Below, in pieces: positions 1-64,000 of a stretch of 64,000 nucleotides of DNA. Each line of letters opens with the position of its first letter. Position 1 is the stretch's first letter. This stretch comes from a virus: IMG/VR virus record IMGVR_UViG_3300017746_000002, positions 59,270 through 123,269 of that record. One strand, written 5' to 3'. The translations under genes and the position numbers were made by a program. The notes below the pieces were generated by a model. The model saw only the letters and a list, made by a program, of their open reading frames with translations. It searched no databases and had not been told where the DNA came from.

Positions 1-2640
1 ACCATTCCAATTATCAGTCATTGCAATGCTTCCATCATTTATCTGATCTTTTAGCATAAACTCATTTCTTGCACTAAATGTTGGAAAACCATTACCTGCA
101 ACAGAACTAGTCATCCCTTGATTCATTGCATCATATAGACTATTATATGCTACTGTAGTCTTATCATTCATATTATTATAAGGCCTAGAACCAGCTCCTG
201 GTCTCCAATCTTCACTACTATGTTTCACAACATGGTGTTGTAATCTTACAGGAAACTTTTTTCCACGTCCATCTGTAGCTCTAAAATTATTATAAAAGCT
301 ATTTGACAAATTATCCTCAGAAGAATCAACACCTTTTAGATAATTATCTATACCCTCTTGTCCAAATCTAGTATATTGAGATGATATGTTTTCAACTATT
401 CTTAATTCTGACATATCTACTGCATAATTTTCTTTTAATGCTGATTTAATATCAGAAACACCTAATGTTTTTAAAACATCAGGAGTAAAGATGCCGGATA
501 AGTATTGTTGATATTTTGCATAATCTCCAAAGTCTTCAACACTTTTTAATACTGCTGGTAAATTTGCATTATCAGCGTTAGCTTTAAACTTATCTGCTCC
601 AACTTGCTGATATTCTGATAAATTTAACATTCTAAATGTTCCATTATCATTTTCAATTAATGGTGAACCATATTTATCAAAAAATTCTTTTAATGATGGA
701 TCTGCTTGTGCCATTATCATATCATAAGCAGACTTGTATGTTTTATTTTGTTTTTCAACTATGTTTAATACATCAGCTTTACCATTTTCAATCTGACTTT
801 CTATCTGAGATATTTGTGTATTTAAAGAATTAAACTCAGCTGTACCTAACATAGGTGCAAATGCTCCTTCATCTCCTAAACCTACTTGATGATGATATTT
901 TTGTAATACTTCTAAATAAAGATCTTCAAGATCTGTTTGACTTCTACCTGCTCCGTTAAGTAAATACTCTTTAGCTTCATTCCAGTGTAAAAATTTCTTT
1001 TCCCATTTACCGTCTTTATTAGTAGGGTTAGTATCTTTCATATATCCAGAACCATCAGCATAGGTAAACACTTCAACTTCAATACCTGTTGGATCTACGT
1101 CATAGTCAGCACTACTCCAAATAGAAGCTAACTGAGTATGCATTTGTTCAATAGCAGTAAACATTGGAGCATTAACATTGTCTCTCATTTTTGTATCTAT
1201 GTAAAACTTGTTATCTCCCATAAGATCACCTGTATTTTCATATGAGCTAAGGTTTAATTCTGCATCAGGCATTCCGCTTTGCATACCAGGACCGTCAAGA
1301 TTAAGACCTCCACCACCTTCAAGTGATTTTTTATAGTCAGCTAAAGCTTTAGCATCATTAAACTTTTGTTGTTGTTCAATCATTCTGTATTCATGATCTA
1401 ACTTTTTTGAAACTAAAGGATTAACTTTTCTATCTGTAACTTTCATTGTAGTAGTAGCATACTCATTAGCAGCAGATAATACATCTTTATTAATAGAGTA
1501 ATTCATATATGCTTGATAAGCAATGTTTCTCATTTCTGCAAGATCTTTATATTCTCTAGATATATCTAAAATAGTTTTGTTATCTTTTTGTATACCTTTA
1601 TCTATTGCTGTAATAGCACCAAGAGTTTCTAAATAAGTTTGTTTTGCCTTAGTACCCGCTTTTGGATATTTTTCTAAATACTTTTCCCAACTATTTTTTG
1701 TTTGTGTTAATTTATCTTTTTGACTTGTTTCAGTTTTTATTTCATCTTCTATGCCAGTTTTACTTTGATCAATTATCTGACTTAAAATATATTTTTCAGC
1801 ATTTTCTTTACTACCGTATTTTGTAATATTATTTTCATTTTCATAAAACTTTCTTGCTTTTACATATGCTGCTGTAGCATAACCTCTTGAAATAAGAGGA
1901 TCATCTAGTATAGTTTTAGCAATAATATTTGCAGCAGGATTGTATGTTCCCATTACTCCTGTTTCTTTATCTACTACACCAGTTGGTCTATTAGTAATAA
2001 CAGAGCCATTGGTCATTGTAGACATCCATACTCCATCTTCACTAAACACAACATCAGTCATTTCTAACTTTTTACCTTTACCTTCATAGTTCATTAGGTA
2101 TTCAATACCTCTTTCAATTAAATCAGGGTCTTCAACATATTCAGGTAATCTTTCTGACATAGATTCTTCTAAGGATCCTGCTTTAAAATCTTGCATAGAA
2201 AAATTTAATCTATCTACACCATCTTGCCAATACTTATCTCTTTCTTTTGCATCAGGACTTTTTCTATATCCTTCTGCTTTTTGTGTTTCACCATTAAAAC
2301 GTTTAGTAAAAACAATATCTCTTACTATTGTTTTATCTTCAAAGAATGGTTTAAATAATGCTCTAGCAGCATCAGCATTCTGTTGTAAAGAAAAATCTGT
2401 ACCTGTAAGTTGTTGAATTTTAGGTACAAGAAGATTTGAATACTCATCTCTTTTGTGAATATTATCTTTATGAGATAAGTCAGCATGGACAACTTTACCA
2501 TATAAATCATTTAAATGTTTATAATTGGTATTATATCTGTCTTGTCTTCTACCTAATGTATCTGCTAAAAACTTAAAGTCTGGTGTATATGCTTTAGTTT
2601 TAGCTATGTAGTCATTACTATTTGGAAGGTATGTTGCCAT
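1..2640 (-). CDS. Very large virion-cluster protein, C-terminus cut by window edge
   Basis: An open frame runs from the ATG at 2638-2640 to base 1 without a stop, so at least 880 residues are present and the C-terminus lies outside the window. The N-terminus reads MATYLPNSNDYIAKTKAYTP. The product is hydrophilic, rich in Lys, Asn, Asp and Gln, and largely helical in appearance, with no membrane segment or catalytic motif that I recognise. It is the last visible gene of the long minus-strand structural series and follows another low-complexity virion-type protein after a 62-base gap. Position and size suggest an internal or ejected virion protein or a tail protein; this is inference only. I chose this start because it is the first ATG after the upstream stop and is preceded by an A/T-rich leader. 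Confidence 0.75.
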   Translation of the reverse strand, partial: MATYLPNSNDYIAKTKAYTPDFKFLADTLGRRQDRYNTNYKHLNDLYGKVVHADLSHKDNIHKRDEYSNLLVPKIQQLTGTDFSLQQNADAARALFKPFFEDKTIVRDIVFTKRFNGETQKAEGYRKSPDAKERDKYWQDGVDRLNFSMQDFKAGSLEESMSERLPEYVEDPDLIERGIEYLMNYEGKGKKLEMTDVVFSEDGVWMSTMTNGSVITNRPTGVVDKETGVMGTYNPAANIIAKTILDDPLISRGYATAAYVKARKFYENENNITKYGSKENAEKYILSQIIDQSKTGIEDEIKTETSQKDKLTQTKNSWEKYLEKYPKAGTKAKQTYLETLGAITAIDKGIQKDNKTILDISREYKDLAEMRNIAYQAYMNYSINKDVLSAANEYATTTMKVTDRKVNPLVSKKLDHEYRMIEQQQKFNDAKALADYKKSLEGGGGLNLDGPGMQSGMPDAELNLSSYENTGDLMGDNKFYIDTKMRDNVNAPMFTAIEQMHTQLASIWSSADYDVDPTGIEVEVFTYADGSGYMKDTNPTNKDGKWEKKFLHWNEAKEYLLNGAGRSQTDLEDLYLEVLQKYHHQVGLGDEGAFAPMLGTAEFNSLNTQISQIESQIENGKADVLNIVEKQNKTYKSAYDMIMAQADPSLKEFFDKYGSPLIENDNGTFRMLNLSEYQQVGADKFKANADNANLPAVLKSVEDFGDYAKYQQYLSGIFTPDVLKTLGVSDIKSALKENYAVDMSELRIVENISSQYTRFGQEGIDNYLKGVDSSEDNLSNSFYNNFRATDGRGKKFPVRLQHHVVKHSSEDWRPGAGSRPYNNMNDKTTVAYNSLYDAMNQGMTSSVAGNGFPTFSARNEFMLKDQINDGSIAMTDNWNG

Positions 2641-2702
2641 ATTACAAAATTACTATATTTTTTTAACTTTTATTCATTTATAGAGTAAATTTTTAAAGTT
2701 TA

Positions 2703-5700
2703 CTAAACTCCAAATATCCAATCTCTTAAAGCTTTCTTACTTCTTGCTAGCTCTTTTTTTCTATCACAGGAAGAACAACCTACTTCATTACCATATTTTA
2801 CTTCTGTAGTATTTTCTATTTCTGTTTCTTCATCCTTATTATTAGTCATATTAGAACGTAACGGTGTAGAAGATGCTGAACCTTGTCCCATATATTGTTT
2901 AATACAATTAAGCATTTGATTTGTATTATCTTTAAAGCCCATATCGTTACATGCTGTTCTTGCATTTTGCATTGTCATTTGTTCTGTAGCTTTATTAGCA
3001 TTAAGATCATCAGGATTATAAAATGTGTTCATATGATTCTGAGCATCATAGTAGTAATTAGGATTCTCCATATTTAATGCATATAACTTATCTGCATTAT
3101 CCATTCTTTCTACTTGTGTATCTACAATGTTTGCATTATCTGCAGCCATTGTATTATCAAAATTATTTAATGCTGTTGCTACTCTTGTGTTATATTCATC
3201 TCTATTAGCTGAATTTGTAGCCATTGCGTTATTTAATATTTGAGACTTTCTTGCTTCACTGTTGTCAAAGATCTTAATGTTTGTATTTGCTACATCAGAA
3301 ATACCTTTATTCATCTTATCACTAATTTGTCCCATATAGAATGAAGCATTTGCAGGATCAGCTTTTGCTAACTGTTGTGCCATAGCTAAGTTAGCTTGTA
3401 TCATAGCTTGAGGATCTTGATATGCTACATCAGGAAGAACAGGATCTACATTTTGCCTAGTAGGCATATATAAATTTCTATCCCACTTTTGACCAATAGC
3501 ATTTTGTAGTCTAAGATCATCCTGTGGGAAAGTCATATAAGGAGGAATTTCTCTATCTTCTGGTGTTTCAGGTTTTGTTTTACAACTACAAGTATCTAAA
3601 TCAAATTCTTGTCCTTTACTTAAACATTCAGCAGCTATTCTTTTTTGTTCTGCTTCATCACATTTTATATCTGTAATAATTTCTTCTTCATGTACTTCAT
3701 TAGTAGCAGAACTATATTGTCCAGCAGATGCCATTCCTATTATACCATCAAGATCTGACATTGGTAAACCAGTTCTTTCATCTATGTGTCTTCCACCTTT
3801 ATGCTTTCCTCCTTTTAAATCTAAAGTAATATTACCAAAAAATGCATCTGCTTGATCTAAATCTGTTTCTGTACCTTTTAGATCTTGCATTGCTGTAAAC
3901 ATTCCTTGGAACATTTTAGCATTTTGTGCATAGGTATCACCTTCACAATCACCCCAACCAAACTCTTCACATATAGCTTTATATCCTCCTGATTTAAAGT
4001 CAGTTGGGTTATAACCTGCATGTTTAGCTTGGAGAAGTTTATCATTCATATCCATATATGCTGTAAACAACTCTTCTTCTGATTTACCTGATACTGGTTG
4101 ATTAGCTACTATTCTTTTTAAATCTTTAACACTAAGATCACCAAGCTTCTTTCCATCTTTAATAGATTTTTTTATTGCCTCTATACCACCTGCATTTAAA
4201 ACAACATCATCCCATTGTTTTTCAAGAGCCCTATAACCTTCAACCCATGCAGTTCTAACATCTGCAAAATCTTCACCCATAACATGATTATAGAATTCTT
4301 GGTGTGCAGCTCTACCTGCTTCTCTACCTTTATATTTATCTGAATCATGTGCATTCTTATGATTACAATCATCACCTGTACATATAGGTTGTCCTTTTTG
4401 CATTTGTGGTAGTTCCATGCCATCTCTTGCCATCATCATACCTGCGCCTTGCATAGCAGGATTAGAACCAGTATACATTGAAGGATCTGCAATCTGCACA
4501 TTTGGCATAGATTGATCTAAGTCCATTATTGAACCTGCTAATACATCTTTTCTTTGAACACTTCTCATTTGAAGCTCAACGTCTCTCATTTGTGCTTGGA
4601 GATTATTTATTTGTTTTTCAAACTCCTCTTGCGCTTTCTTTTCTTTAAACATATGAGGATTTGCTTGATGATACTTTATAGCTGCAGAATGCTCTTGCTG
4701 CATCATTTCTAATTGTGAACCAAGAGATCTATACATAGGGTTACTTGTATATGATGGAGTTAATGGATCTAACTCAATCTCATTTGATCTACCCATAGAT
4801 ATACCCATATTATCTTGTCCCCCATAAACAAATCTTCTTAGTGAACCACCTCTACTCATTCCTGGTAGTCCAAGAGGATTTTGATCTCTTACATATCCTT
4901 CAGGAACTCCCATTGTAGGAACCATTGGTTGACCTGTTTCAACACCCATTTGTCCAAATAGTGGATCTTTAAAGCCAGCCCCTAAATCTCTATCTCCATG
5001 TATTGCATCCCATTCAGCTTTTATATTGTTAGTTGATTCAAACATAGCTTCTGATCTAGCATCTGGTCCACCAGTATTTCCACCTCCTTGCATTTTGGGC
5101 ATATTACCATAAGGCATGTTAGGTAAATTTTCATGACCTGGCATGATTCTTGTGTCTGTATCAGGAGCTTTCATTTTGTCAAGAGCTTTAGTCTTATAGC
5201 TCTCATACATAAATTTAACTTCTTTTATATCTTTTAATCTATATGCAAATCTCCACTCATCATATGTACATAGTTGATTCTTACATTTTGTAGCTAAATC
5301 AAATTCAACCTTAACTTCTGGTTCTTCTTGTAAAGCTTTACCTACTCCTGCACCAGCAACTGCACCAGCTGATTGAGCAGGCACTTCTCCTTGAGTTTGA
5401 TAAGGCATTAAGTCTCCACCATACTTCATACCAGGACCTTTATAATTTTTATTTGTATCAGCTGCATGTTTCATTGCTGCACTAGGTGGAGGATTTCCAT
5501 ATGCTGGACATGGTGGATGATCATCTTCTGCTGAATTATCCTGTGGCGTATTCTCAACTGGAGCAACACTGTAAGTAGATTTTTTAAATCCACCAAATAA
5601 TAACTTATCTAACTTTGTTGGATTGTTTGGCATACCACCCGTTACACCACCAGCTGCCATTTGTGGAGGAACCATCATACCTTGTGCTTGCATATCAGTA

Positions 5701-6383
5701 GGAGGTTGAGGTGGCATCATACCTTGAGGAGGCATTCCTTGAGCCATACCTTGTTGTGGTTGTTGCTCTGGATTCTTTTCAGCATTAATCTGATCTATCT
5801 TTTGTTGAAATTGTTGAGGGTCTACACCTTTAGCCATTAAATATGGAAAAGCAGCTAATGGTAAACCATTCTCAAAATCTTTTTTAGATTCTTGGATAAA
5901 TGCTATCTGAGATAACATTATCTTATTTTTATTAATCATCTGTTCTGCAGTTTCAACTGCAATCTTATCAGATGTTTCATCTTCTAATGTTTCTATATAT
6001 TTATTTAAAGGAAATTTCTTAGCAGCTTTAGCAGGAGTAATTCTTTTCTTTTGTTCAATTCCTAAAGATTTCATTTCATCTTTAGTTAAAAGCATTCCTC
6101 TTGTGTCAGAGTAAATAAAACTTTGGTCTGGTAAACTTAAAGGAGTACCTCCTTCATTATGTCTTTTACCTCCTATGTTATATAATTCAAATACTCCATC
6201 TCCTGACGTGTCAGTTAATGCTACTTCACCTTTTTCTGCTTCTAAATTAGCTGCTTCTCTATCAACAGGCTTTAATGTATTGCTAGAAGTAGCACCACCA
6301 GCAGCATATGTTTTTATAACTTTACCGTTTCTTACAGTAAAACCTTTGGGTAATGAATTTTTATTTATTTTTATTTTTGCCAT
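2703..6383 (-). CDS. Large low-complexity virion protein with NGG/YGG motifs
   Basis: A 1226-residue protein. The N-terminal 200 residues form an ordered region containing GGKRHNEGGTPLSLPDQSF, a Gly-rich signature I associate with structural proteins of Bacteroidota phages. A Pro/Gln/Met/Gly-rich linker follows near residues 200-245. Copies of the recurring virion motif lie near residue 325 (YGGDLMPYQTQGE) and residue 518 (FVYGGQDNMG). A Cys module near residues 915-935 (AAECLSKGQEFDLDTCSCK) resembles one in the next gene upstream. The C-terminal third is Asn/Gln/Ala-rich and helical, ending with a CSSC pair. The gene starts 3 bases after the upstream stop, so the two are probably translated together. 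Function is unknown; a cargo or ejected virion protein is possible. Confidence 0.85.
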   Translation of the reverse strand: MAKIKINKNSLPKGFTVRNGKVIKTYAAGGATSSNTLKPVDREAANLEAEKGEVALTDTSGDGVFELYNIGGKRHNEGGTPLSLPDQSFIYSDTRGMLLTKDEMKSLGIEQKKRITPAKAAKKFPLNKYIETLEDETSDKIAVETAEQMINKNKIMLSQIAFIQESKKDFENGLPLAAFPYLMAKGVDPQQFQQKIDQINAEKNPEQQPQQGMAQGMPPQGMMPPQPPTDMQAQGMMVPPQMAAGGVTGGMPNNPTKLDKLLFGGFKKSTYSVAPVENTPQDNSAEDDHPPCPAYGNPPPSAAMKHAADTNKNYKGPGMKYGGDLMPYQTQGEVPAQSAGAVAGAGVGKALQEEPEVKVEFDLATKCKNQLCTYDEWRFAYRLKDIKEVKFMYESYKTKALDKMKAPDTDTRIMPGHENLPNMPYGNMPKMQGGGNTGGPDARSEAMFESTNNIKAEWDAIHGDRDLGAGFKDPLFGQMGVETGQPMVPTMGVPEGYVRDQNPLGLPGMSRGGSLRRFVYGGQDNMGISMGRSNEIELDPLTPSYTSNPMYRSLGSQLEMMQQEHSAAIKYHQANPHMFKEKKAQEEFEKQINNLQAQMRDVELQMRSVQRKDVLAGSIMDLDQSMPNVQIADPSMYTGSNPAMQGAGMMMARDGMELPQMQKGQPICTGDDCNHKNAHDSDKYKGREAGRAAHQEFYNHVMGEDFADVRTAWVEGYRALEKQWDDVVLNAGGIEAIKKSIKDGKKLGDLSVKDLKRIVANQPVSGKSEEELFTAYMDMNDKLLQAKHAGYNPTDFKSGGYKAICEEFGWGDCEGDTYAQNAKMFQGMFTAMQDLKGTETDLDQADAFFGNITLDLKGGKHKGGRHIDERTGLPMSDLDGIIGMASAGQYSSATNEVHEEEIITDIKCDEAEQKRIAAECLSKGQEFDLDTCSCKTKPETPEDREIPPYMTFPQDDLRLQNAIGQKWDRNLYMPTRQNVDPVLPDVAYQDPQAMIQANLAMAQQLAKADPANASFYMGQISDKMNKGISDVANTNIKIFDNSEARKSQILNNAMATNSANRDEYNTRVATALNNFDNTMAADNANIVDTQVERMDNADKLYALNMENPNYYYDAQNHMNTFYNPDDLNANKATEQMTMQNARTACNDMGFKDNTNQMLNCIKQYMGQGSASSTPLRSNMTNNKDEETEIENTTEVKYGNEVGCSSCDRKKELARSKKALRDWIFGV

Positions 6384-6385
6384 AA

Positions 6386-9300
6386 TTATATAATTTCTAT
6401 ATCAGCACCTGCTTTTATTAGTTCTTGTAATAATTCATAATCTATTTCTACTTCAGTTCCATACTTTGCTACCTTATCTATTTTAGGTTCATCTTTTTTC
6501 TTAGCTATAGTAGAAGGTGCAGGTTTTTCTGTTTTTGGTAGAGTAGTTTCTTCTGCTTTAGCAATTAAAGCACTTGGACTTTTACCGTCCTTTTTATCTG
6601 GAGTTACGGCATCAGCAACTTGTGTAGTCATACTTCTACCATCAGTAACACCTGCATATTCAGCGGCATCCTTTGCTACTGAAGCCGCACCTACTGCTAT
6701 TCCAGCTCCAGGTATCATTGAGGCAGCATTAATTGCCATATTTTCTGTATGCTTCATTGCTCCCTCTGTATCTCCTTCATAAGCAGAATAACCAGCTCTA
6801 GCACCAGATGTAGCTGTATTAACAGCATCCACAACATTACCTACAATAGGAACTGTACCTGCTGCTGACATAGCTGTTTGTGCATAATCTAAACCTTTAT
6901 TTATAGGAGTTTTAAAATCAGTTTCTTCATACCAATTTTTTGCTTTATCCCACCATCCGTCTTTTGCCATTGGTAAATGACCACCATAAGCCATTTTAGC
7001 CATTATTTGTTTTTGATATGCAATAACTTCAGGGCTATAACCTATCTCTACATTATAAGGATTAGATCCTGTAAACTCAGCTAGTGCTGCATAGTTAACA
7101 TTATCTACAACCGGTTGTGCCATACCCTGTCCACCCATTTGCATTATTAATGGAGCCTTCATATTATTACCAGAATAGATTTCATCTACTTTCTCATTAG
7201 TAAAGCTATCTCCACTATTAACATCATGTATTCCTTGTGAAGATTCCTGAACCATAAATTGAGATTCAGCATCAGTATTTTCTGTTTCAGCCTTTGTTTG
7301 AGCAGCATCATTTGCCCATCCTTCTAAAACAGCATTACCAAAGTCTGCCCATTTAGTTACAGCTCCTGATACATCACCATATGTATTTATAGCTCTATCT
7401 ACTATACCTGTTTTAGTATTAGCTTTTACTCTATTAGCAATATTACCATAACTTGAGTCAACTACTCCTGAATCAGCAACAGTAGTCTCATCCATTTCAT
7501 TCATTTCTTCTTCAGTCATGTTTGCTTCTTCCTCATCAGTAGTACCGTCACCTTCTGGACTTCCATCTGGTGGTGGAGTTGCATTTGCGTCAGGATTATT
7601 TGCATCATTGTTAGCATTTTCATTTGTTTCATCTACAGGAACTTCTTTCTTTTCTGCATTATTATCTTTTGGAGGATCACTAGGACCATCAGATTTATTT
7701 TTATTATCCTTATCTTTTTCTCCTTCATCTTGATAGAAAGGTAGTGCACCTCCATTTCTGTAAAAGTTTAACTTGTCTGCACGTTCTTGATCATCTTGCA
7801 TTAATAATTTATGTAACCATTCTCTATTTAATTGTAACTTTCCTGCTGGACCTAAATTGCTTTGATGATTTTGATCTTGTCCTATAACGTTTCTGTACAT
7901 CCAACTATTAGCTAAATCATTTTCAATACGTAAACTATCCCTAGTTATTGCATTTTGTAATTCATTAGCAGTAAAATTCCCTGTATATGGAACAACTGAT
8001 GTTCTTGGAAAATTAGGAGTGTACTCTAAAAAGTCATGTACTTTTTCACCTTTATCTTGATATTTGTCAAGTTGTTTTTGACCACCGTATACAAACATTT
8101 CTAATCCCATACTAGCTTCTTCTCTTTCTTTTCTTAATCTATTTTTTCTTTCCTGATTTCCTTCTTGAGTTTTAATAACTTTTGTAGCACCATTAGTATA
8201 TTTAATTGTTGTAGTACCATCACCATTATCAACTCTACTTTCTTCTATTAAGCCACTAGGATTATCATTTCCATCGTCATTATTATTATTATTATCTTCT
8301 TCTCTCTTTTCTCTCTTTATTTCTTCACTTGATTTTTTTATGACTTTCTTATTATCAGTATAATCATTTTCTGGATCATAATCTTCAATTTGTAAATTTG
8401 ACATACCATCATCCATTATAACATTAGGATCTGCTTCAGGTCCTGTTCTTACTAAACTTGTTACATCAGCATCAGGATTAACTAATATATCAGTTACACT
8501 ATAATCTTTAGTTTTATCTCTTGCTTTATCAAACTCTGTTCTATCATTTTCTGAATCAAAAGCTCTAGTTTTTGTTACTGTTTTAGTTACTGTTTTTGGA
8601 TTTTCCTCACTTTCTGGTTCATCAGGATTGAAATTTGGATTATCTTCTGTAACTTCTTCTTCATATTCTACATCATCATAAGTTACATTTCCTGTTACAC
8701 GGTCCATTGTTTGTCTAGAAGCAACATTAGTATTGTCTAAATGACCTTTTTCATTATATTCAGTAATTAAATTATCTCTATGATCTTGGAACTCATTAAA
8801 TCTTCTAGAAGTATGCATTCCTTGTGTGCCTATAACATCAGATAGTTTCATGTCTTTATCACCAGACTCAATAAACTTTTGTAAATTAGCATCATCCCAA
8901 TATAACTGTGCATCATTTGCATTACCAATCTTACTTGTATCAAGAGTGGTTTGTTTAAAGTCTGCTTTTGTATAAGGTTTGCCTGTTTTAGGATTTATTG
9001 ACTGTCTTCCAAATCCTTTTATTGCTTGTCCTGTAGAACCAATTGCATCAGCTAAAAGACCCCATTTAGATGTTGGAGATAATTCATAATCAGGAGTTCC
9101 TTTTTTTGTTCCTTGTCCTAAATTGTGAGAATTAACAACATCCTCCATTTCTTTTTTACTAATCTTACCATTTTGATAATCTTGTATAGCTTTTTGCTTA
9201 TCAGTTTCTGAAGACTCTTCTACTTTTTCTATACATGTACATGTAGCTGGATCTACTTTAAGTCCTTTCTTAGCACATTCAAAATATACAGATTTTTCAC

Positions 9301-9784
9301 AACCTTCACCTTCAGGACTACCATCACCTTCTCCATCATTATCTTCTGCATTCTCACTTATCTGTTCACCACATGTGCTTTTAGTAGGACTACAACTTCC
9401 AGAAGAAAAATATTCTTCTCCTGCTCTTTCCCATCCTTCTGGACATATACATTTATTATCTACAGACTCATCAGTATAGTCTCCACCTCTCGTACCATCA
9501 GTTTCCTCACCTTCAGTGTTCTCTTCACTTGGAGTACCTTTTAAATATTCTTGATATTGTTCTTGTGCATTTGCACCCTTTCTATTTACTGGATCTTGTA
9601 GTACCCATTCTTTAAAGTCTAGTTTCTTATCAACAGTTTCTTCCTCTTCCACTGTTTCTTCAATAGGACCTTCAGTCTGATACCATGGTAATGCACCACC
9701 ATTACGCATAAGATATTGATACTGATCCAAGTATGGATAAACGTCAAAAGTTTGATTTTTTATATTTTTTTTCTTTTTTGCCAT
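6386..9784 (-). CDS. Large acidic, Cys-module virion protein with repeated GGALPxYQ motif
   Basis: A 1132-residue protein with a Lys-rich start (MAKKKKNIKNQ). It is very acidic and low in complexity, with Glu/Asp/Asn-rich linkers. The recurring virion motif appears near residues 28-38 (NGGALPWYQTEG), 565-580 (YGGQKQLDKYQDKGE), 680-692 (NGGALPFYQDEGE) and 930-942 (YGGHLPMAKDGW). Between the first two are Cys modules (CICPEGWERAGEEYFSSGSC; FECAKKGLKVDPATCTC). The last 170 residues hold Gly/Ala-rich hydrophobic helices (AAGTVPIVGNVVDAVNTATSG; MIPGAGIAVGAASVAK) that could be membrane-active. This architecture fits a virion protein that is processed or ejected, but no enzyme domain is visible. An AT-rich promoter-like element precedes the gene. 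Confidence 0.85.
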   Translation of the reverse strand: MAKKKKNIKNQTFDVYPYLDQYQYLMRNGGALPWYQTEGPIEETVEEEETVDKKLDFKEWVLQDPVNRKGANAQEQYQEYLKGTPSEENTEGEETDGTRGGDYTDESVDNKCICPEGWERAGEEYFSSGSCSPTKSTCGEQISENAEDNDGEGDGSPEGEGCEKSVYFECAKKGLKVDPATCTCIEKVEESSETDKQKAIQDYQNGKISKKEMEDVVNSHNLGQGTKKGTPDYELSPTSKWGLLADAIGSTGQAIKGFGRQSINPKTGKPYTKADFKQTTLDTSKIGNANDAQLYWDDANLQKFIESGDKDMKLSDVIGTQGMHTSRRFNEFQDHRDNLITEYNEKGHLDNTNVASRQTMDRVTGNVTYDDVEYEEEVTEDNPNFNPDEPESEENPKTVTKTVTKTRAFDSENDRTEFDKARDKTKDYSVTDILVNPDADVTSLVRTGPEADPNVIMDDGMSNLQIEDYDPENDYTDNKKVIKKSSEEIKREKREEDNNNNNDDGNDNPSGLIEESRVDNGDGTTTIKYTNGATKVIKTQEGNQERKNRLRKEREEASMGLEMFVYGGQKQLDKYQDKGEKVHDFLEYTPNFPRTSVVPYTGNFTANELQNAITRDSLRIENDLANSWMYRNVIGQDQNHQSNLGPAGKLQLNREWLHKLLMQDDQERADKLNFYRNGGALPFYQDEGEKDKDNKNKSDGPSDPPKDNNAEKKEVPVDETNENANNDANNPDANATPPPDGSPEGDGTTDEEEANMTEEEMNEMDETTVADSGVVDSSYGNIANRVKANTKTGIVDRAINTYGDVSGAVTKWADFGNAVLEGWANDAAQTKAETENTDAESQFMVQESSQGIHDVNSGDSFTNEKVDEIYSGNNMKAPLIMQMGGQGMAQPVVDNVNYAALAEFTGSNPYNVEIGYSPEVIAYQKQIMAKMAYGGHLPMAKDGWWDKAKNWYEETDFKTPINKGLDYAQTAMSAAGTVPIVGNVVDAVNTATSGARAGYSAYEGDTEGAMKHTENMAINAASMIPGAGIAVGAASVAKDAAEYAGVTDGRSMTTQVADAVTPDKKDGKSPSALIAKAEETTLPKTEKPAPSTIAKKKDEPKIDKVAKYGTEVEIDYELLQELIKAGADIEII

Positions 9785-9800
9785 TTTATTTCATTACATA

Positions 9801-9817
9801 TATAATATACTAAAAAT
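9801..9817 (-). promoter_or_regulatory. Candidate phage late promoter element
   Basis: The plus strand reads TATAATATACTAAAAAT, which is TTTTTAGTATATTATA on the coding strand, 16 bases before the start of the 1132-residue protein. The core TATATTATA with a preceding TTAG or TTTTG recurs ahead of other late genes. The copy upstream of the scaffold gene is identical to this one over 21 bases (9793-9813 and 40881-40901). No promoter function has been shown. Confidence 0.4.
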
Positions 9818-9829
9818 CAAGCACATTAA

Positions 9830-11548
9830 CTAACTTTTAGTTAGTGACTTCATGTACTCTACTGTATCTAAACCTGCTTTTTTAGAATCTTGATAATAAA
9901 CTCTATTAAGTTTATCATATATTCTTTTTAACTTTTTTTGATATGGTGTACCTTCTGCAGCACCACTTACGTGTGCCATATACAATGCTATCTGGTCATC
10001 TATAGGAATAACTTTATCATCTCCAAGTGTTACGTTTTTTACATTTGTATTTACATCAAGATCTTCAAATGTTATTTCTGGAGCAGAAGGAGGAGGTGTA
10101 GTTAATGCTTCTACATTAGGATCTGTTACTTCTTCATTAGGTATCATTCCTAGTGCGCTTAGATGTTTTAATCCTGAAGGTGATAATTTATCTCCGTTTC
10201 TATATTTTTTTATAAGTTTCTTTGTTAATTCATGAGCTCTTTGTTGATCATGTATTTGTTGAGCAATATCAATTATTTGAAAATTACCTGATCCATCTGC
10301 ATCATCTTTATCATAATACACTCTATCATCTATATCTTTATGTTTATAGTTTACATAAGGTAAGTTTCTTCCTTTATCAAAGTCTTTTTTAATAGTATAG
10401 TTACCTTGAGGTGTTTCAATCTTTTTTTCAGAACCCATTTGAAACTTAGGTAAGAAAGCACCATTACGCATCATATCTGCAATTACACCATCTTGGTTTT
10501 TAAGAGCAAGCTTTTCTTTATTGTAAGGAGATTGTTTAACAGAGCCACCATACTTAGCCATCATAGTATTACTACCATCATCTATTTCATCATTAGATGT
10601 AAATGTATTCATCATATCAACAACTTGATTATCATCAAACTGCTCTAATAATTGTTTATCTTTTATAAACTTATCTGGATTTTCTTTTATATAATCTATA
10701 TGTGATTGGTCAAACATAAAGTCTTCCTCAAAATTATATAAACCTGCTTTCCATAACTCATACCTTGTTGTATCTATGTCAGATTTAATTTCATAGCTTC
10801 TTGTATCATGAGGTATTTGTAAATTATTATCAGACCAAAGAAAATCACTTCCTTTCTCTCTAGTGATCTCTCTTTCACCCTCAGTCATTAAAAACTCTTG
10901 TGCAACGTTATCTTTAGTATTAGGATGATTAGCACCTAATGCATGAGAATATTCATTAACAAGAATACTATTAAATGGATCATAAGATAATTCATTATCT
11001 TCTGCCATTGTTACAGCTTGTCCTGGGTTTACTTTAACTATAGGATTTATATTACCTTCATCTTTATAATTAGGTCTTTTATAGCTAGATTGTAATCTAT
11101 CAAATTTCTCCTGTAGATTCATCATAGTGAATATATTAGCATCTTCACTATAATCCCTAGCATATATCTCTGCCCATTCTTCTTCTCCACTAAAGTCAAC
11201 TTCTGTATCTTCTAATCTTTTTAGTTTACCATCTCTTACTTTTTTCCATTCTTCTTCACCATGTAAATCTATTGCTCTACGTTTAAATAAATCACTATTT
11301 AAGTAAGCTGTAAAATAATCTTTGACTTCTGAACCTTCCTGAGCCATAGGTATTTCCCTTACCATATTTGTATCAAACTTATGAAGACCTGAGTTAGGAC
11401 CTAGAATAACATTATTAGCAAGTAAAGGCATGCTTACATCTGTCATATCTATAATTCCATCTGGTGTATGAATATCTAAGTATGGTCTATCCTTATAAGG
11501 AGAGTCATCTTTATATCCTTGTTTTGATATATCTTTTTGATCTTCCAT
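9830..11548 (-). CDS. Virion protein with degenerate zinc-metallopeptidase-like motif
   Basis: A 572-residue protein. Residues about 190-210 read ILVNEYSHALGANHP. This has the surroundings of a gluzincin-type HExxH helix, but Asn198 replaces the first His, giving NEYSH. A downstream helix near residue 250 (SYEIKSDIDTTRYELW) could supply the third ligand of such a fold. The recurring virion motif occurs near residues 66-72 (IPMAQEGSE), 330 (AKYGGSVKQSPY) and 358-370 (NGAFLPKFQMGSE). The gene overlaps the upstream gene as TAATG, so translation is probably coupled. Either it is an inactive peptidase-like structural protein or the zinc site is unconventional. The assignment to a peptidase fold is by motif only. 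Confidence 0.8.
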   Translation of the reverse strand: MEDQKDISKQGYKDDSPYKDRPYLDIHTPDGIIDMTDVSMPLLANNVILGPNSGLHKFDTNMVREIPMAQEGSEVKDYFTAYLNSDLFKRRAIDLHGEEEWKKVRDGKLKRLEDTEVDFSGEEEWAEIYARDYSEDANIFTMMNLQEKFDRLQSSYKRPNYKDEGNINPIVKVNPGQAVTMAEDNELSYDPFNSILVNEYSHALGANHPNTKDNVAQEFLMTEGEREITREKGSDFLWSDNNLQIPHDTRSYEIKSDIDTTRYELWKAGLYNFEEDFMFDQSHIDYIKENPDKFIKDKQLLEQFDDNQVVDMMNTFTSNDEIDDGSNTMMAKYGGSVKQSPYNKEKLALKNQDGVIADMMRNGAFLPKFQMGSEKKIETPQGNYTIKKDFDKGRNLPYVNYKHKDIDDRVYYDKDDADGSGNFQIIDIAQQIHDQQRAHELTKKLIKKYRNGDKLSPSGLKHLSALGMIPNEEVTDPNVEALTTPPPSAPEITFEDLDVNTNVKNVTLGDDKVIPIDDQIALYMAHVSGAAEGTPYQKKLKRIYDKLNRVYYQDSKKAGLDTVEYMKSLTKS

Positions 11549-14500
11549 TATCTCATTGAAATATTTAACTTAGTATTATTTAATCTTAATAACATTTTTC
11601 TATTTTCAGATTTAACTCTTCTTAGTAAGATGTGATTATAGTAATGTCTAAATTTCTTTCTTTGTGTTTGTGCTTTATTATAATTTAAATTAGCAGCATT
11701 AAGATTTCTTATATATCCATTCCATTGTGTATTAAACACTGTTTGTTGAGCTGCTGAAAATTCTCCTCTATCATTTGTAATATCCCAGAACTGGTTAAAT
11801 CTATATTTTTGTTCTTCTTTACTATATAATATATCTATAAAGCCTCCACCAATTATTGGGAATGTAGATGCTAATACAGGATTATTTTTAGGTGTAATGT
11901 TTAATCTTAATAATCCAGATACTTGTTCTGTATTATATATTATTGCTTCATCAAAATTCCAATCTAAATCATGGAATCTATCTTTACTTTCATTTTGATA
12001 TACATATGATTCTAACTGATATTCTAAACTTCTTATAGTTGTAACACTTTGACCACTATGTTCTATTAAGTCAACTTCCCACGGGTAGTCTATACCATAA
12101 TAATTAGCATATAAATCAGTTCTTGTATTGTGTCTCCATATAGAAGATCCTTGTATTTGAGCTCTACAATTTTTACAACTTGCATTACAAAACCCAGGAT
12201 CAATATATGTTAAACCATTTGGTGATCCATTAGAATCATATTCATAATCAAATAACTCTTGTGCAGTAAGACAAGGTGTACCATCATCCCATGATGTGTA
12301 CGCACCGTTTGATTGTTCACATTGATTTCTAAATGTTCCTAAACTGTTATTACTACCATTACCAGTACAACCACAATTAGATTGACCACATACAGTATAT
12401 TGATAATTACCAAAAGCATTTTGACCACAAGGTAAAACTAAATCATATCCTGTTGAGCAAACTTGACCATTAGTTAAAACTGAATCAACACAAGCAGAAG
12501 TACCTACACCAGCATCTGGAGTCATATTTATAAGAAGCAGATTTGTTAATCTTGGTACTGTAATTTGAATATCTTCACAACACTCTTCTTCAACTGGATC
12601 CCATGTATAGCCAGGAGGACAATTAATTTCTCCTTCTTTAGTTGTTAAAAAATGATTTATACTATTAAATGTTAAATCAGGATGCCAATCATGAAATGAA
12701 ATCCATGCTTTAGATTTAGGATCATAGCTAACAGTCCATGAAGCATCTTCAAAGAAACTAGAATCATTTAATTGTATTGGTGATTTATTAGGAGCTGCTT
12801 TACTACAACCAGGACCGGATATTCCAGATAAACAATCAAGATTTACATAAAAACCTCCTTCACAATCATCAAAACAAATACAATCAGTTGTTGGTTCATA
12901 ATCTTTTTTACTAAAATATATAATATCATTCATAGGATCATATACTGACTGTACACCTATTCCTGTAACTGGATTATCAGCAACTGAAGGACAATCTTCT
13001 ACATTAGGTAATGCAGATATTAATCTTGATGGTAAATATTTATTAAACCACCATTTCATTCCTTGATCAGATATAGCTGATAGACCTTTTGAACCATATT
13101 GAAATATTTTTCCTTGTGCTTGAGATACATAAAATAATCCCATAGGTGTATTAATAACACTTCTTGCGCTTTCACATGAACCATACTCATGTGATAAATC
13201 TGAGTTTGCTACATTTTGAAATGCTTGACTAAATAAACCTCCGTCACCAATAATAAGTTTAGTACCACCTTTGTCCATATTTAATGCGTCTACACCTTGA
13301 AACATTTGTGGAGATATTGTTGGAAATAATATTAATGCACCTGTTTTATTAATAGGTTTAATTGTATTAACTGTAGATTTAAAATCTCTAAAGTTTTTAC
13401 TAAGGAATATTCTCCAAAAGTCTTTATTAGCTTCTTTCTTTTGTTGTTTAAGTTTCTTTAATGTTACACCACCTGTTGGTAAAGAATATATTAATCTCTT
13501 AGGAAACTTTGTTAAACATGTCTCTGAAACATAAGGGTCATACCATCTAGGTTGTATTTCACCAAAAGATGTATTCCAAAATCTTTTTTGATTTAATGAT
13601 TTATCATATTTATAATAATTATCTACATCTTGAATTTTAGCATCAAACATAGTATTTATATCAGTATAATCTAAATAGTCATAATGACGTGTAGTTATAC
13701 TATCAGAGTAATCTCTATGTGCTACATTTATTTCAGATTCAACAAAGAAATCTTGTACACCATTGTTATGTGTATACATATAATGTTCAGTAACAACAAA
13801 CACACCACCACTATTATCTGTATCTGTAGCAGCTTCATAAGGTGGATCAGGAGTTTCATAATCTACATTATCAAAACTTTGAGGAATAGGAGTACCACCT
13901 GATATATTAATTTGAAAATCAGCTCTACTTTGGCCTTCATAACCTGTTGATGTACCATCACCACCAATATATGAAAATAATCCTCCTTTGCTTCCTGAAT
14001 TACCTCCTTGTATTGTGTGTATATTATACTTAAGTGGGAATGTTGAACAAAGAGTTGATGTTCTACTTGTACCGCCATGTACTATTGTTACAGTATCAAA
14101 ATTTTGTTTAGGTAGTAGTTGATTAACATTAGTTGTTGAACCACCACTAGGTATTGGATTAGGAGTTACATTTCCAGGTGGTTTTAACCATGAGTATCTG
14201 TTATCAACTACATATTCAAAACCTCCAGTATTCCAATTATATACTGCAGCTAAACCAAATACAGAAGCTTCTAATGACATAGTTTGATTTACATATCCTG
14301 GTTTTTCAGTACCAGCACTTCCTCCTTCTATACTACTTCCAAAATTTTGGGCATTTGGAGTTCCATCACAACCTCCATTAATTGCATTATTTTGATAATG
14401 TCTATCAGCTTGACCTCCTATTCCATTAACCTTAAAAAAATTTTTATCAGTTAAAGGTCCGCTTATTGCACTACCCGCTCCATTTTGAAGTTCACCTCTT

Positions 14501-17500
14501 TTATATTCTCCACTTATTACACCTTGCACATCTCTAACATCTGTTGGGTCATCTGGATGTGTTATTGTTATAACATCTGTAACACCATTAAAAGAAACTA
14601 CATTCTGAGTTGCAGATTTTATATTAACATTAATATTTACTACTCCCGTTAACTTAAGAACAGAATAATTTTGATGCCATTTATATATAGGATCACCATT
14701 AGCATCTGTAACAGTAGGCATTGTACCATTTGCTTGACCACCTGTTCCTAATACATTTCCTGATTGTGTCCAAGCTTTTGCTTGATCATTACATGTAGTT
14801 GCTTGGAATGTTATATATGAATCTACCCAAGCAGCACCACTAAGAGCTCCTGTATAAACAGCATTTGCATTTGCATAATTATTAAATAGATTACCATTAT
14901 TAAGAGGCGGAAGTGTAGAATCTGGTTGTATACAAGATGGTAAACAAGGATTAGAACCTGTATAACACGGGCCCAGTGTATTCCAACAATCATTACATGT
15001 ACAGGATACTCCATCACCATCTTCAGGAAGTTCCCATGCACCATTTGCCCATGTATTAGCTGTTTCAATTACATGAGGTGTATAAAGTCCTGGACCTCCA
15101 GCACCAGGTGTAGAATTAGTATTTATACTATCAATAAGTAATTCATTTGTAGTATCATAACTTGCTGTTATTCCACCTGTAGGAGAATTATTAGGATCAA
15201 AATTACCTGCTCCTGAAAATGTAGCGCTACTTCCTTCACAAACAATTGCACCAGGTCCATCAAGATGGTATAAATCTCCAGGAGTATGTCCTCTCCAGTC
15301 AAAAGTAAGATCAGTAATAGGTTTAATATACTCATCCATTCTAAACTTATTAGAATCTAACCAGTATCTTGGATAAGGAACATTAGGATAATTCTTATAA
15401 TCCCAAGCAATTCCGTCTGGTTCACCATCTTTTAGAAAGTCCCAGAAAAAAGGCATACTAGTTTTTTCAGTATATCTGTTTATATATACATCTCCACCCC
15501 AATGAACTTCTGACCATCCACCATTAGTAGTAATTGTTGTTCCAGCAACTAAAGAATCATGACTAAAATAATTACAATCACCACCTGCAGGTTGCATTAA
15601 TATATTATCTATTTGTCCATATTGGTTATCTATATTTACTTTTAGTGCTGCATAATTTACTGCAATAGGTTTACATGTTTGTACTCCTGGTGAATACCAT
15701 GTAACTGTTGCACCTGTTCCATCATCACGTGTAGGATTTTGGCAATCATTACATAGACCATCACCAATAGTAAACTTAGAAAAATCATTACCATTAGGAT
15801 CTAAAAGACCACCATAAGTACCATCTATTACTGTTCCACCTGGACCTGTACTTCCAGCTCCAGTTAAATTTTGTGTGCTTAATACTACTGTTGATTGTCT
15901 TCTTAAATTATTAATCATCACATTTCCTGGAAATGCAGAAAACGCTTGTTTTATATATCTTGCATCTTCAACATTTCTTCTCCATGCAGTATCATCCATA
16001 CCAAAAGGTTGCATTATATCATTAGAAACATCTGCACCACTCCATGTAAGAGGAGGTAATATAACTTCTTCATTATAAAAACCGTGAGATATATACTTAT
16101 ATACATGATCTTGATATGATACAAGATTTCTAATGAGATCTAATATTTTATCACCACCCGTAGCAACATAATTAAGGAATGCAAATATACCTGTAATCAT
16201 TGCCATAAGTCTTGGAACACCTGTAAAGTCTGTCCCTCTCATTGTTATTGTCTTTTCACTACCTGATGCAGCACCTGTTAATCCTGTTGCTCCACTTTCA
16301 GCTGCGTTAAATGCTGGTATTGCTATTTGTTTTGCATCACGTCCAAAACCTAAAACAGTAGCACCATCAAGAACCATATCTAAAGCTCCTTTTGCAATAT
16401 ATGTTAAACCCATACCTACTAAGTGAAATACAGAATTGGCAAGAGATAAACCATTACCTACAATAGGAAATGGAGATAAAGCTGTACCAGAACCTAATGC
16501 TTTTACATCAGACATACCAGCAGGGTTTTGTCCTGCACCTGTTATTGATAAATCTTCTGGTCCTCTCATTTGGTTAATTGCATAACCAACACCAATAATA
16601 GCTGCTACAAAAACAGCTCTTTTCTTTATAAGTTTAAATCTAGGATGTTCTTCTGATCTTTTAAAGTTTCCTAATTGTTTTCCTCTTATTGTTTTATATA
16701 ATTTTATTTCACTAGGATTTAAAAACATTCTTGAAAACATTGTATCTGGAGAATGGAATGTAAAATAATCACGTGTTATTTCACCTAGCCCTCTAGTATC
16801 TGTAGATGAATGTTTAGTTGGATCTACTAAGAAGTTATCTTCAATACCATCATACCAGGGTCTGTTTGAAATTAACTCTCCTTGATTTCTATTTAAAAGA
16901 TAAGGATCCGTATGTAAATCATTATATGGATAGTTAGGAAATACACCCCATGATCTATCAGCTTGTCTTGGTCCATCATCACTGTATAATTGACTTGTTG
17001 TAGTATCTCTTTCATAGGTAAACATATTTCTAATAATACCTTTTGCTAGAATAGATTTATTACCACTTCTACTTCCTGTTAATATTTCATAACCAACTAT
17101 CCCTGGAATAAGTGTTCCATTATTATCTACTGGTGGATATATGTTATCAAACTTAGCTCCTAGTATATTTATAAACTCTCCTGTTACACCATTAACTGTT
17201 GGACTTAAAAGTGCTGCATCAGTTCCTAGTAATGTTTCATCAGGAAACTTATGATGTCTAATTGGTTGACCACATAAGTCATGATTAGGTATTCCTGTAG
17301 TTGGATTTACAGTACCATAATTAGACCAAGCATGTTCACTAGAATTCCATCTTATAGGATCATGTGGATATAACTCTGTAGATTGCCAGTAACCCATATG
17401 ACCTTCACCCGTTTTAACACCGCCAAATTTTTCATCTTTTATATCACCAATATCTCCTGCTGCAATTGAGTTAGCTGTATTTATACCTTCAAAATAAAGT

Positions 17501-18774
17501 TCTTGAGAACCATTTGGAGCAATGTTAATTCCAGTTACATTAAGTGGATCATTTGTTTGTAAAGGAGGATTTGGAACATATCCCGGTAAGTTTGAAGCAA
17601 CATCACCCGGTGGTTTACCTGGAATGTGATATGCTTTAGATTTATCACCTGTATTATATATCCATCTTATAAAGAAAGCATACTGTTCATCCCTCATAAA
17701 AGAAGGCTTGTTACCTCCGTTTGTATAATATGTTGAAGGGTATCTCCATGACTCCCAATGAGCATGTATTAAGTTTGCTAATGGTTGATAATTAAAATCA
17801 AACTTTTCTGTAGGTTGTGATCTAATTAAATAATCATTAACAACATACATCCCATCTGATTTTTCATATACAGGATTTCTTACTATTAATGCTAGGTCAG
17901 TTAAAACTTCTAATCTACCATCAATATAATCAATGTTTATTGTTGTTTGTTCAGTGCTATAATATCCAACAATTCTTGTACTAATAGCATTGTGAGTTTT
18001 AAATCTTATTACAAGTTGAAAGTTATCAAAGTCTTTATCAAGATTACTAATATTAATATCTAATGAACCTGAAGGACCACTATGATTCCATAATGATTGT
18101 AAGTTTGATATACCAACATAATCACCTATAACTTGATTATCTAATGTATATGCAATAAAAGCTTGATATGTACCATTAACTAAAGATCCTCCTTCTTCTG
18201 CTTTTGATAATGTTATACAAGGTATATCCATGTAAGGAGCTAGTCTTATAGCATCACAATCTAAATCTGTAGTATATTGTACATCACATGGATCTATAAT
18301 AGGAGTAACAGGTTTATAAGGAACATTATCTAAATTTAAAACTCTTGAAGGGTTTAAAGCATCATCCCAATATACTAACCATTGACAATCATAATTTTCT
18401 TTTGAAACACCAACAATTAAATGATCAGTACTAAAGTTAAGACATCCGTCATTTACAATAGGTTTATACTCACATCTGCTGTCATCAAATCTACCAATTT
18501 CTGAATTTATATTATCAGTAGAAAAAATAGCCCATATATCTCCATATAAATGAATACCGCCTATTATTTTATAAGGTATAGTGACACATTGTAAATTTGC
18601 AGGTTCATTTCCAATAACACCTACATCACCATCAATAGAATTATTTATAGCATTACGTGCATGATTCCAATTTTGTTTGGACATGTAACTTGCATCAGAA
18701 TCTTTTATCATCCCTTTCGGGGTTAAATTAGTTTCTGTTGTAGAAGTTGGTTGATTTTGTTTTTTCTTTGCCAT
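11548..18774 (-). CDS. Tail nozzle-like / giant tail protein
   Basis: A 2408-residue protein. Residues 17-60 (MIKDSDASYMSKQNWNHARN, then DGDVGVIGNEPANL) resemble the start of podovirus tail nozzle proteins (T7 gp12-like), where a disordered start is followed by 'DA-N-...-G-V-...-N-x-x-G/A-N' and beta-propeller blades. Much of the rest is beta-rich, with Tyr/Trp/Gly/Asn-rich repeats. A hydrophobic Ala/Gly-rich insertion lies near residues 715-890 (FVAAIIGVGYAI; MAMITGIFAFLNYVA). Cys-rich stretches follow, including CPPGYTWDPVEEECC near residue 2065. The length is several times that of typical nozzles, so extra domains have been added. It is the first of the low-complexity giant group and ends in a TAATG overlap with the next gene. 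The nozzle role is inferred from the N-terminal signature and from neighbouring connector candidates. Confidence 0.8.
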   Translation of the reverse strand: MAKKKQNQPTSTTETNLTPKGMIKDSDASYMSKQNWNHARNAINNSIDGDVGVIGNEPANLQCVTIPYKIIGGIHLYGDIWAIFSTDNINSEIGRFDDSRCEYKPIVNDGCLNFSTDHLIVGVSKENYDCQWLVYWDDALNPSRVLNLDNVPYKPVTPIIDPCDVQYTTDLDCDAIRLAPYMDIPCITLSKAEEGGSLVNGTYQAFIAYTLDNQVIGDYVGISNLQSLWNHSGPSGSLDINISNLDKDFDNFQLVIRFKTHNAISTRIVGYYSTEQTTINIDYIDGRLEVLTDLALIVRNPVYEKSDGMYVVNDYLIRSQPTEKFDFNYQPLANLIHAHWESWRYPSTYYTNGGNKPSFMRDEQYAFFIRWIYNTGDKSKAYHIPGKPPGDVASNLPGYVPNPPLQTNDPLNVTGINIAPNGSQELYFEGINTANSIAAGDIGDIKDEKFGGVKTGEGHMGYWQSTELYPHDPIRWNSSEHAWSNYGTVNPTTGIPNHDLCGQPIRHHKFPDETLLGTDAALLSPTVNGVTGEFINILGAKFDNIYPPVDNNGTLIPGIVGYEILTGSRSGNKSILAKGIIRNMFTYERDTTTSQLYSDDGPRQADRSWGVFPNYPYNDLHTDPYLLNRNQGELISNRPWYDGIEDNFLVDPTKHSSTDTRGLGEITRDYFTFHSPDTMFSRMFLNPSEIKLYKTIRGKQLGNFKRSEEHPRFKLIKKRAVFVAAIIGVGYAINQMRGPEDLSITGAGQNPAGMSDVKALGSGTALSPFPIVGNGLSLANSVFHLVGMGLTYIAKGALDMVLDGATVLGFGRDAKQIAIPAFNAAESGATGLTGAASGSEKTITMRGTDFTGVPRLMAMITGIFAFLNYVATGGDKILDLIRNLVSYQDHVYKYISHGFYNEEVILPPLTWSGADVSNDIMQPFGMDDTAWRRNVEDARYIKQAFSAFPGNVMINNLRRQSTVVLSTQNLTGAGSTGPGGTVIDGTYGGLLDPNGNDFSKFTIGDGLCNDCQNPTRDDGTGATVTWYSPGVQTCKPIAVNYAALKVNIDNQYGQIDNILMQPAGGDCNYFSHDSLVAGTTITTNGGWSEVHWGGDVYINRYTEKTSMPFFWDFLKDGEPDGIAWDYKNYPNVPYPRYWLDSNKFRMDEYIKPITDLTFDWRGHTPGDLYHLDGPGAIVCEGSSATFSGAGNFDPNNSPTGGITASYDTTNELLIDSINTNSTPGAGGPGLYTPHVIETANTWANGAWELPEDGDGVSCTCNDCWNTLGPCYTGSNPCLPSCIQPDSTLPPLNNGNLFNNYANANAVYTGALSGAAWVDSYITFQATTCNDQAKAWTQSGNVLGTGGQANGTMPTVTDANGDPIYKWHQNYSVLKLTGVVNINVNIKSATQNVVSFNGVTDVITITHPDDPTDVRDVQGVISGEYKRGELQNGAGSAISGPLTDKNFFKVNGIGGQADRHYQNNAINGGCDGTPNAQNFGSSIEGGSAGTEKPGYVNQTMSLEASVFGLAAVYNWNTGGFEYVVDNRYSWLKPPGNVTPNPIPSGGSTTNVNQLLPKQNFDTVTIVHGGTSRTSTLCSTFPLKYNIHTIQGGNSGSKGGLFSYIGGDGTSTGYEGQSRADFQINISGGTPIPQSFDNVDYETPDPPYEAATDTDNSGGVFVVTEHYMYTHNNGVQDFFVESEINVAHRDYSDSITTRHYDYLDYTDINTMFDAKIQDVDNYYKYDKSLNQKRFWNTSFGEIQPRWYDPYVSETCLTKFPKRLIYSLPTGGVTLKKLKQQKKEANKDFWRIFLSKNFRDFKSTVNTIKPINKTGALILFPTISPQMFQGVDALNMDKGGTKLIIGDGGLFSQAFQNVANSDLSHEYGSCESARSVINTPMGLFYVSQAQGKIFQYGSKGLSAISDQGMKWWFNKYLPSRLISALPNVEDCPSVADNPVTGIGVQSVYDPMNDIIYFSKKDYEPTTDCICFDDCEGGFYVNLDCLSGISGPGCSKAAPNKSPIQLNDSSFFEDASWTVSYDPKSKAWISFHDWHPDLTFNSINHFLTTKEGEINCPPGYTWDPVEEECCEDIQITVPRLTNLLLINMTPDAGVGTSACVDSVLTNGQVCSTGYDLVLPCGQNAFGNYQYTVCGQSNCGCTGNGSNNSLGTFRNQCEQSNGAYTSWDDGTPCLTAQELFDYEYDSNGSPNGLTYIDPGFCNASCKNCRAQIQGSSIWRHNTRTDLYANYYGIDYPWEVDLIEHSGQSVTTIRSLEYQLESYVYQNESKDRFHDLDWNFDEAIIYNTEQVSGLLRLNITPKNNPVLASTFPIIGGGFIDILYSKEEQKYRFNQFWDITNDRGEFSAAQQTVFNTQWNGYIRNLNAANLNYNKAQTQRKKFRHYYNHILLRRVKSENRKMLLRLNNTKLNISMR

Positions 18775-18776
18775 GG

Positions 18777-19685
18777 TTATCTATGTGGTGCAGTGCTTCT
18801 AAACATATCATAATAATTATGATACTGCGCTCTTCTGTTAACTTCCCATATTTTTCTATATTCAGCAAAGTTAGGTGTATTTACAAAACCTAATGCTGTA
18901 TTTCTAGCAGCTCTTAATTTCTGCTCAATCATTCCTATTTGATTAACCACATTTTCACCATCAAACATCATGTTTTCTAGTATTCTTTGTTTTAATGCAT
19001 ATTCATAATACTCATTACAATATGGATGATCAAGAGTTAAAAGTTTACCTGAACTATCTTCCATTGTTCCTTGATAATTTATATATACTTTTCCTGAATT
19101 AAAATTAGTTAATAAATAACCATCTTTAATTTCTGCTGTATCAGCAGCTCTTGTAGATAAGTTAGGACAATCACAATGTACACCCTGAAGACTAGATATT
19201 CTTAAAGGAAGAAATACTGAATATTCTCTCCATTGTTCTGGACCTACATATTGTAATACTACATATTGACTATTATATGTTGTTGTTCCCTTAGTTTTTG
19301 TTGGACATGTTTGTATTACACAAACGTCTTTACAGTCTTTAGGGTCAAGACACATATCACCTCCTCCTGGATCAGGAGTATATTTAGGTTGTGTAGTATC
19401 AACATGTGTTCCTGATGGTAATGTATTATTTACTTTATACTTTCCACATATTGATCCAAAATTAAGAACATTAAAGTTTGATGGAAGTTTAGCTTTTTTA
19501 TTTTCTACATCTAGTACTGCATCATTTGTTCTTTGTATTCTAAGACCTAAATCATAATTTACTCTTTGTACAACTTTAATTAATTGTTGAGGTTCAATAT
19601 GACCCTCAAGATTATAAGTTCTAAAATCTATCTTAACGTCTTCAAGAAGTTGGTCAAATGTCCTATATTTATGTGATACGCTCAT
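18777..19685 (-). CDS. Head-tail connector / ring protein candidate
   Basis: A 302-residue protein. The helical N-terminus (YRTFDQLLEDVKIDF... QQLIKVVQRVNYDLGLRIQ) and C-terminal helices (EYYEYALKQRILENMMFDGE) flank a beta-rich centre holding a Cys-rich loop near residues 105-135. This layout, an alpha-helical adaptor start followed by a beta domain, is common in connector and ring proteins of crAss-like and other podovirus-type phages. The gene sits between another connector-like gene and the nozzle-like giant. Its ATG overlaps the preceding stop as TAATG. No direct sequence signature proves the function. Confidence 0.8.
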   Translation of the reverse strand: MSVSHKYRTFDQLLEDVKIDFRTYNLEGHIEPQQLIKVVQRVNYDLGLRIQRTNDAVLDVENKKAKLPSNFNVLNFGSICGKYKVNNTLPSGTHVDTTQPKYTPDPGGGDMCLDPKDCKDVCVIQTCPTKTKGTTTYNSQYVVLQYVGPEQWREYSVFLPLRISSLQGVHCDCPNLSTRAADTAEIKDGYLLTNFNSGKVYINYQGTMEDSSGKLLTLDHPYCNEYYEYALKQRILENMMFDGENVVNQIGMIEQKLRAARNTALGFVNTPNFAEYRKIWEVNRRAQYHNYYDMFRSTAPHR

Positions 19686-20356
19686 TATCTATTTGGGTTT
19701 TGTTTATTATCTGAATCTTCTCCAGGAATTTTCATTGTATTAAATGCAACATTTAAGATCTGACTTTCTATTTCTGAAAATAAAAACTCAGGTATATAAA
19801 TTGTTTTTAAATACATAGGAACACAATCATCTTCTGTATCACATGTCCACTTTGATATATCTCCTTCAAACACACCTTCTAATTTAATAGCATCCCAATC
19901 TACATTTGGTAAATATAAATATTCATTTAAGTACCAAAAATATTTAGTAGTATTATACTTAAAAGATGTACTTCTTGTCATAGAAGCATATGTAGAAGGA
20001 TCAGTAGGTTCTATTTTTATACTACCGTCTATTGATGTTACACTTCTAATTAAAGGTCCCCAATATCCTTCCATAAATGTTGGAAGTTTGTGTTTGGTCC
20101 TCATAATTGTTGAACCACTTTCTATCCCTACACATCCTGCCTCAACCTTATCTATCTCAATAAGCTCAATAAAATTAAGAGATTGCCAAACGCTATTAAA
20201 CTTCATAAGCTTATTAGCATTATCTTGCCTTCTCATTAACAGTTGTGCATACTTTAGTATAAGACTGTAGATATATCTATCAGTCATAAATGCATCCTGA
20301 ACCTCAGCCTTTAATTGACCTCTTATTCTTGAGACGGCTTCTCCTATAGTAGTCAT
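19685..20356 (-). CDS. Head-tail connector / adaptor candidate
   Basis: A 223-residue protein starting MTTIGEAVSRIRGQLKAEVQ, then helices (MTDRYIYSLILKYAQLLMRR) and a beta-rich part with paired Cys residues (CDTEDDC). The opening helices and the size match adaptor or ring proteins that sit under the portal in podoviruses of Bacteroidota. The gene follows the 172-residue gene by two bases and overlaps the next by one base. All four genes from here to the nozzle-like protein probably form one translational unit. The function is inferred from layout. Confidence 0.8.
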   Translation of the reverse strand: MTTIGEAVSRIRGQLKAEVQDAFMTDRYIYSLILKYAQLLMRRQDNANKLMKFNSVWQSLNFIELIEIDKVEAGCVGIESGSTIMRTKHKLPTFMEGYWGPLIRSVTSIDGSIKIEPTDPSTYASMTRSTSFKYNTTKYFWYLNEYLYLPNVDWDAIKLEGVFEGDISKWTCDTEDDCVPMYLKTIYIPEFLFSEIESQILNVAFNTMKIPGEDSDNKQNPNR

Positions 20357-20358
20357 AT

Positions 20359-20877
20359 CTATTTTCTTTTATACATATCAGCCACTCTGATCTTCTTTTT
20401 CATTTTGATGTACTTCTTCCACTGGGTAGGATATATCTTAGCTACAGCACGCTTAAATTGTCTTATAGCAGTAAACTGCCATAATTCTCTAGTTTTGAAT
20501 CTGTACTTAGGAGAGTAGTTAGTATAAAATATCTTTCCTACATTACCATCAGTATCCCAATTCTTATTTTGAATTACTTTACCATACTTCTTAGATAAAG
20601 AATAATCCATATTAACCTTCTTTGCTGCAGGACATGTTCCTATAAATAAATATCCTAGTGAGTCCGGTAATTCTACCCCATCTCTATTATCTATAATATT
20701 TTCCCAAATCAAACCATTGAATGTTTTTATAACATTTTTTAGTTTAGTATCATCAACACTAGAGTACATAGGGTTCTTATCTTTAAACTTATTCAATGTT
20801 TCAGCATTCAATAAACTTAAAACCTTTTCCCTATATCTAGGTTTACTTAAATCCGGTGACTTATAATTGTTAATCAT
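20359..20877 (-). CDS. Conserved tail/connector-cluster protein
   Basis: A 172-residue basic protein. Visible features are the N-terminus MINNYKSPDLSKPRYREKVL, the segment RDGVELPDSLGYLFIGTC in the middle, and a Lys/Arg-rich C-terminus (YIKMKKKIRVADMYKRK). I recognise this layout from structural clusters of Bacteroidota phages, but I know no established function. A basic protein next to connector genes could act in head or tail completion; this is speculation. An AT-rich element resembling the candidate late promoter lies 12 bases upstream. Confidence 0.75.
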   Translation of the reverse strand: MINNYKSPDLSKPRYREKVLSLLNAETLNKFKDKNPMYSSVDDTKLKNVIKTFNGLIWENIIDNRDGVELPDSLGYLFIGTCPAAKKVNMDYSLSKKYGKVIQNKNWDTDGNVGKIFYTNYSPKYRFKTRELWQFTAIRQFKRAVAKIYPTQWKKYIKMKKKIRVADMYKRK

Positions 20878-20888
20878 ATTCCTTACAC

Positions 20889-20904
20889 TATAATTTACAA
20901 AAAA
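20889..20904 (-). promoter_or_regulatory. Candidate late promoter element (variant)
   Basis: The coding strand reads TTTTTTGTAAATTATA about 12 bases before the ATG of the 172-residue protein. It differs by one base from the TTTTGTATATTATA form found upstream of the 381-residue fibre gene. It is a weak case because the sequence is AT-rich. Confidence 0.3.
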
Positions 20905-20922
20905 TTAGAGAGATATAAAAGT

Positions 20923-22104
20923 TTATTGAGGTGAATATGACAATTCACATATTTCACCTTTATTTGGAGAATGTAAAGAAAGTACTCCAGATCTTCTAGA
21001 TCCTACAAACTTATTATGATAATGGTAGTAATCTGTACGTGAAAGACTTGGAAGAATTTTTAGCATAAAGCCTGTCTTTTCATGCTCAGTAATATATTCT
21101 ATTTTCTTTTTGTGATGGTAATGACCTGTGTATAATGTTCTATATAATGTTTTACCCCATTCTCTTGGATACTCCATAGAGTATACCATTAATGAATTTT
21201 TAGTATTAACATCTCCATGTTCAAAAGCAAAAAAGTTATCACCGTATACATATACCTTTCTTTCAAGATATACAACATCCCATATTATTTTTGGATCATC
21301 ATAACATTTAGATAACCCATGTGCTAAATGAAATGAAGATAACCTATCATGATTACCAGGGATATATACTACTTGTAATTCATCACAAAATTGTTTAATA
21401 TAATTGATACTCCATTGTATAGCATTAAATGCCTGCATGTAAGCCTCTGTAGCAGTCTTACAGTTGTCTAATGGTGTTCCACTAGTGGTAGTACCACTCC
21501 AAGTATCCATGTTGATTAGATCTCCTCCTACTACATAGTATATTTTTTCTAAATGATGAGCACTTGTAGCTCTCTCAACTAGATCAATAATTGTTTCTTC
21601 AAAATCTTTATCTATAGTTTCATTTCCTTCTTTACCAAAATGTATGTCTTGTAATGATAAAACTCCAGCCGTTTTTGTTCTACCTGGAGTTTTAATTCTT
21701 TTTACTTCTTTATATTTTTTTGGTTTAAAACCTTTTAATAACTCAGCAACATTATCTACTTCATTATCTTTTAATCTTGTAACCATTGCTGATACTCTCC
21801 AATGATCACCCATTTGTTTATTCCAATAACTAGATAATTTCCATTGTGTTATATCTATGTTTAATATATCAATTATTTCTTCAGGTGATTTAGGTTCAGA
21901 AGAACTTACTGTCTCCATTTTTGCTTCACCTTTTTCTAAATTGTACTCATATGATGTTGATGAGTTTTCTAATAGTTCTTGTGATCTGACATAATCTTTT
22001 AACTTGTCATAATCATCTACTGTAATTTCTAATTTTTCTGCACAGTATACAGAGTTTTTTTTCCATTTAAATGATGCTTTGATTCTTTCAATTAATGAGT
22101 CCAT
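20923..22104 (-). CDS. Calcineurin-like metallophosphoesterase
   Basis: A 393-residue protein with the full set of metallophosphoesterase motifs. These are DxH near residue 152 (LSLQDIHFGK), GDxxN near 195 (VVGGDLINMD), GNHD near 250 (YIPGNHDRLS) and GHxH near 325 (YTGHYHHKK). These bind two metal ions and cleave phosphodiester or phosphomonoester bonds, as in Mre11/SbcD, YfcE or phage lambda phosphatase. The N-terminal 130 residues look like a small helical DNA-binding region followed by a Ser/Glu-rich linker. The gene lies alone between a terminator and the connector genes, with its own flavobacterial-type promoter. The substrate is unknown; a role in DNA processing or nucleotide-signal degradation is possible. 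Confidence 0.9.
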   Translation of the reverse strand: MDSLIERIKASFKWKKNSVYCAEKLEITVDDYDKLKDYVRSQELLENSSTSYEYNLEKGEAKMETVSSSEPKSPEEIIDILNIDITQWKLSSYWNKQMGDHWRVSAMVTRLKDNEVDNVAELLKGFKPKKYKEVKRIKTPGRTKTAGVLSLQDIHFGKEGNETIDKDFEETIIDLVERATSAHHLEKIYYVVGGDLINMDTWSGTTTSGTPLDNCKTATEAYMQAFNAIQWSINYIKQFCDELQVVYIPGNHDRLSSFHLAHGLSKCYDDPKIIWDVVYLERKVYVYGDNFFAFEHGDVNTKNSLMVYSMEYPREWGKTLYRTLYTGHYHHKKKIEYITEHEKTGFMLKILPSLSRTDYYHYHNKFVGSRRSGVLSLHSPNKGEICELSYSPQ

Positions 22105-22130
22105 AAATTATTTTTAGTTATTTTTTTGGG

Positions 22131-22138
22131 CAAATATA
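22131..22138 (-). promoter_or_regulatory. Bacteroidota-type -7 promoter element (TATATTTG)
   Basis: The coding strand reads TATATTTG, matching the flavobacterial -7 consensus TAnnTTTG, 27 bases before the metallophosphoesterase start and just downstream of a terminator. A clear -33 TTG is not seen. The position after a terminator and before a gene supports it. Confidence 0.45.
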
Positions 22139-22149
22139 TAAAAATTTTT

Positions 22150-22192
22150 TTAATATAAAAAAAAAGAGACCCGGTGTTAACCCCAGGTCTCT
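22150..22192 (-). terminator. Rho-independent terminator after fibre genes
   Basis: On the minus strand the stem AGAGACC / GGTCTCT (22192-22186 with 22171-22165) encloses a 14-base loop and is followed directly by nine T residues. It lies 50 bases past the end of the FnIII fibre gene and separates the fibre transcript from the metallophosphoesterase gene. Confidence 0.85.
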
Positions 22193-22242
22193 GACAATTA
22201 AGTTTTGGAAAACCAATAAACCATCACTTTCTTGTTTTATTA

Positions 22243-22830
22243 TTAAGGATTTGTAGTAACAAAAATAGATGCTGATGTACAACCTGTTCCTACACCTAAT
22301 ACACTAAACATATATTCTGTATTTGGTAGTAATCCTGTTACTGTATATGATGTTGACGTAGTAGGTAATGTTGGAGTTATGTTTCCCCAACCAGCTGCTG
22401 TTGGTATTTTAACTCTTATTTGTAATGCTGAAGCTGAATTACTTGTTCCAACTAAATCCCATGTTATTTGAACACTTGTACTATCCACAGTTCCTGGCAT
22501 GATATTTAGTATTTCATTATTTGATGTAACACATGCCGGATTAATAACATATTGAACTAATTTTTGTAATGTTGCAGATAATCTTTCTCCTTTTTCAATT
22601 GTAAAACTTGTAGTACTTGATATTTCAAATTCTAATTTGCTTTCACAATTAGCTATACAATTTTCACAATATACTTCTTCACATTTTTCGTGACTACCAT
22701 CTTTACAATCTCTTCCTGTATAACCACAAGGAGTACTTAAAGAATGATCAGCACATCCACATGTTAAGTTATTGCAGTTTGTTTGCCCACAAGATGAGCA
22801 ACAGTTTCCGTTAGATGTTTTTGTAGCCAT
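22243..22830 (-). CDS. Fibronectin type III domain fibre protein with Cys-rich N-terminus
   Basis: A 195-residue protein. Residues 1-65 are very rich in Cys pairs (CCSSCGQTNCNNLTCGC; CEEVYCENCIANC). A short segment (SSTTSFTIEKGERLSATLQ) resembles one in the neighbouring 381-residue fibre. Residues about 110-195 read as a fibronectin type III domain, with STSVQITWDLVG, TSYTVTGLLPNTEYMFSV and a terminal VTT strand. FnIII domains on phage virions usually assist surface binding. The gene is last in its unit, 16 bases after the 381-residue gene, and is followed by a strong terminator. It is probably a small tail-fibre or appendage protein. Confidence 0.85.
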   Translation of the reverse strand: MATKTSNGNCCSSCGQTNCNNLTCGCADHSLSTPCGYTGRDCKDGSHEKCEEVYCENCIANCESKLEFEISSTTSFTIEKGERLSATLQKLVQYVINPACVTSNNEILNIMPGTVDSTSVQITWDLVGTSNSASALQIRVKIPTAAGWGNITPTLPTTSTSYTVTGLLPNTEYMFSVLGVGTGCTSASIFVTTNP

Positions 22831-22846
22831 TTTTTTTTAATTTATT

Positions 22847-23992
22847 TTAACCTGCGCATGAACTAATTGGTGCACTCCAAAAAGGAGCTGTATCTGCTCC
22901 AGTTGTTCCACCTAAATATTGTGCAACTAATCCTGTACCTGGGCATACTGCATGCCAACTATTTGTTGTAAGTTCATAAGTAGTTTCAGCTACAGGTGCA
23001 CTGTATGCTCTAACAGTATTATCAAACTCAACTCCTGTTTCATTCCATAAATCAACACAGTTTGAAGATGTTGCTGCATTTGTAACTGCTTGAACACAAC
23101 CTGAACCAAGTGCATAAAATGTATTTATACTAACCATTCTTTTAAGTATACCGCTTGCTCCAGAATCTATTTGTAATTTTTCTACAGCACTCCTTAAATC
23201 AGAAATTAATCTCATTGCTGTTTCAAGAGATTGAGCTAGACTTGTTGGATTTTGATCTAAAGCTGGAATAAAACCAGTTCTTTTTGTAAGTGGTTGATCT
23301 AATGGTAAAGCATTAGTTGGTGTAACAGCTAATGCGCTTGCTATATTTACATCAGTACCTACAGCATCTGCAGTATGTCCATATGCTACTTCTACTTTAT
23401 TTAATACAACCGCAACAGGTTGTTGAGCAGTATTACCTTTATCAACATACACTGATTGTAATGTTGGATTTGGATCACCTTTTGGTTGTGCTTTTACAGC
23501 AGCTACATCAGTAACTGCTTGCTGTATTGAATTAGTTAATGCTCTACTTTGTTGTGTATTTCCACATTCTTGATTCATCAAGTAAGTAAGAATTGATTCA
23601 AGAGTATCAGGATTAGTTAAATCATTTGTTATACTTGTTAAACATTCTGGAACACCTAAAGTACACTCATATGTATCTTTACAAGACCATATTCTACCAC
23701 CTCCTGAACCTGATCCTCCTGAATTATTTATATTATTTATTATTAATTGAATTAACTCTGTTTCTGTAGTTGCAGGACCTCCATTTAAAGTTGTTTGGTT
23801 AATCTGATCTATGTGTATTCCACCTCCACTCCCATTTTGTAGAATTACAAGTTGATCACATAATCCTGCTATAACAGCACTAATGCTGTCTCCATTACAT
23901 ATATCTACACATGGTAGATCTGGACCTTGCCAAATTACACAGTTAGAAGATATTGGGTCACAAGGACCATTTTTCTTATTTATAGGAAGCAT
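22847..23992 (-). CDS. Tail fibre-like protein
   Basis: A 381-residue protein starting MLPINKKNGPCDPISSNC, followed by VIWQGPDLPCVDICNGDSIS and a short helix. Then comes a Gly/Ser linker (NNSGGSGSGGG), another helical Cys-containing segment, and Ala/Thr/Val-rich beta-type sequence. The Cys-bearing 'CNGDSIS-x-V' start recurs in fibre proteins of Bacteroidota phages that I recognise. It lies between the giant adhesin and the FnIII fibre, with its own upstream AT-rich promoter-like element. It probably forms part of the adsorption apparatus. No enzymatic motif is present. Confidence 0.8.
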   Translation of the reverse strand: MLPINKKNGPCDPISSNCVIWQGPDLPCVDICNGDSISAVIAGLCDQLVILQNGSGGGIHIDQINQTTLNGGPATTETELIQLIINNINNSGGSGSGGGRIWSCKDTYECTLGVPECLTSITNDLTNPDTLESILTYLMNQECGNTQQSRALTNSIQQAVTDVAAVKAQPKGDPNPTLQSVYVDKGNTAQQPVAVVLNKVEVAYGHTADAVGTDVNIASALAVTPTNALPLDQPLTKRTGFIPALDQNPTSLAQSLETAMRLISDLRSAVEKLQIDSGASGILKRMVSINTFYALGSGCVQAVTNAATSSNCVDLWNETGVEFDNTVRAYSAPVAETTYELTTNSWHAVCPGTGLVAQYLGGTTGADTAPFWSAPISSCAG

Positions 23993-24010
23993 AAACTTTA
24001 TTCTTTATAG

Positions 24011-24025
24011 TATAATATACAAAAG
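24011..24025 (-). promoter_or_regulatory. Candidate phage late promoter element
   Basis: The coding strand reads TCTTTTGTATATTATA, 18-19 bases before the fibre gene start. It shares the TATATTATA core and flanking TTTTG with the elements upstream of the 181-residue tail gene and, in TTAG form, of the scaffold gene. Confidence 0.4.
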
Positions 24026-24064
24026 ATTTATATCTTATACAATTATTTACTTTATTATTCTTTA

Positions 24065-27000
24065 CTAACATCCACCACAAGCACATCCAGTACCAGATTC
24101 ACAAGCTGCACATGATGAATACATTGTACCAATAGGGGAAGGTAGACAAACATTATGAACATCTAACGTACATGCTGCACTACAAAACCCAACCCAAATT
24201 TGTTCCCAATTAGTACTATTTGCACTTAGTAAATCTTCTACCTGTCTTGCATCTAAACCAGTAATATTTGGTTTTCCACCTGTCCCATCAAAACCATAAG
24301 TATTTATCAGTTCAGATCTTAGTTCTCCCCAACTTAGTGTAGAAGTATTATAATCTCTATACCATAATTGTCCTTGACCATTACTATCTGAGTCGTATAT
24401 TGCCATTGCTGAAATTATCATTGGTTTGGCATGTGATTCTTGAACCATACTTCCTGATGAACCACTACCAATATTAAAACCACTTGTGCCAGCTGGTGAC
24501 TGATAATTCATATTAGTATACACTGTATTTATTTGAGCACTACTCCACGCACATCCAAAAGAACTATTTGTTGCACTCCAGAAAAACCAATCATTAGCAT
24601 ACTCTTCAAGACTTCCACTTATAGCATTTGACCAAGCATATACAGCACTTTGATTATCATTCCAATCTGTCATAGCATAACTCATAGTTTGGCATGAGTT
24701 AGTAAATTGAGTTAACTGATAAGATCTACTTAACTCATGTCTACTAGAAAAATCACCTCCATTTCCACTAGAATTAGTAAGTGCATGACCTATTGCCCCA
24801 GATCCATCAAAACATGGATTACTAAATGGGATTGCTGTACATTCAAAATAAGCAGGTGGTGCTGCACAACAGCTAGTACAACTTGCTACTATATCTGTAG
24901 AATTATAATAGTATCCTGGATTTCCACCCCATTCATATGATACTAAACCATTAACTTCAAAAGACATAAAATTAGAAGCATTTGAATCCATACAACCTGC
25001 ATATGTACATGCATCCGGTTGATGTGTATCAGCATTAACATCATATGTTAAAGCAGCTGGATCCATACATCCTAACATCTGACCCCCTCCTGATCCACCA
25101 CATAAATCTGGATTATCAAAACATGCACTAAATTCATAATTCACATCTGTAGCGTCCATACAACCAGTACAATAACAACATGATCCATCATCATAAGTAG
25201 CATTCGGATCATAGTTTAATGCTGGTATACCATATTGATAAAAATTTGGTACTCCAGTACCAACTGTTCCTGAACCACCATTAATAACTAGTTCATGAGC
25301 TACTATACCATTTTCACATGGAACTTGTTGACTATAAGATATGCCGGCTGCATTTGCTGCATTTATCCACCAATTGTCTACTGTTACTGCACCATATGTT
25401 CCAAAATCAGGATGTTGATCTACATATCCATCATCAATACAACCACCTATTTCTACTGGTTGTTCTCCACAACAATTAATAGCATCTTCACAATCTTGTT
25501 CAGTTGGATGAGTTCCTGGTTGTCCACCATTATCTGATGCAGTAAGTACTCTATTACATTCACAATCAGTATATCCTGTACATTGAGGTTCATGACCTTT
25601 ATAATATACAAAATTATCTTCTGGATCAGGATTATACATGTTAGCTGACCCATTTATATTATAGTGAAATTGAACAACATAACTATAGTCTTGACCAGAT
25701 AGTATTATAGGAATTTGACTTCCTGCACAAGTTTGGTTAGGACCACCTGCTCCATTATGCCAATTAACATATGCATCCCAAGTAGGAAATACATAACCTG
25801 CTCCATATTGTGCAATTTGTAATTGTGCATAACAACTAGCACTTCCTGTAGGTCCATAAGGATTCTCTGTAGTAAAACCTTCTATAGTTAACAGTGGATA
25901 ATCTGATGCTTGAGGAAAACCAGGCATAAGTTCTGTTAACGGACATGCGGTCATACTTGAAAATGAGCCAAAATTACTAGTACCTGTAGTGTTTGCTACA
26001 GCAGTTACTTCTAGATTAGGTGTTAAACCTGTATTACCTACTGCAGAATAATAATCAGCAAGTGTAAAATAAAAACCATCTATATCACAAAATCCACCTG
26101 GACATGTTGTATCTACATAAATACCTGTATTATTAAGATTAGAAAGTGTATAGTTGTATTGTGTTATTTCATTTATATCATAACCAGCTTCATCACAATC
26201 CCAATAGTATATACAAGAATTATCATCACATGTTGCATTAGGATCATAGTTACCGGCTATAGGATCCATACAACCATTTTCACATAAATCACAACATGAA
26301 TCCCATCCTGCATTATTTGTACCTATTGGTTCCATATTACAATCATGTGTACATGATGCACAATATCCTTGCGGACCTGTTACAGCATTAGGATCTGTAC
26401 AACCTGCTTCACAACATGTGTCAGGATCTGTTGCATCAGGATTATAACAGAAATATTTATAACCTTCTGGTGTACCTGTTAATGTTCCATCGCTTGTACA
26501 AGGATAAGTACATACTGCACCACTTTGATTTAGACCGTTAATATTAGGCCATATTCCAGCTGCACTATCCATACAACCATATATTAAAGGTGGTTGATCT
26601 AAATTAATTGTTATTGTAGCAGTACAATTTCTTGCATCTGTTACTGTTAAAGTATATATTCCACCGGCTAAACTTGTAATTGCAGCAGTAGTTGCTGTAT
26701 AACCACTTGGTCCTGTCCAAGAATAAGTATAAGGTATAGTACCATTAGATGCAATTGCTGTAATATTTCCATCATTTACACCAGCCGCACTTGCATTAAT
26801 ATGTGCTTCAGCAATAATAATTGCTGGATCACAATATAAACAAGTTCCATCATCTACTGTAGCCATAGAGTTATAGTTACTTGAATTTGGATCTGTACAT
26901 CCTTCAATCACCTGAGTAGGTGATACATATGTTTCACAAGATACTCCTGTTGGATCTACACAACATTCAGGAGCACATTCTTCATTTACTACTATTTTTA

Positions 27001-30000
27001 TTTGTTGTTGTCTACAGTTACCTTTTGTTTCAAGACATAAACAGAAATTAATTATATGATTTGTTTTTATAGCAGCATTTTCTATTTGGAATTTTAATCT
27101 ACCAAACTCATCTGTTTTACCTTCAAAACCTCCGTCAACATAAATAGCATAATCAGGAATTGCTACATTATTTTGATTTACTACATTAACTACAATACAT
27201 TCTGAACCATCACATTTTAACTTATTAGGATCCCAATATTTTTCAAGATCAGCTTTAAATAAACTAGAATTAAATGTTCCTGATCCCACATTAGCACGCC
27301 AACCATAATTATCTAATCCCCCATACCCATATGTATGAGAAGATGGTTGATTTGGATTAGTAGCATCCCAATATGGATTACCCGTTTCAATATTTACTAA
27401 GTTAACAAGTGAATTAGTAGGGGCAGTACCTGCAGCATATCTACCATCCTGTGGATCATTATTACCACTATCTACTGCAGCTAATGCATGTAATGGAAAT
27501 GCACGATGTGAAGGCGCTGGTGTTACTAATGGTTTAGCAGGATAAATCACCATTGTTGCTTTATGTAATGGACCTTTTGCTAAATGTTCTTTATATTTTT
27601 CTATATATTTATCATAATCAGCTTTATAACATGCTGTTAATACTGAGTCAGTAGCATTAGTACCTGTACCATCAGTAGCCATAGGCCATGTTGTTGTACA
27701 TGCGTTAACAGCACATCCTTCTACATGATAAGGTTGTGCATCAGAACCAGTTCCATCTAGAGTAGCTGATTCATCAGCAAAGAATACTCCTAATACTTCT
27801 CTTTTTGTAAGAGCTGGTGGATAACCAAAATGTGTTATAGTACCATTGTCATATCCTAAAGGTGCAGAAGAATACCAAGTTTTATTATTTATATTACCCC
27901 AAGCCATTGGAGCCCAAAATTTACTAGTAACACTCATATCTGTTGGAGCCACAGCATCTGCTCTACCAGAATTAATACAAGCTCCATGATCAGCAGCAAC
28001 ACTATTTACTACACAAAATGAATCTTTACCTCCACATGTTCCAGCATTATTCCAATTTCCTGTAAATATTGTTGTTGCCCAATCTACCCATCTTTCTCCA
28101 CATACTAGGACATGATATACTTCACCTGCAAAAGGTATTGCAAATCCATTAATCCAATCATCTGCAGCATTTCTTTGTTGTTGAATTGCAGCAATACCCA
28201 TTGATGTACAATCATACATAAAGTAAATATCTATATCTACATCTGATATTAAACCACAGTTTTTGGATGTCCAAGCCGGTCTAGTTGGATCTAACCAATC
28301 AGGTTCACCTTCTACAATAGGATATTCATATGTAGCTAAGACTTCTATTGTTGAACTTAAATAAGCAGGTCGTTTAGTATCTTCCCAATCACATAATTGT
28401 TTTTCATGAAGATGATCTGGTAAATCAGAACCACAATAGTTTGATAAACCGTATCTTTCTTTTCTGTATTCTTTGTATACATCACTTGCAAATTCACATT
28501 CAATGTTTAATTTTTTAGTAGGATCAGATCCAAACTCTCTTGGAGCTCTTTTACATTGATCTAAATATTTACAAGGGTCTGTTGGATCTGTAGCAGATGT
28601 TGCATTTATTGTTGCAGTTGGATCAAAGTTAATTGCATTTATATCTGTACATCCATAAACTGTATAATCACAACAACTTGCACATGCTGTATTAGCTGTA
28701 GGGTCATAATTATTTGCTGTAGAATCCATACATCCTTCTTTAACTGCTTCACAAGGTCCTTCACAACAACATGTAGCACAATAATTAAATGCTTGTGGAT
28801 CTAAACAACCTGTTTCATTACAACAAGAACCATCATCACAAGTTGCAGAGGCATCGTAGTTACACATTGTAGGATCTGTGCATCCATAGATACAAACACA
28901 TGATGCGCAATTAGTATTCCATATTTCATTAAACTCCCATATACTCATTTGTGGCATAGGAAAACCTGGAGCAGATACAGTTGCGGCAGAAGTCCCTTTG
29001 TATTCATAACATATTCGTCCAGCTCCATCTACAGTATTTATTGTTTGTCCTATAGCAGGAGAGCCTACATTTATCCAAAAATCATGTTGTGCAAAAATAT
29101 CTGTATTTGTAGCACCAGGTGCAACTAATGTAAATTCACCCGCTGGATCTCCACTACATGCAGACCATTTATGAAACTCAGGTTTTTCACATGTTCCATC
29201 ATCACAAGTTACACATGGATTATAATTACTATTTAAATAACCAGCAGTACAAGGATATGGACATAAATTACCTATTGTTGGTACTGTAGTTGACACAGCA
29301 CAATTATAAATAGCAGTATTATCATAACCGTTTATATCAGGAAAACCATTAGTTAATGTGGTACTATCCATACAACCATATACACAATATGTACAACAAC
29401 CATCATCAAATGTTGGAGAGACTGTAGCACCAGCACAATTTTTATTAAAGTTAAGTGCATTTGGATCAGTACATCCTCCAACACCAAAACAGAATTGACA
29501 TTGTGCATCTGAATTAACAGTAGGATTATTAGGTGTATATACAAAGTTACCTGCAGTTGATGCTAGAGTTGGAAAAAATTGTGCTGTTGGATTAGGTCCA
29601 TTAAGTGCTAACCAATCTTGGTAGTATTGAATACTAGTATCTACCCATTGTACACAGTAAACATATGTTACTCCATCATGAACATAATTAACACCTACAA
29701 TATCCCAGAAATTCTGTAATCCCCATGCAGTTATTAATGCTTGTGAGTTTGCACATGTTTGAGGATCACCCGGATCACCAAGATATGCCCTATAATACAT
29801 TTCATTACCCATAGCCATATCACTACAGAACCTAATTACAAAAGGATCACAATTTTGACAACTACCATCATCACAAGATGCTAACGGATCATAATTGTTT
29901 GCTGTTGGATCTGTGCAACCATATACACATGCACAACAGTTAGAATCACCATTAGTTGGATTTGTTAATGTAGTTTGACATTCTATCTGAGTAGAATATG

Positions 30001-33000
30001 AACCTGATGGATCTTCATAACATAAACAATCACCTGTTGCTTGAACCATCCATTGAATATCTTCACTTGCAAATTCTGGAGCTGCTTTATGTCCATGACC
30101 AATTAATCCTGGAGCTTTTTCTACCTCTTCAATTACCCATTTAGAAACTGATTCCCATGTAGTAGCTGAGGTAGGTAAGTTGTAGTTTAATAATTCTTTA
30201 TAAAATGATTTCCATGTATTAAATTTTATACCGGCTATTGTAGGAAATACACTTTTAAATTGCTTTGGTATTGTAATAGCTCCAGCTGGTATAATATAGT
30301 AATATAATCCAGTTTCTGAAGTTCCTCCTGGTATAGTGGTTGTTATAACCTTAGCTTTTTTATTAAGAAAGTTTCCTTCTAAACTAATCATATTAGTTTT
30401 TACTTTATAGTAAGCTTGACTAAGATCTATAGTATTACCATTAGTAATTGTTCCATCTGTTATAGCCTGCATAAAACTATATGCAAAACTCCATTCTTCA
30501 GGATACTTATTAGTATACGTTAATTTAGGTTGTTTACCACCTGCCCATCCTTGACTACCATCATTATTATTAAAGTGTAATCCTAAATTTCTAAAATTAC
30601 TAAGTCTTAATGGTACATTTAAATATGCTAAACCTGGAAATATATAACCGGTATCATCAATGTGGTTAAATGTAGATTCTGGTCGTGGATTTATATTAGT
30701 AATATGTAAACCAAATTTCTTATTATATTGAGTTTTTACATTACTTTGTATAGATTTTGAATCTTGTATTGGCCAATTAAGTCCAAATTCAGGAAGTTCT
30801 CTTGAGCATTCCCAATTATATGTACAACATTCATTGTTTTGTGCATAAGTTGCATATGTACATTGACAAAATACATTTGTAGGTGGTGTAATTTCTACAG
30901 GTATACCAGCACCATTAGGGTTCCATGCTGTTAAAAGAATATTTAATTCATCAAATGTTGTTTGTGTAGTTACTCCTGTAACACCAATAGTTATACATTG
31001 AGTTATTAAATCATCCCATTGCTGATATATTTTACCTGGATCACCAGGGTTTATACTTGCTTGAATTGAAGAATGAGGTACATATCCGTCACCTAAAGCA
31101 AATGATGTCATATATCCACCATTAGGTCCTACACATGTGCCTGGAGGTGTTGGTACACCAAACCAAACAGAATCCATATTTTCATATTGAATAGTATCTA
31201 CAGTTATGGATGTTAAACTATTTGCTTGTGTACTTAAATATTGATGAAAACTTGCTGTTGAATATTGACCTGCAACAATAGTATCTGAATTATCACAGTT
31301 TCCTGCTATATTTTTATCAATAGGTGTTCCTATACCTAAACCTAATCCACAACATCCTGTTGCATTTGGATCATAATTATTTGCTAGTGGATCATTACAT
31401 AACCCATCACAAGGATTTTCATCACAACAACTATTCCATCCAGCAGCTTGATTAGATGGTAAAGAATTTCCATTACAATCACATGCGTTTAATGGATATG
31501 GTCCAGGAAAATAATTAGGTGAACTAGGATCTGTACAAAATGGTGTACAAGGATCTATAACAACAATATTACAGTCATTACAGTTATCCCATATATTTTG
31601 AAGATCTAAAGGATCTTGTGGATCAACTTTAATAAAATTATCCGTTCCTGGACCTATACCTTCTACCCAGCCTCCAGCATCTGCTCCTCTTGGATTAGTA
31701 CTAGCACCAGAATATTCTAAACAATATTTTACTCCAGAAAATGTAACTTCTAATGTTTCTCCAAGTAACATCCAACTAACACCATTTTGACAAGTTGTAC
31801 AACTCATGTTTGGTTTTACTAAACCAATCTCATTAGCAAATGTCCAAAGATTTGGATTGCCAGGGTTATTGTTTAAAAAATGATCAACAGGATCAGTTGC
31901 CCAACTATTTATAACATTTATAATTTCACCAGCATGAGGACCATCACAGACTGTATATTCTCTATAACTAGGATTAGCTTGACCAGGATTAGTGCAAGAA
32001 AAACAATCAGGATCCATTAGTAGATCCAGAGTACCTGTTGTAGCAGGAGGAGTATTCCACCAATCATGAGATCTCCAATGTTGAGAACTATTTGTTCCTG
32101 TACCACCTGCTAAATTATCATAGAAGGCTGCATTGTTAGGTTGAGGACCTTTATATTCTAAACACCACCAATCACTAACCATACCCATACTTCTCATCTG
32201 TATTCTATCACCAATCGCTAAACCTCCCACAGGAGCACCTTGAAAAGCTTCAACATAATCCAAAAACTCTTGATTAGTAGCAGGACTATTTACTTGGGAT
32301 ATATTCCCTGAGTTAGAATTGTTACCTGTAAGATTAAATAAAACAGGATAAGGAGGATTTGCTATTGCACCTGCAAAACCATTAATTCCGCTATTAAATG
32401 CTGGAATATAATTACCATGTGCTCCACATATTTCCCACATATGATAATACTCACAACATGATGTATCTGAACCAGCTGTTACATCAAGACAATCTTCAGT
32501 ACAAACAGGACAGAAATTTGCAGCATTAATATCCATACAACCACATCTTGGATTTTCTGGTTTACAACCGCCTCCTGAACCTGAACCATTTTCTATTTTA
32601 TATAAACAGCAATTATTATCTTTTGGTTCATAATTCCAAATAGTACTAGGACCATCTGGTGTTGATATTATTGATTCATAAGGAAATTGACCAGCTCCAA
32701 CACAATCTCTTTGAGGACTCCCAAAATTTTGTTCAATAGCTTGAAACAAGCTAGTACTAGCATTACCAGGTGGAGGGACAGAAAAAGTTGGATCCCAAAC
32801 AGGTGATGTTGACTTGTCATAATTTAACGCATAAGGATCCCTACATGTTAAACATGCTCGTTGACAAATAGTAAATAAACTTCCTAAATACCATCCAGGG
32901 GTCATACCATATGAAACATTAGCATGCGTTGAATTAATAGTGGGTGATGCACCTGCAGTAGGAACACCTAATACTGTAAAAGGATAACTAAAAGGAACAC

Positions 33001-33808
33001 TAAGTGGATCATTAATTGTATTAATAGAAATATTTGCACTTGGACCTGAAGGTATATAAGGACCAGTTTGTGTTAAAAAATACCCTGGATTGCTATTAAT
33101 TGGTTCATTTTGTCTTGTTGTTACACCAATGTTATAATATAAATCTGTACAGCCATTACAATTAGGATCTCCTGGCATAGCCGTAATGGTACCTACAGGA
33201 ATATCTCCATATGTAGCTTGAGTAATAAAAGGACCTGTTGGAACTCCAGCACCATTATTATATGTTGCTTCATCTACAACTTCAATAATTTCAAAAGTAA
33301 AATAAAAAGATGCTCTAGCTGCTCCATTTACTATTGGTAACCAAGTTACATCTTCTGAATCAAAAACATAAGTCATTTGTTTTCCTACTTCCCACATTTG
33401 CGGATTAGGAGCACTTGCAGCCATGTCAGAATTAAGATAATCATTCTGACTAAAAAATGCAGTATATGAAGCAGAAGTAGGCTGACCGCCACCTAGAGCT
33501 CCGTCACATTGGAATAATGGAGATGACCAACCAGAACCACCACTATCTTCCATTGGAACACCTGATCCTGCTAGATAATTAGTAAAACCTACAGGTCCAA
33601 CATTAAGTTCATTTATATTAAAAAGAGGTGTCCAACTAGTTCCAACTTGACCAGGATTATCTGGTGTCCATCTCGCAGACCCAACAGTAACTAATCTAAC
33701 TATAACAGCATAACCGTTACCTGTAGTAACAGTATTACCTAATCCATTTAAATATGTTTGGCTAACACTATGTGGATTTCTTAAACTATTAAATGGAGTG
33801 ATTGGCAT
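24065..33808 (-). CDS. Giant Cys-rich adhesin / tail fibre with SprB-like and GCTDP repeats
   Basis: A 3247-residue protein, by far the largest in the window. From about residue 320 to 2960 it carries roughly 20 units of the type GCTDPTANNYDPLASCDDGS or GCMDPxAxNYDPNAxxDD, a Cys-rich repeat common in secreted proteins of marine Bacteroidota. Near residue 1865 the segment DVDIDIYFMYDCTSMG resembles the first strand and metal site of a von Willebrand A domain. Residues about 2203-2273 look like a small Ig/CnaB-type domain. Residues about 2335-2405 contain YTYSWTGPSGYTATTAAI followed by GGIYTLTVTDARNC, a clear SprB-type repeat. Trp/Gly/Asn-rich beta regions lie between. It ends in a Cys-rich CACGGC tail. 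It most likely forms a long host-recognition fibre at the tail. The following gene starts 73 bases downstream of its stop. No signal peptide is seen, as expected for a virion protein. Confidence 0.9.
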   Translation of the reverse strand: MPITPFNSLRNPHSVSQTYLNGLGNTVTTGNGYAVIVRLVTVGSARWTPDNPGQVGTSWTPLFNINELNVGPVGFTNYLAGSGVPMEDSGGSGWSSPLFQCDGALGGGQPTSASYTAFFSQNDYLNSDMAASAPNPQMWEVGKQMTYVFDSEDVTWLPIVNGAARASFYFTFEIIEVVDEATYNNGAGVPTGPFITQATYGDIPVGTITAMPGDPNCNGCTDLYYNIGVTTRQNEPINSNPGYFLTQTGPYIPSGPSANISINTINDPLSVPFSYPFTVLGVPTAGASPTINSTHANVSYGMTPGWYLGSLFTICQRACLTCRDPYALNYDKSTSPVWDPTFSVPPPGNASTSLFQAIEQNFGSPQRDCVGAGQFPYESIISTPDGPSTIWNYEPKDNNCCLYKIENGSGSGGGCKPENPRCGCMDINAANFCPVCTEDCLDVTAGSDTSCCEYYHMWEICGAHGNYIPAFNSGINGFAGAIANPPYPVLFNLTGNNSNSGNISQVNSPATNQEFLDYVEAFQGAPVGGLAIGDRIQMRSMGMVSDWWCLEYKGPQPNNAAFYDNLAGGTGTNSSQHWRSHDWWNTPPATTGTLDLLMDPDCFSCTNPGQANPSYREYTVCDGPHAGEIINVINSWATDPVDHFLNNNPGNPNLWTFANEIGLVKPNMSCTTCQNGVSWMLLGETLEVTFSGVKYCLEYSGASTNPRGADAGGWVEGIGPGTDNFIKVDPQDPLDLQNIWDNCNDCNIVVIDPCTPFCTDPSSPNYFPGPYPLNACDCNGNSLPSNQAAGWNSCCDENPCDGLCNDPLANNYDPNATGCCGLGLGIGTPIDKNIAGNCDNSDTIVAGQYSTASFHQYLSTQANSLTSITVDTIQYENMDSVWFGVPTPPGTCVGPNGGYMTSFALGDGYVPHSSIQASINPGDPGKIYQQWDDLITQCITIGVTGVTTQTTFDELNILLTAWNPNGAGIPVEITPPTNVFCQCTYATYAQNNECCTYNWECSRELPEFGLNWPIQDSKSIQSNVKTQYNKKFGLHITNINPRPESTFNHIDDTGYIFPGLAYLNVPLRLSNFRNLGLHFNNNDGSQGWAGGKQPKLTYTNKYPEEWSFAYSFMQAITDGTITNGNTIDLSQAYYKVKTNMISLEGNFLNKKAKVITTTIPGGTSETGLYYYIIPAGAITIPKQFKSVFPTIAGIKFNTWKSFYKELLNYNLPTSATTWESVSKWVIEEVEKAPGLIGHGHKAAPEFASEDIQWMVQATGDCLCYEDPSGSYSTQIECQTTLTNPTNGDSNCCACVYGCTDPTANNYDPLASCDDGSCQNCDPFVIRFCSDMAMGNEMYYRAYLGDPGDPQTCANSQALITAWGLQNFWDIVGVNYVHDGVTYVYCVQWVDTSIQYYQDWLALNGPNPTAQFFPTLASTAGNFVYTPNNPTVNSDAQCQFCFGVGGCTDPNALNFNKNCAGATVSPTFDDGCCTYCVYGCMDSTTLTNGFPDINGYDNTAIYNCAVSTTVPTIGNLCPYPCTAGYLNSNYNPCVTCDDGTCEKPEFHKWSACSGDPAGEFTLVAPGATNTDIFAQHDFWINVGSPAIGQTINTVDGAGRICYEYKGTSAATVSAPGFPMPQMSIWEFNEIWNTNCASCVCIYGCTDPTMCNYDASATCDDGSCCNETGCLDPQAFNYCATCCCEGPCEAVKEGCMDSTANNYDPTANTACASCCDYTVYGCTDINAINFDPTATINATSATDPTDPCKYLDQCKRAPREFGSDPTKKLNIECEFASDVYKEYRKERYGLSNYCGSDLPDHLHEKQLCDWEDTKRPAYLSSTIEVLATYEYPIVEGEPDWLDPTRPAWTSKNCGLISDVDIDIYFMYDCTSMGIAAIQQQRNAADDWINGFAIPFAGEVYHVLVCGERWVDWATTIFTGNWNNAGTCGGKDSFCVVNSVAADHGACINSGRADAVAPTDMSVTSKFWAPMAWGNINNKTWYSSAPLGYDNGTITHFGYPPALTKREVLGVFFADESATLDGTGSDAQPYHVEGCAVNACTTTWPMATDGTGTNATDSVLTACYKADYDKYIEKYKEHLAKGPLHKATMVIYPAKPLVTPAPSHRAFPLHALAAVDSGNNDPQDGRYAAGTAPTNSLVNLVNIETGNPYWDATNPNQPSSHTYGYGGLDNYGWRANVGSGTFNSSLFKADLEKYWDPNKLKCDGSECIVVNVVNQNNVAIPDYAIYVDGGFEGKTDEFGRLKFQIENAAIKTNHIINFCLCLETKGNCRQQQIKIVVNEECAPECCVDPTGVSCETYVSPTQVIEGCTDPNSSNYNSMATVDDGTCLYCDPAIIIAEAHINASAAGVNDGNITAIASNGTIPYTYSWTGPSGYTATTAAITSLAGGIYTLTVTDARNCTATITINLDQPPLIYGCMDSAAGIWPNINGLNQSGAVCTYPCTSDGTLTGTPEGYKYFCYNPDATDPDTCCEAGCTDPNAVTGPQGYCASCTHDCNMEPIGTNNAGWDSCCDLCENGCMDPIAGNYDPNATCDDNSCIYYWDCDEAGYDINEITQYNYTLSNLNNTGIYVDTTCPGGFCDIDGFYFTLADYYSAVGNTGLTPNLEVTAVANTTGTSNFGSFSSMTACPLTELMPGFPQASDYPLLTIEGFTTENPYGPTGSASCYAQLQIAQYGAGYVFPTWDAYVNWHNGAGGPNQTCAGSQIPIILSGQDYSYVVQFHYNINGSANMYNPDPEDNFVYYKGHEPQCTGYTDCECNRVLTASDNGGQPGTHPTEQDCEDAINCCGEQPVEIGGCIDDGYVDQHPDFGTYGAVTVDNWWINAANAAGISYSQQVPCENGIVAHELVINGGSGTVGTGVPNFYQYGIPALNYDPNATYDDGSCCYCTGCMDATDVNYEFSACFDNPDLCGGSGGGQMLGCMDPAALTYDVNADTHQPDACTYAGCMDSNASNFMSFEVNGLVSYEWGGNPGYYYNSTDIVASCTSCCAAPPAYFECTAIPFSNPCFDGSGAIGHALTNSSGNGGDFSSRHELSRSYQLTQFTNSCQTMSYAMTDWNDNQSAVYAWSNAISGSLEEYANDWFFWSATNSSFGCAWSSAQINTVYTNMNYQSPAGTSGFNIGSGSSGSMVQESHAKPMIISAMAIYDSDSNGQGQLWYRDYNTSTLSWGELRSELINTYGFDGTGGKPNITGLDARQVEDLLSANSTNWEQIWVGFCSAACTLDVHNVCLPSPIGTMYSSCAACESGTGCACGGC
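26590..26810 (-). repeat. SprB-like repeat domain within the giant adhesin
   Basis: About 73 codons encode a unit reading ASAAGVNDGNITAIASNGTI, YTYSWTGPSGYTATTAAI and GGIYTLTVTDARNC. This is the pattern of the SprB repeat of gliding adhesins in Flavobacterium and relatives: 'G-x-I-x-x-x-x-x-G-G/T-x-P-Y-x-Y-x-W' then 'L-x-A/G-G-x-Y-x-x-x-V-T-D-x-x-x-C'. A single copy is seen, unlike the long arrays in host SprB. Confidence 0.75.
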
Positions 33809-33811
33809 TTT

Positions 33812-33958
33812 TTACTTTTTATCCTTTGTTGTAATTTTTATATCATAATCTGCCTTACATGTTTTATGAACCATTTTTCCATCAATACCAGCTATCTTTT
33901 GACAGCCGCATGAAAAAGCAGTTCCACAATGTGCACAGATATTTGTTTGATTACTCAT
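33812..33958 (-). CDS. Small zinc-ribbon-like protein (48 residues)
   Basis: A 48-residue ORF between the giant adhesin and the 181-residue tail gene, reading MSNQTNICAHCGTAFSCGCQ and then a Lys-rich tail with a further His-Lys-Thr-Cys. Two CxxC/CxC pairs plus His suggest a zinc ribbon. The stop lies three bases before the adhesin start, so they are probably co-translated. I recognise the CxxC...CGCQK pattern as common in structural clusters of Bacteroidota phages. Its function is unknown; it could be a fibre-assembly chaperone or a virion component. Confidence 0.75.
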   Translation of the reverse strand: MSNQTNICAHCGTAFSCGCQKIAGIDGKMVHKTCKADYDIKITTKDKK

Positions 33959-33978
33959 AATCTTTTGGTTTTATTGGT

Positions 33979-34524
33979 TTAACAAATATTGCAATTAATC
34001 TTTTCTAACTTTCTTTTAGCATAATTATATAGCTCCATTCCTTTTACAGGGCTACCACAATATTCAACTTGTGATTTTGCTGCGTCAATAAGAGTTCTAA
34101 TATCATACATTTGTCTAAGCACACCATCTCTATCAGATGATGGACTGCACTTATCTATATCTAGTTTACATAATTTTTCATAATATAACTTCATTATAGC
34201 TGTAGTTCTTAAGTGATTATATTCTACATATACTTTATCACTAGGTGCTATACCATATCTAATAATATATACTCCATCTTGTAAATTAGTTCTTTCTGAA
34301 TTACATGTTGTTGTTTGTAATTTTAATGCACATCCAGTTATTGATAAATCAAAACCTGGCTTAACTTCTATTTGTGAAGGTGCATTCCATCCTGGAGGGG
34401 TTATTGCTAAATCACCACAATCTGTTCCAAGGTTATCTGAGTACTGACTTGTATCTTTTATTACTAGAATTTCAGAGTTGGCTACATCTAGTACTTCAAG
34501 ACTTAATATGTGTTTGGCCGCCAT
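33979..34524 (-). CDS. Conserved tail-cluster protein
   Basis: A 181-residue protein. The N-terminal half is beta-rich (ILSLEVLDVANSEILVIKD; GFDLSITGCALKLQT). The centre has DGVYIIRYGIAPSDKVYVEY. The C-terminal half is helical with regularly spaced Cys residues (EKLCKLDIDKC; SQVEYCGSPVKGMELYNYAK). It always appears to me beside the small CGCQK-type zinc protein in related phages, so the two may act together in tail or fibre assembly. The gene is first in the adhesin unit, with an AT-rich promoter-like element upstream and a terminator beyond that. Confidence 0.8.
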   Translation of the reverse strand: MAAKHILSLEVLDVANSEILVIKDTSQYSDNLGTDCGDLAITPPGWNAPSQIEVKPGFDLSITGCALKLQTTTCNSERTNLQDGVYIIRYGIAPSDKVYVEYNHLRTTAIMKLYYEKLCKLDIDKCSPSSDRDGVLRQMYDIRTLIDAAKSQVEYCGSPVKGMELYNYAKRKLEKINCNIC

Positions 34525-34551
34525 GTTATATTATTAGATTACTATGTATTA

Positions 34552-34566
34552 ATAATATACAAAATA
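34552..34566 (-). promoter_or_regulatory. Candidate late promoter element for the adhesin unit
   Basis: The coding strand reads TATTTTGTATATTAT about 28 bases before the ATG of the 181-residue protein. A TTG lies 16 bases further upstream, so the site also comes close to a flavobacterial promoter (TTG, spacer, TAnnTTTG less one base). It follows directly after the terminator of the preceding gene. Confidence 0.4.
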
Positions 34567-34587
34567 AAATAGATATAAAAAACAAAA

Positions 34588-34621
34588 AAGGAGGAGAACT
34601 TAATGTCTCCCCCCTTTTTTT
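34588..34621. terminator. Probable bidirectional terminator
   Basis: An imperfect stem pairs GGAGGAGA with TCTCCCCCC around an ACTTAATG loop. It is flanked by A residues on one side and T residues on the other, so it can end transcription in either direction. It lies 26 bases past the stop of the 419-residue structural gene on the minus strand, and separates it from the adhesin unit. Confidence 0.75.
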
Positions 34622-34646
34622 GAATGTTAGCTATATACTAAGACTA

Positions 34647-35906
34647 CTAGCTTTGCGTACAACCTGCAGCACCTCCTTGACCAGAGCCATTACAAGTGTA
34701 TGCGTAATCATCTTTAGAAAGATTAGTTGCAGTTAATGCAAGATTATCCCAAATAACTTCAGTAGCTGTAATTAAAGCAGCATTACCACATGGAACAGCA
34801 ACAGCAACTACGTATTGATCATTATCAAATACTCCAGTTGGGTTGTTGAATCTAGGCACAGTGTGCTGAATATAGAACCATCTGTATGTTGCACGTCTTC
34901 CTTTTCCTGCTGTAGTAGTAACTGGGAATTCAGCAGATAATAAAGCTCCACCTTCAATTTCTCTAAATCTTGCAGAGTCTTTGTTACCTTGATTCCATCC
35001 ACCATCTTGTCTGTAACGTCCATCTAAAATGATTTCTCTTAATACTGACTCTCCTAATGTTTCAGCAGGAGTTCTTGTAATAAAAGCAGTAACGTTAGGA
35101 AATGCAGTACCAGCAGCAACTCCTACAGTAGTTCCGTCAGTAGTAGTACCGTAAGTAACACAAGTACTAGCACAAGGATCTCCTTCAGCAGATAATAATG
35201 ATACACCTAAGTCAAGAGTTTCATGACCATAAGCATCTCTAGTATCAAATGAACAGTTATCAAATACAGTTTCAGAAGGACATAAAGTAATCTTTAATGT
35301 ATTAGTTGTTGCTACAGCAGTAATAAAGTCAGCCATATTAGAAGCATCTCTATTAATTGCGGCAGCCCAAGCTCCTGCAACATTAGCTCCAGTGTAGTAT
35401 CCACCAGCTGGACAACATCCAGTCATGTCTGCTACAAAGTAAGCATTTCTATTTAAAGCTTTCATTACTTCAGAACCTTTAATATCTATACGAATTTGAG
35501 GATGTCCTGTTCCATCAGTACCTGCAACTAATGCATTTGAAGGATCACAATCATAACAATCATCTGGAATTGTTAATGTAATTGTTGGACATTTTGCCGC
35601 ATTACAGCATGAAGACCAAAGCTTAGTAATGTATTGAGGCTTAATAATTTTAGATTTGATACTTTCAGAATAACCACCATGAAGAGGGTTATTACCTAAT
35701 GTATCAGTTTGATTGTAATTACCTTGAACAATCATAATGTCTCCAGCGTAAGTTGTTGCTGCAGCAGGGTTTAATGTTTGATACGTACATGCATCAACAA
35801 TACCCATTTGACCAGCAGTCAATGTAGCTGTAGACGCAGCTGCTTGTTTCCAGCCGTCACCTTGCGCAAGCATGGCTTTTTTGTAAGCGTGGTTAAAATA
35901 ACTCAT
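34647..35906 (-). CDS. Abundant virion structural protein candidate
   Basis: A 419-residue protein starting MSYFNHAYKKAMLAQ. It is rich in Ala, Thr, Gly and beta-type sequence, with many paired Cys residues (WSSCCNAAKC; DDCYDCD; TGCCPAGGYY; CASTC). It ends CTQS. The codon use contains more G/C-ending codons than most neighbours, similar to the major capsid gene. The gene stands alone with a 110-base leader and its own terminator, which suggests strong, independent expression. A tail tube, auxiliary capsid or decoration protein are all possible. I cannot choose between these from sequence alone. Confidence 0.82.
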   Translation of the reverse strand: MSYFNHAYKKAMLAQGDGWKQAAASTATLTAGQMGIVDACTYQTLNPAAATTYAGDIMIVQGNYNQTDTLGNNPLHGGYSESIKSKIIKPQYITKLWSSCCNAAKCPTITLTIPDDCYDCDPSNALVAGTDGTGHPQIRIDIKGSEVMKALNRNAYFVADMTGCCPAGGYYTGANVAGAWAAAINRDASNMADFITAVATTNTLKITLCPSETVFDNCSFDTRDAYGHETLDLGVSLLSAEGDPCASTCVTYGTTTDGTTVGVAAGTAFPNVTAFITRTPAETLGESVLREIILDGRYRQDGGWNQGNKDSARFREIEGGALLSAEFPVTTTAGKGRRATYRWFYIQHTVPRFNNPTGVFDNDQYVVAVAVPCGNAALITATEVIWDNLALTATNLSKDDYAYTCNGSGQGGAAGCTQS

Positions 35907-35960
35907 TTTTTTATGCCCCTTTATTTATTCAGAGGACTTTTTTTAATTAACATACAATGC

Positions 35961-35999
35961 GTACCTTCGTGGTACACCCAATTATAATATAAGACTTTT
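35961..35999 (-). promoter_or_regulatory. Leader of the 419-residue gene: promoter-like element and small hairpin
   Basis: On the coding strand, AAAAGTCTTATATTATA (35999-35983) shares the TATATTATA core of the candidate late promoters. About 8 bases later a short hairpin GTACC-ACGAA-GGTAC (35975-35961) lies in the presumed 5' leader, about 55 bases before the ATG. A 5' hairpin could protect an abundant transcript; this is inference. Confidence 0.35.
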
Positions 36000-36018
36000 A
36001 TTTAAATTAAACAAGTCT

Positions 36019-36720
36019 TTAATTATTTTTTTCTGCAGATTGTGCTCCTCTAATTGCTTGATTTACAGCATCAATGTCACCTGCAACAATTGAAACAGCA
36101 TCATCAATAATTACTTCAACAATATCATCTTTAAATTCTGGAGCAACATCTGCTAAAGATGTGGTTTCCGTATATGGATCAACACATCCTATTATTTCTA
36201 TATTTCTTGGCTTTCTATAAAAAGTAAGAGAAGGATTGATTACATTAAAATCTCTTCTAAATATTTTTACTGAATCATTAGTAAGAGTGCAATAAGTTTC
36301 ACCCCAATCAAAGTCAGGTCTTTTTAACTCATCTCTCATTAATAAATCAATATTAGCTTCCTCTGCTAAATAGACTGTCATTGATCTTGGATCTTCACAA
36401 CATTCATTTGTAGCTTCAGTACTAACTCTCTTATATTCTAAATAATTAGTAGGCCAATTATTTGATTGGAAATGATCATTAAATGCAGTACCAACTAATG
36501 TTTGCGTTGTAAGAAGGATCTGAAGATCATCAATACGTCTCTTTGACATCTCATCTCCTTCTTTCATTGCATTAGTACCATGTAATTGTCTTCTACACCA
36601 TTCAATTTGTGCTTTATTAAAAGCTTCAACAATTTGCCAGCATTCTATATTATCATAGTCATTACTAGCTAATTTATTTAACCTTTGTCTAAATTTTATT
36701 TGAATAGTGCCTACATTCAT
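36019..36720 (-). CDS. Head-tail connector / head completion candidate
   Basis: A 233-residue protein starting MNVGTIQIKFRQRLNKLASN. It has helices containing EAFNKAQIEWCRRQLHG, then beta-rich sequence (DSVKIFRRDFNVINPSLTFYRKP) and a C-terminal helix (DDIVEVIIDDAVSIVAGD). Helices followed by a beta domain and a final helix is the usual layout of connector proteins that dock under the portal. It follows the 350-residue gene by two bases, downstream of the capsid gene, which is the normal place for head completion proteins. Function is inferred from layout and position. Confidence 0.8.
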   Translation of the reverse strand: MNVGTIQIKFRQRLNKLASNDYDNIECWQIVEAFNKAQIEWCRRQLHGTNAMKEGDEMSKRRIDDLQILLTTQTLVGTAFNDHFQSNNWPTNYLEYKRVSTEATNECCEDPRSMTVYLAEEANIDLLMRDELKRPDFDWGETYCTLTNDSVKIFRRDFNVINPSLTFYRKPRNIEIIGCVDPYTETTSLADVAPEFKDDIVEVIIDDAVSIVAGDIDAVNQAIRGAQSAEKNN

Positions 36721-36722
36721 AA

Positions 36723-37775
36723 TTACTCATTCCAAAATTCCTCTATCCTATTAAGGTAGTGGGTTAATGTTTCATCATTTACAGGGTTCTTCATAAACTC
36801 TAAAATTTCCCCTGGTCTTTTACCTATTTTAACTTTTGCAAAATCATCATAGAAGAATCCATCAGCTTTTGACTGAATATAGTTATGACTAATAGAATCT
36901 TTTATCATAGCTCTTATTTTAAGATCTTGCATACTTTCATTAGATACATTTAAAAAATGCTCTGCAGCTTTCTTTTTTGATTTCTCTATACCATTACCAT
37001 TTATGTATTTATCCATATTTTCATATAATACATCTATTGGTGTACCTTTTGTATACTGTGTACTATTACCATCAACTACTTTAGTTGTAAATAATAACTT
37101 TGTTGTATCAGTATCATATAAATTTTGCAATGATGCTAAAGCTCTATTTCTTACTTTTGATACTTTTGTACGTGTATCAACACTATCTTTTACTCTATCT
37201 AAATAAAATCTTACATTTTGATTTACTTTACATGCTTCAAGATCTTTTGCTACTATTGAAAAACCTCCTGCCTCAATTGAATATATTTTAATTAAATCAT
37301 AAGGATCTACAGCTGGATCAAGAAATAATGGTTCATTACCTACTTTAATTGAGATCTTATCCCAAAACTCTCCATTATCTGGTCTTAATACTTGTACCTT
37401 ATTCCAAAAATCTGCATCTTCTGGATCAATAACATTAGTTGCTAATTCTGCTTCTAATTGTGCAACTACTTTTCTAATTTCTTTAACTTTTGCAGCTCTT
37501 TTGTCTGCTGGTAGTTTTTTTACAGATGGAGCAAACTCATTTAGTCCAGTCACATATCTTTTTATACCATTTTGTTCTAAACATGCTAAACTTTCATGAT
37601 GGAATACACCATCAAATAATGTCATGTTATATTTTTCTAATCCCATATTTTCATTTTGATCATCAAAATAAGGACGTATTGCAACAGATTGATTTTTATC
37701 CTGTTGATATTTTTCTACTATAGTTAGATCCTTATTGAATCCTCTACTATTACTTTTTGTTTCTGTAGTGCTCAT
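36723..37775 (-). CDS. Conserved head-cluster protein
   Basis: A 350-residue, Lys/Asp-rich, mostly helical protein. The N-terminal 65 residues look flexible (NSRGFNKDLTIVEKYQQD). Segments such as AVDPYDLIKIYSIEAGGFSI and the C-terminal YLNRIEEFWNE are the most regular. It lies immediately after the capsid gene and its terminator, and before a connector candidate. No enzymatic motif is visible. A structural or head-assembly role is likely from position, and the exact role is unknown. Confidence 0.8.
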   Translation of the reverse strand: MSTTETKSNSRGFNKDLTIVEKYQQDKNQSVAIRPYFDDQNENMGLEKYNMTLFDGVFHHESLACLEQNGIKRYVTGLNEFAPSVKKLPADKRAAKVKEIRKVVAQLEAELATNVIDPEDADFWNKVQVLRPDNGEFWDKISIKVGNEPLFLDPAVDPYDLIKIYSIEAGGFSIVAKDLEACKVNQNVRFYLDRVKDSVDTRTKVSKVRNRALASLQNLYDTDTTKLLFTTKVVDGNSTQYTKGTPIDVLYENMDKYINGNGIEKSKKKAAEHFLNVSNESMQDLKIRAMIKDSISHNYIQSKADGFFYDDFAKVKIGKRPGEILEFMKNPVNDETLTHYLNRIEEFWNE

Positions 37776-37813
37776 ACTTTAAATTTATTGGTTTAATAAT
37801 TATTAATTGGTTT

Positions 37814-37845
37814 AAAAGAAATAGGGAGGAGCACTAGGCTCCTCC
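37814..37845 (-). terminator. Terminator after the major capsid gene
   Basis: A perfect 8-bp stem GGAGGAGC / GCTCCTCC (37825-37832 with 37838-37845) has a 5-base loop. On the minus strand it is followed by CTATTTCTTTT. It sits 17 bases past the capsid stop and probably gives a capsid-rich transcript or partial read-through to the next genes. Confidence 0.8.
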
Positions 37846-37861
37846 TTCTCTCATGTTGTTA

Positions 37862-39493
37862 TTAGAATGAACCTCCTGTTACTGGATTCTTCATTACAAT
37901 TTTAAGAACCTTAGTTGGATCTTTCACCCATACAGCTGGCATTGTTTGAGTCATCATTACTCGGTACCCGTTAAAGTGACCTGATGAAGCAAAACCTTGA
38001 GTTCTTCCCATATAGTCCATTGTACCATTTTGGTAGAACCATTTTAATTGGTTATCCCAAGATAGTTTCAATAAGTGGATGTTATCATTACCCTCGTCAG
38101 TTACATCAAAAATGATGAAGCTGTAAGAAGATAAAGGTCTACCATCTACTAAAGGATTCTCAATATCATTAGTATGTAAGTTATCAAATGCTGGGTTTAA
38201 TACAAACTTAACATTAGCTAAGAATGGAATTATATAGCTTGTGTAAGCAAATCCAAATCCTAGATCCATTCCTGAACCTGTAATAGCTCCAATGTTATCA
38301 GCGTTTGTAATCATACCGTTAGCACCATTAGCTTCTGCAGCAATTGCAGCATTAACTAATTGCATACCTCCAATACCTGTTTGTACAACTAATTGACGTT
38401 TTGGATCTGGTCCATCAAAGTCAACTTTTCCTACATAGAAGTTATATAGTTCATTTTTGAACATATCTAAACTAAATGCAGTCTTGTTGTATACACGCTT
38501 ATATGAGTTGTCTAATTGTTTCCAAAGACCAACAGAAAGTCTGATGTCATCTGGACCGTCTTGTCTAACTCTACCACCGTGACCCCACATTAAGTAAGTT
38601 TCAATGTCACTTGCAATTTTTGATAAGTGAGCTGCTTCCATAGAAGTTAAGAACGTTCTAGAAAGAGTACCATTATCAAATGCACGTTTAACATAGTCTT
38701 TACCCATGATTGATGCAATGTCTTCAATAGAAGAAATTGACGGATCAACGTTAGTATCAAAGTTTCTCCAAATCTCAGTTACAGGAACTGTACCGTCAGC
38801 ATTCATTCCTCCTTTAAGCATTAAGTCTGCTCTAGAAGATATAGAATAGTGAACGTGTGCTTCAGCTCCACCTACAAAGTTGTAGAATTCACGGAAACCA
38901 TTTCCTACTTGAATGTCAGAGAATCTTTCTCCATACTCACCTCTTGCAGAACCTTTTCTAAAGAATTTAGTACCCATTTTAAGGTATACATCTTTAAGTC
39001 CTGTTCCTGATGCGTTGTTTACAAGTTGAACAGAGTAAACCCATCCGTCACCAATCTGAATAATATCATCAGCAGTAACGTAAAGTTCTAATCCATTGTA
39101 CTTGTCATAGGTTATGATGTCTCCATGACCAAACTCTCTACGAGATAATTTAATCTTGAAAATTGCTCCATCAACCCCTCTTGAATCACCTAATGTATCG
39201 GTTATAGCATCTTGCTTACCCATAGATACAGGTAGTTCTTGTGATACAGGTGTTTGCCACTTGTATTCTCCTCTTGCATTGTCAACCATTATAGTATTCT
39301 TACCACCAAAAGATGCCATTTGATACAAAGGCATTTCTACCTTTTGCGTCATTGCCCACAAATCCACTGGACCCATGTCCATTGGCTCTGCGTTACCAAG
39401 CATATTAGTTAAGTGGTACGAATCTATATGGGAACTAGCTTCATAATTTGTGTCTCTGAGGAAGAGACCGTTGTTTAAAACTGGTGTTGCCAT
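37862..39493 (-). CDS. Major capsid protein
   Basis: A 543-residue protein. Placement in the canonical order portal, scaffold, capsid, its size, and its own terminator all point to the major capsid protein. The sequence is a balanced mix of helices and strands without low complexity. Readable parts are LWAMTQKVEMPLYQMASFGG, the Gly-rich RGEYGERFSDIQVGNGFREF, and the C-terminal VWVKDPTKVLKIVMKNPVTG. Codon use is richer in G/C third bases than in most neighbours, consistent with high expression. I expect an HK97-type fold because all tailed phage capsids use it, but no fold signature can be read directly. Confidence 0.82.
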   Translation of the reverse strand: MATPVLNNGLFLRDTNYEASSHIDSYHLTNMLGNAEPMDMGPVDLWAMTQKVEMPLYQMASFGGKNTIMVDNARGEYKWQTPVSQELPVSMGKQDAITDTLGDSRGVDGAIFKIKLSRREFGHGDIITYDKYNGLELYVTADDIIQIGDGWVYSVQLVNNASGTGLKDVYLKMGTKFFRKGSARGEYGERFSDIQVGNGFREFYNFVGGAEAHVHYSISSRADLMLKGGMNADGTVPVTEIWRNFDTNVDPSISSIEDIASIMGKDYVKRAFDNGTLSRTFLTSMEAAHLSKIASDIETYLMWGHGGRVRQDGPDDIRLSVGLWKQLDNSYKRVYNKTAFSLDMFKNELYNFYVGKVDFDGPDPKRQLVVQTGIGGMQLVNAAIAAEANGANGMITNADNIGAITGSGMDLGFGFAYTSYIIPFLANVKFVLNPAFDNLHTNDIENPLVDGRPLSSYSFIIFDVTDEGNDNIHLLKLSWDNQLKWFYQNGTMDYMGRTQGFASSGHFNGYRVMMTQTMPAVWVKDPTKVLKIVMKNPVTGGSF

Positions 39494-39541
39494 TTTTTCA
39501 CTTTTTTTAGTTAATTAATAATTATTGTTGTTGTTCTACTT

Positions 39542-40855
39542 TTAAAATCTTTTAAATATATTATTACCTCTAGGTAATGTTCTTCTCTTAGTGGTTTTTG
39601 TTTCTTTTGGTTCTAAACCTGTAGAAGATGCATTTCTACTAGATTGTGCTGATTTGAGTTTTCTTACAGTTTTCTCAACAGCTTTGTTTTCACCCTTTGT
39701 CATTATTTGATCTTTATAACCTTTTGGATCAGCTAGTAACCATAATGCTTCAGATACTAAATTATAATTAGGTTCAACAAATTGATATTTTTCTAGTAAA
39801 TGACCTAGCAAGTTTGTGTTTTGTCCTGATATAGATGGATATGATGGATTAACTAAACCATTATATAATAATGATTGAGTTTTTTTATTAACTTTCATAT
39901 CACCTAATGTTCCTCCTTTAAGTGTATTATATACATTTTGCATATAATCCTCAGATGCTTTACGCTGTTGTGCTTGCTTCATTTCTTGTTCTTGAAGTTT
40001 TCTAGCAACAACTGCTTCTGACATCTTATCTAACTTTGGCTTAAACTTAGAAGCTTGTTTCTTAAGCTTACCTAAATCTTTCCAAATTTCTATTTCTTCT
40101 TGAATATCTTCTGCAGATCCATAACCTGTTGCAGATAAATATTCTCTTATGATATGTGATTGACCTTGTTCACTGTTTAGATCTAACTCTCTTGTTTCTT
40201 CAACAGATGCTAATGCAGAAAATAATCCTTTTAGATCTTGACCTCCATCAGCAACATATTTTGCTGCAGTTTGTAATTCATTTGGTAAACTATCAAAAAA
40301 CTGTTTTGGAGTTTCTCTTCTTACTTTATTACCTCTTTCATCCATATTAGCTTTAATAAGCTCTTTCCAATCTTTAGCAGTGTAATCATCTAAATCTTTG
40401 TCATCATCAAAAGGAATGATTTCTTCATTATCAATCATCTTTTTAAAGACATCTGACATTCCTTCAATTCTTTTTCTTCCTTTAGCAGTTGATTTTTCAT
40501 CTTCTGATTCTGCTAATTCTAATCCATCATTAAGAATATCATCTATTTCATCTTTGGTCACCTTTTCTTTAGCCTCTGGAATAGTTCCTCCTTCTGCTAC
40601 TACCGGTGTTTCAGGTTCCTTAATTTCTTCAGTATTTGTAGTATCTGTAGTCTCTTCCTTAACTTCTTCTTTAGGTTCATCTACAAATGATAAATCAACA
40701 TTTTCTGGTCTTGAGAACATACTAGGTTTTTTGGAACTGTTCTCTTCAGGTAATGTAATAGAATCAGCACCTGGAGCTCCATTAAAGATCTCATCCAAGT
40801 TAACGTCTACATTCTTTTTTACCTCTGTTTGTTCCATATTTTTTTCTTCTGACAT
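39542..40855 (-). CDS. Scaffold-like head assembly protein
   Basis: A 437-residue protein just upstream of the capsid gene. The N-terminal 160 residues are acidic and disordered (EPKEEVKEETTDTTNTEEIK). The middle is helical, with a coiled coil near residues 265-305 (KLQEQEMKQAQQRKASEDYM). The C-terminus is basic and ends LPRGNNIFKRF. Acidic disordered start, central coiled coil and basic tail that can touch capsid protein are typical of scaffolding proteins. No protease triad is seen, so head maturation protease activity is not supported. Confidence 0.75.
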   Translation of the reverse strand: MSEEKNMEQTEVKKNVDVNLDEIFNGAPGADSITLPEENSSKKPSMFSRPENVDLSFVDEPKEEVKEETTDTTNTEEIKEPETPVVAEGGTIPEAKEKVTKDEIDDILNDGLELAESEDEKSTAKGRKRIEGMSDVFKKMIDNEEIIPFDDDKDLDDYTAKDWKELIKANMDERGNKVRRETPKQFFDSLPNELQTAAKYVADGGQDLKGLFSALASVEETRELDLNSEQGQSHIIREYLSATGYGSAEDIQEEIEIWKDLGKLKKQASKFKPKLDKMSEAVVARKLQEQEMKQAQQRKASEDYMQNVYNTLKGGTLGDMKVNKKTQSLLYNGLVNPSYPSISGQNTNLLGHLLEKYQFVEPNYNLVSEALWLLADPKGYKDQIMTKGENKAVEKTVRKLKSAQSSRNASSTGLEPKETKTTKRRTLPRGNNIFKRF

Positions 40856-40880
40856 GTCTTTTGGTTTTAAATTATTGGTT

Positions 40881-40905
40881 ATTACATATATAATATACTA
40901 AGATT
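40881..40905 (-). promoter_or_regulatory. Candidate phage late promoter ahead of scaffold-capsid
   Basis: The coding strand reads AATCTTAGTATATTATATAT about 30 bases before the scaffold gene. A 21-base segment (40881-40901) is identical to 9793-9813 upstream of a large virion gene, which is unlikely for unrelated AT-rich spacers. It would drive the scaffold and capsid genes. Confidence 0.45.
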
Positions 40906-40967
40906 TTTAGAATAAACCTTATAAATTTGATAGTTACTTGTAAATATTCTGCAGTATATAGCTAAGA

Positions 40968-43739
40968 TTACTTTTTCTTCTTATCTTCTTTCTTTTTTGC
41001 ATTACTTTTTACATCATACTGGTTTTTATTTTCCCTAGCTATCTGTAGATTTGTATCTGCTATTTGTCTCTGATTAGATAATTTTTCTCTTTCTATTTCA
41101 AGTTTAGATTGATTATTAGCATTGTCTGTTGCAGACTGTTCTCTTTTAAGATTCATTTGCTCTCTATACTGATCTCTTTCACGTATATCTTGCATTGCAT
41201 CTTGGAAATCATTTTGTTGATTTTGGTTAATATCAACCCCAGCTCCATAACTAGCTGATCTTATCTCAGCAACAGTAATGTCTTTTTGAATTTCTTGCTC
41301 TGTTTTTTCTTTCTCAAATGCTCTTTGTTTTTCAGCTTCTTGAGCTTGTGCTTGAATTTGTTGTTCTTGCATTTGTTGTTGCTGTTGCATTTGTTCTTGT
41401 TTTTCTTTTTCTGTTCTACTTTGAGCATCTTTAAGAATATCAGTAACCTCTGCAATTGAATCTGCTTTTATAACATTTCCAAGATCATAAATTGTAGCAC
41501 CAGTAGTATTATTTGTAAGTGCCATTTGTTTTAACTGCTCTAATGTATTTCTATGATTAGTTTTAGTTGTGCAAAAAATATTAAAATCTCTCATTAATAA
41601 ATCTGTACCATTTATTGTAAAGTTAACTTTTTCAGCTTCAGAAGACATGTATGATAACCTTAATGATGGTTTGGTAGAATTATAATATTGAGCTAAATCA
41701 GTTCTCATTGAATGAACTCTTGGCATTAAGTAATCTGAATGATTAACAAAGTATTGTTCAGTTTGAGCATATGATTGTTGCATAGCTTGTGTAATACCTG
41801 TAGCAGTTGCATGTTGATCAATAGGTGATCCCATTCTTTGTTGATTAATACCTAATGCTTCAAATGCTTGTTGTTTAAAATGATTAGCTAATTGAATTCT
41901 AGACATTAATCTATTTGTTTGTTCTAAGTTTAATGTTTGATAATGGTTAAAGTTAGTAGCATTTTCTGTATTAGTAATAGAAGTATCTAATGGCATCATG
42001 CCAAAATCTTTCATTGCTACATAAGCTTTAGCTAAATTATTCTTACCCCAATCTTCACCCATTGAGTGACGTGGTAATGCATTTTGATCAAACATAATAA
42101 CAGTACCTAGCTCATCTACTAGAATATCTGCTATTTGATTATTAACCATATTATATCCAATTTGATATGGTTTCATTAAATCTACAAGTGAAGTAGATCT
42201 TGTATTTCTGTCAGAGAATACTCTTCCTTCTACCGGAAGTTTACATCCATATAAAGAATTATCACCTTTAAACTGGTACTGTACTCTACCAACTTCACGT
42301 TGATTAATACCTAAATATAAAGGATTTAATTCATCAGATGTTTCTGTTCTCCATGATGTAGGTGCATTTGGTCCAATTTTTACACCACCCCAAACTTCAT
42401 TAATCCATATCCAGTCAATATGCTCTCCTTCTATAAGATTATCTTTTGTTTTTTCTTTAAATAATTTAGTATTATAAATTGGCTTTTCTGTTACTTTATA
42501 ACCTTCATCAATTATTTCTTGTATAATATCACCTTCTAAAGTAATTCTTGTTAAGTGACCTATTTTTCTTTGTGTTTTCCAATATGCTGTTGTAACTCTT
42601 AACATATCCCCGTCACCCCAAGTATTTATATCATCACCTTCACCTAAGATCCAATTTACTATATCTCCACCACCTCCAGGATTAGCATCCCAGTTACTCA
42701 TAAACTGTCTATATGCTAAACTAGGTTGTTCTGTATTCCAAGCATGTGATTTTGTTGAATCATAATAAGAGCCATCATTCTGCATTCCTCTTACCATATA
42801 TCTAGCATTTGCAGCAGGATGTATTTGGTTCATAGAATAAAGCTGATCTTCATTCATAAGATAACCATATTTATCAATTACATCTGCTACAGTCATCATA
42901 TCACATTTACCAACAAAGTTTGAATCAGCAATATATCTTGAGTCAGGGGATTTTTGATAAAATGTTAAAGCTGGATTCCATAATTCAACATCATAATCAT
43001 CTTCCATCATTCTAAAATGCCAAAATTCTCTATCACAAATAAGCATATCACGGAAACCTCTTTCCTCTAACTCATTCATTTTAAATCTTTCTTCATCAAC
43101 ATTTAACTGATGGGATGCCCATTCTTCAACTAAGCTTCTATAATCTTTAGAAAAGAAATCTTCTATTTCAGGAAGTGTTTTTAAATTTTCTGTAGATAAT
43201 TGTTCTTGTACTTCTTCTGATTCAGGATCTGCACCTTGATTGATCATTTCTATCATCAAGTTGTTATATGCATCTGTCAATAAATTTTCTTCTATTAATG
43301 ATCTTTTTTCTTCAAGCATTTCATTATAAGAAGTATCATCAACTGCTCTAAACTGTACTTTATGAAACCTTTTAGTAAACTCACCCGTAAGTACATTAAC
43401 AACATTTGGTATAATAGGATAAAACTTTAACTCTAATGCAGAATCATCTTCTTGTGTAAGTACCTCAAGTAAGTCTCTATATTCATTATTTTCTTCAACT
43501 ATATAATCTGTTTTATCAATTATACCTTTTGCTAACTTATAATTCTTTAATACTTTACGTGCATTTTTTCTAAGAAAATCTAAACCTCTTACTTCTAACC
43601 AGTCCATATTCCACTGAGTCCAGTTTTCATCTTTTTCTTTTGATGAAACAAATTGTATCGGCTGTGTTAAAGATGCGTGTACAGAAGGGCCTTTAGTTTT
43701 AGCACCTTTCTTTAATTGCATTGCATTAAGTACTTTCAT
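40968..43739 (-). CDS. Portal protein
   Basis: A 923-residue protein between terminase and scaffold, the usual portal position. The N-terminal 750 residues alternate helices and strands. They include NQIADILVDELGTVIMFDQ and GSPIDQHATATGITQAMQQS, which are in the style of the portal core and the 'G..at.t..a' helix of podovirus portals. The last 170 residues form a long Gln/Glu/Lys-rich coiled coil (QEQMQQQQQMQEQQIQAQAQ) ending in a run of Lys. Such a coiled coil suits the barrel or crown region pointing into the head. The length exceeds the usual 500-800 residues because of this tail. Twelve copies would form the DNA entry ring and bind TerL. Confidence 0.87.
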   Translation of the reverse strand: MKVLNAMQLKKGAKTKGPSVHASLTQPIQFVSSKEKDENWTQWNMDWLEVRGLDFLRKNARKVLKNYKLAKGIIDKTDYIVEENNEYRDLLEVLTQEDDSALELKFYPIIPNVVNVLTGEFTKRFHKVQFRAVDDTSYNEMLEEKRSLIEENLLTDAYNNLMIEMINQGADPESEEVQEQLSTENLKTLPEIEDFFSKDYRSLVEEWASHQLNVDEERFKMNELEERGFRDMLICDREFWHFRMMEDDYDVELWNPALTFYQKSPDSRYIADSNFVGKCDMMTVADVIDKYGYLMNEDQLYSMNQIHPAANARYMVRGMQNDGSYYDSTKSHAWNTEQPSLAYRQFMSNWDANPGGGGDIVNWILGEGDDINTWGDGDMLRVTTAYWKTQRKIGHLTRITLEGDIIQEIIDEGYKVTEKPIYNTKLFKEKTKDNLIEGEHIDWIWINEVWGGVKIGPNAPTSWRTETSDELNPLYLGINQREVGRVQYQFKGDNSLYGCKLPVEGRVFSDRNTRSTSLVDLMKPYQIGYNMVNNQIADILVDELGTVIMFDQNALPRHSMGEDWGKNNLAKAYVAMKDFGMMPLDTSITNTENATNFNHYQTLNLEQTNRLMSRIQLANHFKQQAFEALGINQQRMGSPIDQHATATGITQAMQQSYAQTEQYFVNHSDYLMPRVHSMRTDLAQYYNSTKPSLRLSYMSSEAEKVNFTINGTDLLMRDFNIFCTTKTNHRNTLEQLKQMALTNNTTGATIYDLGNVIKADSIAEVTDILKDAQSRTEKEKQEQMQQQQQMQEQQIQAQAQEAEKQRAFEKEKTEQEIQKDITVAEIRSASYGAGVDINQNQQNDFQDAMQDIRERDQYREQMNLKREQSATDNANNQSKLEIEREKLSNQRQIADTNLQIARENKNQYDVKSNAKKKEDKKKK

Positions 43740-43742
43740 ATT

Positions 43743-43856
43743 CTAGTTATCTTTTGTTATTGATTCTTCATAAATAAATTTACTAATATATATGTACTCA
43801 ATAAAAGAGAATTCTCCTGTTCCGTCTACTGTTGTTGTTGTTACCCAATCATACAT
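43743..43856 (-). CDS. Small 37-residue ORF coupled to terminase
   Basis: An ATG overlaps the terminase stop as TAATG (43856-43854). It opens a 37-codon frame reading MYDWVTTTTVDGTGEFSFIE, then an aromatic/Ile-rich stretch, ending at a TAG two bases before the portal ATG. It fills the terminase-portal gap exactly and is therefore likely translated. It has no recognisable domain, and its role is unknown. Confidence 0.6.
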   Translation of the reverse strand: MYDWVTTTTVDGTGEFSFIEYIYISKFIYEESITKDN

Positions 43857-46042
43857 TATTTCAAGTTTTTATATGGAGATCTCTTTTTACGTTTTCCTGA
43901 TAATTTATTTCTACCTATGTTTCTAAAAGGTCCTATACTTAATTTACTAAATTTCTTTGAGTTATCCAAAGGTTCAAGAGACTTATCTCTTTCTTTTCTC
44001 TTTGCATAGCCTCTATTTGCTTGTTGTATCTTAACAAAAGCAACTAACGCTGCAAATGCCACAAGTCTATCCACGTTTAATCCTGGGTAATATTGAAGCA
44101 TTTCTGTTAGTAACATTTTGTCAGGAATCCTTTCTACTCCATATGTTACATTCATTACTTCACCATTATCATCTAGCTCTTCATCCGTTGCTTCTCTTAT
44201 AAACTCAATAGCATAAGATATTAAATGACTCTTAAATAAATTACCTGTATTTTTCCAGCCATATTCTTGAAATACATTATTATTAGAACCAAGATCTTTT
44301 AAGAATACAATCTGTTGTTTAGGTACTAACCATTTTTGTTTTCTCCTAGCAATCATATGTTGTATAAATAATGATATATTATTTTCTACTAGTGTCCAAG
44401 CTCTATACCATTCAATAATTAATTCTAATTGCTCATGTGTTTTATTAATGTCATCATATCTTCCACACCATGATGCAACAATTTTATCACCTTCTATAAA
44501 AACTTCTAAACCATCTTGTGTTTCTTTTGTTACTTCAACAGCATTTTTATACACAAATATTGAACATAATGAATCTGATGTTGTAGTTTTTCCTTCTGAG
44601 ACAGGGTCAATAGAAGCATAGTAAGTTCCAAACTCAGGATTTTCAATAGGTCTTTCCCATACAACTAAACATCCAGTTTTATCTTCTCTTTTTTTATTTA
44701 CTGGAAATTCATTTATAGGTAATTTTTTACTTGTACTTGCTTTTATACCATCTTGGTCTCTTTCTAATTTTATAAGTTCATATGAGTATTCTTTATCTTC
44801 AATTCTTTTAATTTGTTTTGACAAAAAACTTTGTGGAAATATTGATTCTTTTCTATATGCAAATGCTTCAGCAATGTCAATTGGTTTTTGTGAAATCCTT
44901 AATTGAAAAGCTTCTGCTTCAAGATCTCTTTTCCATTCTATCCTTTCTTGTCTAATTGATTCAAGTGCTTCCTCAATTAAAGAATTACCATAGTCATCTA
45001 TAAAAGGTGGCATTGACCATTGCTCTGGTATAAATAAACCAGCTATACCAATTGTTCCTTTATCATCCATTAGATCTGTTTCAACACCTAATATACCATT
45101 TGCTTCAGGATTAAGTATAAAATTCTTAAGTGGTTTACAATGATCTAAATCACCCACAGATCCAGCTGCAATAAACTGTCCTGTTGTCATCATACCAGAA
45201 GACATTGCAGGACGTAGGTATTCATATGTTAATCCCATCTTTGGTGCAATACCTGCTTCTTCATGAAAGAAATAAGTACATGGTCCCCCTACTCCAGCTG
45301 TTGCATTCTTTTCAAAAGAAGAACCTTGTATTTTAGATCTAAGCCCTTTTTGTGTTTTTCTGTTGTTTATTCTTACCTCAATTTTCTGTTCCCATAAAAG
45401 AACCTTACCAGGATTAGATGGTCTATACCAAGCTGTATGTTCATTTAGAAATGTCTGATACTCATCTAAGAACTTCCAGGATCCTTTATCATTTATATAA
45501 TCTTTTAATGATGATCCAATCTTTAACACGGCACCTTCTTCAAACCAATACATATTTATTAGTTTACCCATATGAAAATAAGATGATGCTATCTGTCTTT
45601 TTTTAAGTATTGCAACATGTTTATAATTAATTTCAGCCATTATTTCATATAAGGCCATATGATATTGTGCATCTCTTACTTTAGCAAAACCATATGCCTT
45701 TTCCTCCTTATCATATATAGGAAGGAAATTTAACCACATATAATAATCTCTAGTTAAATACCAAGTATTTTTTTTATTCTTGTATATAACCCCTTGTCTA
45801 CATTTATTCTTTTGGTCTTCCCAATACTTCATAAAGTCTTTTGACCTCATTGGTTTATCACAATAAAAACCTTGAGAATTAAATAAGACTGCTTGTTCAT
45901 TAAATAACAACGCAGTCTCATCAAATTCATATTTACCAGGTTCAAAAAATATTGAATCAATAAATTCCCTAAAAGATTCTATTGATTCAAATTCTGAAGT
46001 TGTCCAAGTTCCATTATCATATGTAGGTATAACTTTATACAC
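43856..46042 (-). CDS. terL: Terminase large subunit
   Basis: A 728-residue ATPase-nuclease that packages DNA into proheads. The ATPase half has a variant Walker A (LKKRQIASSYFHMGK near residue 145) of the 'R-Q-x-x-x-S' kind seen in phage terminases, and Walker B CTYFFHEEAGIA near residue 255. The nuclease half starts near residue 475 with YYASIDPVSEGKTTTSDS, supplying a catalytic Asp of the RNase H-like fold. A further acidic site follows, and the tail is very basic (SGKRKKRSPYKNLK). The start is a GTG at 46040-46042, overlapping the end of the GroES-like gene by 8 bases. No in-frame ATG lies close by, so I keep it. Length is in the normal range for these phages. Confidence 0.93.
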   Translation of the reverse strand: MYKVIPTYDNGTWTTSEFESIESFREFIDSIFFEPGKYEFDETALLFNEQAVLFNSQGFYCDKPMRSKDFMKYWEDQKNKCRQGVIYKNKKNTWYLTRDYYMWLNFLPIYDKEEKAYGFAKVRDAQYHMALYEIMAEINYKHVAILKKRQIASSYFHMGKLINMYWFEEGAVLKIGSSLKDYINDKGSWKFLDEYQTFLNEHTAWYRPSNPGKVLLWEQKIEVRINNRKTQKGLRSKIQGSSFEKNATAGVGGPCTYFFHEEAGIAPKMGLTYEYLRPAMSSGMMTTGQFIAAGSVGDLDHCKPLKNFILNPEANGILGVETDLMDDKGTIGIAGLFIPEQWSMPPFIDDYGNSLIEEALESIRQERIEWKRDLEAEAFQLRISQKPIDIAEAFAYRKESIFPQSFLSKQIKRIEDKEYSYELIKLERDQDGIKASTSKKLPINEFPVNKKREDKTGCLVVWERPIENPEFGTYYASIDPVSEGKTTTSDSLCSIFVYKNAVEVTKETQDGLEVFIEGDKIVASWCGRYDDINKTHEQLELIIEWYRAWTLVENNISLFIQHMIARRKQKWLVPKQQIVFLKDLGSNNNVFQEYGWKNTGNLFKSHLISYAIEFIREATDEELDDNGEVMNVTYGVERIPDKMLLTEMLQYYPGLNVDRLVAFAALVAFVKIQQANRGYAKRKERDKSLEPLDNSKKFSKLSIGPFRNIGRNKLSGKRKKRSPYKNLK

Positions 46043-46313
46043 TTACAATAATAGCTAATATATCATGTTGCTCTATGAGTAAATGTGTTTCTCCATCATG
46101 TTTCATAGGTACTGGGTTAGCATGCTCACTGTACTGTACACAATCACCTTCTTGGATTCCTTGTACAGCTTCTCCAACACATATAACAATTGCTTTATTT
46201 TGTTGTGTTTGTTGATTCTCAGGAATAAATATACCTGTATCACCATATGTTTCTGCTGCCTTTTGTTGTTTAATTAGGACTCTATGTCCAATTGGAATTA
46301 CCTTGTCTGTCAT
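46035..46313 (-). CDS. GroES-like co-chaperonin
   Basis: A 92-residue protein with the Cpn10 pattern. It has an N-terminal VIPIGHRVLIKQ strand, the mobile-loop region (AAETYGDTGIFIPEN), KAIVICVGEAVQGIQEGDCV, and the C-terminal strand EQHDILAIIVSV. Phage co-chaperonins such as T4 gp31 replace host GroES so that GroEL can fold the capsid protein. Its place directly upstream of, and overlapping, the large terminase gene fits a head-assembly role. Length is typical for GroES (about 95 residues). Confidence 0.85.
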   Translation of the reverse strand: MTDKVIPIGHRVLIKQQKAAETYGDTGIFIPENQQTQQNKAIVICVGEAVQGIQEGDCVQYSEHANPVPMKHDGETHLLIEQHDILAIIVSV

Positions 46314-46335
46314 TTTATTGATTTTAAATTAGTTA

Positions 46336-46854
46336 TTATAGTTGATCATATGCAAGTCCTTGCCCACCACGAACAGAACTTTTTTGTTCATCTTTCATAT
46401 CATTATATGCTCCCTTAAAAGATTGTCTAATTGAGTCAAAGTTTTTAGCAGCACTTACTAGAGAATTTATATTACCATCTCTACCGTGCTCAATTGAAGT
46501 GCTTTCCATATACTTTGCTAATTTATCAATCATAGATTTAATACCTTTATAAGCTCTAAAGGTTGGAGTCTCATATAATTCAGCACATTTATCTAGTGCG
46601 TATCTTATCTTAGAACATTCTAGTGACTCTTCCATTACTATTTCATCTAAGATTATTTCTTCTTTATCTACCTCTGGTACATTAAAAAATGGATTAAGAT
46701 CTGGATCAGGACATGTCATGTAAAATAAGTATTGATACACTGATAGATGTGTATCAGGATATTTATCCATAATTGCTTTTAAAAACTTTAAAGTATAACA
46801 ATGTTCTGTTGGTATAACCTTACCGTTTGATATATCAAATAATTTTACTAACAT
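46336..46854 (-). CDS. Packaging-cluster protein, candidate small terminase subunit
   Basis: A 172-residue protein reading MLVKLFDISNGKVIPTEHCY, then LSVYQYLFYMTCPDPDLNPF, and a helical C-terminal half ending RGGQGLAYDQL. I recognise this pattern as conserved just upstream of terminase in Bacteroidota phages of the crAss type. A mostly helical protein of this size before TerL could be the small terminase, but no helix-turn-helix is obvious. I prefer the ATG at 46854, which overlaps the upstream TAG by a few bases, over an extension with seven more residues starting at 46875. Confidence 0.8.
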   Translation of the reverse strand: MLVKLFDISNGKVIPTEHCYTLKFLKAIMDKYPDTHLSVYQYLFYMTCPDPDLNPFFNVPEVDKEEIILDEIVMEESLECSKIRYALDKCAELYETPTFRAYKGIKSMIDKLAKYMESTSIEHGRDGNINSLVSAAKNFDSIRQSFKGAYNDMKDEQKSSVRGGQGLAYDQL

Positions 46855-47678
46855 AATGAATTTTCTTTTAACCACATTATTAATGATCTTACTTCATCCT
46901 TTAAATATGGAAGATCATACATTTTTAATTCTTTTAGTACAGGTTCATCATTTACATACTTTGTAATAGGATACCCATACTTATCTTTACTTGTTTCTTC
47001 AAACTTAACATGTTGTATAATAAGTTTGCCTGGTTTTAATTTAGGATTATGTTTTAGTATTATATACATATATAAACTTAATTGTATATTATAATGACTC
47101 AAATGACAATCATCTAAATGTGATAATGGTTTAAACATTTTAGATGTTACACCTTCCCAGTTTGTAAAACCTTTCTCCTTTATTTCTTTATTAGTTTTAT
47201 AATCAGTAATGTTTACCTTTCCATTAACAATTGTTACTAAATCAGCTTGACCACATATACATGCTGATTTTAAGTACGCAAAGTGTTCTGGATATACACC
47301 ATCAGTTAATTTTTGATCTGGAGCTATTTTAACACCGCTTTTATCAACTATAGGTCTTATGATAGGTACTTCTATCCCTTCACGTTCTATTGTCTTAAAA
47401 TCAAGCAATCCTTGTTCTCTTTCATCATGATACCAATTACCTAATTCAATAGCACGTTCACTTTCTTTTTTCCAAATATCTCTAACTTCTTTTGGTTTAA
47501 GACCAAACCATTTAGAACGTTTATTCTTACATGATTTTTCTGATATTGCTTTAGCATCAAATTTAGGTTTAAACTTACTAATAAATGAAGTTACACTTGT
47601 CCATTTAATTTGATCTTTTTTTAAGTCTTCATCTAAACTTTCATATATGTGCCCATCTTCTTTAAATATTACAGCCAT
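46848..47678 (-). CDS. PD-(D/E)XK nuclease, RecB/Cas4-like
   Basis: A 276-residue protein. The nuclease core is legible: GNWYHDEREQG near residue 80, GQADLVTIVNGKVNITDYKT around residues 140-160 (motif II Asp, then D-x-K) and HYNIQLSLYMYI near 195 (motif Q-x-x-x-Y). This is the RecB-type PD-(D/E)XK fold, which cleaves DNA using Mg2+. In phages such enzymes act in recombination or DNA-end processing before packaging. The gene is 8 bases after the Cys-rich gene's mirror end and overlaps the TerS candidate by 7 bases. Only two Cys pairs are present (CICG), so an iron-sulphur cluster as in Cas4 is not supported. Confidence 0.85.
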   Translation of the reverse strand: MAVIFKEDGHIYESLDEDLKKDQIKWTSVTSFISKFKPKFDAKAISEKSCKNKRSKWFGLKPKEVRDIWKKESERAIELGNWYHDEREQGLLDFKTIEREGIEVPIIRPIVDKSGVKIAPDQKLTDGVYPEHFAYLKSACICGQADLVTIVNGKVNITDYKTNKEIKEKGFTNWEGVTSKMFKPLSHLDDCHLSHYNIQLSLYMYIILKHNPKLKPGKLIIQHVKFEETSKDKYGYPITKYVNDEPVLKELKMYDLPYLKDEVRSLIMWLKENSLC

Positions 47679-47686
47679 TTTATTTA

Positions 47687-48007
47687 TTATTGATTATCAT
47701 TCATTTTTCTAATAATTTCAGCTTCTTGCTCTGCAGTTACATGTGCTTTCCATTTATTTTTTGGACATGATGCAGATAATGCTCTTGTCTTAAAGCCTAA
47801 ACTACAGCCACAATCAGCACAACATGGTTGAGTTCCAGGTGCCGCACATTGACCACCTATAGTATCTAGGTGCTCACATCCTTTACATATCTGCCATCTG
47901 TGATTTGCAATTTCTTCTATCCACGGTTTTTTAAAAGTTTTATTTTTAATTCCTTCAACAATATGGTCAATGTTCTTTAGACCTTGAAATAGTTTATTTA
48001 GTTTCAT
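47687..48007 (-). CDS. Cys-rich zinc-binding protein
   Basis: A 106-residue protein. Residues 36-85 hold a dense set of Cys residues: ICKGCEHL, GGQCAAPGTQPCCADCGCSL and SASCPKNKW. These could bind one or two zinc ions. The pattern 'C..C...G..C...CC..CGC....K.R....CP..KW' is familiar from Bacteroidota phages, without known function. It overlaps the HU/IHF-like gene by 14 bases, so both are probably translated from one message. A DNA- or RNA-binding adaptor is plausible. Confidence 0.8.
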   Translation of the reverse strand: MKLNKLFQGLKNIDHIVEGIKNKTFKKPWIEEIANHRWQICKGCEHLDTIGGQCAAPGTQPCCADCGCSLGFKTRALSASCPKNKWKAHVTAEQEAEIIRKMNDNQ

Positions 48008-48380
48008 CTTTCCATTTTTTTTTATTGGTTATTTCTTGTTCAACTCTTTTTATTGCTTTTTCCATTTTAATTAACTTAGCTTTTACAGGTAAATGATTAC
48101 CATATCCTGTATAAGTTGTTTTTTCTATATTACCAAGCATATCCTTATGTCTTTTAATTGCTCTATCTAATCTACCTTTTCTTAATGTAAAAGTACCTAG
48201 ATTAGGAAGTAATATACGTGTATGTTCTAATTCTTCTAAATTTTTTCTAACCTCATTATAAAAAAATCTTACTAATTCTTCTACTAAGTCTTCATGAACC
48301 TGACATTCTTTAGCTATTGTACTAAAAAACTCCTTATAGGATTTTGGATTTAGGTGGTCATTTTTATCTTCCAATCTCAT
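47994..48380 (-). CDS. HU/IHF-like DNA-binding protein
   Basis: A 128-residue protein. The helical N-terminal half (SYKEFFSTIAKECQVHEDLV; FFYNEVRKNLEEL) is followed by ILLPNLGTFTLRKGRLDRAI. That matches the 'G-x-F-x-x-R' start of the beta arms in HU/IHF proteins. The C-terminus is Lys-rich and helical. Such proteins bend DNA, and crAss-like phages carry similar IHF-type subunits in the same neighbourhood. I chose the ATG at 48378-48380. A longer reading would need a TTG start four codons upstream, with more overlap into the previous gene. Confidence 0.8.
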   Translation of the reverse strand: MRLEDKNDHLNPKSYKEFFSTIAKECQVHEDLVEELVRFFYNEVRKNLEELEHTRILLPNLGTFTLRKGRLDRAIKRHKDMLGNIEKTTYTGYGNHLPVKAKLIKMEKAIKRVEQEITNKKKWKDETK

Positions 48381-48729
48381 CAGCTGTACCAAGTATCTTA
48401 AAGTCTAATAATATTTGACCATCAACTTGTATTTTCATATCTGGATTTAATATTATATTTTTCCCATCCATTATAATAAGATTTTTCTTTTTAGCTTTTT
48501 GTACAGCATTTCTGCATGATTGAGGGCTTTTAAATATATTAAGACTAGATATATGTTTACAAAAATCAGTAACATTAATAGAACCCTTCTTGGCTAGTTC
48601 TAGAAGACATTCTAAATCTGATTTACTTAATTGTAAATCCTTAAGAAAGCAGAAAGTGATGATCTGATATTTAATCACACCATCCTTCTGCATCTTAATT
48701 CTTTTTTCTACTGTATTTACGAGAGCCAT
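48364..48729 (-). CDS. Small winged-helix-like protein
   Basis: A 121-residue protein reading MALVNTVEKRIKMQKDGVIK, then several helices (SKSDLECLLELAKKGSINVT; SPQSCRNAVQKAKKKNLIIM) and two short strands (GKNIILNPDM; GQILLDFKIL). Helices followed by a small beta hairpin look like a winged helix. It is conserved, in my recollection, in crAss-like phages. A regulatory or architectural DNA-binding role would fit its position next to the HU/IHF-like gene. It overlaps both neighbours by 13-17 bases. Confidence 0.75.
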   Translation of the reverse strand: MALVNTVEKRIKMQKDGVIKYQIITFCFLKDLQLSKSDLECLLELAKKGSINVTDFCKHISSLNIFKSPQSCRNAVQKAKKKNLIIMDGKNIILNPDMKIQVDGQILLDFKILGTADEIGR

Positions 48730-49349
48730 GATGAAGGAATATCTTTACTTTCTAACAATGTATATGTAAAGTTATTACTCCATGTATCTCTAGCCTTTCT
48801 ACATATTTTCATAAACTTTGTCCAATCATCATTACTAGCAATTACTTGACATCCTGCTGACCATTTATCTACTTGTGTAGATTTTTTTCCTGCATGTTTT
48901 GTAGCTCTATGTATATTAATACCAAACAAACCTGTATCAGTAGTTTCTGTATTTAAATTATAAACATCATCTCTGTTGTTATCTCTATATACAGTTACTG
49001 GGTTTTGTTGACCTAATGCTTCATACCTACCTTGATGTTTCCTAATCTTATGTGATTTAGGATACTGACCTGGTTTAAGTATTGCAACACCTTTTTCATC
49101 ATTAATACAATTTTCAACCCAATGTGTACCTGGGTCTGTAGTACAACTCATTTCATGATATATCCAATTACCTTTTTCATCTTTATAAGATATAGTAATT
49201 ATATCATCAAATCTATTAGTTACTTGATTTGCAGTAGCAGAATTTCTAATTCCAATAATGTTTACATTATAAGCTCCGTTCTCAAAAAACTTGTAGCTTC
49301 TTAAGTCCATTGCTCTCTTTAGTTTCTCTATGCTATATTTATTGTCCAT
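48717..49349 (-). CDS. Putative endolysin, L,D-transpeptidase (YkuD)-like
   Basis: A 210-residue protein. The C-terminal half contains GLFGINIHRATKHAGKKS, followed by VDKWSAGCQVIASNDD. A conserved His (IHRA) before a Ser-x-Gly-Cys motif is the pattern of the YkuD catalytic site, where Cys is the nucleophile. In phages this family often appears as a cell wall-cleaving lysin. No signal peptide is seen, so a holin or pinholin elsewhere would be needed. The ATG at 49347-49349 is preferred over a TTG three codons upstream. The assignment is by motif only. Confidence 0.75.
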   Translation of the reverse strand: MDNKYSIEKLKRAMDLRSYKFFENGAYNVNIIGIRNSATANQVTNRFDDIITISYKDEKGNWIYHEMSCTTDPGTHWVENCINDEKGVAILKPGQYPKSHKIRKHQGRYEALGQQNPVTVYRDNNRDDVYNLNTETTDTGLFGINIHRATKHAGKKSTQVDKWSAGCQVIASNDDWTKFMKICRKARDTWSNNFTYTLLESKDIPSSWLS

Positions 49350-49683
49350 TAGCTTCAACCTTTTTCAACTTCCTAGCAGGTGCTGCAGGATTAGGAGGTG
49401 CTGTATCCATAGTAGGGTTCCACTCTTGTCCAGCTTGACTTTTCTTAGCTTGTTCTTCAGCTTGTTTAGTAGCCATTGTCTGTGCAATAAATTGTTGTGC
49501 TTGTAATCTTTCAGCACGTAACTTTTCAATATCTCTTAAAAGCTCTTCATACTCTTTTTGAGTTTTAAGGTGTTTGATATTGTCTTTGTACCAAGCAGTA
49601 ATTTCAGCTTTTTTAGCTTGCATTTCTTTTTCACTTAGTTCATCATTTGAAGGAGTTGAATTCTCCGTAGTTGATTTTGCCAT
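49339..49683 (-). CDS. Coiled-coil protein
   Basis: A 114-residue protein starting MAKSTTENSTPSNDELSEKE. A long charged coiled coil (residues about 18-80, with EYEELLRDIEKLRAERLQAQ) follows, then a Pro/Ala-rich tail (MDTAPPNPAAPARKLKKVE). The start at 49681-49683 is chosen because a flavobacterial promoter element lies about 30 bases upstream. A longer frame would begin inside that promoter. The coiled coil suggests oligomerisation. The function is unknown; it overlaps the endolysin candidate by 11 bases. Confidence 0.78.
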   Translation of the reverse strand: MAKSTTENSTPSNDELSEKEMQAKKAEITAWYKDNIKHLKTQKEYEELLRDIEKLRAERLQAQQFIAQTMATKQAEEQAKKSQAGQEWNPTMDTAPPNPAAPARKLKKVEANGQ

Positions 49684-49713
49684 CTTTATGGTTTTTAAAT
49701 TAATATTATAATA

Positions 49714-49721
49714 CAAAGATA
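49714..49721 (-). promoter_or_regulatory. Bacteroidota-type -7 promoter element (TATCTTTG)
   Basis: The coding strand reads TTTTTTTTTGTATCTTTGTA; TATCTTTG matches TAnnTTTG exactly. It lies 31 bases before the coiled-coil gene's ATG. The upstream stretch is very AT-rich. This is the best match to a host housekeeping promoter in the window and would drive the endolysin, HU/IHF and packaging genes. Confidence 0.6.
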
Positions 49722-49769
49722 CAAAAAAAAACTTTATAAATTTAAATAAATGCTAAAAATTTAAAAATA

Positions 49770-50435
49770 TTAATGATAACCATTTAATAATTCTAGTAAA
49801 TCATCTATTGCAGCATGTCTATGGGAATCTTCTAATTGAGCTTTAAAAACATACTTTGAATTAATTAATTTAGCCATATCATGATATGCTGACCAGTTTT
49901 TATCTTTAAGATCTATTTGATATGAGTCACCACAAAATATTATCTTAGAATCTTTACCTAATCTACCTATAGCCATAGCTAACTGACCTCTAGTTAAGTT
50001 TTGAAACTCATCTACTATAACAACAGCATTATCAAATGTACGTCCTCTAAAGTGCGCCAAAGATACTAATTCTACAGATTCATCCTTTTCCATTTTATCT
50101 AATAGATCCGGCTTATTATATACTTTACGCATATTAGAACGTATAGGAACAAGCCACGGTTCCATTTTTTCACGTTCAGAACCTGGAAGAAAACCATTAT
50201 CTTCTGTAGATATAGTTGGTCTTGTAATAATAATCTTATTATACTGTCTTTTGAAAAATTGATCTAATGCTACTTGTACTGCTAATAGTGTTTTTCCACT
50301 ACCTGCTTTTCCAACTAAAAAGTTAAATGGGTGTTTTAATATTTCTGTTTTAGCTTTTTTTTGTTCATCAGATAAGCTAATTGAAAATCTAATTGATCCT
50401 TTAGGAGGATTTTTCTTTATGTTCTGTGTTGGCAT
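49770..50435 (-). CDS. phoH: PhoH-like P-loop ATPase
   Basis: A 221-residue protein with Walker A GKAGSGKT (residues about 38-45), the PhoH-type ITRPTISTEDNGFLPG segment, Walker B VVIVDEFQN near residue 128, and FCGDSYQID sensor region near 160. This is the PhoH ATPase domain, which occurs in many phages and is linked to RNA metabolism or stress response; the exact role in phages is not settled. Length matches the family's single-domain form. The start overlaps the UVR-motif gene by 35 bases. Confidence 0.92.
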   Translation of the reverse strand: MPTQNIKKNPPKGSIRFSISLSDEQKKAKTEILKHPFNFLVGKAGSGKTLLAVQVALDQFFKRQYNKIIITRPTISTEDNGFLPGSEREKMEPWLVPIRSNMRKVYNKPDLLDKMEKDESVELVSLAHFRGRTFDNAVVIVDEFQNLTRGQLAMAIGRLGKDSKIIFCGDSYQIDLKDKNWSAYHDMAKLINSKYVFKAQLEDSHRHAAIDDLLELLNGYH

Positions 50436-50736
50436 CTTTAATGAATAAGTTCATAATATCTCTAATTTTTGCACACTTTTCATATTCTTCTTCTTCAATG
50501 AAGTAATCCATCATGTTTTGCATGCTGTCCAAATTTCTTCCTGTATCTAATGGTGATTCAGGATCATGTGCTAATATAACACCAGCATCCTCTTTTAAAA
50601 TGAATTTTAAAGTAGTTTTACCTATTATTATATCAAAGGAATTTCTAAAAGCTTTGTCTAAAAGAAGGTACTCCGCTTCTAGTCTTTGTGATTCTGATAA
50701 ACCATTGTACTCATCTAACGGATCTAATTCTGACAT
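50401..50736 (-). CDS. UVR-motif protein
   Basis: A 111-residue acidic protein. Near the C-terminus, MMDYFIEEEEYEKCAKIRDI matches the UvrB/UvrC motif, a short helical hairpin used for protein-protein contact ('Y-E-x-A-A-x-x-R-D'). The rest has no known domain. It lies upstream of phoH and overlaps it, and this pairing is common in Bacteroidota phages. It could be an adaptor for PhoH or for a host protein. A promoter element lies 19 bases upstream. Confidence 0.8.
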   Translation of the reverse strand: MSELDPLDEYNGLSESQRLEAEYLLLDKAFRNSFDIIIGKTTLKFILKEDAGVILAHDPESPLDTGRNLDSMQNMMDYFIEEEEYEKCAKIRDIMNLFIKDANTEHKEKSS

Positions 50737-50755
50737 AGTATTATGTTTTTGGTTG

Positions 50756-50763
50756 CAAAGTTA
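50756..50763 (-). promoter_or_regulatory. Bacteroidota-type -7 promoter element (TAACTTTG)
   Basis: The coding strand reads TTTATAACTTTGCAACC; TAACTTTG matches TAnnTTTG exactly, 20 bases before the ATG of the UVR-motif gene and within the 71-base gap to the previous gene. It would drive the UVR and phoH genes. Confidence 0.55.
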
Positions 50764-50807
50764 TAAACTATTTTATATAACTTCCTAATTATTATTCAAT
50801 TATTTTT

Positions 50808-53800
50808 TTAGTAGTCTAAGTAAAAAGGTTTTTTATAAGGTCCTTCTATATTAAACGGATGTTTAGGTGTATCAAAAAATCTTTTGAATATGTTTCTATC
50901 ATCCCATTTATAATCTCCTACTATTCTATCTAAATCTAATTTTTCTGCTGCCTCAAGTTCTTTATTTAACTTTTTTATAATATCATCATTACCTGATTTC
51001 AATGTTGGTCCTTCATATTTGGGTCTTGAATAATCAGGCACCATTCCAAATGGTCCATCACCTGGTTTTGTATGTGTATAAGTTGGAGGAACATTATTTA
51101 GCATGTTATCATAAGCATCTAATTGGCTGTTTATCACATTATCAACTTTTGTTAAATCCTTTGGTACTGTTTTTCCTGGATTATTAATCTTAAATTGTTT
51201 AATTTCTTCAGTAATTTTTATTTTACCTTGTTGTAGTTTAGTTATTTTATTTGTAAGATAATCTTGTTTAACTATGTATTCTATATTATTTTGTAAAATC
51301 TTTTGCTGTACTTTAGGTGCATTATTTTCTACCCAAGATTTAGTTGCTGGATTATATGTATGAGTTTTTGATTGACCTACTACTCCTTGCACACCATCAT
51401 CCCACCAATTTTTAATTGGATTAAGAATATGTTTTTTAGTTGCACTTACTAGTGGTCCAGCAGTAAAAGGTAAAATTCCGTACAGTCCGTATAAAGTTGC
51501 ATCAGTATACTCTCCTTTATTATAATGGTGTCCAGCATTAACAAAATCCGCACCAGGGTGTACTATAGCAGTTGCGTCTAATGCCATATCTGTTCCTTCA
51601 TCTTTACCATAACCAAAATGTTTACCAATAGTTCCTGCAATTCCTTGGTCCATACCAAACATTCTCTCAAAGCCTCTTGCATCTACAAACCTACCAACAT
51701 CAGATTTTTTAAAGCTATTCCACAAACCATCATTATTTTTTTCACCTTTTGATTGATACTTAGGTAACATTTTTTTATACTTAGCAGCACTTTGTGAATA
51801 TCTATCATTAGAATATATATCATCAGATTTTATTTCTTTTCCTGCTTTTGCTTTTGTAGATCTTAAATCAAGTCCCCACATATATTGACCGCCATACTTT
51901 ACCTGTGGTATAGTTGTTTCTTCACTTAAATCAGATATGGTATTACTTAATGCTAAATTATCATTTATTGTAAGATCATTATTAAGAGAAGGCATTGGAT
52001 CCATTGCAGATCTACTCATAGTTGCATTTTCAGCTGCTGAACCATCTGGTATATCTGTTGCTGATGATGAACTACTTCCTCTAGCATTTATAGGTGCACC
52101 ATCCATAAACCAAGGTAATTCTAATTCATCTGGCATCCATCCTTCTTCACCTTTCCACCAACTTGTTTTCTTTTTTTGCGGTTCAGTCATATCTACAGGA
52201 TATGTACCAATAGGTAAAGGCATATTTTTTAATGGAGGTGCTATAGTTGTTTTTTCTTCTTGAATATCCATCCATGGTTTAAGATATGTATTCATAAAAA
52301 TTTCATTTCTTTCACCTAATGCTCTTTTATATTCTTTCTTTGCTGATTTAAAATCTTTATCATGTATTGCTTTAGCAAAGTTTTTAAATGTTTTATGAAA
52401 ACCACCTCTTACATTAAATGTATAATCATTTAACATAAATTGCTCTGACTCTGTTAAATCATCCCATTTATTGTCCCCAAATCTTTGATTATAATATATT
52501 TCACTTAATCTAAGTTTTTCATCTATATCTTCACCTAATAAATCTAGTGCTTGAGTTTCATCAATACCATCTTTGTACTCATCTAGTATATCCCTATCTA
52601 CTGGAGCATGACCGTGTCCTATTGTTGCACGTTTTTCATCTCCTACATAGTGAGGATAATATTTACCGTCTTCATAGATCTTATAATATGTTTTACCATC
52701 CCATTTACCATCTGATCCTAATTTTTTTACTGCTGAGTCTTTATTTCTTATGTAATGATAACCACTTTCAGTATCTAATGCAAACTGAATGTATTTTTGT
52801 CTTTCAGTTTCAGTACCATTCTGAGCTTTTTGTAATTGACCACCATATTTTTTAAAGTTTGTCATATCAACTGACTCCTTAAACTCTTTATATGATTTAA
52901 ACCCATTCATTTCTGCCATCTCTCTACTAATTTTAAGAGCTTCAGATTTATTTTTCATAGTTCTTAATACTTTGTCCATTTCATTTACCTGTATAGTTTT
53001 TGGATAACGAATTAAATCATCTAAAGTACTTGTACCATATTTGTCCCACGTAGAAATTCCATGGTTACCTTCCCAGGGAATACCATCTAATGTTTCAATA
53101 GTCTCTAAAGAACTAACACCATGTGCTCTACTATGACCTGCTCCATGAACATCTCTTAACTTTTTCCAAGAAAAATCAAAATCTGGATGCATTGGTGTAA
53201 TTCCATCTGTTTTACCAGTTAAAGGGTTTATAAAATTGTGATCCCATCCTTGAAAAGATGGTGTATAATACGAACCATCATTAGCCTTTTGATTAATAGC
53301 AACATTTTTTCCAGCATCATAGTTCTTTATTAAATGATCTCTAAAAACTGCATCACCTTCAGAGTTATTACCAAAACTACGATACCTATCTATAGGATTT
53401 ATCATTTCTTCGGTTGGTTTACCATACATTCCTTTCCCTCCCTTTGTACTATATGAATTTATAATAGCCTCAAATGCATCATCTGTAGTATTTTCAAATA
53501 GTTTTATATTTGTAATACCTGTTTCTTTTTTTATTCTATTATATAATTTTTTATCTCTAGTTAGGATTAATGAATTACTTGGTATTTCAAAATCACCTTT
53601 TGTATAAAAGTATGTATCTGTTGGATCAAAATTTACAGCAACTCCAGATTTTTTTAAATTATCAAAATCATTAACAACAGCTGTAGATTTACCACCCCAC
53701 TTACCATGTCCAGGATTTCCTATGTGACCATAAGACCAATGTGTAGTATTTCTATTTAGAGTATAATCATTCTTATCCCCAGCCTTCTTTGATCTTGCGT

Positions 53801-56177
53801 ATGTATGAGGTTCTGTTTTACTGTATAATTTACCATCCTTTATTTTCAACCCTTTGCTAGATAATGCTCTTGTTAATGGTATTTTACTTTTAAATTTATT
53901 TGCTTGATTAACAAATGCTTCATTATCTAAAGATTCTTTAATTTGTTTGGTTGATAATTTTATATCCTTACCTTCTAAATACTTTTTACTTTCAACTGGT
54001 ATAATTTTTTTATCAACTTTACTTGTAGTATTACGTAATGTTGCAGCATCTAAAGTTTCACTAAGTTCTTTAGCAATTTTAGCATTTTTTCCTAAAGGGT
54101 TTGTATTCTTAAGATAGTTAAAAGCCTTTTTAGTTCCTTTTACTAAAGGACCTGCAGAAAATGGTAGTATACCAAACATTGCATACAAGGCTGCATCAGT
54201 GTGCTTACCTTGTTGAGCATGGTCATATGCATTAATAAAGTCTGGTAAAGGATTAACCATAGCAGAAGCATCAAGCCCCATTCTTCTAGCATCTTCTGCA
54301 GTATTTTCATAACCGAAGTAGTCACCAATAGTATTCATCATATGCTCACCATCTCTTCTTAATCCTTTTGCATCTACAAATTTTCCTATTTTAGATTCTT
54401 CAAAATCATTCCATCCAAATTGAGCTTTTGGTAATGAACCACCATCTTGTAGTTTATATTTTTCTCTTAACTGATTTTCAAAACTATCAGGTGCATTATG
54501 AGTTTTATATTCATAATGGTCTTTATCATGGTATCTAGAATGATCCATTTCTTTACCTTGTATAAAACGCATTGCGTCATTCATAAAACTTTTTGGAATA
54601 TTATAAAAACTTTCACTTCTCCAAAATTCTGGAATATGTGCAAATTCTGCAATTATATCACTAAAGTATGTTGATCTATAAACATCCTCTACTGAATCAT
54701 TTAATTCCTTAATCTTTTGTAATCTTTCTTCTTCAGTCATCTGTTTTACCCAATAGGACTCACCTAATTTAATAGTTTCTATTAAGTCATTGTGCCAATT
54801 ACGATATTCAACATCACCTGGTTCTATCATCTTAGGTACATGTATATTTTTTAATATTGGATTAGCATGTGGTCTAAAATCATTCTTGTCTCTATAAGAA
54901 AACGATTTTGGAAACATCTGCCCTAAAAGATTAGGTTCATTAGAAATATTCCTTACACCTAAATCATCTGTCATTCTTAAAGCATCTTTCCAATGCATTT
55001 GACGTTTGTCTTCATAAGAATTTCCAATATCTACGGTTTGTGCAATACCATCTGGAGTTACAAATGCATCATATAAATTTTGTTGAGGTTGACTTAATGT
55101 ATTATATGTTTGATCTGTTAAAGCTGATACTTCAACTTCAGGCAACATTCCTCCCTGAATAATTTCTTCTCCATCTTGTCTAATAGGTAATCCAAATCCT
55201 ATAGTAGCTTCTGCACCTGTATTTGGATTATACCCTACCTTACCAGACAATAATCCTACATTTCCATATAAACCAGCAGTAGTCCCAGTACCTCCAACTA
55301 AATCATGTCTTCCATAAATACCAGCACCATATTTCCACGGTTCTCTCCAATTATACGAATTACCACCAAATTCTCCTTCTATCCCAACAGATCCGGTTGC
55401 GTCAAGTATAGGATCAAACTGAGTAGTTTCATCCATCTTAAATCTAGTTCCTCCACTTAATCCTAAATGACCAGTTAGAGGTTTATAAGGAACATGTGTA
55501 CTATATCCTAAACCTGCTCTAACAGATCCAGACATTCCCTTACTACTTATATCACCTAGAGTCATAGCTCCAGATCCATATAGATTATGCGCTGAGTCTC
55601 TATACCCACACCCAGTCTTAACAGATTCTCCATTCCATTCTCCATTACTACACATAGATAATTCTGTTCCTCCTTGTGCTTTCCATGAACCTTCACCATA
55701 TTTTAAAGCATCTTCTTTATTAGGACCGAAGTGGATTAATTCACCACGTCTCTTAGCTTCTAACATTGCAGGTCTCCAATTATCTGGATCTTTTTCTAAC
55801 ATTAACTCATATGTATTATTCCAACTTCCATCTTCATTTTGAAATAACGTAGGAAAAGAAACCCAATTAATACCATCAATTGTTTCTGTCTTCATTATAT
55901 GTGTAGACACACCCCCATTAGGATTAATTCTTTCACCATCTCTTTTTGGTGCTTTAAACTCTATTCCTGTTTGTGCTATCTCTCCGTTAACAGAAGGATT
56001 TACGTCTTGATCCGGATTTTCTACCATCCCCAACCAATCCACTGATGCGTTAAAAGTTTTTCCCATACTATAATATACTAAAATTATAAGACCTATCCAA
56101 AGTATCCCCCACCGTTTTACAAACCGGGAGACACCCCTGGGTCCATACCCCATGGCTTTTAAAAAAGTTGTGAGCAT
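50808..56177 (-). CDS. Giant multidomain virion protein with lysozyme domain
   Basis: A 1789-residue protein. Parts in order: a hydrophobic helix near 24-36 (WGILWIGLIILVYY); near 85-150 a region with NWVSFPTLFQNEDGSW seen in other phage virion proteins; a Gly/aromatic beta-strand region near 205-330 (TAGLYGNVGLLSGKVGYN) with outer-membrane-barrel-like alternation; a module near 584-690; a middle region of unknown type; a GH24-type lysozyme near 1120-1305 (FALDTESGYHY with the probable catalytic Glu; RATIGHGH); and a second copy of the first module near 1469-1590. The virion motif precedes the two modules and the lysozyme (GGSLPKAQFG, GGQLQKAQNG, MLPKYQSKGE). The protein is probably ejected or placed at the tail to open the cell envelope. 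The first 37 codons use unusual G/C-rich codons; the true start may be Met38 (56066) or Met51 (56027). Confidence 0.85.
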   Translation of the reverse strand: MLTTFLKAMGYGPRGVSRFVKRWGILWIGLIILVYYSMGKTFNASVDWLGMVENPDQDVNPSVNGEIAQTGIEFKAPKRDGERINPNGGVSTHIMKTETIDGINWVSFPTLFQNEDGSWNNTYELMLEKDPDNWRPAMLEAKRRGELIHFGPNKEDALKYGEGSWKAQGGTELSMCSNGEWNGESVKTGCGYRDSAHNLYGSGAMTLGDISSKGMSGSVRAGLGYSTHVPYKPLTGHLGLSGGTRFKMDETTQFDPILDATGSVGIEGEFGGNSYNWREPWKYGAGIYGRHDLVGGTGTTAGLYGNVGLLSGKVGYNPNTGAEATIGFGLPIRQDGEEIIQGGMLPEVEVSALTDQTYNTLSQPQQNLYDAFVTPDGIAQTVDIGNSYEDKRQMHWKDALRMTDDLGVRNISNEPNLLGQMFPKSFSYRDKNDFRPHANPILKNIHVPKMIEPGDVEYRNWHNDLIETIKLGESYWVKQMTEEERLQKIKELNDSVEDVYRSTYFSDIIAEFAHIPEFWRSESFYNIPKSFMNDAMRFIQGKEMDHSRYHDKDHYEYKTHNAPDSFENQLREKYKLQDGGSLPKAQFGWNDFEESKIGKFVDAKGLRRDGEHMMNTIGDYFGYENTAEDARRMGLDASAMVNPLPDFINAYDHAQQGKHTDAALYAMFGILPFSAGPLVKGTKKAFNYLKNTNPLGKNAKIAKELSETLDAATLRNTTSKVDKKIIPVESKKYLEGKDIKLSTKQIKESLDNEAFVNQANKFKSKIPLTRALSSKGLKIKDGKLYSKTEPHTYARSKKAGDKNDYTLNRNTTHWSYGHIGNPGHGKWGGKSTAVVNDFDNLKKSGVAVNFDPTDTYFYTKGDFEIPSNSLILTRDKKLYNRIKKETGITNIKLFENTTDDAFEAIINSYSTKGGKGMYGKPTEEMINPIDRYRSFGNNSEGDAVFRDHLIKNYDAGKNVAINQKANDGSYYTPSFQGWDHNFINPLTGKTDGITPMHPDFDFSWKKLRDVHGAGHSRAHGVSSLETIETLDGIPWEGNHGISTWDKYGTSTLDDLIRYPKTIQVNEMDKVLRTMKNKSEALKISREMAEMNGFKSYKEFKESVDMTNFKKYGGQLQKAQNGTETERQKYIQFALDTESGYHYIRNKDSAVKKLGSDGKWDGKTYYKIYEDGKYYPHYVGDEKRATIGHGHAPVDRDILDEYKDGIDETQALDLLGEDIDEKLRLSEIYYNQRFGDNKWDDLTESEQFMLNDYTFNVRGGFHKTFKNFAKAIHDKDFKSAKKEYKRALGERNEIFMNTYLKPWMDIQEEKTTIAPPLKNMPLPIGTYPVDMTEPQKKKTSWWKGEEGWMPDELELPWFMDGAPINARGSSSSSATDIPDGSAAENATMSRSAMDPMPSLNNDLTINDNLALSNTISDLSEETTIPQVKYGGQYMWGLDLRSTKAKAGKEIKSDDIYSNDRYSQSAAKYKKMLPKYQSKGEKNNDGLWNSFKKSDVGRFVDARGFERMFGMDQGIAGTIGKHFGYGKDEGTDMALDATAIVHPGADFVNAGHHYNKGEYTDATLYGLYGILPFTAGPLVSATKKHILNPIKNWWDDGVQGVVGQSKTHTYNPATKSWVENNAPKVQQKILQNNIEYIVKQDYLTNKITKLQQGKIKITEEIKQFKINNPGKTVPKDLTKVDNVINSQLDAYDNMLNNVPPTYTHTKPGDGPFGMVPDYSRPKYEGPTLKSGNDDIIKKLNKELEAAEKLDLDRIVGDYKWDDRNIFKRFFDTPKHPFNIEGPYKKPFYLDY
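56069..56084 (-). promoter_or_regulatory. Late-promoter-like element inside annotated 5' end of the giant gene
   Basis: The coding strand reads ATTTTAGTATATTATA, matching the candidate late promoters ahead of other virion genes. It lies inside the annotated frame, 2 bases before an in-frame ATG (56066) and 42 before another (56027). If it is a promoter, the gene starts at one of these and the upstream part is leader or control DNA. Confidence 0.35.
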
Positions 56178-56287
56178 GGCATTGTAGAAGGGTCCTAGTG
56201 AAACAGCTCCCTCACTTTTTCCTGTCTTACTGTACCCCCGGGTCTTAAGTCACTTAAACTATTTTATTAATTTCAAAAACAAAAAAC
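56178..56287. promoter_or_regulatory. Divergent control region at the strand switch
   Basis: These 110 bases separate the leftward virion genes from the rightward early genes. The left two-thirds are G/C-richer than the genome (with TACCCCCGGGTC). The right end is AT-rich and leads into an A-rich stretch just before the plus-strand ATG, typical of Bacteroidota start sites. No TAnnTTTG element is seen on the plus strand, so the early promoter type is unclear. Confidence 0.4.
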
Positions 56288-56617
56288 ATGTCAAAAACAA
56301 CAGTTTATTTCAAAAAAATCACCCAATCAAAGAAGGGTGTAGTCTTCTGCGTTAACAAGCCAACTGCTTCACAAGTGAAGTCAGCAGGTCAGTCAACAAG
56401 CGTAGACTTCAAGATGGGCAATGCCACAGTAACTGGCCGTAAGGCTTTCCACAACTTTGGTCAACAGTACTTCGTACAGCTTGACTGTTCAAAGTTAACT
56501 AAAACTCAGGTACCAAAGGTCGGTACTGAGTTCCAGATTGTTACTACTGACAAGCCAGTAATCAACAATTCTACAGGTGAGGCAATGCCTAACCTGAACT
56601 GGGGCTACGCAGGGTAG
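56288..56617 (+). CDS. Small codon-biased early protein
   Basis: A 109-residue protein starting MSKTTVYFKKITQSKKGVVF. It is basic and beta-rich, ending MPNLNWGYAG. Codon use differs clearly from most of the window, with many C- and G-ending codons (AAG, GTC, TTC, AAC, GGC), as expected for a very strongly expressed gene. It is first of the rightward genes, with an A-rich leader and a terminator-like hairpin right after the stop. An OB-fold nucleic acid-binding role is possible but not shown. I recognise similar small proteins from Bacteroidota phages, without known function. Confidence 0.85.
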   Translation: MSKTTVYFKKITQSKKGVVFCVNKPTASQVKSAGQSTSVDFKMGNATVTGRKAFHNFGQQYFVQLDCSKLTKTQVPKVGTEFQIVTTDKPVINNSTGEAMPNLNWGYAG

Positions 56618-56624
56618 CCAACAG

Positions 56625-56649
56625 GGAGAGAATGTTACAGTTCTCTCTC
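56625..56649 (+). terminator. Weak terminator after the codon-biased gene
   Basis: GAGAGAA (56626-56632) pairs with TTCTCTC (56641-56647) around an 8-base loop, followed by TCTTCT. The stem is 7 bp and the T tail is poor, so termination may be partial. Confidence 0.45.
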
Positions 56650-56793
56650 TTCTAGTGTGGATCACTATCATATTCACACTGATATTAAACCAACTCACTC
56701 AGGATTGAAGGTCACTCAGCACATTTTTAATTAAATAGTGCTCAAACCTTCTTCTGTCTTGGTTTTTTTGTGCATTGTGGACAGCATAATCAC

Positions 56794-56820
56794 AGTGGGT
56801 GGCACTATTACCCACTTTTC
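56794..56820 (+). terminator. Hairpin with T tail in the gene-free region
   Basis: AGTGGGT (56794-56800) pairs with ACCCACT (56810-56816) around a 9-base loop and is followed by TTTC. It could end read-through from the early gene, or end a short RNA made from the gene-free region. Confidence 0.5.
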
Positions 56821-57039
56821 TCCACATTATACCACGTGTAGAGTTAACAACAGTATATAAAGGATATAGCTATAATAAGAGTTTAGAGTAGTGGATGGAA
56901 GGGGTGGGGCACTGATCAGCCTGTAAAGGGATCCTCATGGAATAATGGAGACAAACTACTCTCTTCTCTTATGTATAGTTCTTATACTCTCTCTATAGAG
57001 AATGAGCATATTAGTAACCCAAATCTTAAAAATAATATT

Positions 57040-57273
57040 ATGTCACATTTAGAAACTAAGGAACAAGAACTAAAAGAATTAAGAGTACAATTCCCTGATC
57101 TGGGAGAGTCTGGAATAGAGTATTTATACTTCATGCATCACAAAGAAGAGATACAGGCAGAGAATAGAAAGAAGGATAAACTTACTGGTATTGATCGTAA
57201 GTTTAAGGAGGCAGAGTTAGAGGCTGATTACAATGCTATGTCTGACTACTATGAAGCTAATCCAGAGTGGTAA
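57040..57273 (+). CDS. Small hydrophilic early protein
   Basis: A 77-residue protein starting MSHLETKEQELKELRVQFPD, then a short aromatic stretch (GIEYLYFMHHKEEIQ) and an acidic end (YYEANPEW). It is charged, helical and partly coiled-coil-like. The ATG at 57040 is chosen over a longer reading from 56971, because the extra 23 residues show no coding character and the A-rich sequence before 57040 looks like a Bacteroidota start site. The function is unknown. Confidence 0.68.
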   Translation: MSHLETKEQELKELRVQFPDLGESGIEYLYFMHHKEEIQAENRKKDKLTGIDRKFKEAELEADYNAMSDYYEANPEW

Positions 57274-57291
57274 TAACTTATAATTAACTAA

Positions 57292-57432
57292 ATGAAAGAA
57301 ATAGACGAAATGCTCAACAAATGGATACATAGTAGTATCATAAGAGAGAAATTAAGAGAATTAATAGTAAAGTATGCTACAAGCGCCTTTGAAGATGGTC
57401 AAGGAGTGGATGGGTATGGTCGTTATAACTAA
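57292..57432 (+). CDS. Small early protein (46 residues)
   Basis: An ORF reading MKEIDEMLNKWIHSSIIREK and ending GVDGYGRYN, 18 bases after the preceding stop and 10 bases before the next ATG. Charged and helical; the tight packing supports it. The function is unknown. Confidence 0.6.
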   Translation: MKEIDEMLNKWIHSSIIREKLRELIVKYATSAFEDGQGVDGYGRYN

Positions 57433-57442
57433 ACATTAACTC

Positions 57443-57598
57443 ATGACTAAACTAAACAGAAAGCAAAAGAGAAGTATACGTAGACAGGTAGACATTGACC
57501 TTGGTGTTAATGCACCTTCTAGTAGTATACATAAGAATAAGACTAAGTATAACCGTAAGGTTAAACATAAAAATAAAAAAGATGAAGATATTAAATAG
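57443..57598 (+). CDS. Small basic early protein (51 residues)
   Basis: An ORF reading MTKLNRKQKRSIRRQVDIDL, then a stretch rich in Lys, Asn and His, ending KKDEDIK. The strong positive charge suggests binding to nucleic acid or an acidic protein. It overlaps the next ORF by 17 bases, and there are no recognisable domains. Confidence 0.62.
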   Translation: MTKLNRKQKRSIRRQVDIDLGVNAPSSSIHKNKTKYNRKVKHKNKKDEDIK

Positions 57599-57794
57599 TA
57601 GTATGAATATAATAACAATAGTAGCATTAGTATTATTTAGTATAATGCTTATAACTACGTGTTATCGTTCAGTTCCATGTTCAACTACTGAATGTTGTAT
57701 ACCAACAAACGGATGGCACATGGATACTATAACTATGGGTGACACAACAAAAGTTACATTACATTACTATGATGAAATAACTATTAGGCCATGA
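57582..57794 (+). CDS. Small membrane-anchored or exported Cys-rich protein
   Basis: A 70-residue protein. MKILNSSMNIITIVALVLFS opens a single strong hydrophobic segment, followed by a short region with four Cys residues (CYRSVPCSTTECCIP) and a hydrophilic end. The segment LITTC is only partly like a lipobox, because Thr is unusual before the Cys. It may be a membrane or periplasmic phage protein, for example for superinfection exclusion or lysis, but that is a guess. The start could also be Met8 (57603). Confidence 0.62.
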   Translation: MKILNSSMNIITIVALVLFSIMLITTCYRSVPCSTTECCIPTNGWHMDTITMGDTTKVTLHYYDEITIRP

Positions 57795-58027
57795 ATAAAT
57801 ATCAACATGTTATAGACACTCTATTAGATAAAGATAAAATACATACAGTTGGTAGGCCAAAGTCTACATGGTATAATAAGATATACCCAAAACCATGCAT
57901 ATGGGTAGACATGAGTACAATTAAGCAAGCAAAGAAATATAATAAATTAAAGAAAAAAGAAAATGAGAATAGTAATAGAAAGAGTACCAATGTTTGGATT
58001 AACAATCATATGGGACAAAGATCATGA
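57791..58027 (+). CDS. Small basic early protein
   Basis: A 78-residue frame starting MNKYQHVIDTLLDKDKIHTV, overlapping the previous stop as ATGA. The first 55 residues (to LKKKENEN) look like real coding sequence. The last 20 residues overlap the 43-residue membrane ORF in another frame and look less natural. No domain is recognised. Confidence 0.58.
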   Translation: MNKYQHVIDTLLDKDKIHTVGRPKSTWYNKIYPKPCIWVDMSTIKQAKKYNKLKKKENENSNRKSTNVWINNHMGQRS

Positions 58028-58094
58028 AGGTCTCTTAATAGGAATAGCACTACCATTCTACCTAGTTGGTATTATATTTAAGAGTAAAAGATGA
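57963..58094 (+). CDS. Small membrane protein (43 residues)
   Basis: A frame reading MRIVIERVPMFGLTIIWDKD, then a hydrophobic helix (GLLIGIALPFYLVGIIF) and a basic end (KSKR). The TGA overlaps the next ATG as ATGA. A charged start, one membrane helix and a basic tail is the layout of small phage membrane proteins such as holins, antiholins or exclusion proteins. It overlaps the preceding ORF by 65 bases in another frame, which is unusual. Confidence 0.62.
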   Translation: MRIVIERVPMFGLTIIWDKDHEGLLIGIALPFYLVGIIFKSKR

Positions 58095-58669
58095 AAAGGA
58101 ATGAACATTATTGGAAAGAAGTAAAGAGTAGAGCTGATAATCTATCACAAACTACTACTATTATTACAGGTAAGTCACAGTTTAGAGGTAACACTGTAAA
58201 CATGTGGACATGTAATAAAAACAATGAGATAGTTGTATCTAATAGTTATTATACAGGACATGTAATGCAAACCTATTTAATAAATGATGATATAACTAGA
58301 ATTGAATACTCAAACAATACACCTGCACCTAAGTGGATGAATAAGATGTTCACTAATAATAAAGCAATTCGTATTCAAATGAAAGATATGCATTTACTTT
58401 TTTCAGAATGGCATTATTTATTAGGTTGTACAACTGAAAAGAAAGGGCTTATGTTTATGGGTAACATTGATAGCATAAGTACTATGAAAGAATTAAAGCG
58501 TATACTTAGTAGTGTTAGAAACATTATTAAAAGATATGCTTATGAAGATGTAGCTGAGTTAGCTGCACCTGAAATAGTAGAAGGTGAGTTACATTATGGT
58601 GACACACTTATAATTAACTATGATAAGTTATTACAGTTTGACAGAAGAATGAGTGATCGTTCTGAGTGA
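58091..58669 (+). CDS. Early protein of unknown function
   Basis: A 192-residue protein starting MKRNEHYWKEVKSRADNLSQ. The first half is beta-rich (NEIVVSNSYYTGHVMQTYLI) and the second is mostly helical (ISTMKELKRILSSVRNIIKR), with an acidic end. I do not recognise a domain. It is the last gene before a strong terminator and overlaps the small membrane ORF as ATGA. Confidence 0.78.
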   Translation: MKRNEHYWKEVKSRADNLSQTTTIITGKSQFRGNTVNMWTCNKNNEIVVSNSYYTGHVMQTYLINDDITRIEYSNNTPAPKWMNKMFTNNKAIRIQMKDMHLLFSEWHYLLGCTTEKKGLMFMGNIDSISTMKELKRILSSVRNIIKRYAYEDVAELAAPEIVEGELHYGDTLIINYDKLLQFDRRMSDRSE

Positions 58670-58678
58670 GTGGATGAG

Positions 58679-58711
58679 GGAGAGGACTACGGTTCTCTCC
58701 TTTATTCTTTT
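58679..58711 (+). terminator. Terminator with UACG tetraloop
   Basis: A 9-bp stem GGAGAGGAC / GTTCTCTCC (one G-U pair) is closed by TACG, i.e. a cUACGg loop, which is known to be very stable. TTTATTCTTTTT follows. It ends the cluster that starts after the gene-free region. Confidence 0.85.
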
Positions 58712-58731
58712 TATAAATTAAAACAAGTATT

Positions 58732-59061
58732 ATGACAAAAGATTTTGAACTGTTGGATGACCATAAGGTACCTCCAACCATTAAACCTATGATTAAACTA
58801 CATGATATGTTAGTCAGAGGATGGAGACAAAGTAAAGAAGTAAGACTACCTAAACTTATATCTAAGATGGAGAAAGGTATAAGTGAACAAGTTGAAGAGA
58901 TGGTTAAGTTAGAAGATCAAACACAATTTGTTAGTATAAGGTTAGTAGAAACACTGAATGGTATTAGAAAGATAATAGATGAACCATGTGATGATTTAAG
59001 AGAGTCATTAATTCACCTATTAGATAAGAGTTGTAATAAAATAGAAAAAAGATATAAGTAA
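58732..59061 (+). CDS. Helical early protein
   Basis: A 109-residue protein starting MTKDFELLDDHKVPPTIKPM. It is almost entirely helical and charged, with a coiled-coil-like middle (MEKGISEQVEEMVKLEDQ). An A-rich leader precedes the ATG. Its stop overlaps the next start as TAATG. The function is unknown. Confidence 0.76.
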   Translation: MTKDFELLDDHKVPPTIKPMIKLHDMLVRGWRQSKEVRLPKLISKMEKGISEQVEEMVKLEDQTQFVSIRLVETLNGIRKIIDEPCDDLRESLIHLLDKSCNKIEKRYK

Positions 59062-59543
59062 TGGCAATAGAACTATCAGATAATATATTATTAAATATAA
59101 TGCGTAACTATATCAAGGAGAATATAAACAAAGAGTATGTAATTGATTTAATCACTAGTAAATTAAGTGATGCAGACAAAGGTATACTGTTAGAGTTATT
59201 ATTAACTGAAGAAGAGCATGAACCTTTTGATATTAATGATATAGTATGGATTAAGATGGATAAGTATGGTGACTATGGTGAGATACAATCATTGAGAGAC
59301 ATTAATTTAATCCAAGATAACTATATGTTAGCTAAGGTAACAGGATCTGATAACTATGGTACTGATTTTGATAAATGGCATTACAAGTTTAAGGTTGAAT
59401 GTATTATACTTAAGGATAAAGATAATTGGGAAATATCTGAACAAACAGTTGATAGAAAAGATGTTAAACATATCGTTGGATCTAATATGAACCAGCAAAT
59501 AGTACAAGCATACAAGGATAAATATGCAGAGATAGCTATATAA
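59061..59543 (+). CDS. Early protein with helical N-terminus and beta domain
   Basis: A 160-residue protein starting MAIELSDNILLNIMRNYIKE. The first 50 residues are helical. Then comes a beta-rich domain (FDINDIVWIKMDKYGDYGEI; HYKFKVECIILKDKDNWEIS) that could be a small SH3- or OB-like barrel. No active site is visible. It is translated together with the preceding gene through a TAATG overlap. The function is unknown. Confidence 0.76.
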   Translation: MAIELSDNILLNIMRNYIKENINKEYVIDLITSKLSDADKGILLELLLTEEEHEPFDINDIVWIKMDKYGDYGEIQSLRDINLIQDNYMLAKVTGSDNYGTDFDKWHYKFKVECIILKDKDNWEISEQTVDRKDVKHIVGSNMNQQIVQAYKDKYAEIAI

Positions 59544-59611
59544 CTCCTATTTATCTTGACTCAGTACTAATATAATTCTATAATTACTACTGCTGTAATA
59601 GTTGAAACATA

Positions 59612-59619
59612 TATATTTG
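59612..59619 (+). promoter_or_regulatory. Bacteroidota-type -7 promoter element (TATATTTG)
   Basis: TATATTTG matches TAnnTTTG, 23 bases before the ATG at 59643, in a 99-base gap between genes. No clear -33 TTG is present at the usual spacing. It would drive the 85-residue gene. Confidence 0.45.
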
Positions 59620-59642
59620 TACCTTTAATAAGGAACAAGACT

Positions 59643-59900
59643 ATGTTATATCAACTAAGAAGCGGAAGAACTATAGAAATATCTATTGAACAATATCTTG
59701 ACATGACTGATCTAGAACTTGAAGAGTTAGAAGGACTTGGTAGCATGAATACTATGGAGATTAATAATCCATGGTATAACTCATACCAAAAGAAAACAAG
59801 AGAAAGATCAGAAGACTTAACAGATGAGAAAGAGTTAGGTAAGATACATGAGAAGGTAAGAAGGGATGATACATATTTTCATAACAAAGATGATGAGTAG
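59643..59900 (+). CDS. Small acidic early protein
   Basis: An 85-residue protein starting MLYQLRSGRTIEISIEQYLD, then an acidic helix (MTDLELEELEGLGSMNTMEI) and a charged C-terminus (YFHNKDDE). It stands alone between a promoter element and a strong terminator, so it is probably expressed by itself. I recall similar small proteins in Bacteroidota phages, without known function. Confidence 0.76.
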   Translation: MLYQLRSGRTIEISIEQYLDMTDLELEELEGLGSMNTMEINNPWYNSYQKKTRERSEDLTDEKELGKIHEKVRRDDTYFHNKDDE

Positions 59901-59925
59901 GTAAACTATTCATCAGTATACACAT

Positions 59926-59980
59926 AAGGACGTATTATAGTAGTGATCACTATCACGCATCTATAGTATGTCCTTTTTTT
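59926..59980 (+). terminator. Long stem terminator with nested palindrome
   Basis: AAGGACGTATTATAG (59926-59940) pairs with CTATAGTATGTCCTT (59961-59975) over 15 bp with two G-U pairs. A run of T residues follows directly. The loop holds a perfect 12-base palindrome TAGTGATCACTA (59941-59952), so two alternative folds are possible. Confidence 0.85.
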
Positions 59981-60025
59981 TATTCAAATTCAATTCAAAT
60001 TAATTAACCGCTTAAAACTAAAACA

Positions 60026-60703
60026 ATGGCAAAAGCAAATGACCAGGTAGAGATTGTACCTAATGAGCATGGAGCAAAAATCCGTGTATCAGCAAACAAT
60101 CCAGAGTATGCACATGTACTATTAGTACAAAACAAAACATGGATAGCACCATCAGGGTGGGTACGTCAAAGACGTATGAGCACACTGTTAAATGGTAAAA
60201 CAGAAGTAATCAAAGAATTAGGATTAGGTAAGAAGAAGTATTTACCTGGACAAATAGTTATTAAAGAGCAACTTGAGCCATTTCAGTCTAATGATCCAGA
60301 TAGAGATATAAAATATGCAGGTGATACAGGAGTTATATGTTGTAAGGAAGGTGAGATTATATATAGAAAATGTTTCTATGACTCAAGTGGTCTTGACACA
60401 GATGTATTAATAGCACACACTAATGGTGACGCTATTAGAGAAGCTAACGCTGCAAAAGCTGAAGGCACTGATGAAGTATCTGTAGATGACAATACATCAA
60501 TGGTAAGTGGTGAGGAATTCTTCACTAAAGGTAATGATGATGAGGAGAAAGAAGAAGTAGATCCTAATCAAATCAACCTTATGGATGCTATTGATGAAAT
60601 TACTAATGAAGTTGAAGGAGAAACAGAAGAAATAACTGTTGAAGACTCAAATGAAGAAGTAGAAGAGGAAGTAGAAGAAGAAGTACATACATTTGATATA
60701 TAA
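60026..60703 (+). CDS. Putative single-stranded DNA-binding protein
   Basis: A 225-residue protein. The first 135 residues are beta-rich (AKIRVSANNPEYAHVLLVQN; KYLPGQIVIKEQLEPF; KYAGDTGVICCKEGEIIYRK), which suggests an OB-fold core. The C-terminal 70 residues are very acidic and repetitive (EDSNEEVEEEVEEEVHTFDI). An OB core followed by an acidic tail ending in Phe and Ile is the layout of SSB proteins, where the tail recruits partners. The gene is isolated between two strong terminators with a long A-rich leader, consistent with high expression. The SSB call is an inference from this layout. Confidence 0.78.
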   Translation: MAKANDQVEIVPNEHGAKIRVSANNPEYAHVLLVQNKTWIAPSGWVRQRRMSTLLNGKTEVIKELGLGKKKYLPGQIVIKEQLEPFQSNDPDRDIKYAGDTGVICCKEGEIIYRKCFYDSSGLDTDVLIAHTNGDAIREANAAKAEGTDEVSVDDNTSMVSGEEFFTKGNDDEEKEEVDPNQINLMDAIDEITNEVEGETEEITVEDSNEEVEEEVEEEVHTFDI

Positions 60704-60720
60704 TCAGATGTAAATAGATT

Positions 60721-60762
60721 GAGAGTAGTTAGTTGTCATAACCTAGCTACTCTCTTTCTTTT
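60721..60762 (+). terminator. Terminator after the putative SSB gene
   Basis: GAGAGTAGTTAG (60721-60732) pairs with CTAGCTACTCTC (60743-60754) over 12 bp with one G-U pair. A 10-base loop separates the arms, and TTTCTTTT follows. It isolates the putative SSB gene from the next cluster. Confidence 0.85.
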
Positions 60763-60799
60763 ATATAAATAAATTAATAACTCACTTAGAAAATAAATT

Positions 60800-61288
60800 A
60801 TGCTTAATAAGGAACAAATCCAAAAAATAGAAAGAGAAAGAAGACTCAACAAACTAGAATACCTTGGTATACTGAATGATTACCAAACAATTAGAAAAGG
60901 TTTAGTACAAACTGTAGTATACAGTGAACTAAGTCAACATCAACACTTCTTATTTAAGAGAGTGTTACATGGTTTAAATGTATATAAACCAGAAGAGTTA
61001 GAAAAAATGCACTGGGATAAGAAAAGAAGAGTGAAGAAAGTATGGAGACGTGCACAAAATGTTATAAACAGTTGGAAACAAATGGTATGTAATAAAAGGT
61101 CTAATGAAATATTTAGTATCTTTAAACACAGTGAATTAGCTAAACATATAGTTAATACACCTGTTAATGAAACTGATCATAAATTTATTAATGATATGAA
61201 GCTTAAAACATTAGGTATAACATATGAAGATCTTATAATTAAATTTATAAGTGAAGGGTTATTACCTCGTAACTATTACAGCTTGTGA
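60800..61288 (+). CDS. Basic helical early protein
   Basis: A 162-residue, Lys/Arg-rich, all-helical protein starting MLNKEQIQKIERERRLNKLE. The central part includes a strongly basic stretch (MHWDKKRRVKKVWRRAQNVI) that could contact nucleic acid. No domain is recognised. It is first in the HNH-helicase cluster and overlaps the HNH gene by four bases (GTGA). Confidence 0.78.
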   Translation: MLNKEQIQKIERERRLNKLEYLGILNDYQTIRKGLVQTVVYSELSQHQHFLFKRVLHGLNVYKPEELEKMHWDKKRRVKKVWRRAQNVINSWKQMVCNKRSNEIFSIFKHSELAKHIVNTPVNETDHKFINDMKLKTLGITYEDLIIKFISEGLLPRNYYSL

Positions 61289-61701
61289 AAGCTAAACGCA
61301 AACTGTGTGTTGGCTGTGGAAAAGAGCAATTCATCTGGAAGTCTGAAGGTAGGTATAAATACTGTAAGAACTGTTGGCTAACTAAGGTCCCAACTAAATC
61401 ACTCAGTAGATCACCAATTAAACCATCTAAAAAACCAATTAGACATAAGTCTTCTAAGATGAATGCTCTTGACACAGTTTATTCTAAGTTAAGAAAGCAT
61501 TACTTACAACAGTATCCATTGTGTTGTGCATCATTGCCGGGCTGCACTAAACACTCTACTGATATACATCATAAAAAAGGTAGAGGTAAGTATCACAATG
61601 ATCCAACAACATGGTTATCTGTATGTAGAACATGTCATGATTGGATAGAGACACACCCAATTGAGGCACAAGAACTAGGATTTTCAATTAAAAGAAATTA
61701 G
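61285..61701 (+). CDS. HNH endonuclease-like protein
   Basis: A 138-residue protein. Residues 8-30 form a CxxC...CxxC zinc knuckle (LCVGCGKEQF; YCKNC). The C-terminal half has the HNH pattern: CCASLPGCTKH, then TDIHHKKGRGKYHNDPTTWL, then VCRTCHDWIETHP. This matches small HNH nucleases or NinG-like recombination proteins, which cut branched or double-stranded DNA with one metal ion. The start is a GTG overlapping the previous stop. A position next to the helicase suggests DNA replication or recombination. Confidence 0.85.
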   Translation: MKAKRKLCVGCGKEQFIWKSEGRYKYCKNCWLTKVPTKSLSRSPIKPSKKPIRHKSSKMNALDTVYSKLRKHYLQQYPLCCASLPGCTKHSTDIHHKKGRGKYHNDPTTWLSVCRTCHDWIETHPIEAQELGFSIKRN

Positions 61702-61702
61702 A

Positions 61703-61897
61703 ATGGAAAAAGCATTAGAGATTTGTAGAAATCTTAAACATACTATTGATAAAATGAATCACCAAAATCAAACATTAGGTAATTCTACATTGCATGACAA
61801 TAACATATTCAATAGTTACAAAGCAAGTAAGAGTATACTTGAAAGACAGTTAAAAGAATTATTAAAGAAACATAATATAAAAAAGAATCAATTATAA
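61703..61897 (+). CDS. Small helical early protein
   Basis: A 64-residue, mostly helical protein starting MEKALEICRNLKHTIDKMNH and ending in a basic stretch (LLKKHNIKKNQL). It lies two bases after the HNH gene and overlaps the next as TAATG. Function is unknown; it is translated with the replication-type genes. Confidence 0.7.
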   Translation: MEKALEICRNLKHTIDKMNHQNQTLGNSTLHDNNIFNSYKASKSILERQLKELLKKHNIKKNQL

Positions 61898-62193
61898 TGG
61901 AAATACCAAAAGATATGTTAAAGAAATTAAAACTACGTGATGAACCTAAGTTAGATAATGCAGCACAGGCTCATGTAGATCAGATAGAGTACAAAGAAGT
62001 ACTTAACAAAGAGATAGCTGAAGCTAGAGAGTACACTAATGTAGATAAGTATACTAGTGTAGATGCACATCAACTAGTGAAAATGGATAAGCAGCATATC
62101 ATTGAAGTATTAGTACATGCTATGGGAACTATAAGATTCTTAAGAGATTGGGACGCTGATACTTTAGGTCCGGATGGAAAAGTAAGCTTATGA
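61897..62193 (+). CDS. Early protein before the helicase
   Basis: A 98-residue charged helical protein starting MEIPKDMLKKLKLRDEPKLD. The C-terminal part is more conserved-looking (QHIIEVLVHAMGTIRFLRDW). It overlaps the previous gene as TAATG and the helicase by four bases (ATGA). Function is unknown; the tight coupling suggests it works with the helicase. Confidence 0.75.
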   Translation: MEIPKDMLKKLKLRDEPKLDNAAQAHVDQIEYKEVLNKEIAEAREYTNVDKYTSVDAHQLVKMDKQHIIEVLVHAMGTIRFLRDWDADTLGPDGKVSL

Positions 62194-63290
62194 GCAGAGA
62201 TGATGTACAACAAGAAGCATTAGACATTGCTACTAGCAACAGGAGATGTGGTCTAGGTATATCTATGGGTGTGGGCAAGACAAGAATAGGATTAAAACAT
62301 ATGGTACATAACTATAATCCTATGGTTCAATATCTTGTGGTAGCACCTAAGAAATCTATATTTAAATCATGGGATGATGAGATGGTTAAGTCTCAGATGG
62401 AAGGTATGGGTAAACATATTACTTATACTACCTACCTCAGCATTAATAAGCATAACCCAAATGACTATGATGTAGTATACTTAGACGAGTGTCATAGTTT
62501 ACTAGACAATCATGAGAATTTTTTAGGCTCTTACACGGGGAAGATACTGGGACTAACTGGTACACCTCCTCAAAGAAAGGGCACTGAGAAATATAGAATG
62601 GTACAGAAGTATTGTCCTATGAAGTATGAGTTTAGTGTTGACCAAGCATCTGATACTAAGATACTTAACCAATATAAAATTATCATACATCACCTGCGCC
62701 TATCAGGCGTGAAGTCTTTAGAAAAGAATAACAAGAAGACAGGTGGTAAATGGTATACATCTGAGATAGATGATTATAATTATAGTACCAATAGATTAGA
62801 AGAAGCAGATACTATGCAGAAGAAGAAGTTCTTTGGTATACTGCGTATGAAATCTATGATGAGCTATTCTACTAAAGAGAACTATGCTAAAGGTATGTTA
62901 AAACATATGGGTCAGAAATGTATTGTGTTTGCTAACACTCAGAAGCAAGCTGATCTAATGTGTAAGCATAGTTACCATTCAAAGAATAAGAACTCAGATG
63001 AGAATCTTGAGTTGTTCAGTGATGGTAGGATTGACCAGCTATCATGTGTATTACAATTAAGTGAGGGTGTAAGTATACCCAATCTTAAGCAAGGTATTAT
63101 AATGCATGCATATGGTAATGAAAGAAAGACAGCACAACGTATAGGTAGACTACTACGTCTTAATCCAACTGAAACAGCAACATGTCATGTGTTATGTTAC
63201 AAGGATACTGTAGATGAGAAGTGGGTAACCAATGCATTGTCTGGCTTTGATCAGAGTAAAATAGAATTTTATAACCCTTTAAATAATTAA
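62190..63290 (+). CDS. Superfamily 2 helicase
   Basis: A 366-residue protein with the SF2 motifs in order: I GISMGVGKT (near residue 24), Ia VVAPKKS, II YLDECH (near 100), III LTGTPP (near 125), IV IVFANTQKQAD (near 245), V QLSEGVSIPNLKQG and VI QRIGRLLR (near 325). This is the UvsW/DEAD-like two-domain core without large extra domains, shorter than most phage SF2 helicases. It unwinds DNA or branched structures during replication or recombination. It is preceded by HNH and small genes in one cluster. Confidence 0.92.
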   Translation: MSRDDVQQEALDIATSNRRCGLGISMGVGKTRIGLKHMVHNYNPMVQYLVVAPKKSIFKSWDDEMVKSQMEGMGKHITYTTYLSINKHNPNDYDVVYLDECHSLLDNHENFLGSYTGKILGLTGTPPQRKGTEKYRMVQKYCPMKYEFSVDQASDTKILNQYKIIIHHLRLSGVKSLEKNNKKTGGKWYTSEIDDYNYSTNRLEEADTMQKKKFFGILRMKSMMSYSTKENYAKGMLKHMGQKCIVFANTQKQADLMCKHSYHSKNKNSDENLELFSDGRIDQLSCVLQLSEGVSIPNLKQGIIMHAYGNERKTAQRIGRLLRLNPTETATCHVLCYKDTVDEKWVTNALSGFDQSKIEFYNPLNN

Positions 63291-63292
63291 TA

Positions 63293-63406
63293 ATGGAATC
63301 ATTATATATAATAGCAGGTGTAGTAATATATATGCTTGGAATAATAACAGGAATTTACTGGTCTTCTCAGATAGAGAAAGATATAGATAAAAGAATTAAA
63401 AAATGA
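63293..63406 (+). CDS. Small membrane protein (37 residues)
   Basis: An ORF reading MESLYIIAGVVIYMLGIITG and ending in a charged stretch (EKDIDKRIKK). It has a single membrane helix. The TGA overlaps the next ATG as ATGA, and the gene lies two bases after the helicase stop. A membrane-associated role is inferred only. Confidence 0.65.
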   Translation: MESLYIIAGVVIYMLGIITGIYWSSQIEKDIDKRIKK

Positions 63407-63636
63407 TAATAGAGATTATAGTTACATTAGGAATGGGTATCTTTGCAGGTACTACATTCTTAATGTCACATAAACATTCAAAAACAAAATACAGTTATGG
63501 GAAAAATGAAAGAGTTATATATGAAAATGTTAGAAGAACAAATGCATCAAACATTACAAGAACACATACCTACAGAACCATCCCCAACAGATATATTATG
63601 TCCAAATTGCATGAAGACAAGACTTACTTATCATAG
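63403..63636 (+). CDS. Small membrane protein, C-terminus overlaps zinc-ribbon gene
   Basis: A 77-residue frame starting MIIEIIVTLGMGIFAGTTFL, a membrane helix followed by a His/Lys-rich stretch. The last 46 residues overlap the zinc-ribbon gene in another frame and look like an out-of-frame reading. The N-terminal part is probably genuine. Either the two genes truly overlap by 140 bases, or a frameshift joins the membrane helix to the zinc-ribbon part. Confidence 0.55.
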   Translation: MIIEIIVTLGMGIFAGTTFLMSHKHSKTKYSYGKNERVIYENVRRTNASNITRTHTYRTIPNRYIMSKLHEDKTYLS

Positions 63637-63715
63637 CACATCAGACATTAAATGTGATAAAGGTTGTGGTCAAGAGTTTGTTCTTGTGGATGCTAAAACA
63701 GTAAGATACAAATGA
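63497..63715 (+). CDS. Small zinc-ribbon protein
   Basis: A 72-residue protein starting MGKMKELYMKMLEEQMHQTL. PTDILCPNCMKTRLTYHSTS and IKCDKGCGQEFVLVDAK supply two Cys pairs (CxxC and CxxxC) for zinc. The first part is a helix. It overlaps the membrane ORF before it by 140 bases and the next ORF by 4. Zinc-ribbon proteins of this size often act as transcription or replication adaptors; no target can be named. Confidence 0.7.
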   Translation: MGKMKELYMKMLEEQMHQTLQEHIPTEPSPTDILCPNCMKTRLTYHSTSDIKCDKGCGQEFVLVDAKTVRYK

Positions 63716-63819
63716 TGGTAGAAACTATAGCATCATACTTTGGTATTGCTTTTGTATCTATTATATTTATGTGTATGTGCCATTGTATATACACAATAAT
63801 TAGAGATAATAGGTCATGA
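63712..63819 (+). CDS. Small membrane protein (35 residues)
   Basis: An ORF reading MMVETIASYFGIAFVSIIFM, then a Cys/His-containing short tail (CMCHCIYT). It has one membrane helix. It overlaps both neighbours by four bases (ATGA on each side), which supports translation. The function is unknown. Confidence 0.58.
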   Translation: MMVETIASYFGIAFVSIIFMCMCHCIYTIIRDNRS

Positions 63820-63911
63820 TCACTATCATCGTTTCAGATCCTGGTGATGAACAACCTGGTACTCACATAATAAAAACACATGAAGATAATATACAACACA
63901 ACACTAATTAA
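63816..63911 (+). CDS. Very small early ORF (31 residues)
   Basis: A frame reading MITIIVSDPGDEQPGTHIIK and ending at 63911. It overlaps the previous ORF as ATGA and the next one by 32 bases. It is short, and only the tight packing supports it. Confidence 0.4.
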   Translation: MITIIVSDPGDEQPGTHIIKTHEDNIQHNTN

Positions 63912-64000
63912 ACGTAATGGGAAATTAGAACACACAATAAAAGCTAAGGAAGGTATACTTAATGATATAATTAAAGATCTTCCTGAAGGTGCAAAGATAG
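63880..64000 (+). CDS. Early ORF cut by the right window edge
   Basis: An ATG at 63880 opens a frame that is still open at base 64000, reading MKIIYNTTLIKRNGKLEHTI and a charged continuation. At least 40 residues are present. It has too little sequence for a functional call. Confidence 0.6.
   Translation, partial: MKIIYNTTLIKRNGKLEHTIKAKEGILNDIIKDLPEGAKI

Follow-up and report, generated by a model that had tools for sequence, protein, structure and literature searches.

What does a short peptide do that recurs between otherwise different domains of four large proteins of one phage? The peptide was analyzed in a window of 64,000 nucleotides, which forms the end of a 123-kb virus record, and in related genomes carrying it. 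A processing site, a docking tag for virion packaging and a flexible linker had been offered as explanations in the original prediction.

The motif and the phage that carries it

The motif is a ten-residue peptide, typically GGxLPKAQxG, with the core hPxAQxG and the usual form [KYF][KQR]x-GGxLPKAQxG; written out in letters, one form of it is KYGGSLPKAQDG. The pattern G[GA]xL[PQM]x[AYFM][QK] has 7 matches in the proteome of the 123-kb virus record versus a mean of 0.1 in residue shuffles, and all 7 are confined to the four proteins described below. The motif is real and occurs far above chance. Each of the eight peptides quoted in the original prediction was found in the gene to which it had been ascribed, and the copies YGGQKQLDKYQDKGE (8048–8089), EIPMAQEG (11333–11356), and GMELPQMQKG (4392–4421) were added to them.

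All of these genes and copies lie on the minus strand. The first cargo-slot protein (9830–11548, 572 aa) consists of an N-cap domain closed by the variant EIPMAQEG, a variable middle, and a C-cap; in the model its copy GAFLPKFQMG (10433–10462) is a coil that leads from a helix to the beta module after it. The second (6386–9784, 1132 aa) has at least four copies: GGALPWYQTE (9671–9700) close to the N-terminus, the variant YGGQKQLDKYQDKG (8048–8089), GGALPFYQDE (7724–7753), and GGHLPMAKDG (6956–6985), at or just before which a homologous block in relatives L022 and L124 begins. The third (2703–6383, 1226 aa) has an N-terminal region of ∼250 aa that is conserved and common to relatives, and copies near 5391–5420 (GGDLMPYQTQ) and 4392–4421. 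The fourth (50808–56177, 1789 aa) is a module mosaic outside the cargo slot, with the copies GGSLPKAQFG (54414–54443), GGQLQKAQNG (52815–52844), and MLPKYQSKG (51744–51776).

By gene content and order the phage is of the crAss-like type. The major capsid protein by which it was identified (37862–39493, minus strand) matches the Pfam family Crass_capsid (PF23898) with an E-value of 8.3e-32, PHROG matches were obtained for the portal and terminase, and the portal, terminase, and muzzle genes are in crassvirus order. The muzzle-type protein (11548–18774, minus strand, 2408 aa) is related to its phi17:2 and csAssE-Sib counterparts. A 3247-aa ORF on the structural strand (24065–33808, minus strand) has no Pfam or PHROG match, and parts of it resemble ORFs of relatives G017, G020, and G028. 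A DUF2201 metallopeptidase with VWA, a spore photoproduct lyase-like protein, a B12-type ribonucleotide reductase, and a sugar-transferase-like protein are also encoded by this virus at L007:6318-7478, L007:16313-17167, L008:13887-15746, and L008:10873-11550.

Full-length window proteins used as homologue queries gave no match in phages or IMG/VR, but the motif searched as a DNA pattern did. Back-translated GGxLPKAQxG was found in at least 119 stretches across all of IMG/VR, compared with 5 for the permuted control GGxPLKAQxG. All but a few of the matches sit in long open frames, where one protein often has several, and Crass_capsid was matched in 38 of 42 long carrier contigs. A scan of 257 Gb from 85,000 bacterial and archaeal genomes gave 62 matches, nearly all in short or unrelated frames, and the sole convincing one looks like a phage contig inside a MAG. 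L177 (WLWP01000004.1), which was binned into a Pseudomonadales MAG, appears to be a contig of a crAss-like phage. Leptolyngbya phage Lbo-JY46 has MKIRIIGLPKAQIGME at one N-terminus.

Position of the motif in genomes and proteins

The region downstream of the capsid gene was mapped in 20 relatives, and the motif was scored by profile. Because these relatives had been selected for at least one strict copy, the contrast between gene slots is informative and the total count is not. Of 105 copies, 96 lie in the four genes that follow the muzzle gene (42, 35, 16, and 3 from first to fourth). No copy was found in 37,800 aa of muzzle or in 107,600 aa encoded past the cargo slot, where the genes are of RNA-polymerase type by position; other large structural proteins have 1 copy in 78,800 aa and small proteins have 8. 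Shuffled sequences gave 3 profile matches in all. By gene order the four-gene slot corresponds to that of the crAss001 cargo proteins gp45 and gp46. The window muzzle gene, which defines the slot, likewise lacks the motif, and three of the four window motif proteins lie between it and the RNA-polymerase-type genes.

N-terminal copies number 11 versus 3.3 expected, and they occur on single-module proteins and on small basic proteins. The C-terminal count is hardly above chance (4 versus 3.3), and GGWLDKY stands at several extreme C-termini. Small lysine-rich ORFs between the capsid and tail genes of relatives G041, G026, G012, G028, and G011 have LPKAQ- or KKMQxGG-like elements, mostly near the N-terminus, and most of these ORFs have a lysine-rich tail, for example GG..KSKKK at the end. 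In the third cargo ORF of relatives an N-terminal M-x-[KR]-[IV]-[KR]-[IV]-x-[KR]-LP is near-universal, and the conserved domain after it shows the pattern EAEGGET...PRHSxGGVPLxLPxxSFIFSDT.

BLAST alignments end within 15 aa of the motif in 17.7% and 15.6% of cases versus 6% after random shift, a clustering ∼2.5 to 3 times that of random shifts. With the motif core masked, the 145 motif contexts were grouped by their flanks into 104 families upstream and 104 downstream, some of which could be merged by distant homology. Among multi-member families, two or more downstream partners were seen for 22 of 26 upstream families, and two or more upstream partners for 17 of 22 downstream families. Several homologous blocks in the 1789-aa window protein start or stop at motif copies: residues 575–1121 match L087 from motif to motif (a 563-column block, also in L097, that spans from GGSLPKAQFG to the next copy), the lysozyme module starts at 1110, and the last module at 1466. 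In alignment A2, upstream-only and downstream-only relatives agree without exception only at the motif Q and G. The motif is thus a seam between interchangeable modules and marks module borders and protein ends. The modules in relatives include LysM, SLT, YkuD, SET, and metallopeptidase-like (zincin) domains; SET domain matches lie within cargo-slot proteins of relatives L203 and L200.

At synonymous positions the motif is as variable as the background, with 123 distinct DNA spellings among 127 copies and 45 spellings of the motif core versus 54 expected (range 42–67). Codon choice is therefore free, and selection acts on the peptide.

In the model of the first cargo protein, numbered one below the ORF, the N-cap domain is confident, spans about 66 residues, and has VREIPMAQEG as its end; after it come a poorly modeled middle, the motif (363–372) in coil, and a confident C-cap. 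With this model Foldseek returned nothing from PDB and one LysM virus protein from BFVD (56 columns, E 0.0075, prob 1.00). For the lysozyme-like domain of 50808–56177 the best Foldseek matches include T4 gp5 lysozyme, T4 lysozyme, and pesticin, with prob up to about 0.9 and no E-value below 0.001. In the moderately confident AlphaFold model, pLDDT falls below 50 at the motif (fragment residues 108–124, the GGQLQKAQNG copy), which is predicted to be a linker of low confidence that joins a structured domain to the lysozyme-like one. The same ORF has a duplicated module with a hydrophobic, P-rich pattern at about residues 589–690 and 1485–1592, which we take to resemble the pretoxin domains of polymorphic toxins. 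As originally described, motif copies stand before the T4-lysozyme-like domain and before both copies of this module, the second of which follows MLPKYQSKG. A similar segment comes after GGHLPMAKDG in ORF 6386–9784.

The alignment ends, blocks, flank families, and models strongly support the claim that a shared motif lies at domain borders of otherwise different proteins. The enrichment was also tested against shared ancestry of the proteins, and ancestry was not found to account for it. That the motif proteins are virion proteins is suggested by their gene slot and by homology, through relatives, to phi4:1 gp40.

A candidate recognition tag and its rivals

That unrelated modules conserve the same residues argues for recognition by a constant partner. 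The best explanation, to which we give nearly an even chance, is that the peptide serves as a recognition tag, used again and again, in the cargo (ejection) proteins of crassviruses, which are probably carried inside the virion and ejected into bacteria. The tag may stand at the head of every cargo module and serve in its docking or loading within the virion. Every copy would be bound by a constant virion or assembly part (the portal, tail barrel, muzzle, or scaffold), and any tagged module would thereby be loaded and anchored and would be ejected in line. Payloads, among them cell-wall enzymes, zincins, SET domains, and pretoxin-like segments, would be swapped by recombination from tag to tag, with loading kept. 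The copies at N-termini and on small basic proteins, together with GGWLDKY at C-termini, favor a binding tag. A fuller version, in which the peptide is the standard adaptor of a plug-in payload system, GGxLPKAQxG-headed modules are recognized by a constant virion part, and recombination there builds new chains, is possible and is put forward more tentatively. The motif is not a general packaging tag, since the RNA-polymerase proteins packaged in crAss001 correspond by position to the motif-free downstream genes; a universal capsid-packaging tag is disfavored on the same grounds.

A close rival, possible though somewhat doubtful, is that a protease, of the phage or of the host, cuts at each motif and so frees the modules, either while the head is being assembled or once the cargo has been ejected. 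The modules carry different activities (LysM, SLT, YkuD, SET, and zincins), the N-terminal copies resemble leaders, and the N-cap domain terminates at the motif. Phage precedents are the proposal for polyvalent proteins (PMC5512222) and the known AXE motif of SPN3US head proteins (PMC10052503). An HExxH zincin-like site is present in a motif ORF of 11 of the 20 relatives, but the window and the other 9 relatives have none in their motif ORFs; zincin autoprocessing as a universal mechanism is unsupported. Cutting at the GGWLDKY copies of extreme C-termini would free nothing and leave nothing for removal. The matching protease that the original prediction envisaged was not recognized: S78 and Clp-type proteases were not found in 19 carriers with working controls, an S77 search lacking a positive control was silent, and a scan of about 40 proteins of the window virus gave no prohead protease. 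This outcome leans, short of proof, toward docking, and the two readings are not separable by sequence.

A role in self-association or after ejection, with the tag linking cargo chains or binding a host factor in the envelope or cytoplasm, would suit the several copies per chain, the cargo slot, and the cell-wall-active modules; no host partner is known, and this role is unlikely. Still less probable is a passive flexible linker or leftover homology of duplicated modules. The motif does lie in predicted linkers and some modules are duplicated, but L, P, K, A, Q, and G would not then be kept across 104 × 104 unrelated flank families, nor would A2 be invariant at the motif Q and G only; the linker is thus the one of the three original proposals to be disfavored. 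A DNA-level recombination or site-specific exchange sequence, translated by chance, would explain why module swaps take place at the motif, but its strict form is refuted by the background-like synonymous variation, and it is very improbable.

If the peptide is a recognition tag, it bears on crassviruses as a group, which are among the most abundant phages and whose ejected-cargo density is mostly unresolved. A conserved tag on cargo modules would help to locate ejected payload modules in metagenomes, would predict division or anchor points of cargo chains, and would supply a defined peptide whose binding or cleavage could be assayed in studies of protein loading and ejection.

Comparison with known systems

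Cargo proteins are themselves of a known kind, and within the searchable literature a tag at their seams appears to be undescribed: a search for LPKAQ and phage gave nothing relevant, and no PDB chain matched the motif peptide. The T4 capsid targeting sequences are N-terminal peptides on internal proteins, whereas the carrier motif is mostly internal and repeated, with an unrelated sequence. Sortase LPxTG was rejected on position, because the carrier motif is internal and repeated. The substrates of the SPN3US prohead protease share with the carriers a short repeated motif, AXE, in head proteins thought to be ejected (PMC10052503); AXE differs in sequence and lies in propeptides rather than module joints, and searches of the carriers for S78 and Clp-type proteases were negative.

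Polyvalent proteins (Iyer et al. 2017, PMC5512222) are also large multidomain mosaics near virion genes and are presumed to be delivered. Several unrelated domains per polypeptide with mosaic swaps, by which such proteins are recognized, were found in the carriers, and some polyvalent proteins contain zincin peptidases. The carrier domain set differs in being mostly cell-wall-active and unassigned, and a conserved intermodule peptide is not described in the passages of that account that were consulted.

Cellulophaga phage phi4:1 gp40 and phi17:2 gp41 are virion proteins identified by MS/MS (the gp40 record is annotated from MS/MS proteomics) and have in common with the carriers the N-cap domain and the V-x-E-x-P border. 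The match has 39% identity and an E-value of 2e-6 with a consensus of relatives; the window N-cap connects to gp40 only through these relatives. The motif is degenerate in both proteins, and a link to phi17:2 gp41 through xGG counts was rejected since the enrichment is not significant.

The crAss001 cargo protein C1 (gp45, PDB 7qog) is encoded directly after the muzzle gene, as in the window slot (PMC10172136). Homology of the window proteins to gp45 or gp46 was not detected, and tblastn gave no match to any phage record. The gp45 protein differs in that it has no LPKAQ and no evident mosaic of catalytic modules, and the likeness is a degenerate one, with a modest excess of xGG-type sites (8, against 3.2 in shuffled sequences; p about 0.01). 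It does have repeated xGGx[LI] elements, and its ordered segments start at or just past such an element: the portal-bound segment, reported as 425–552, starts exactly at A425-F-G-G-W-L, and the tail-barrel helix 214–245 comes after AYGGPL 207–212 (PMC10172136). These segment starts at GG elements are a suggestive hint of docking.
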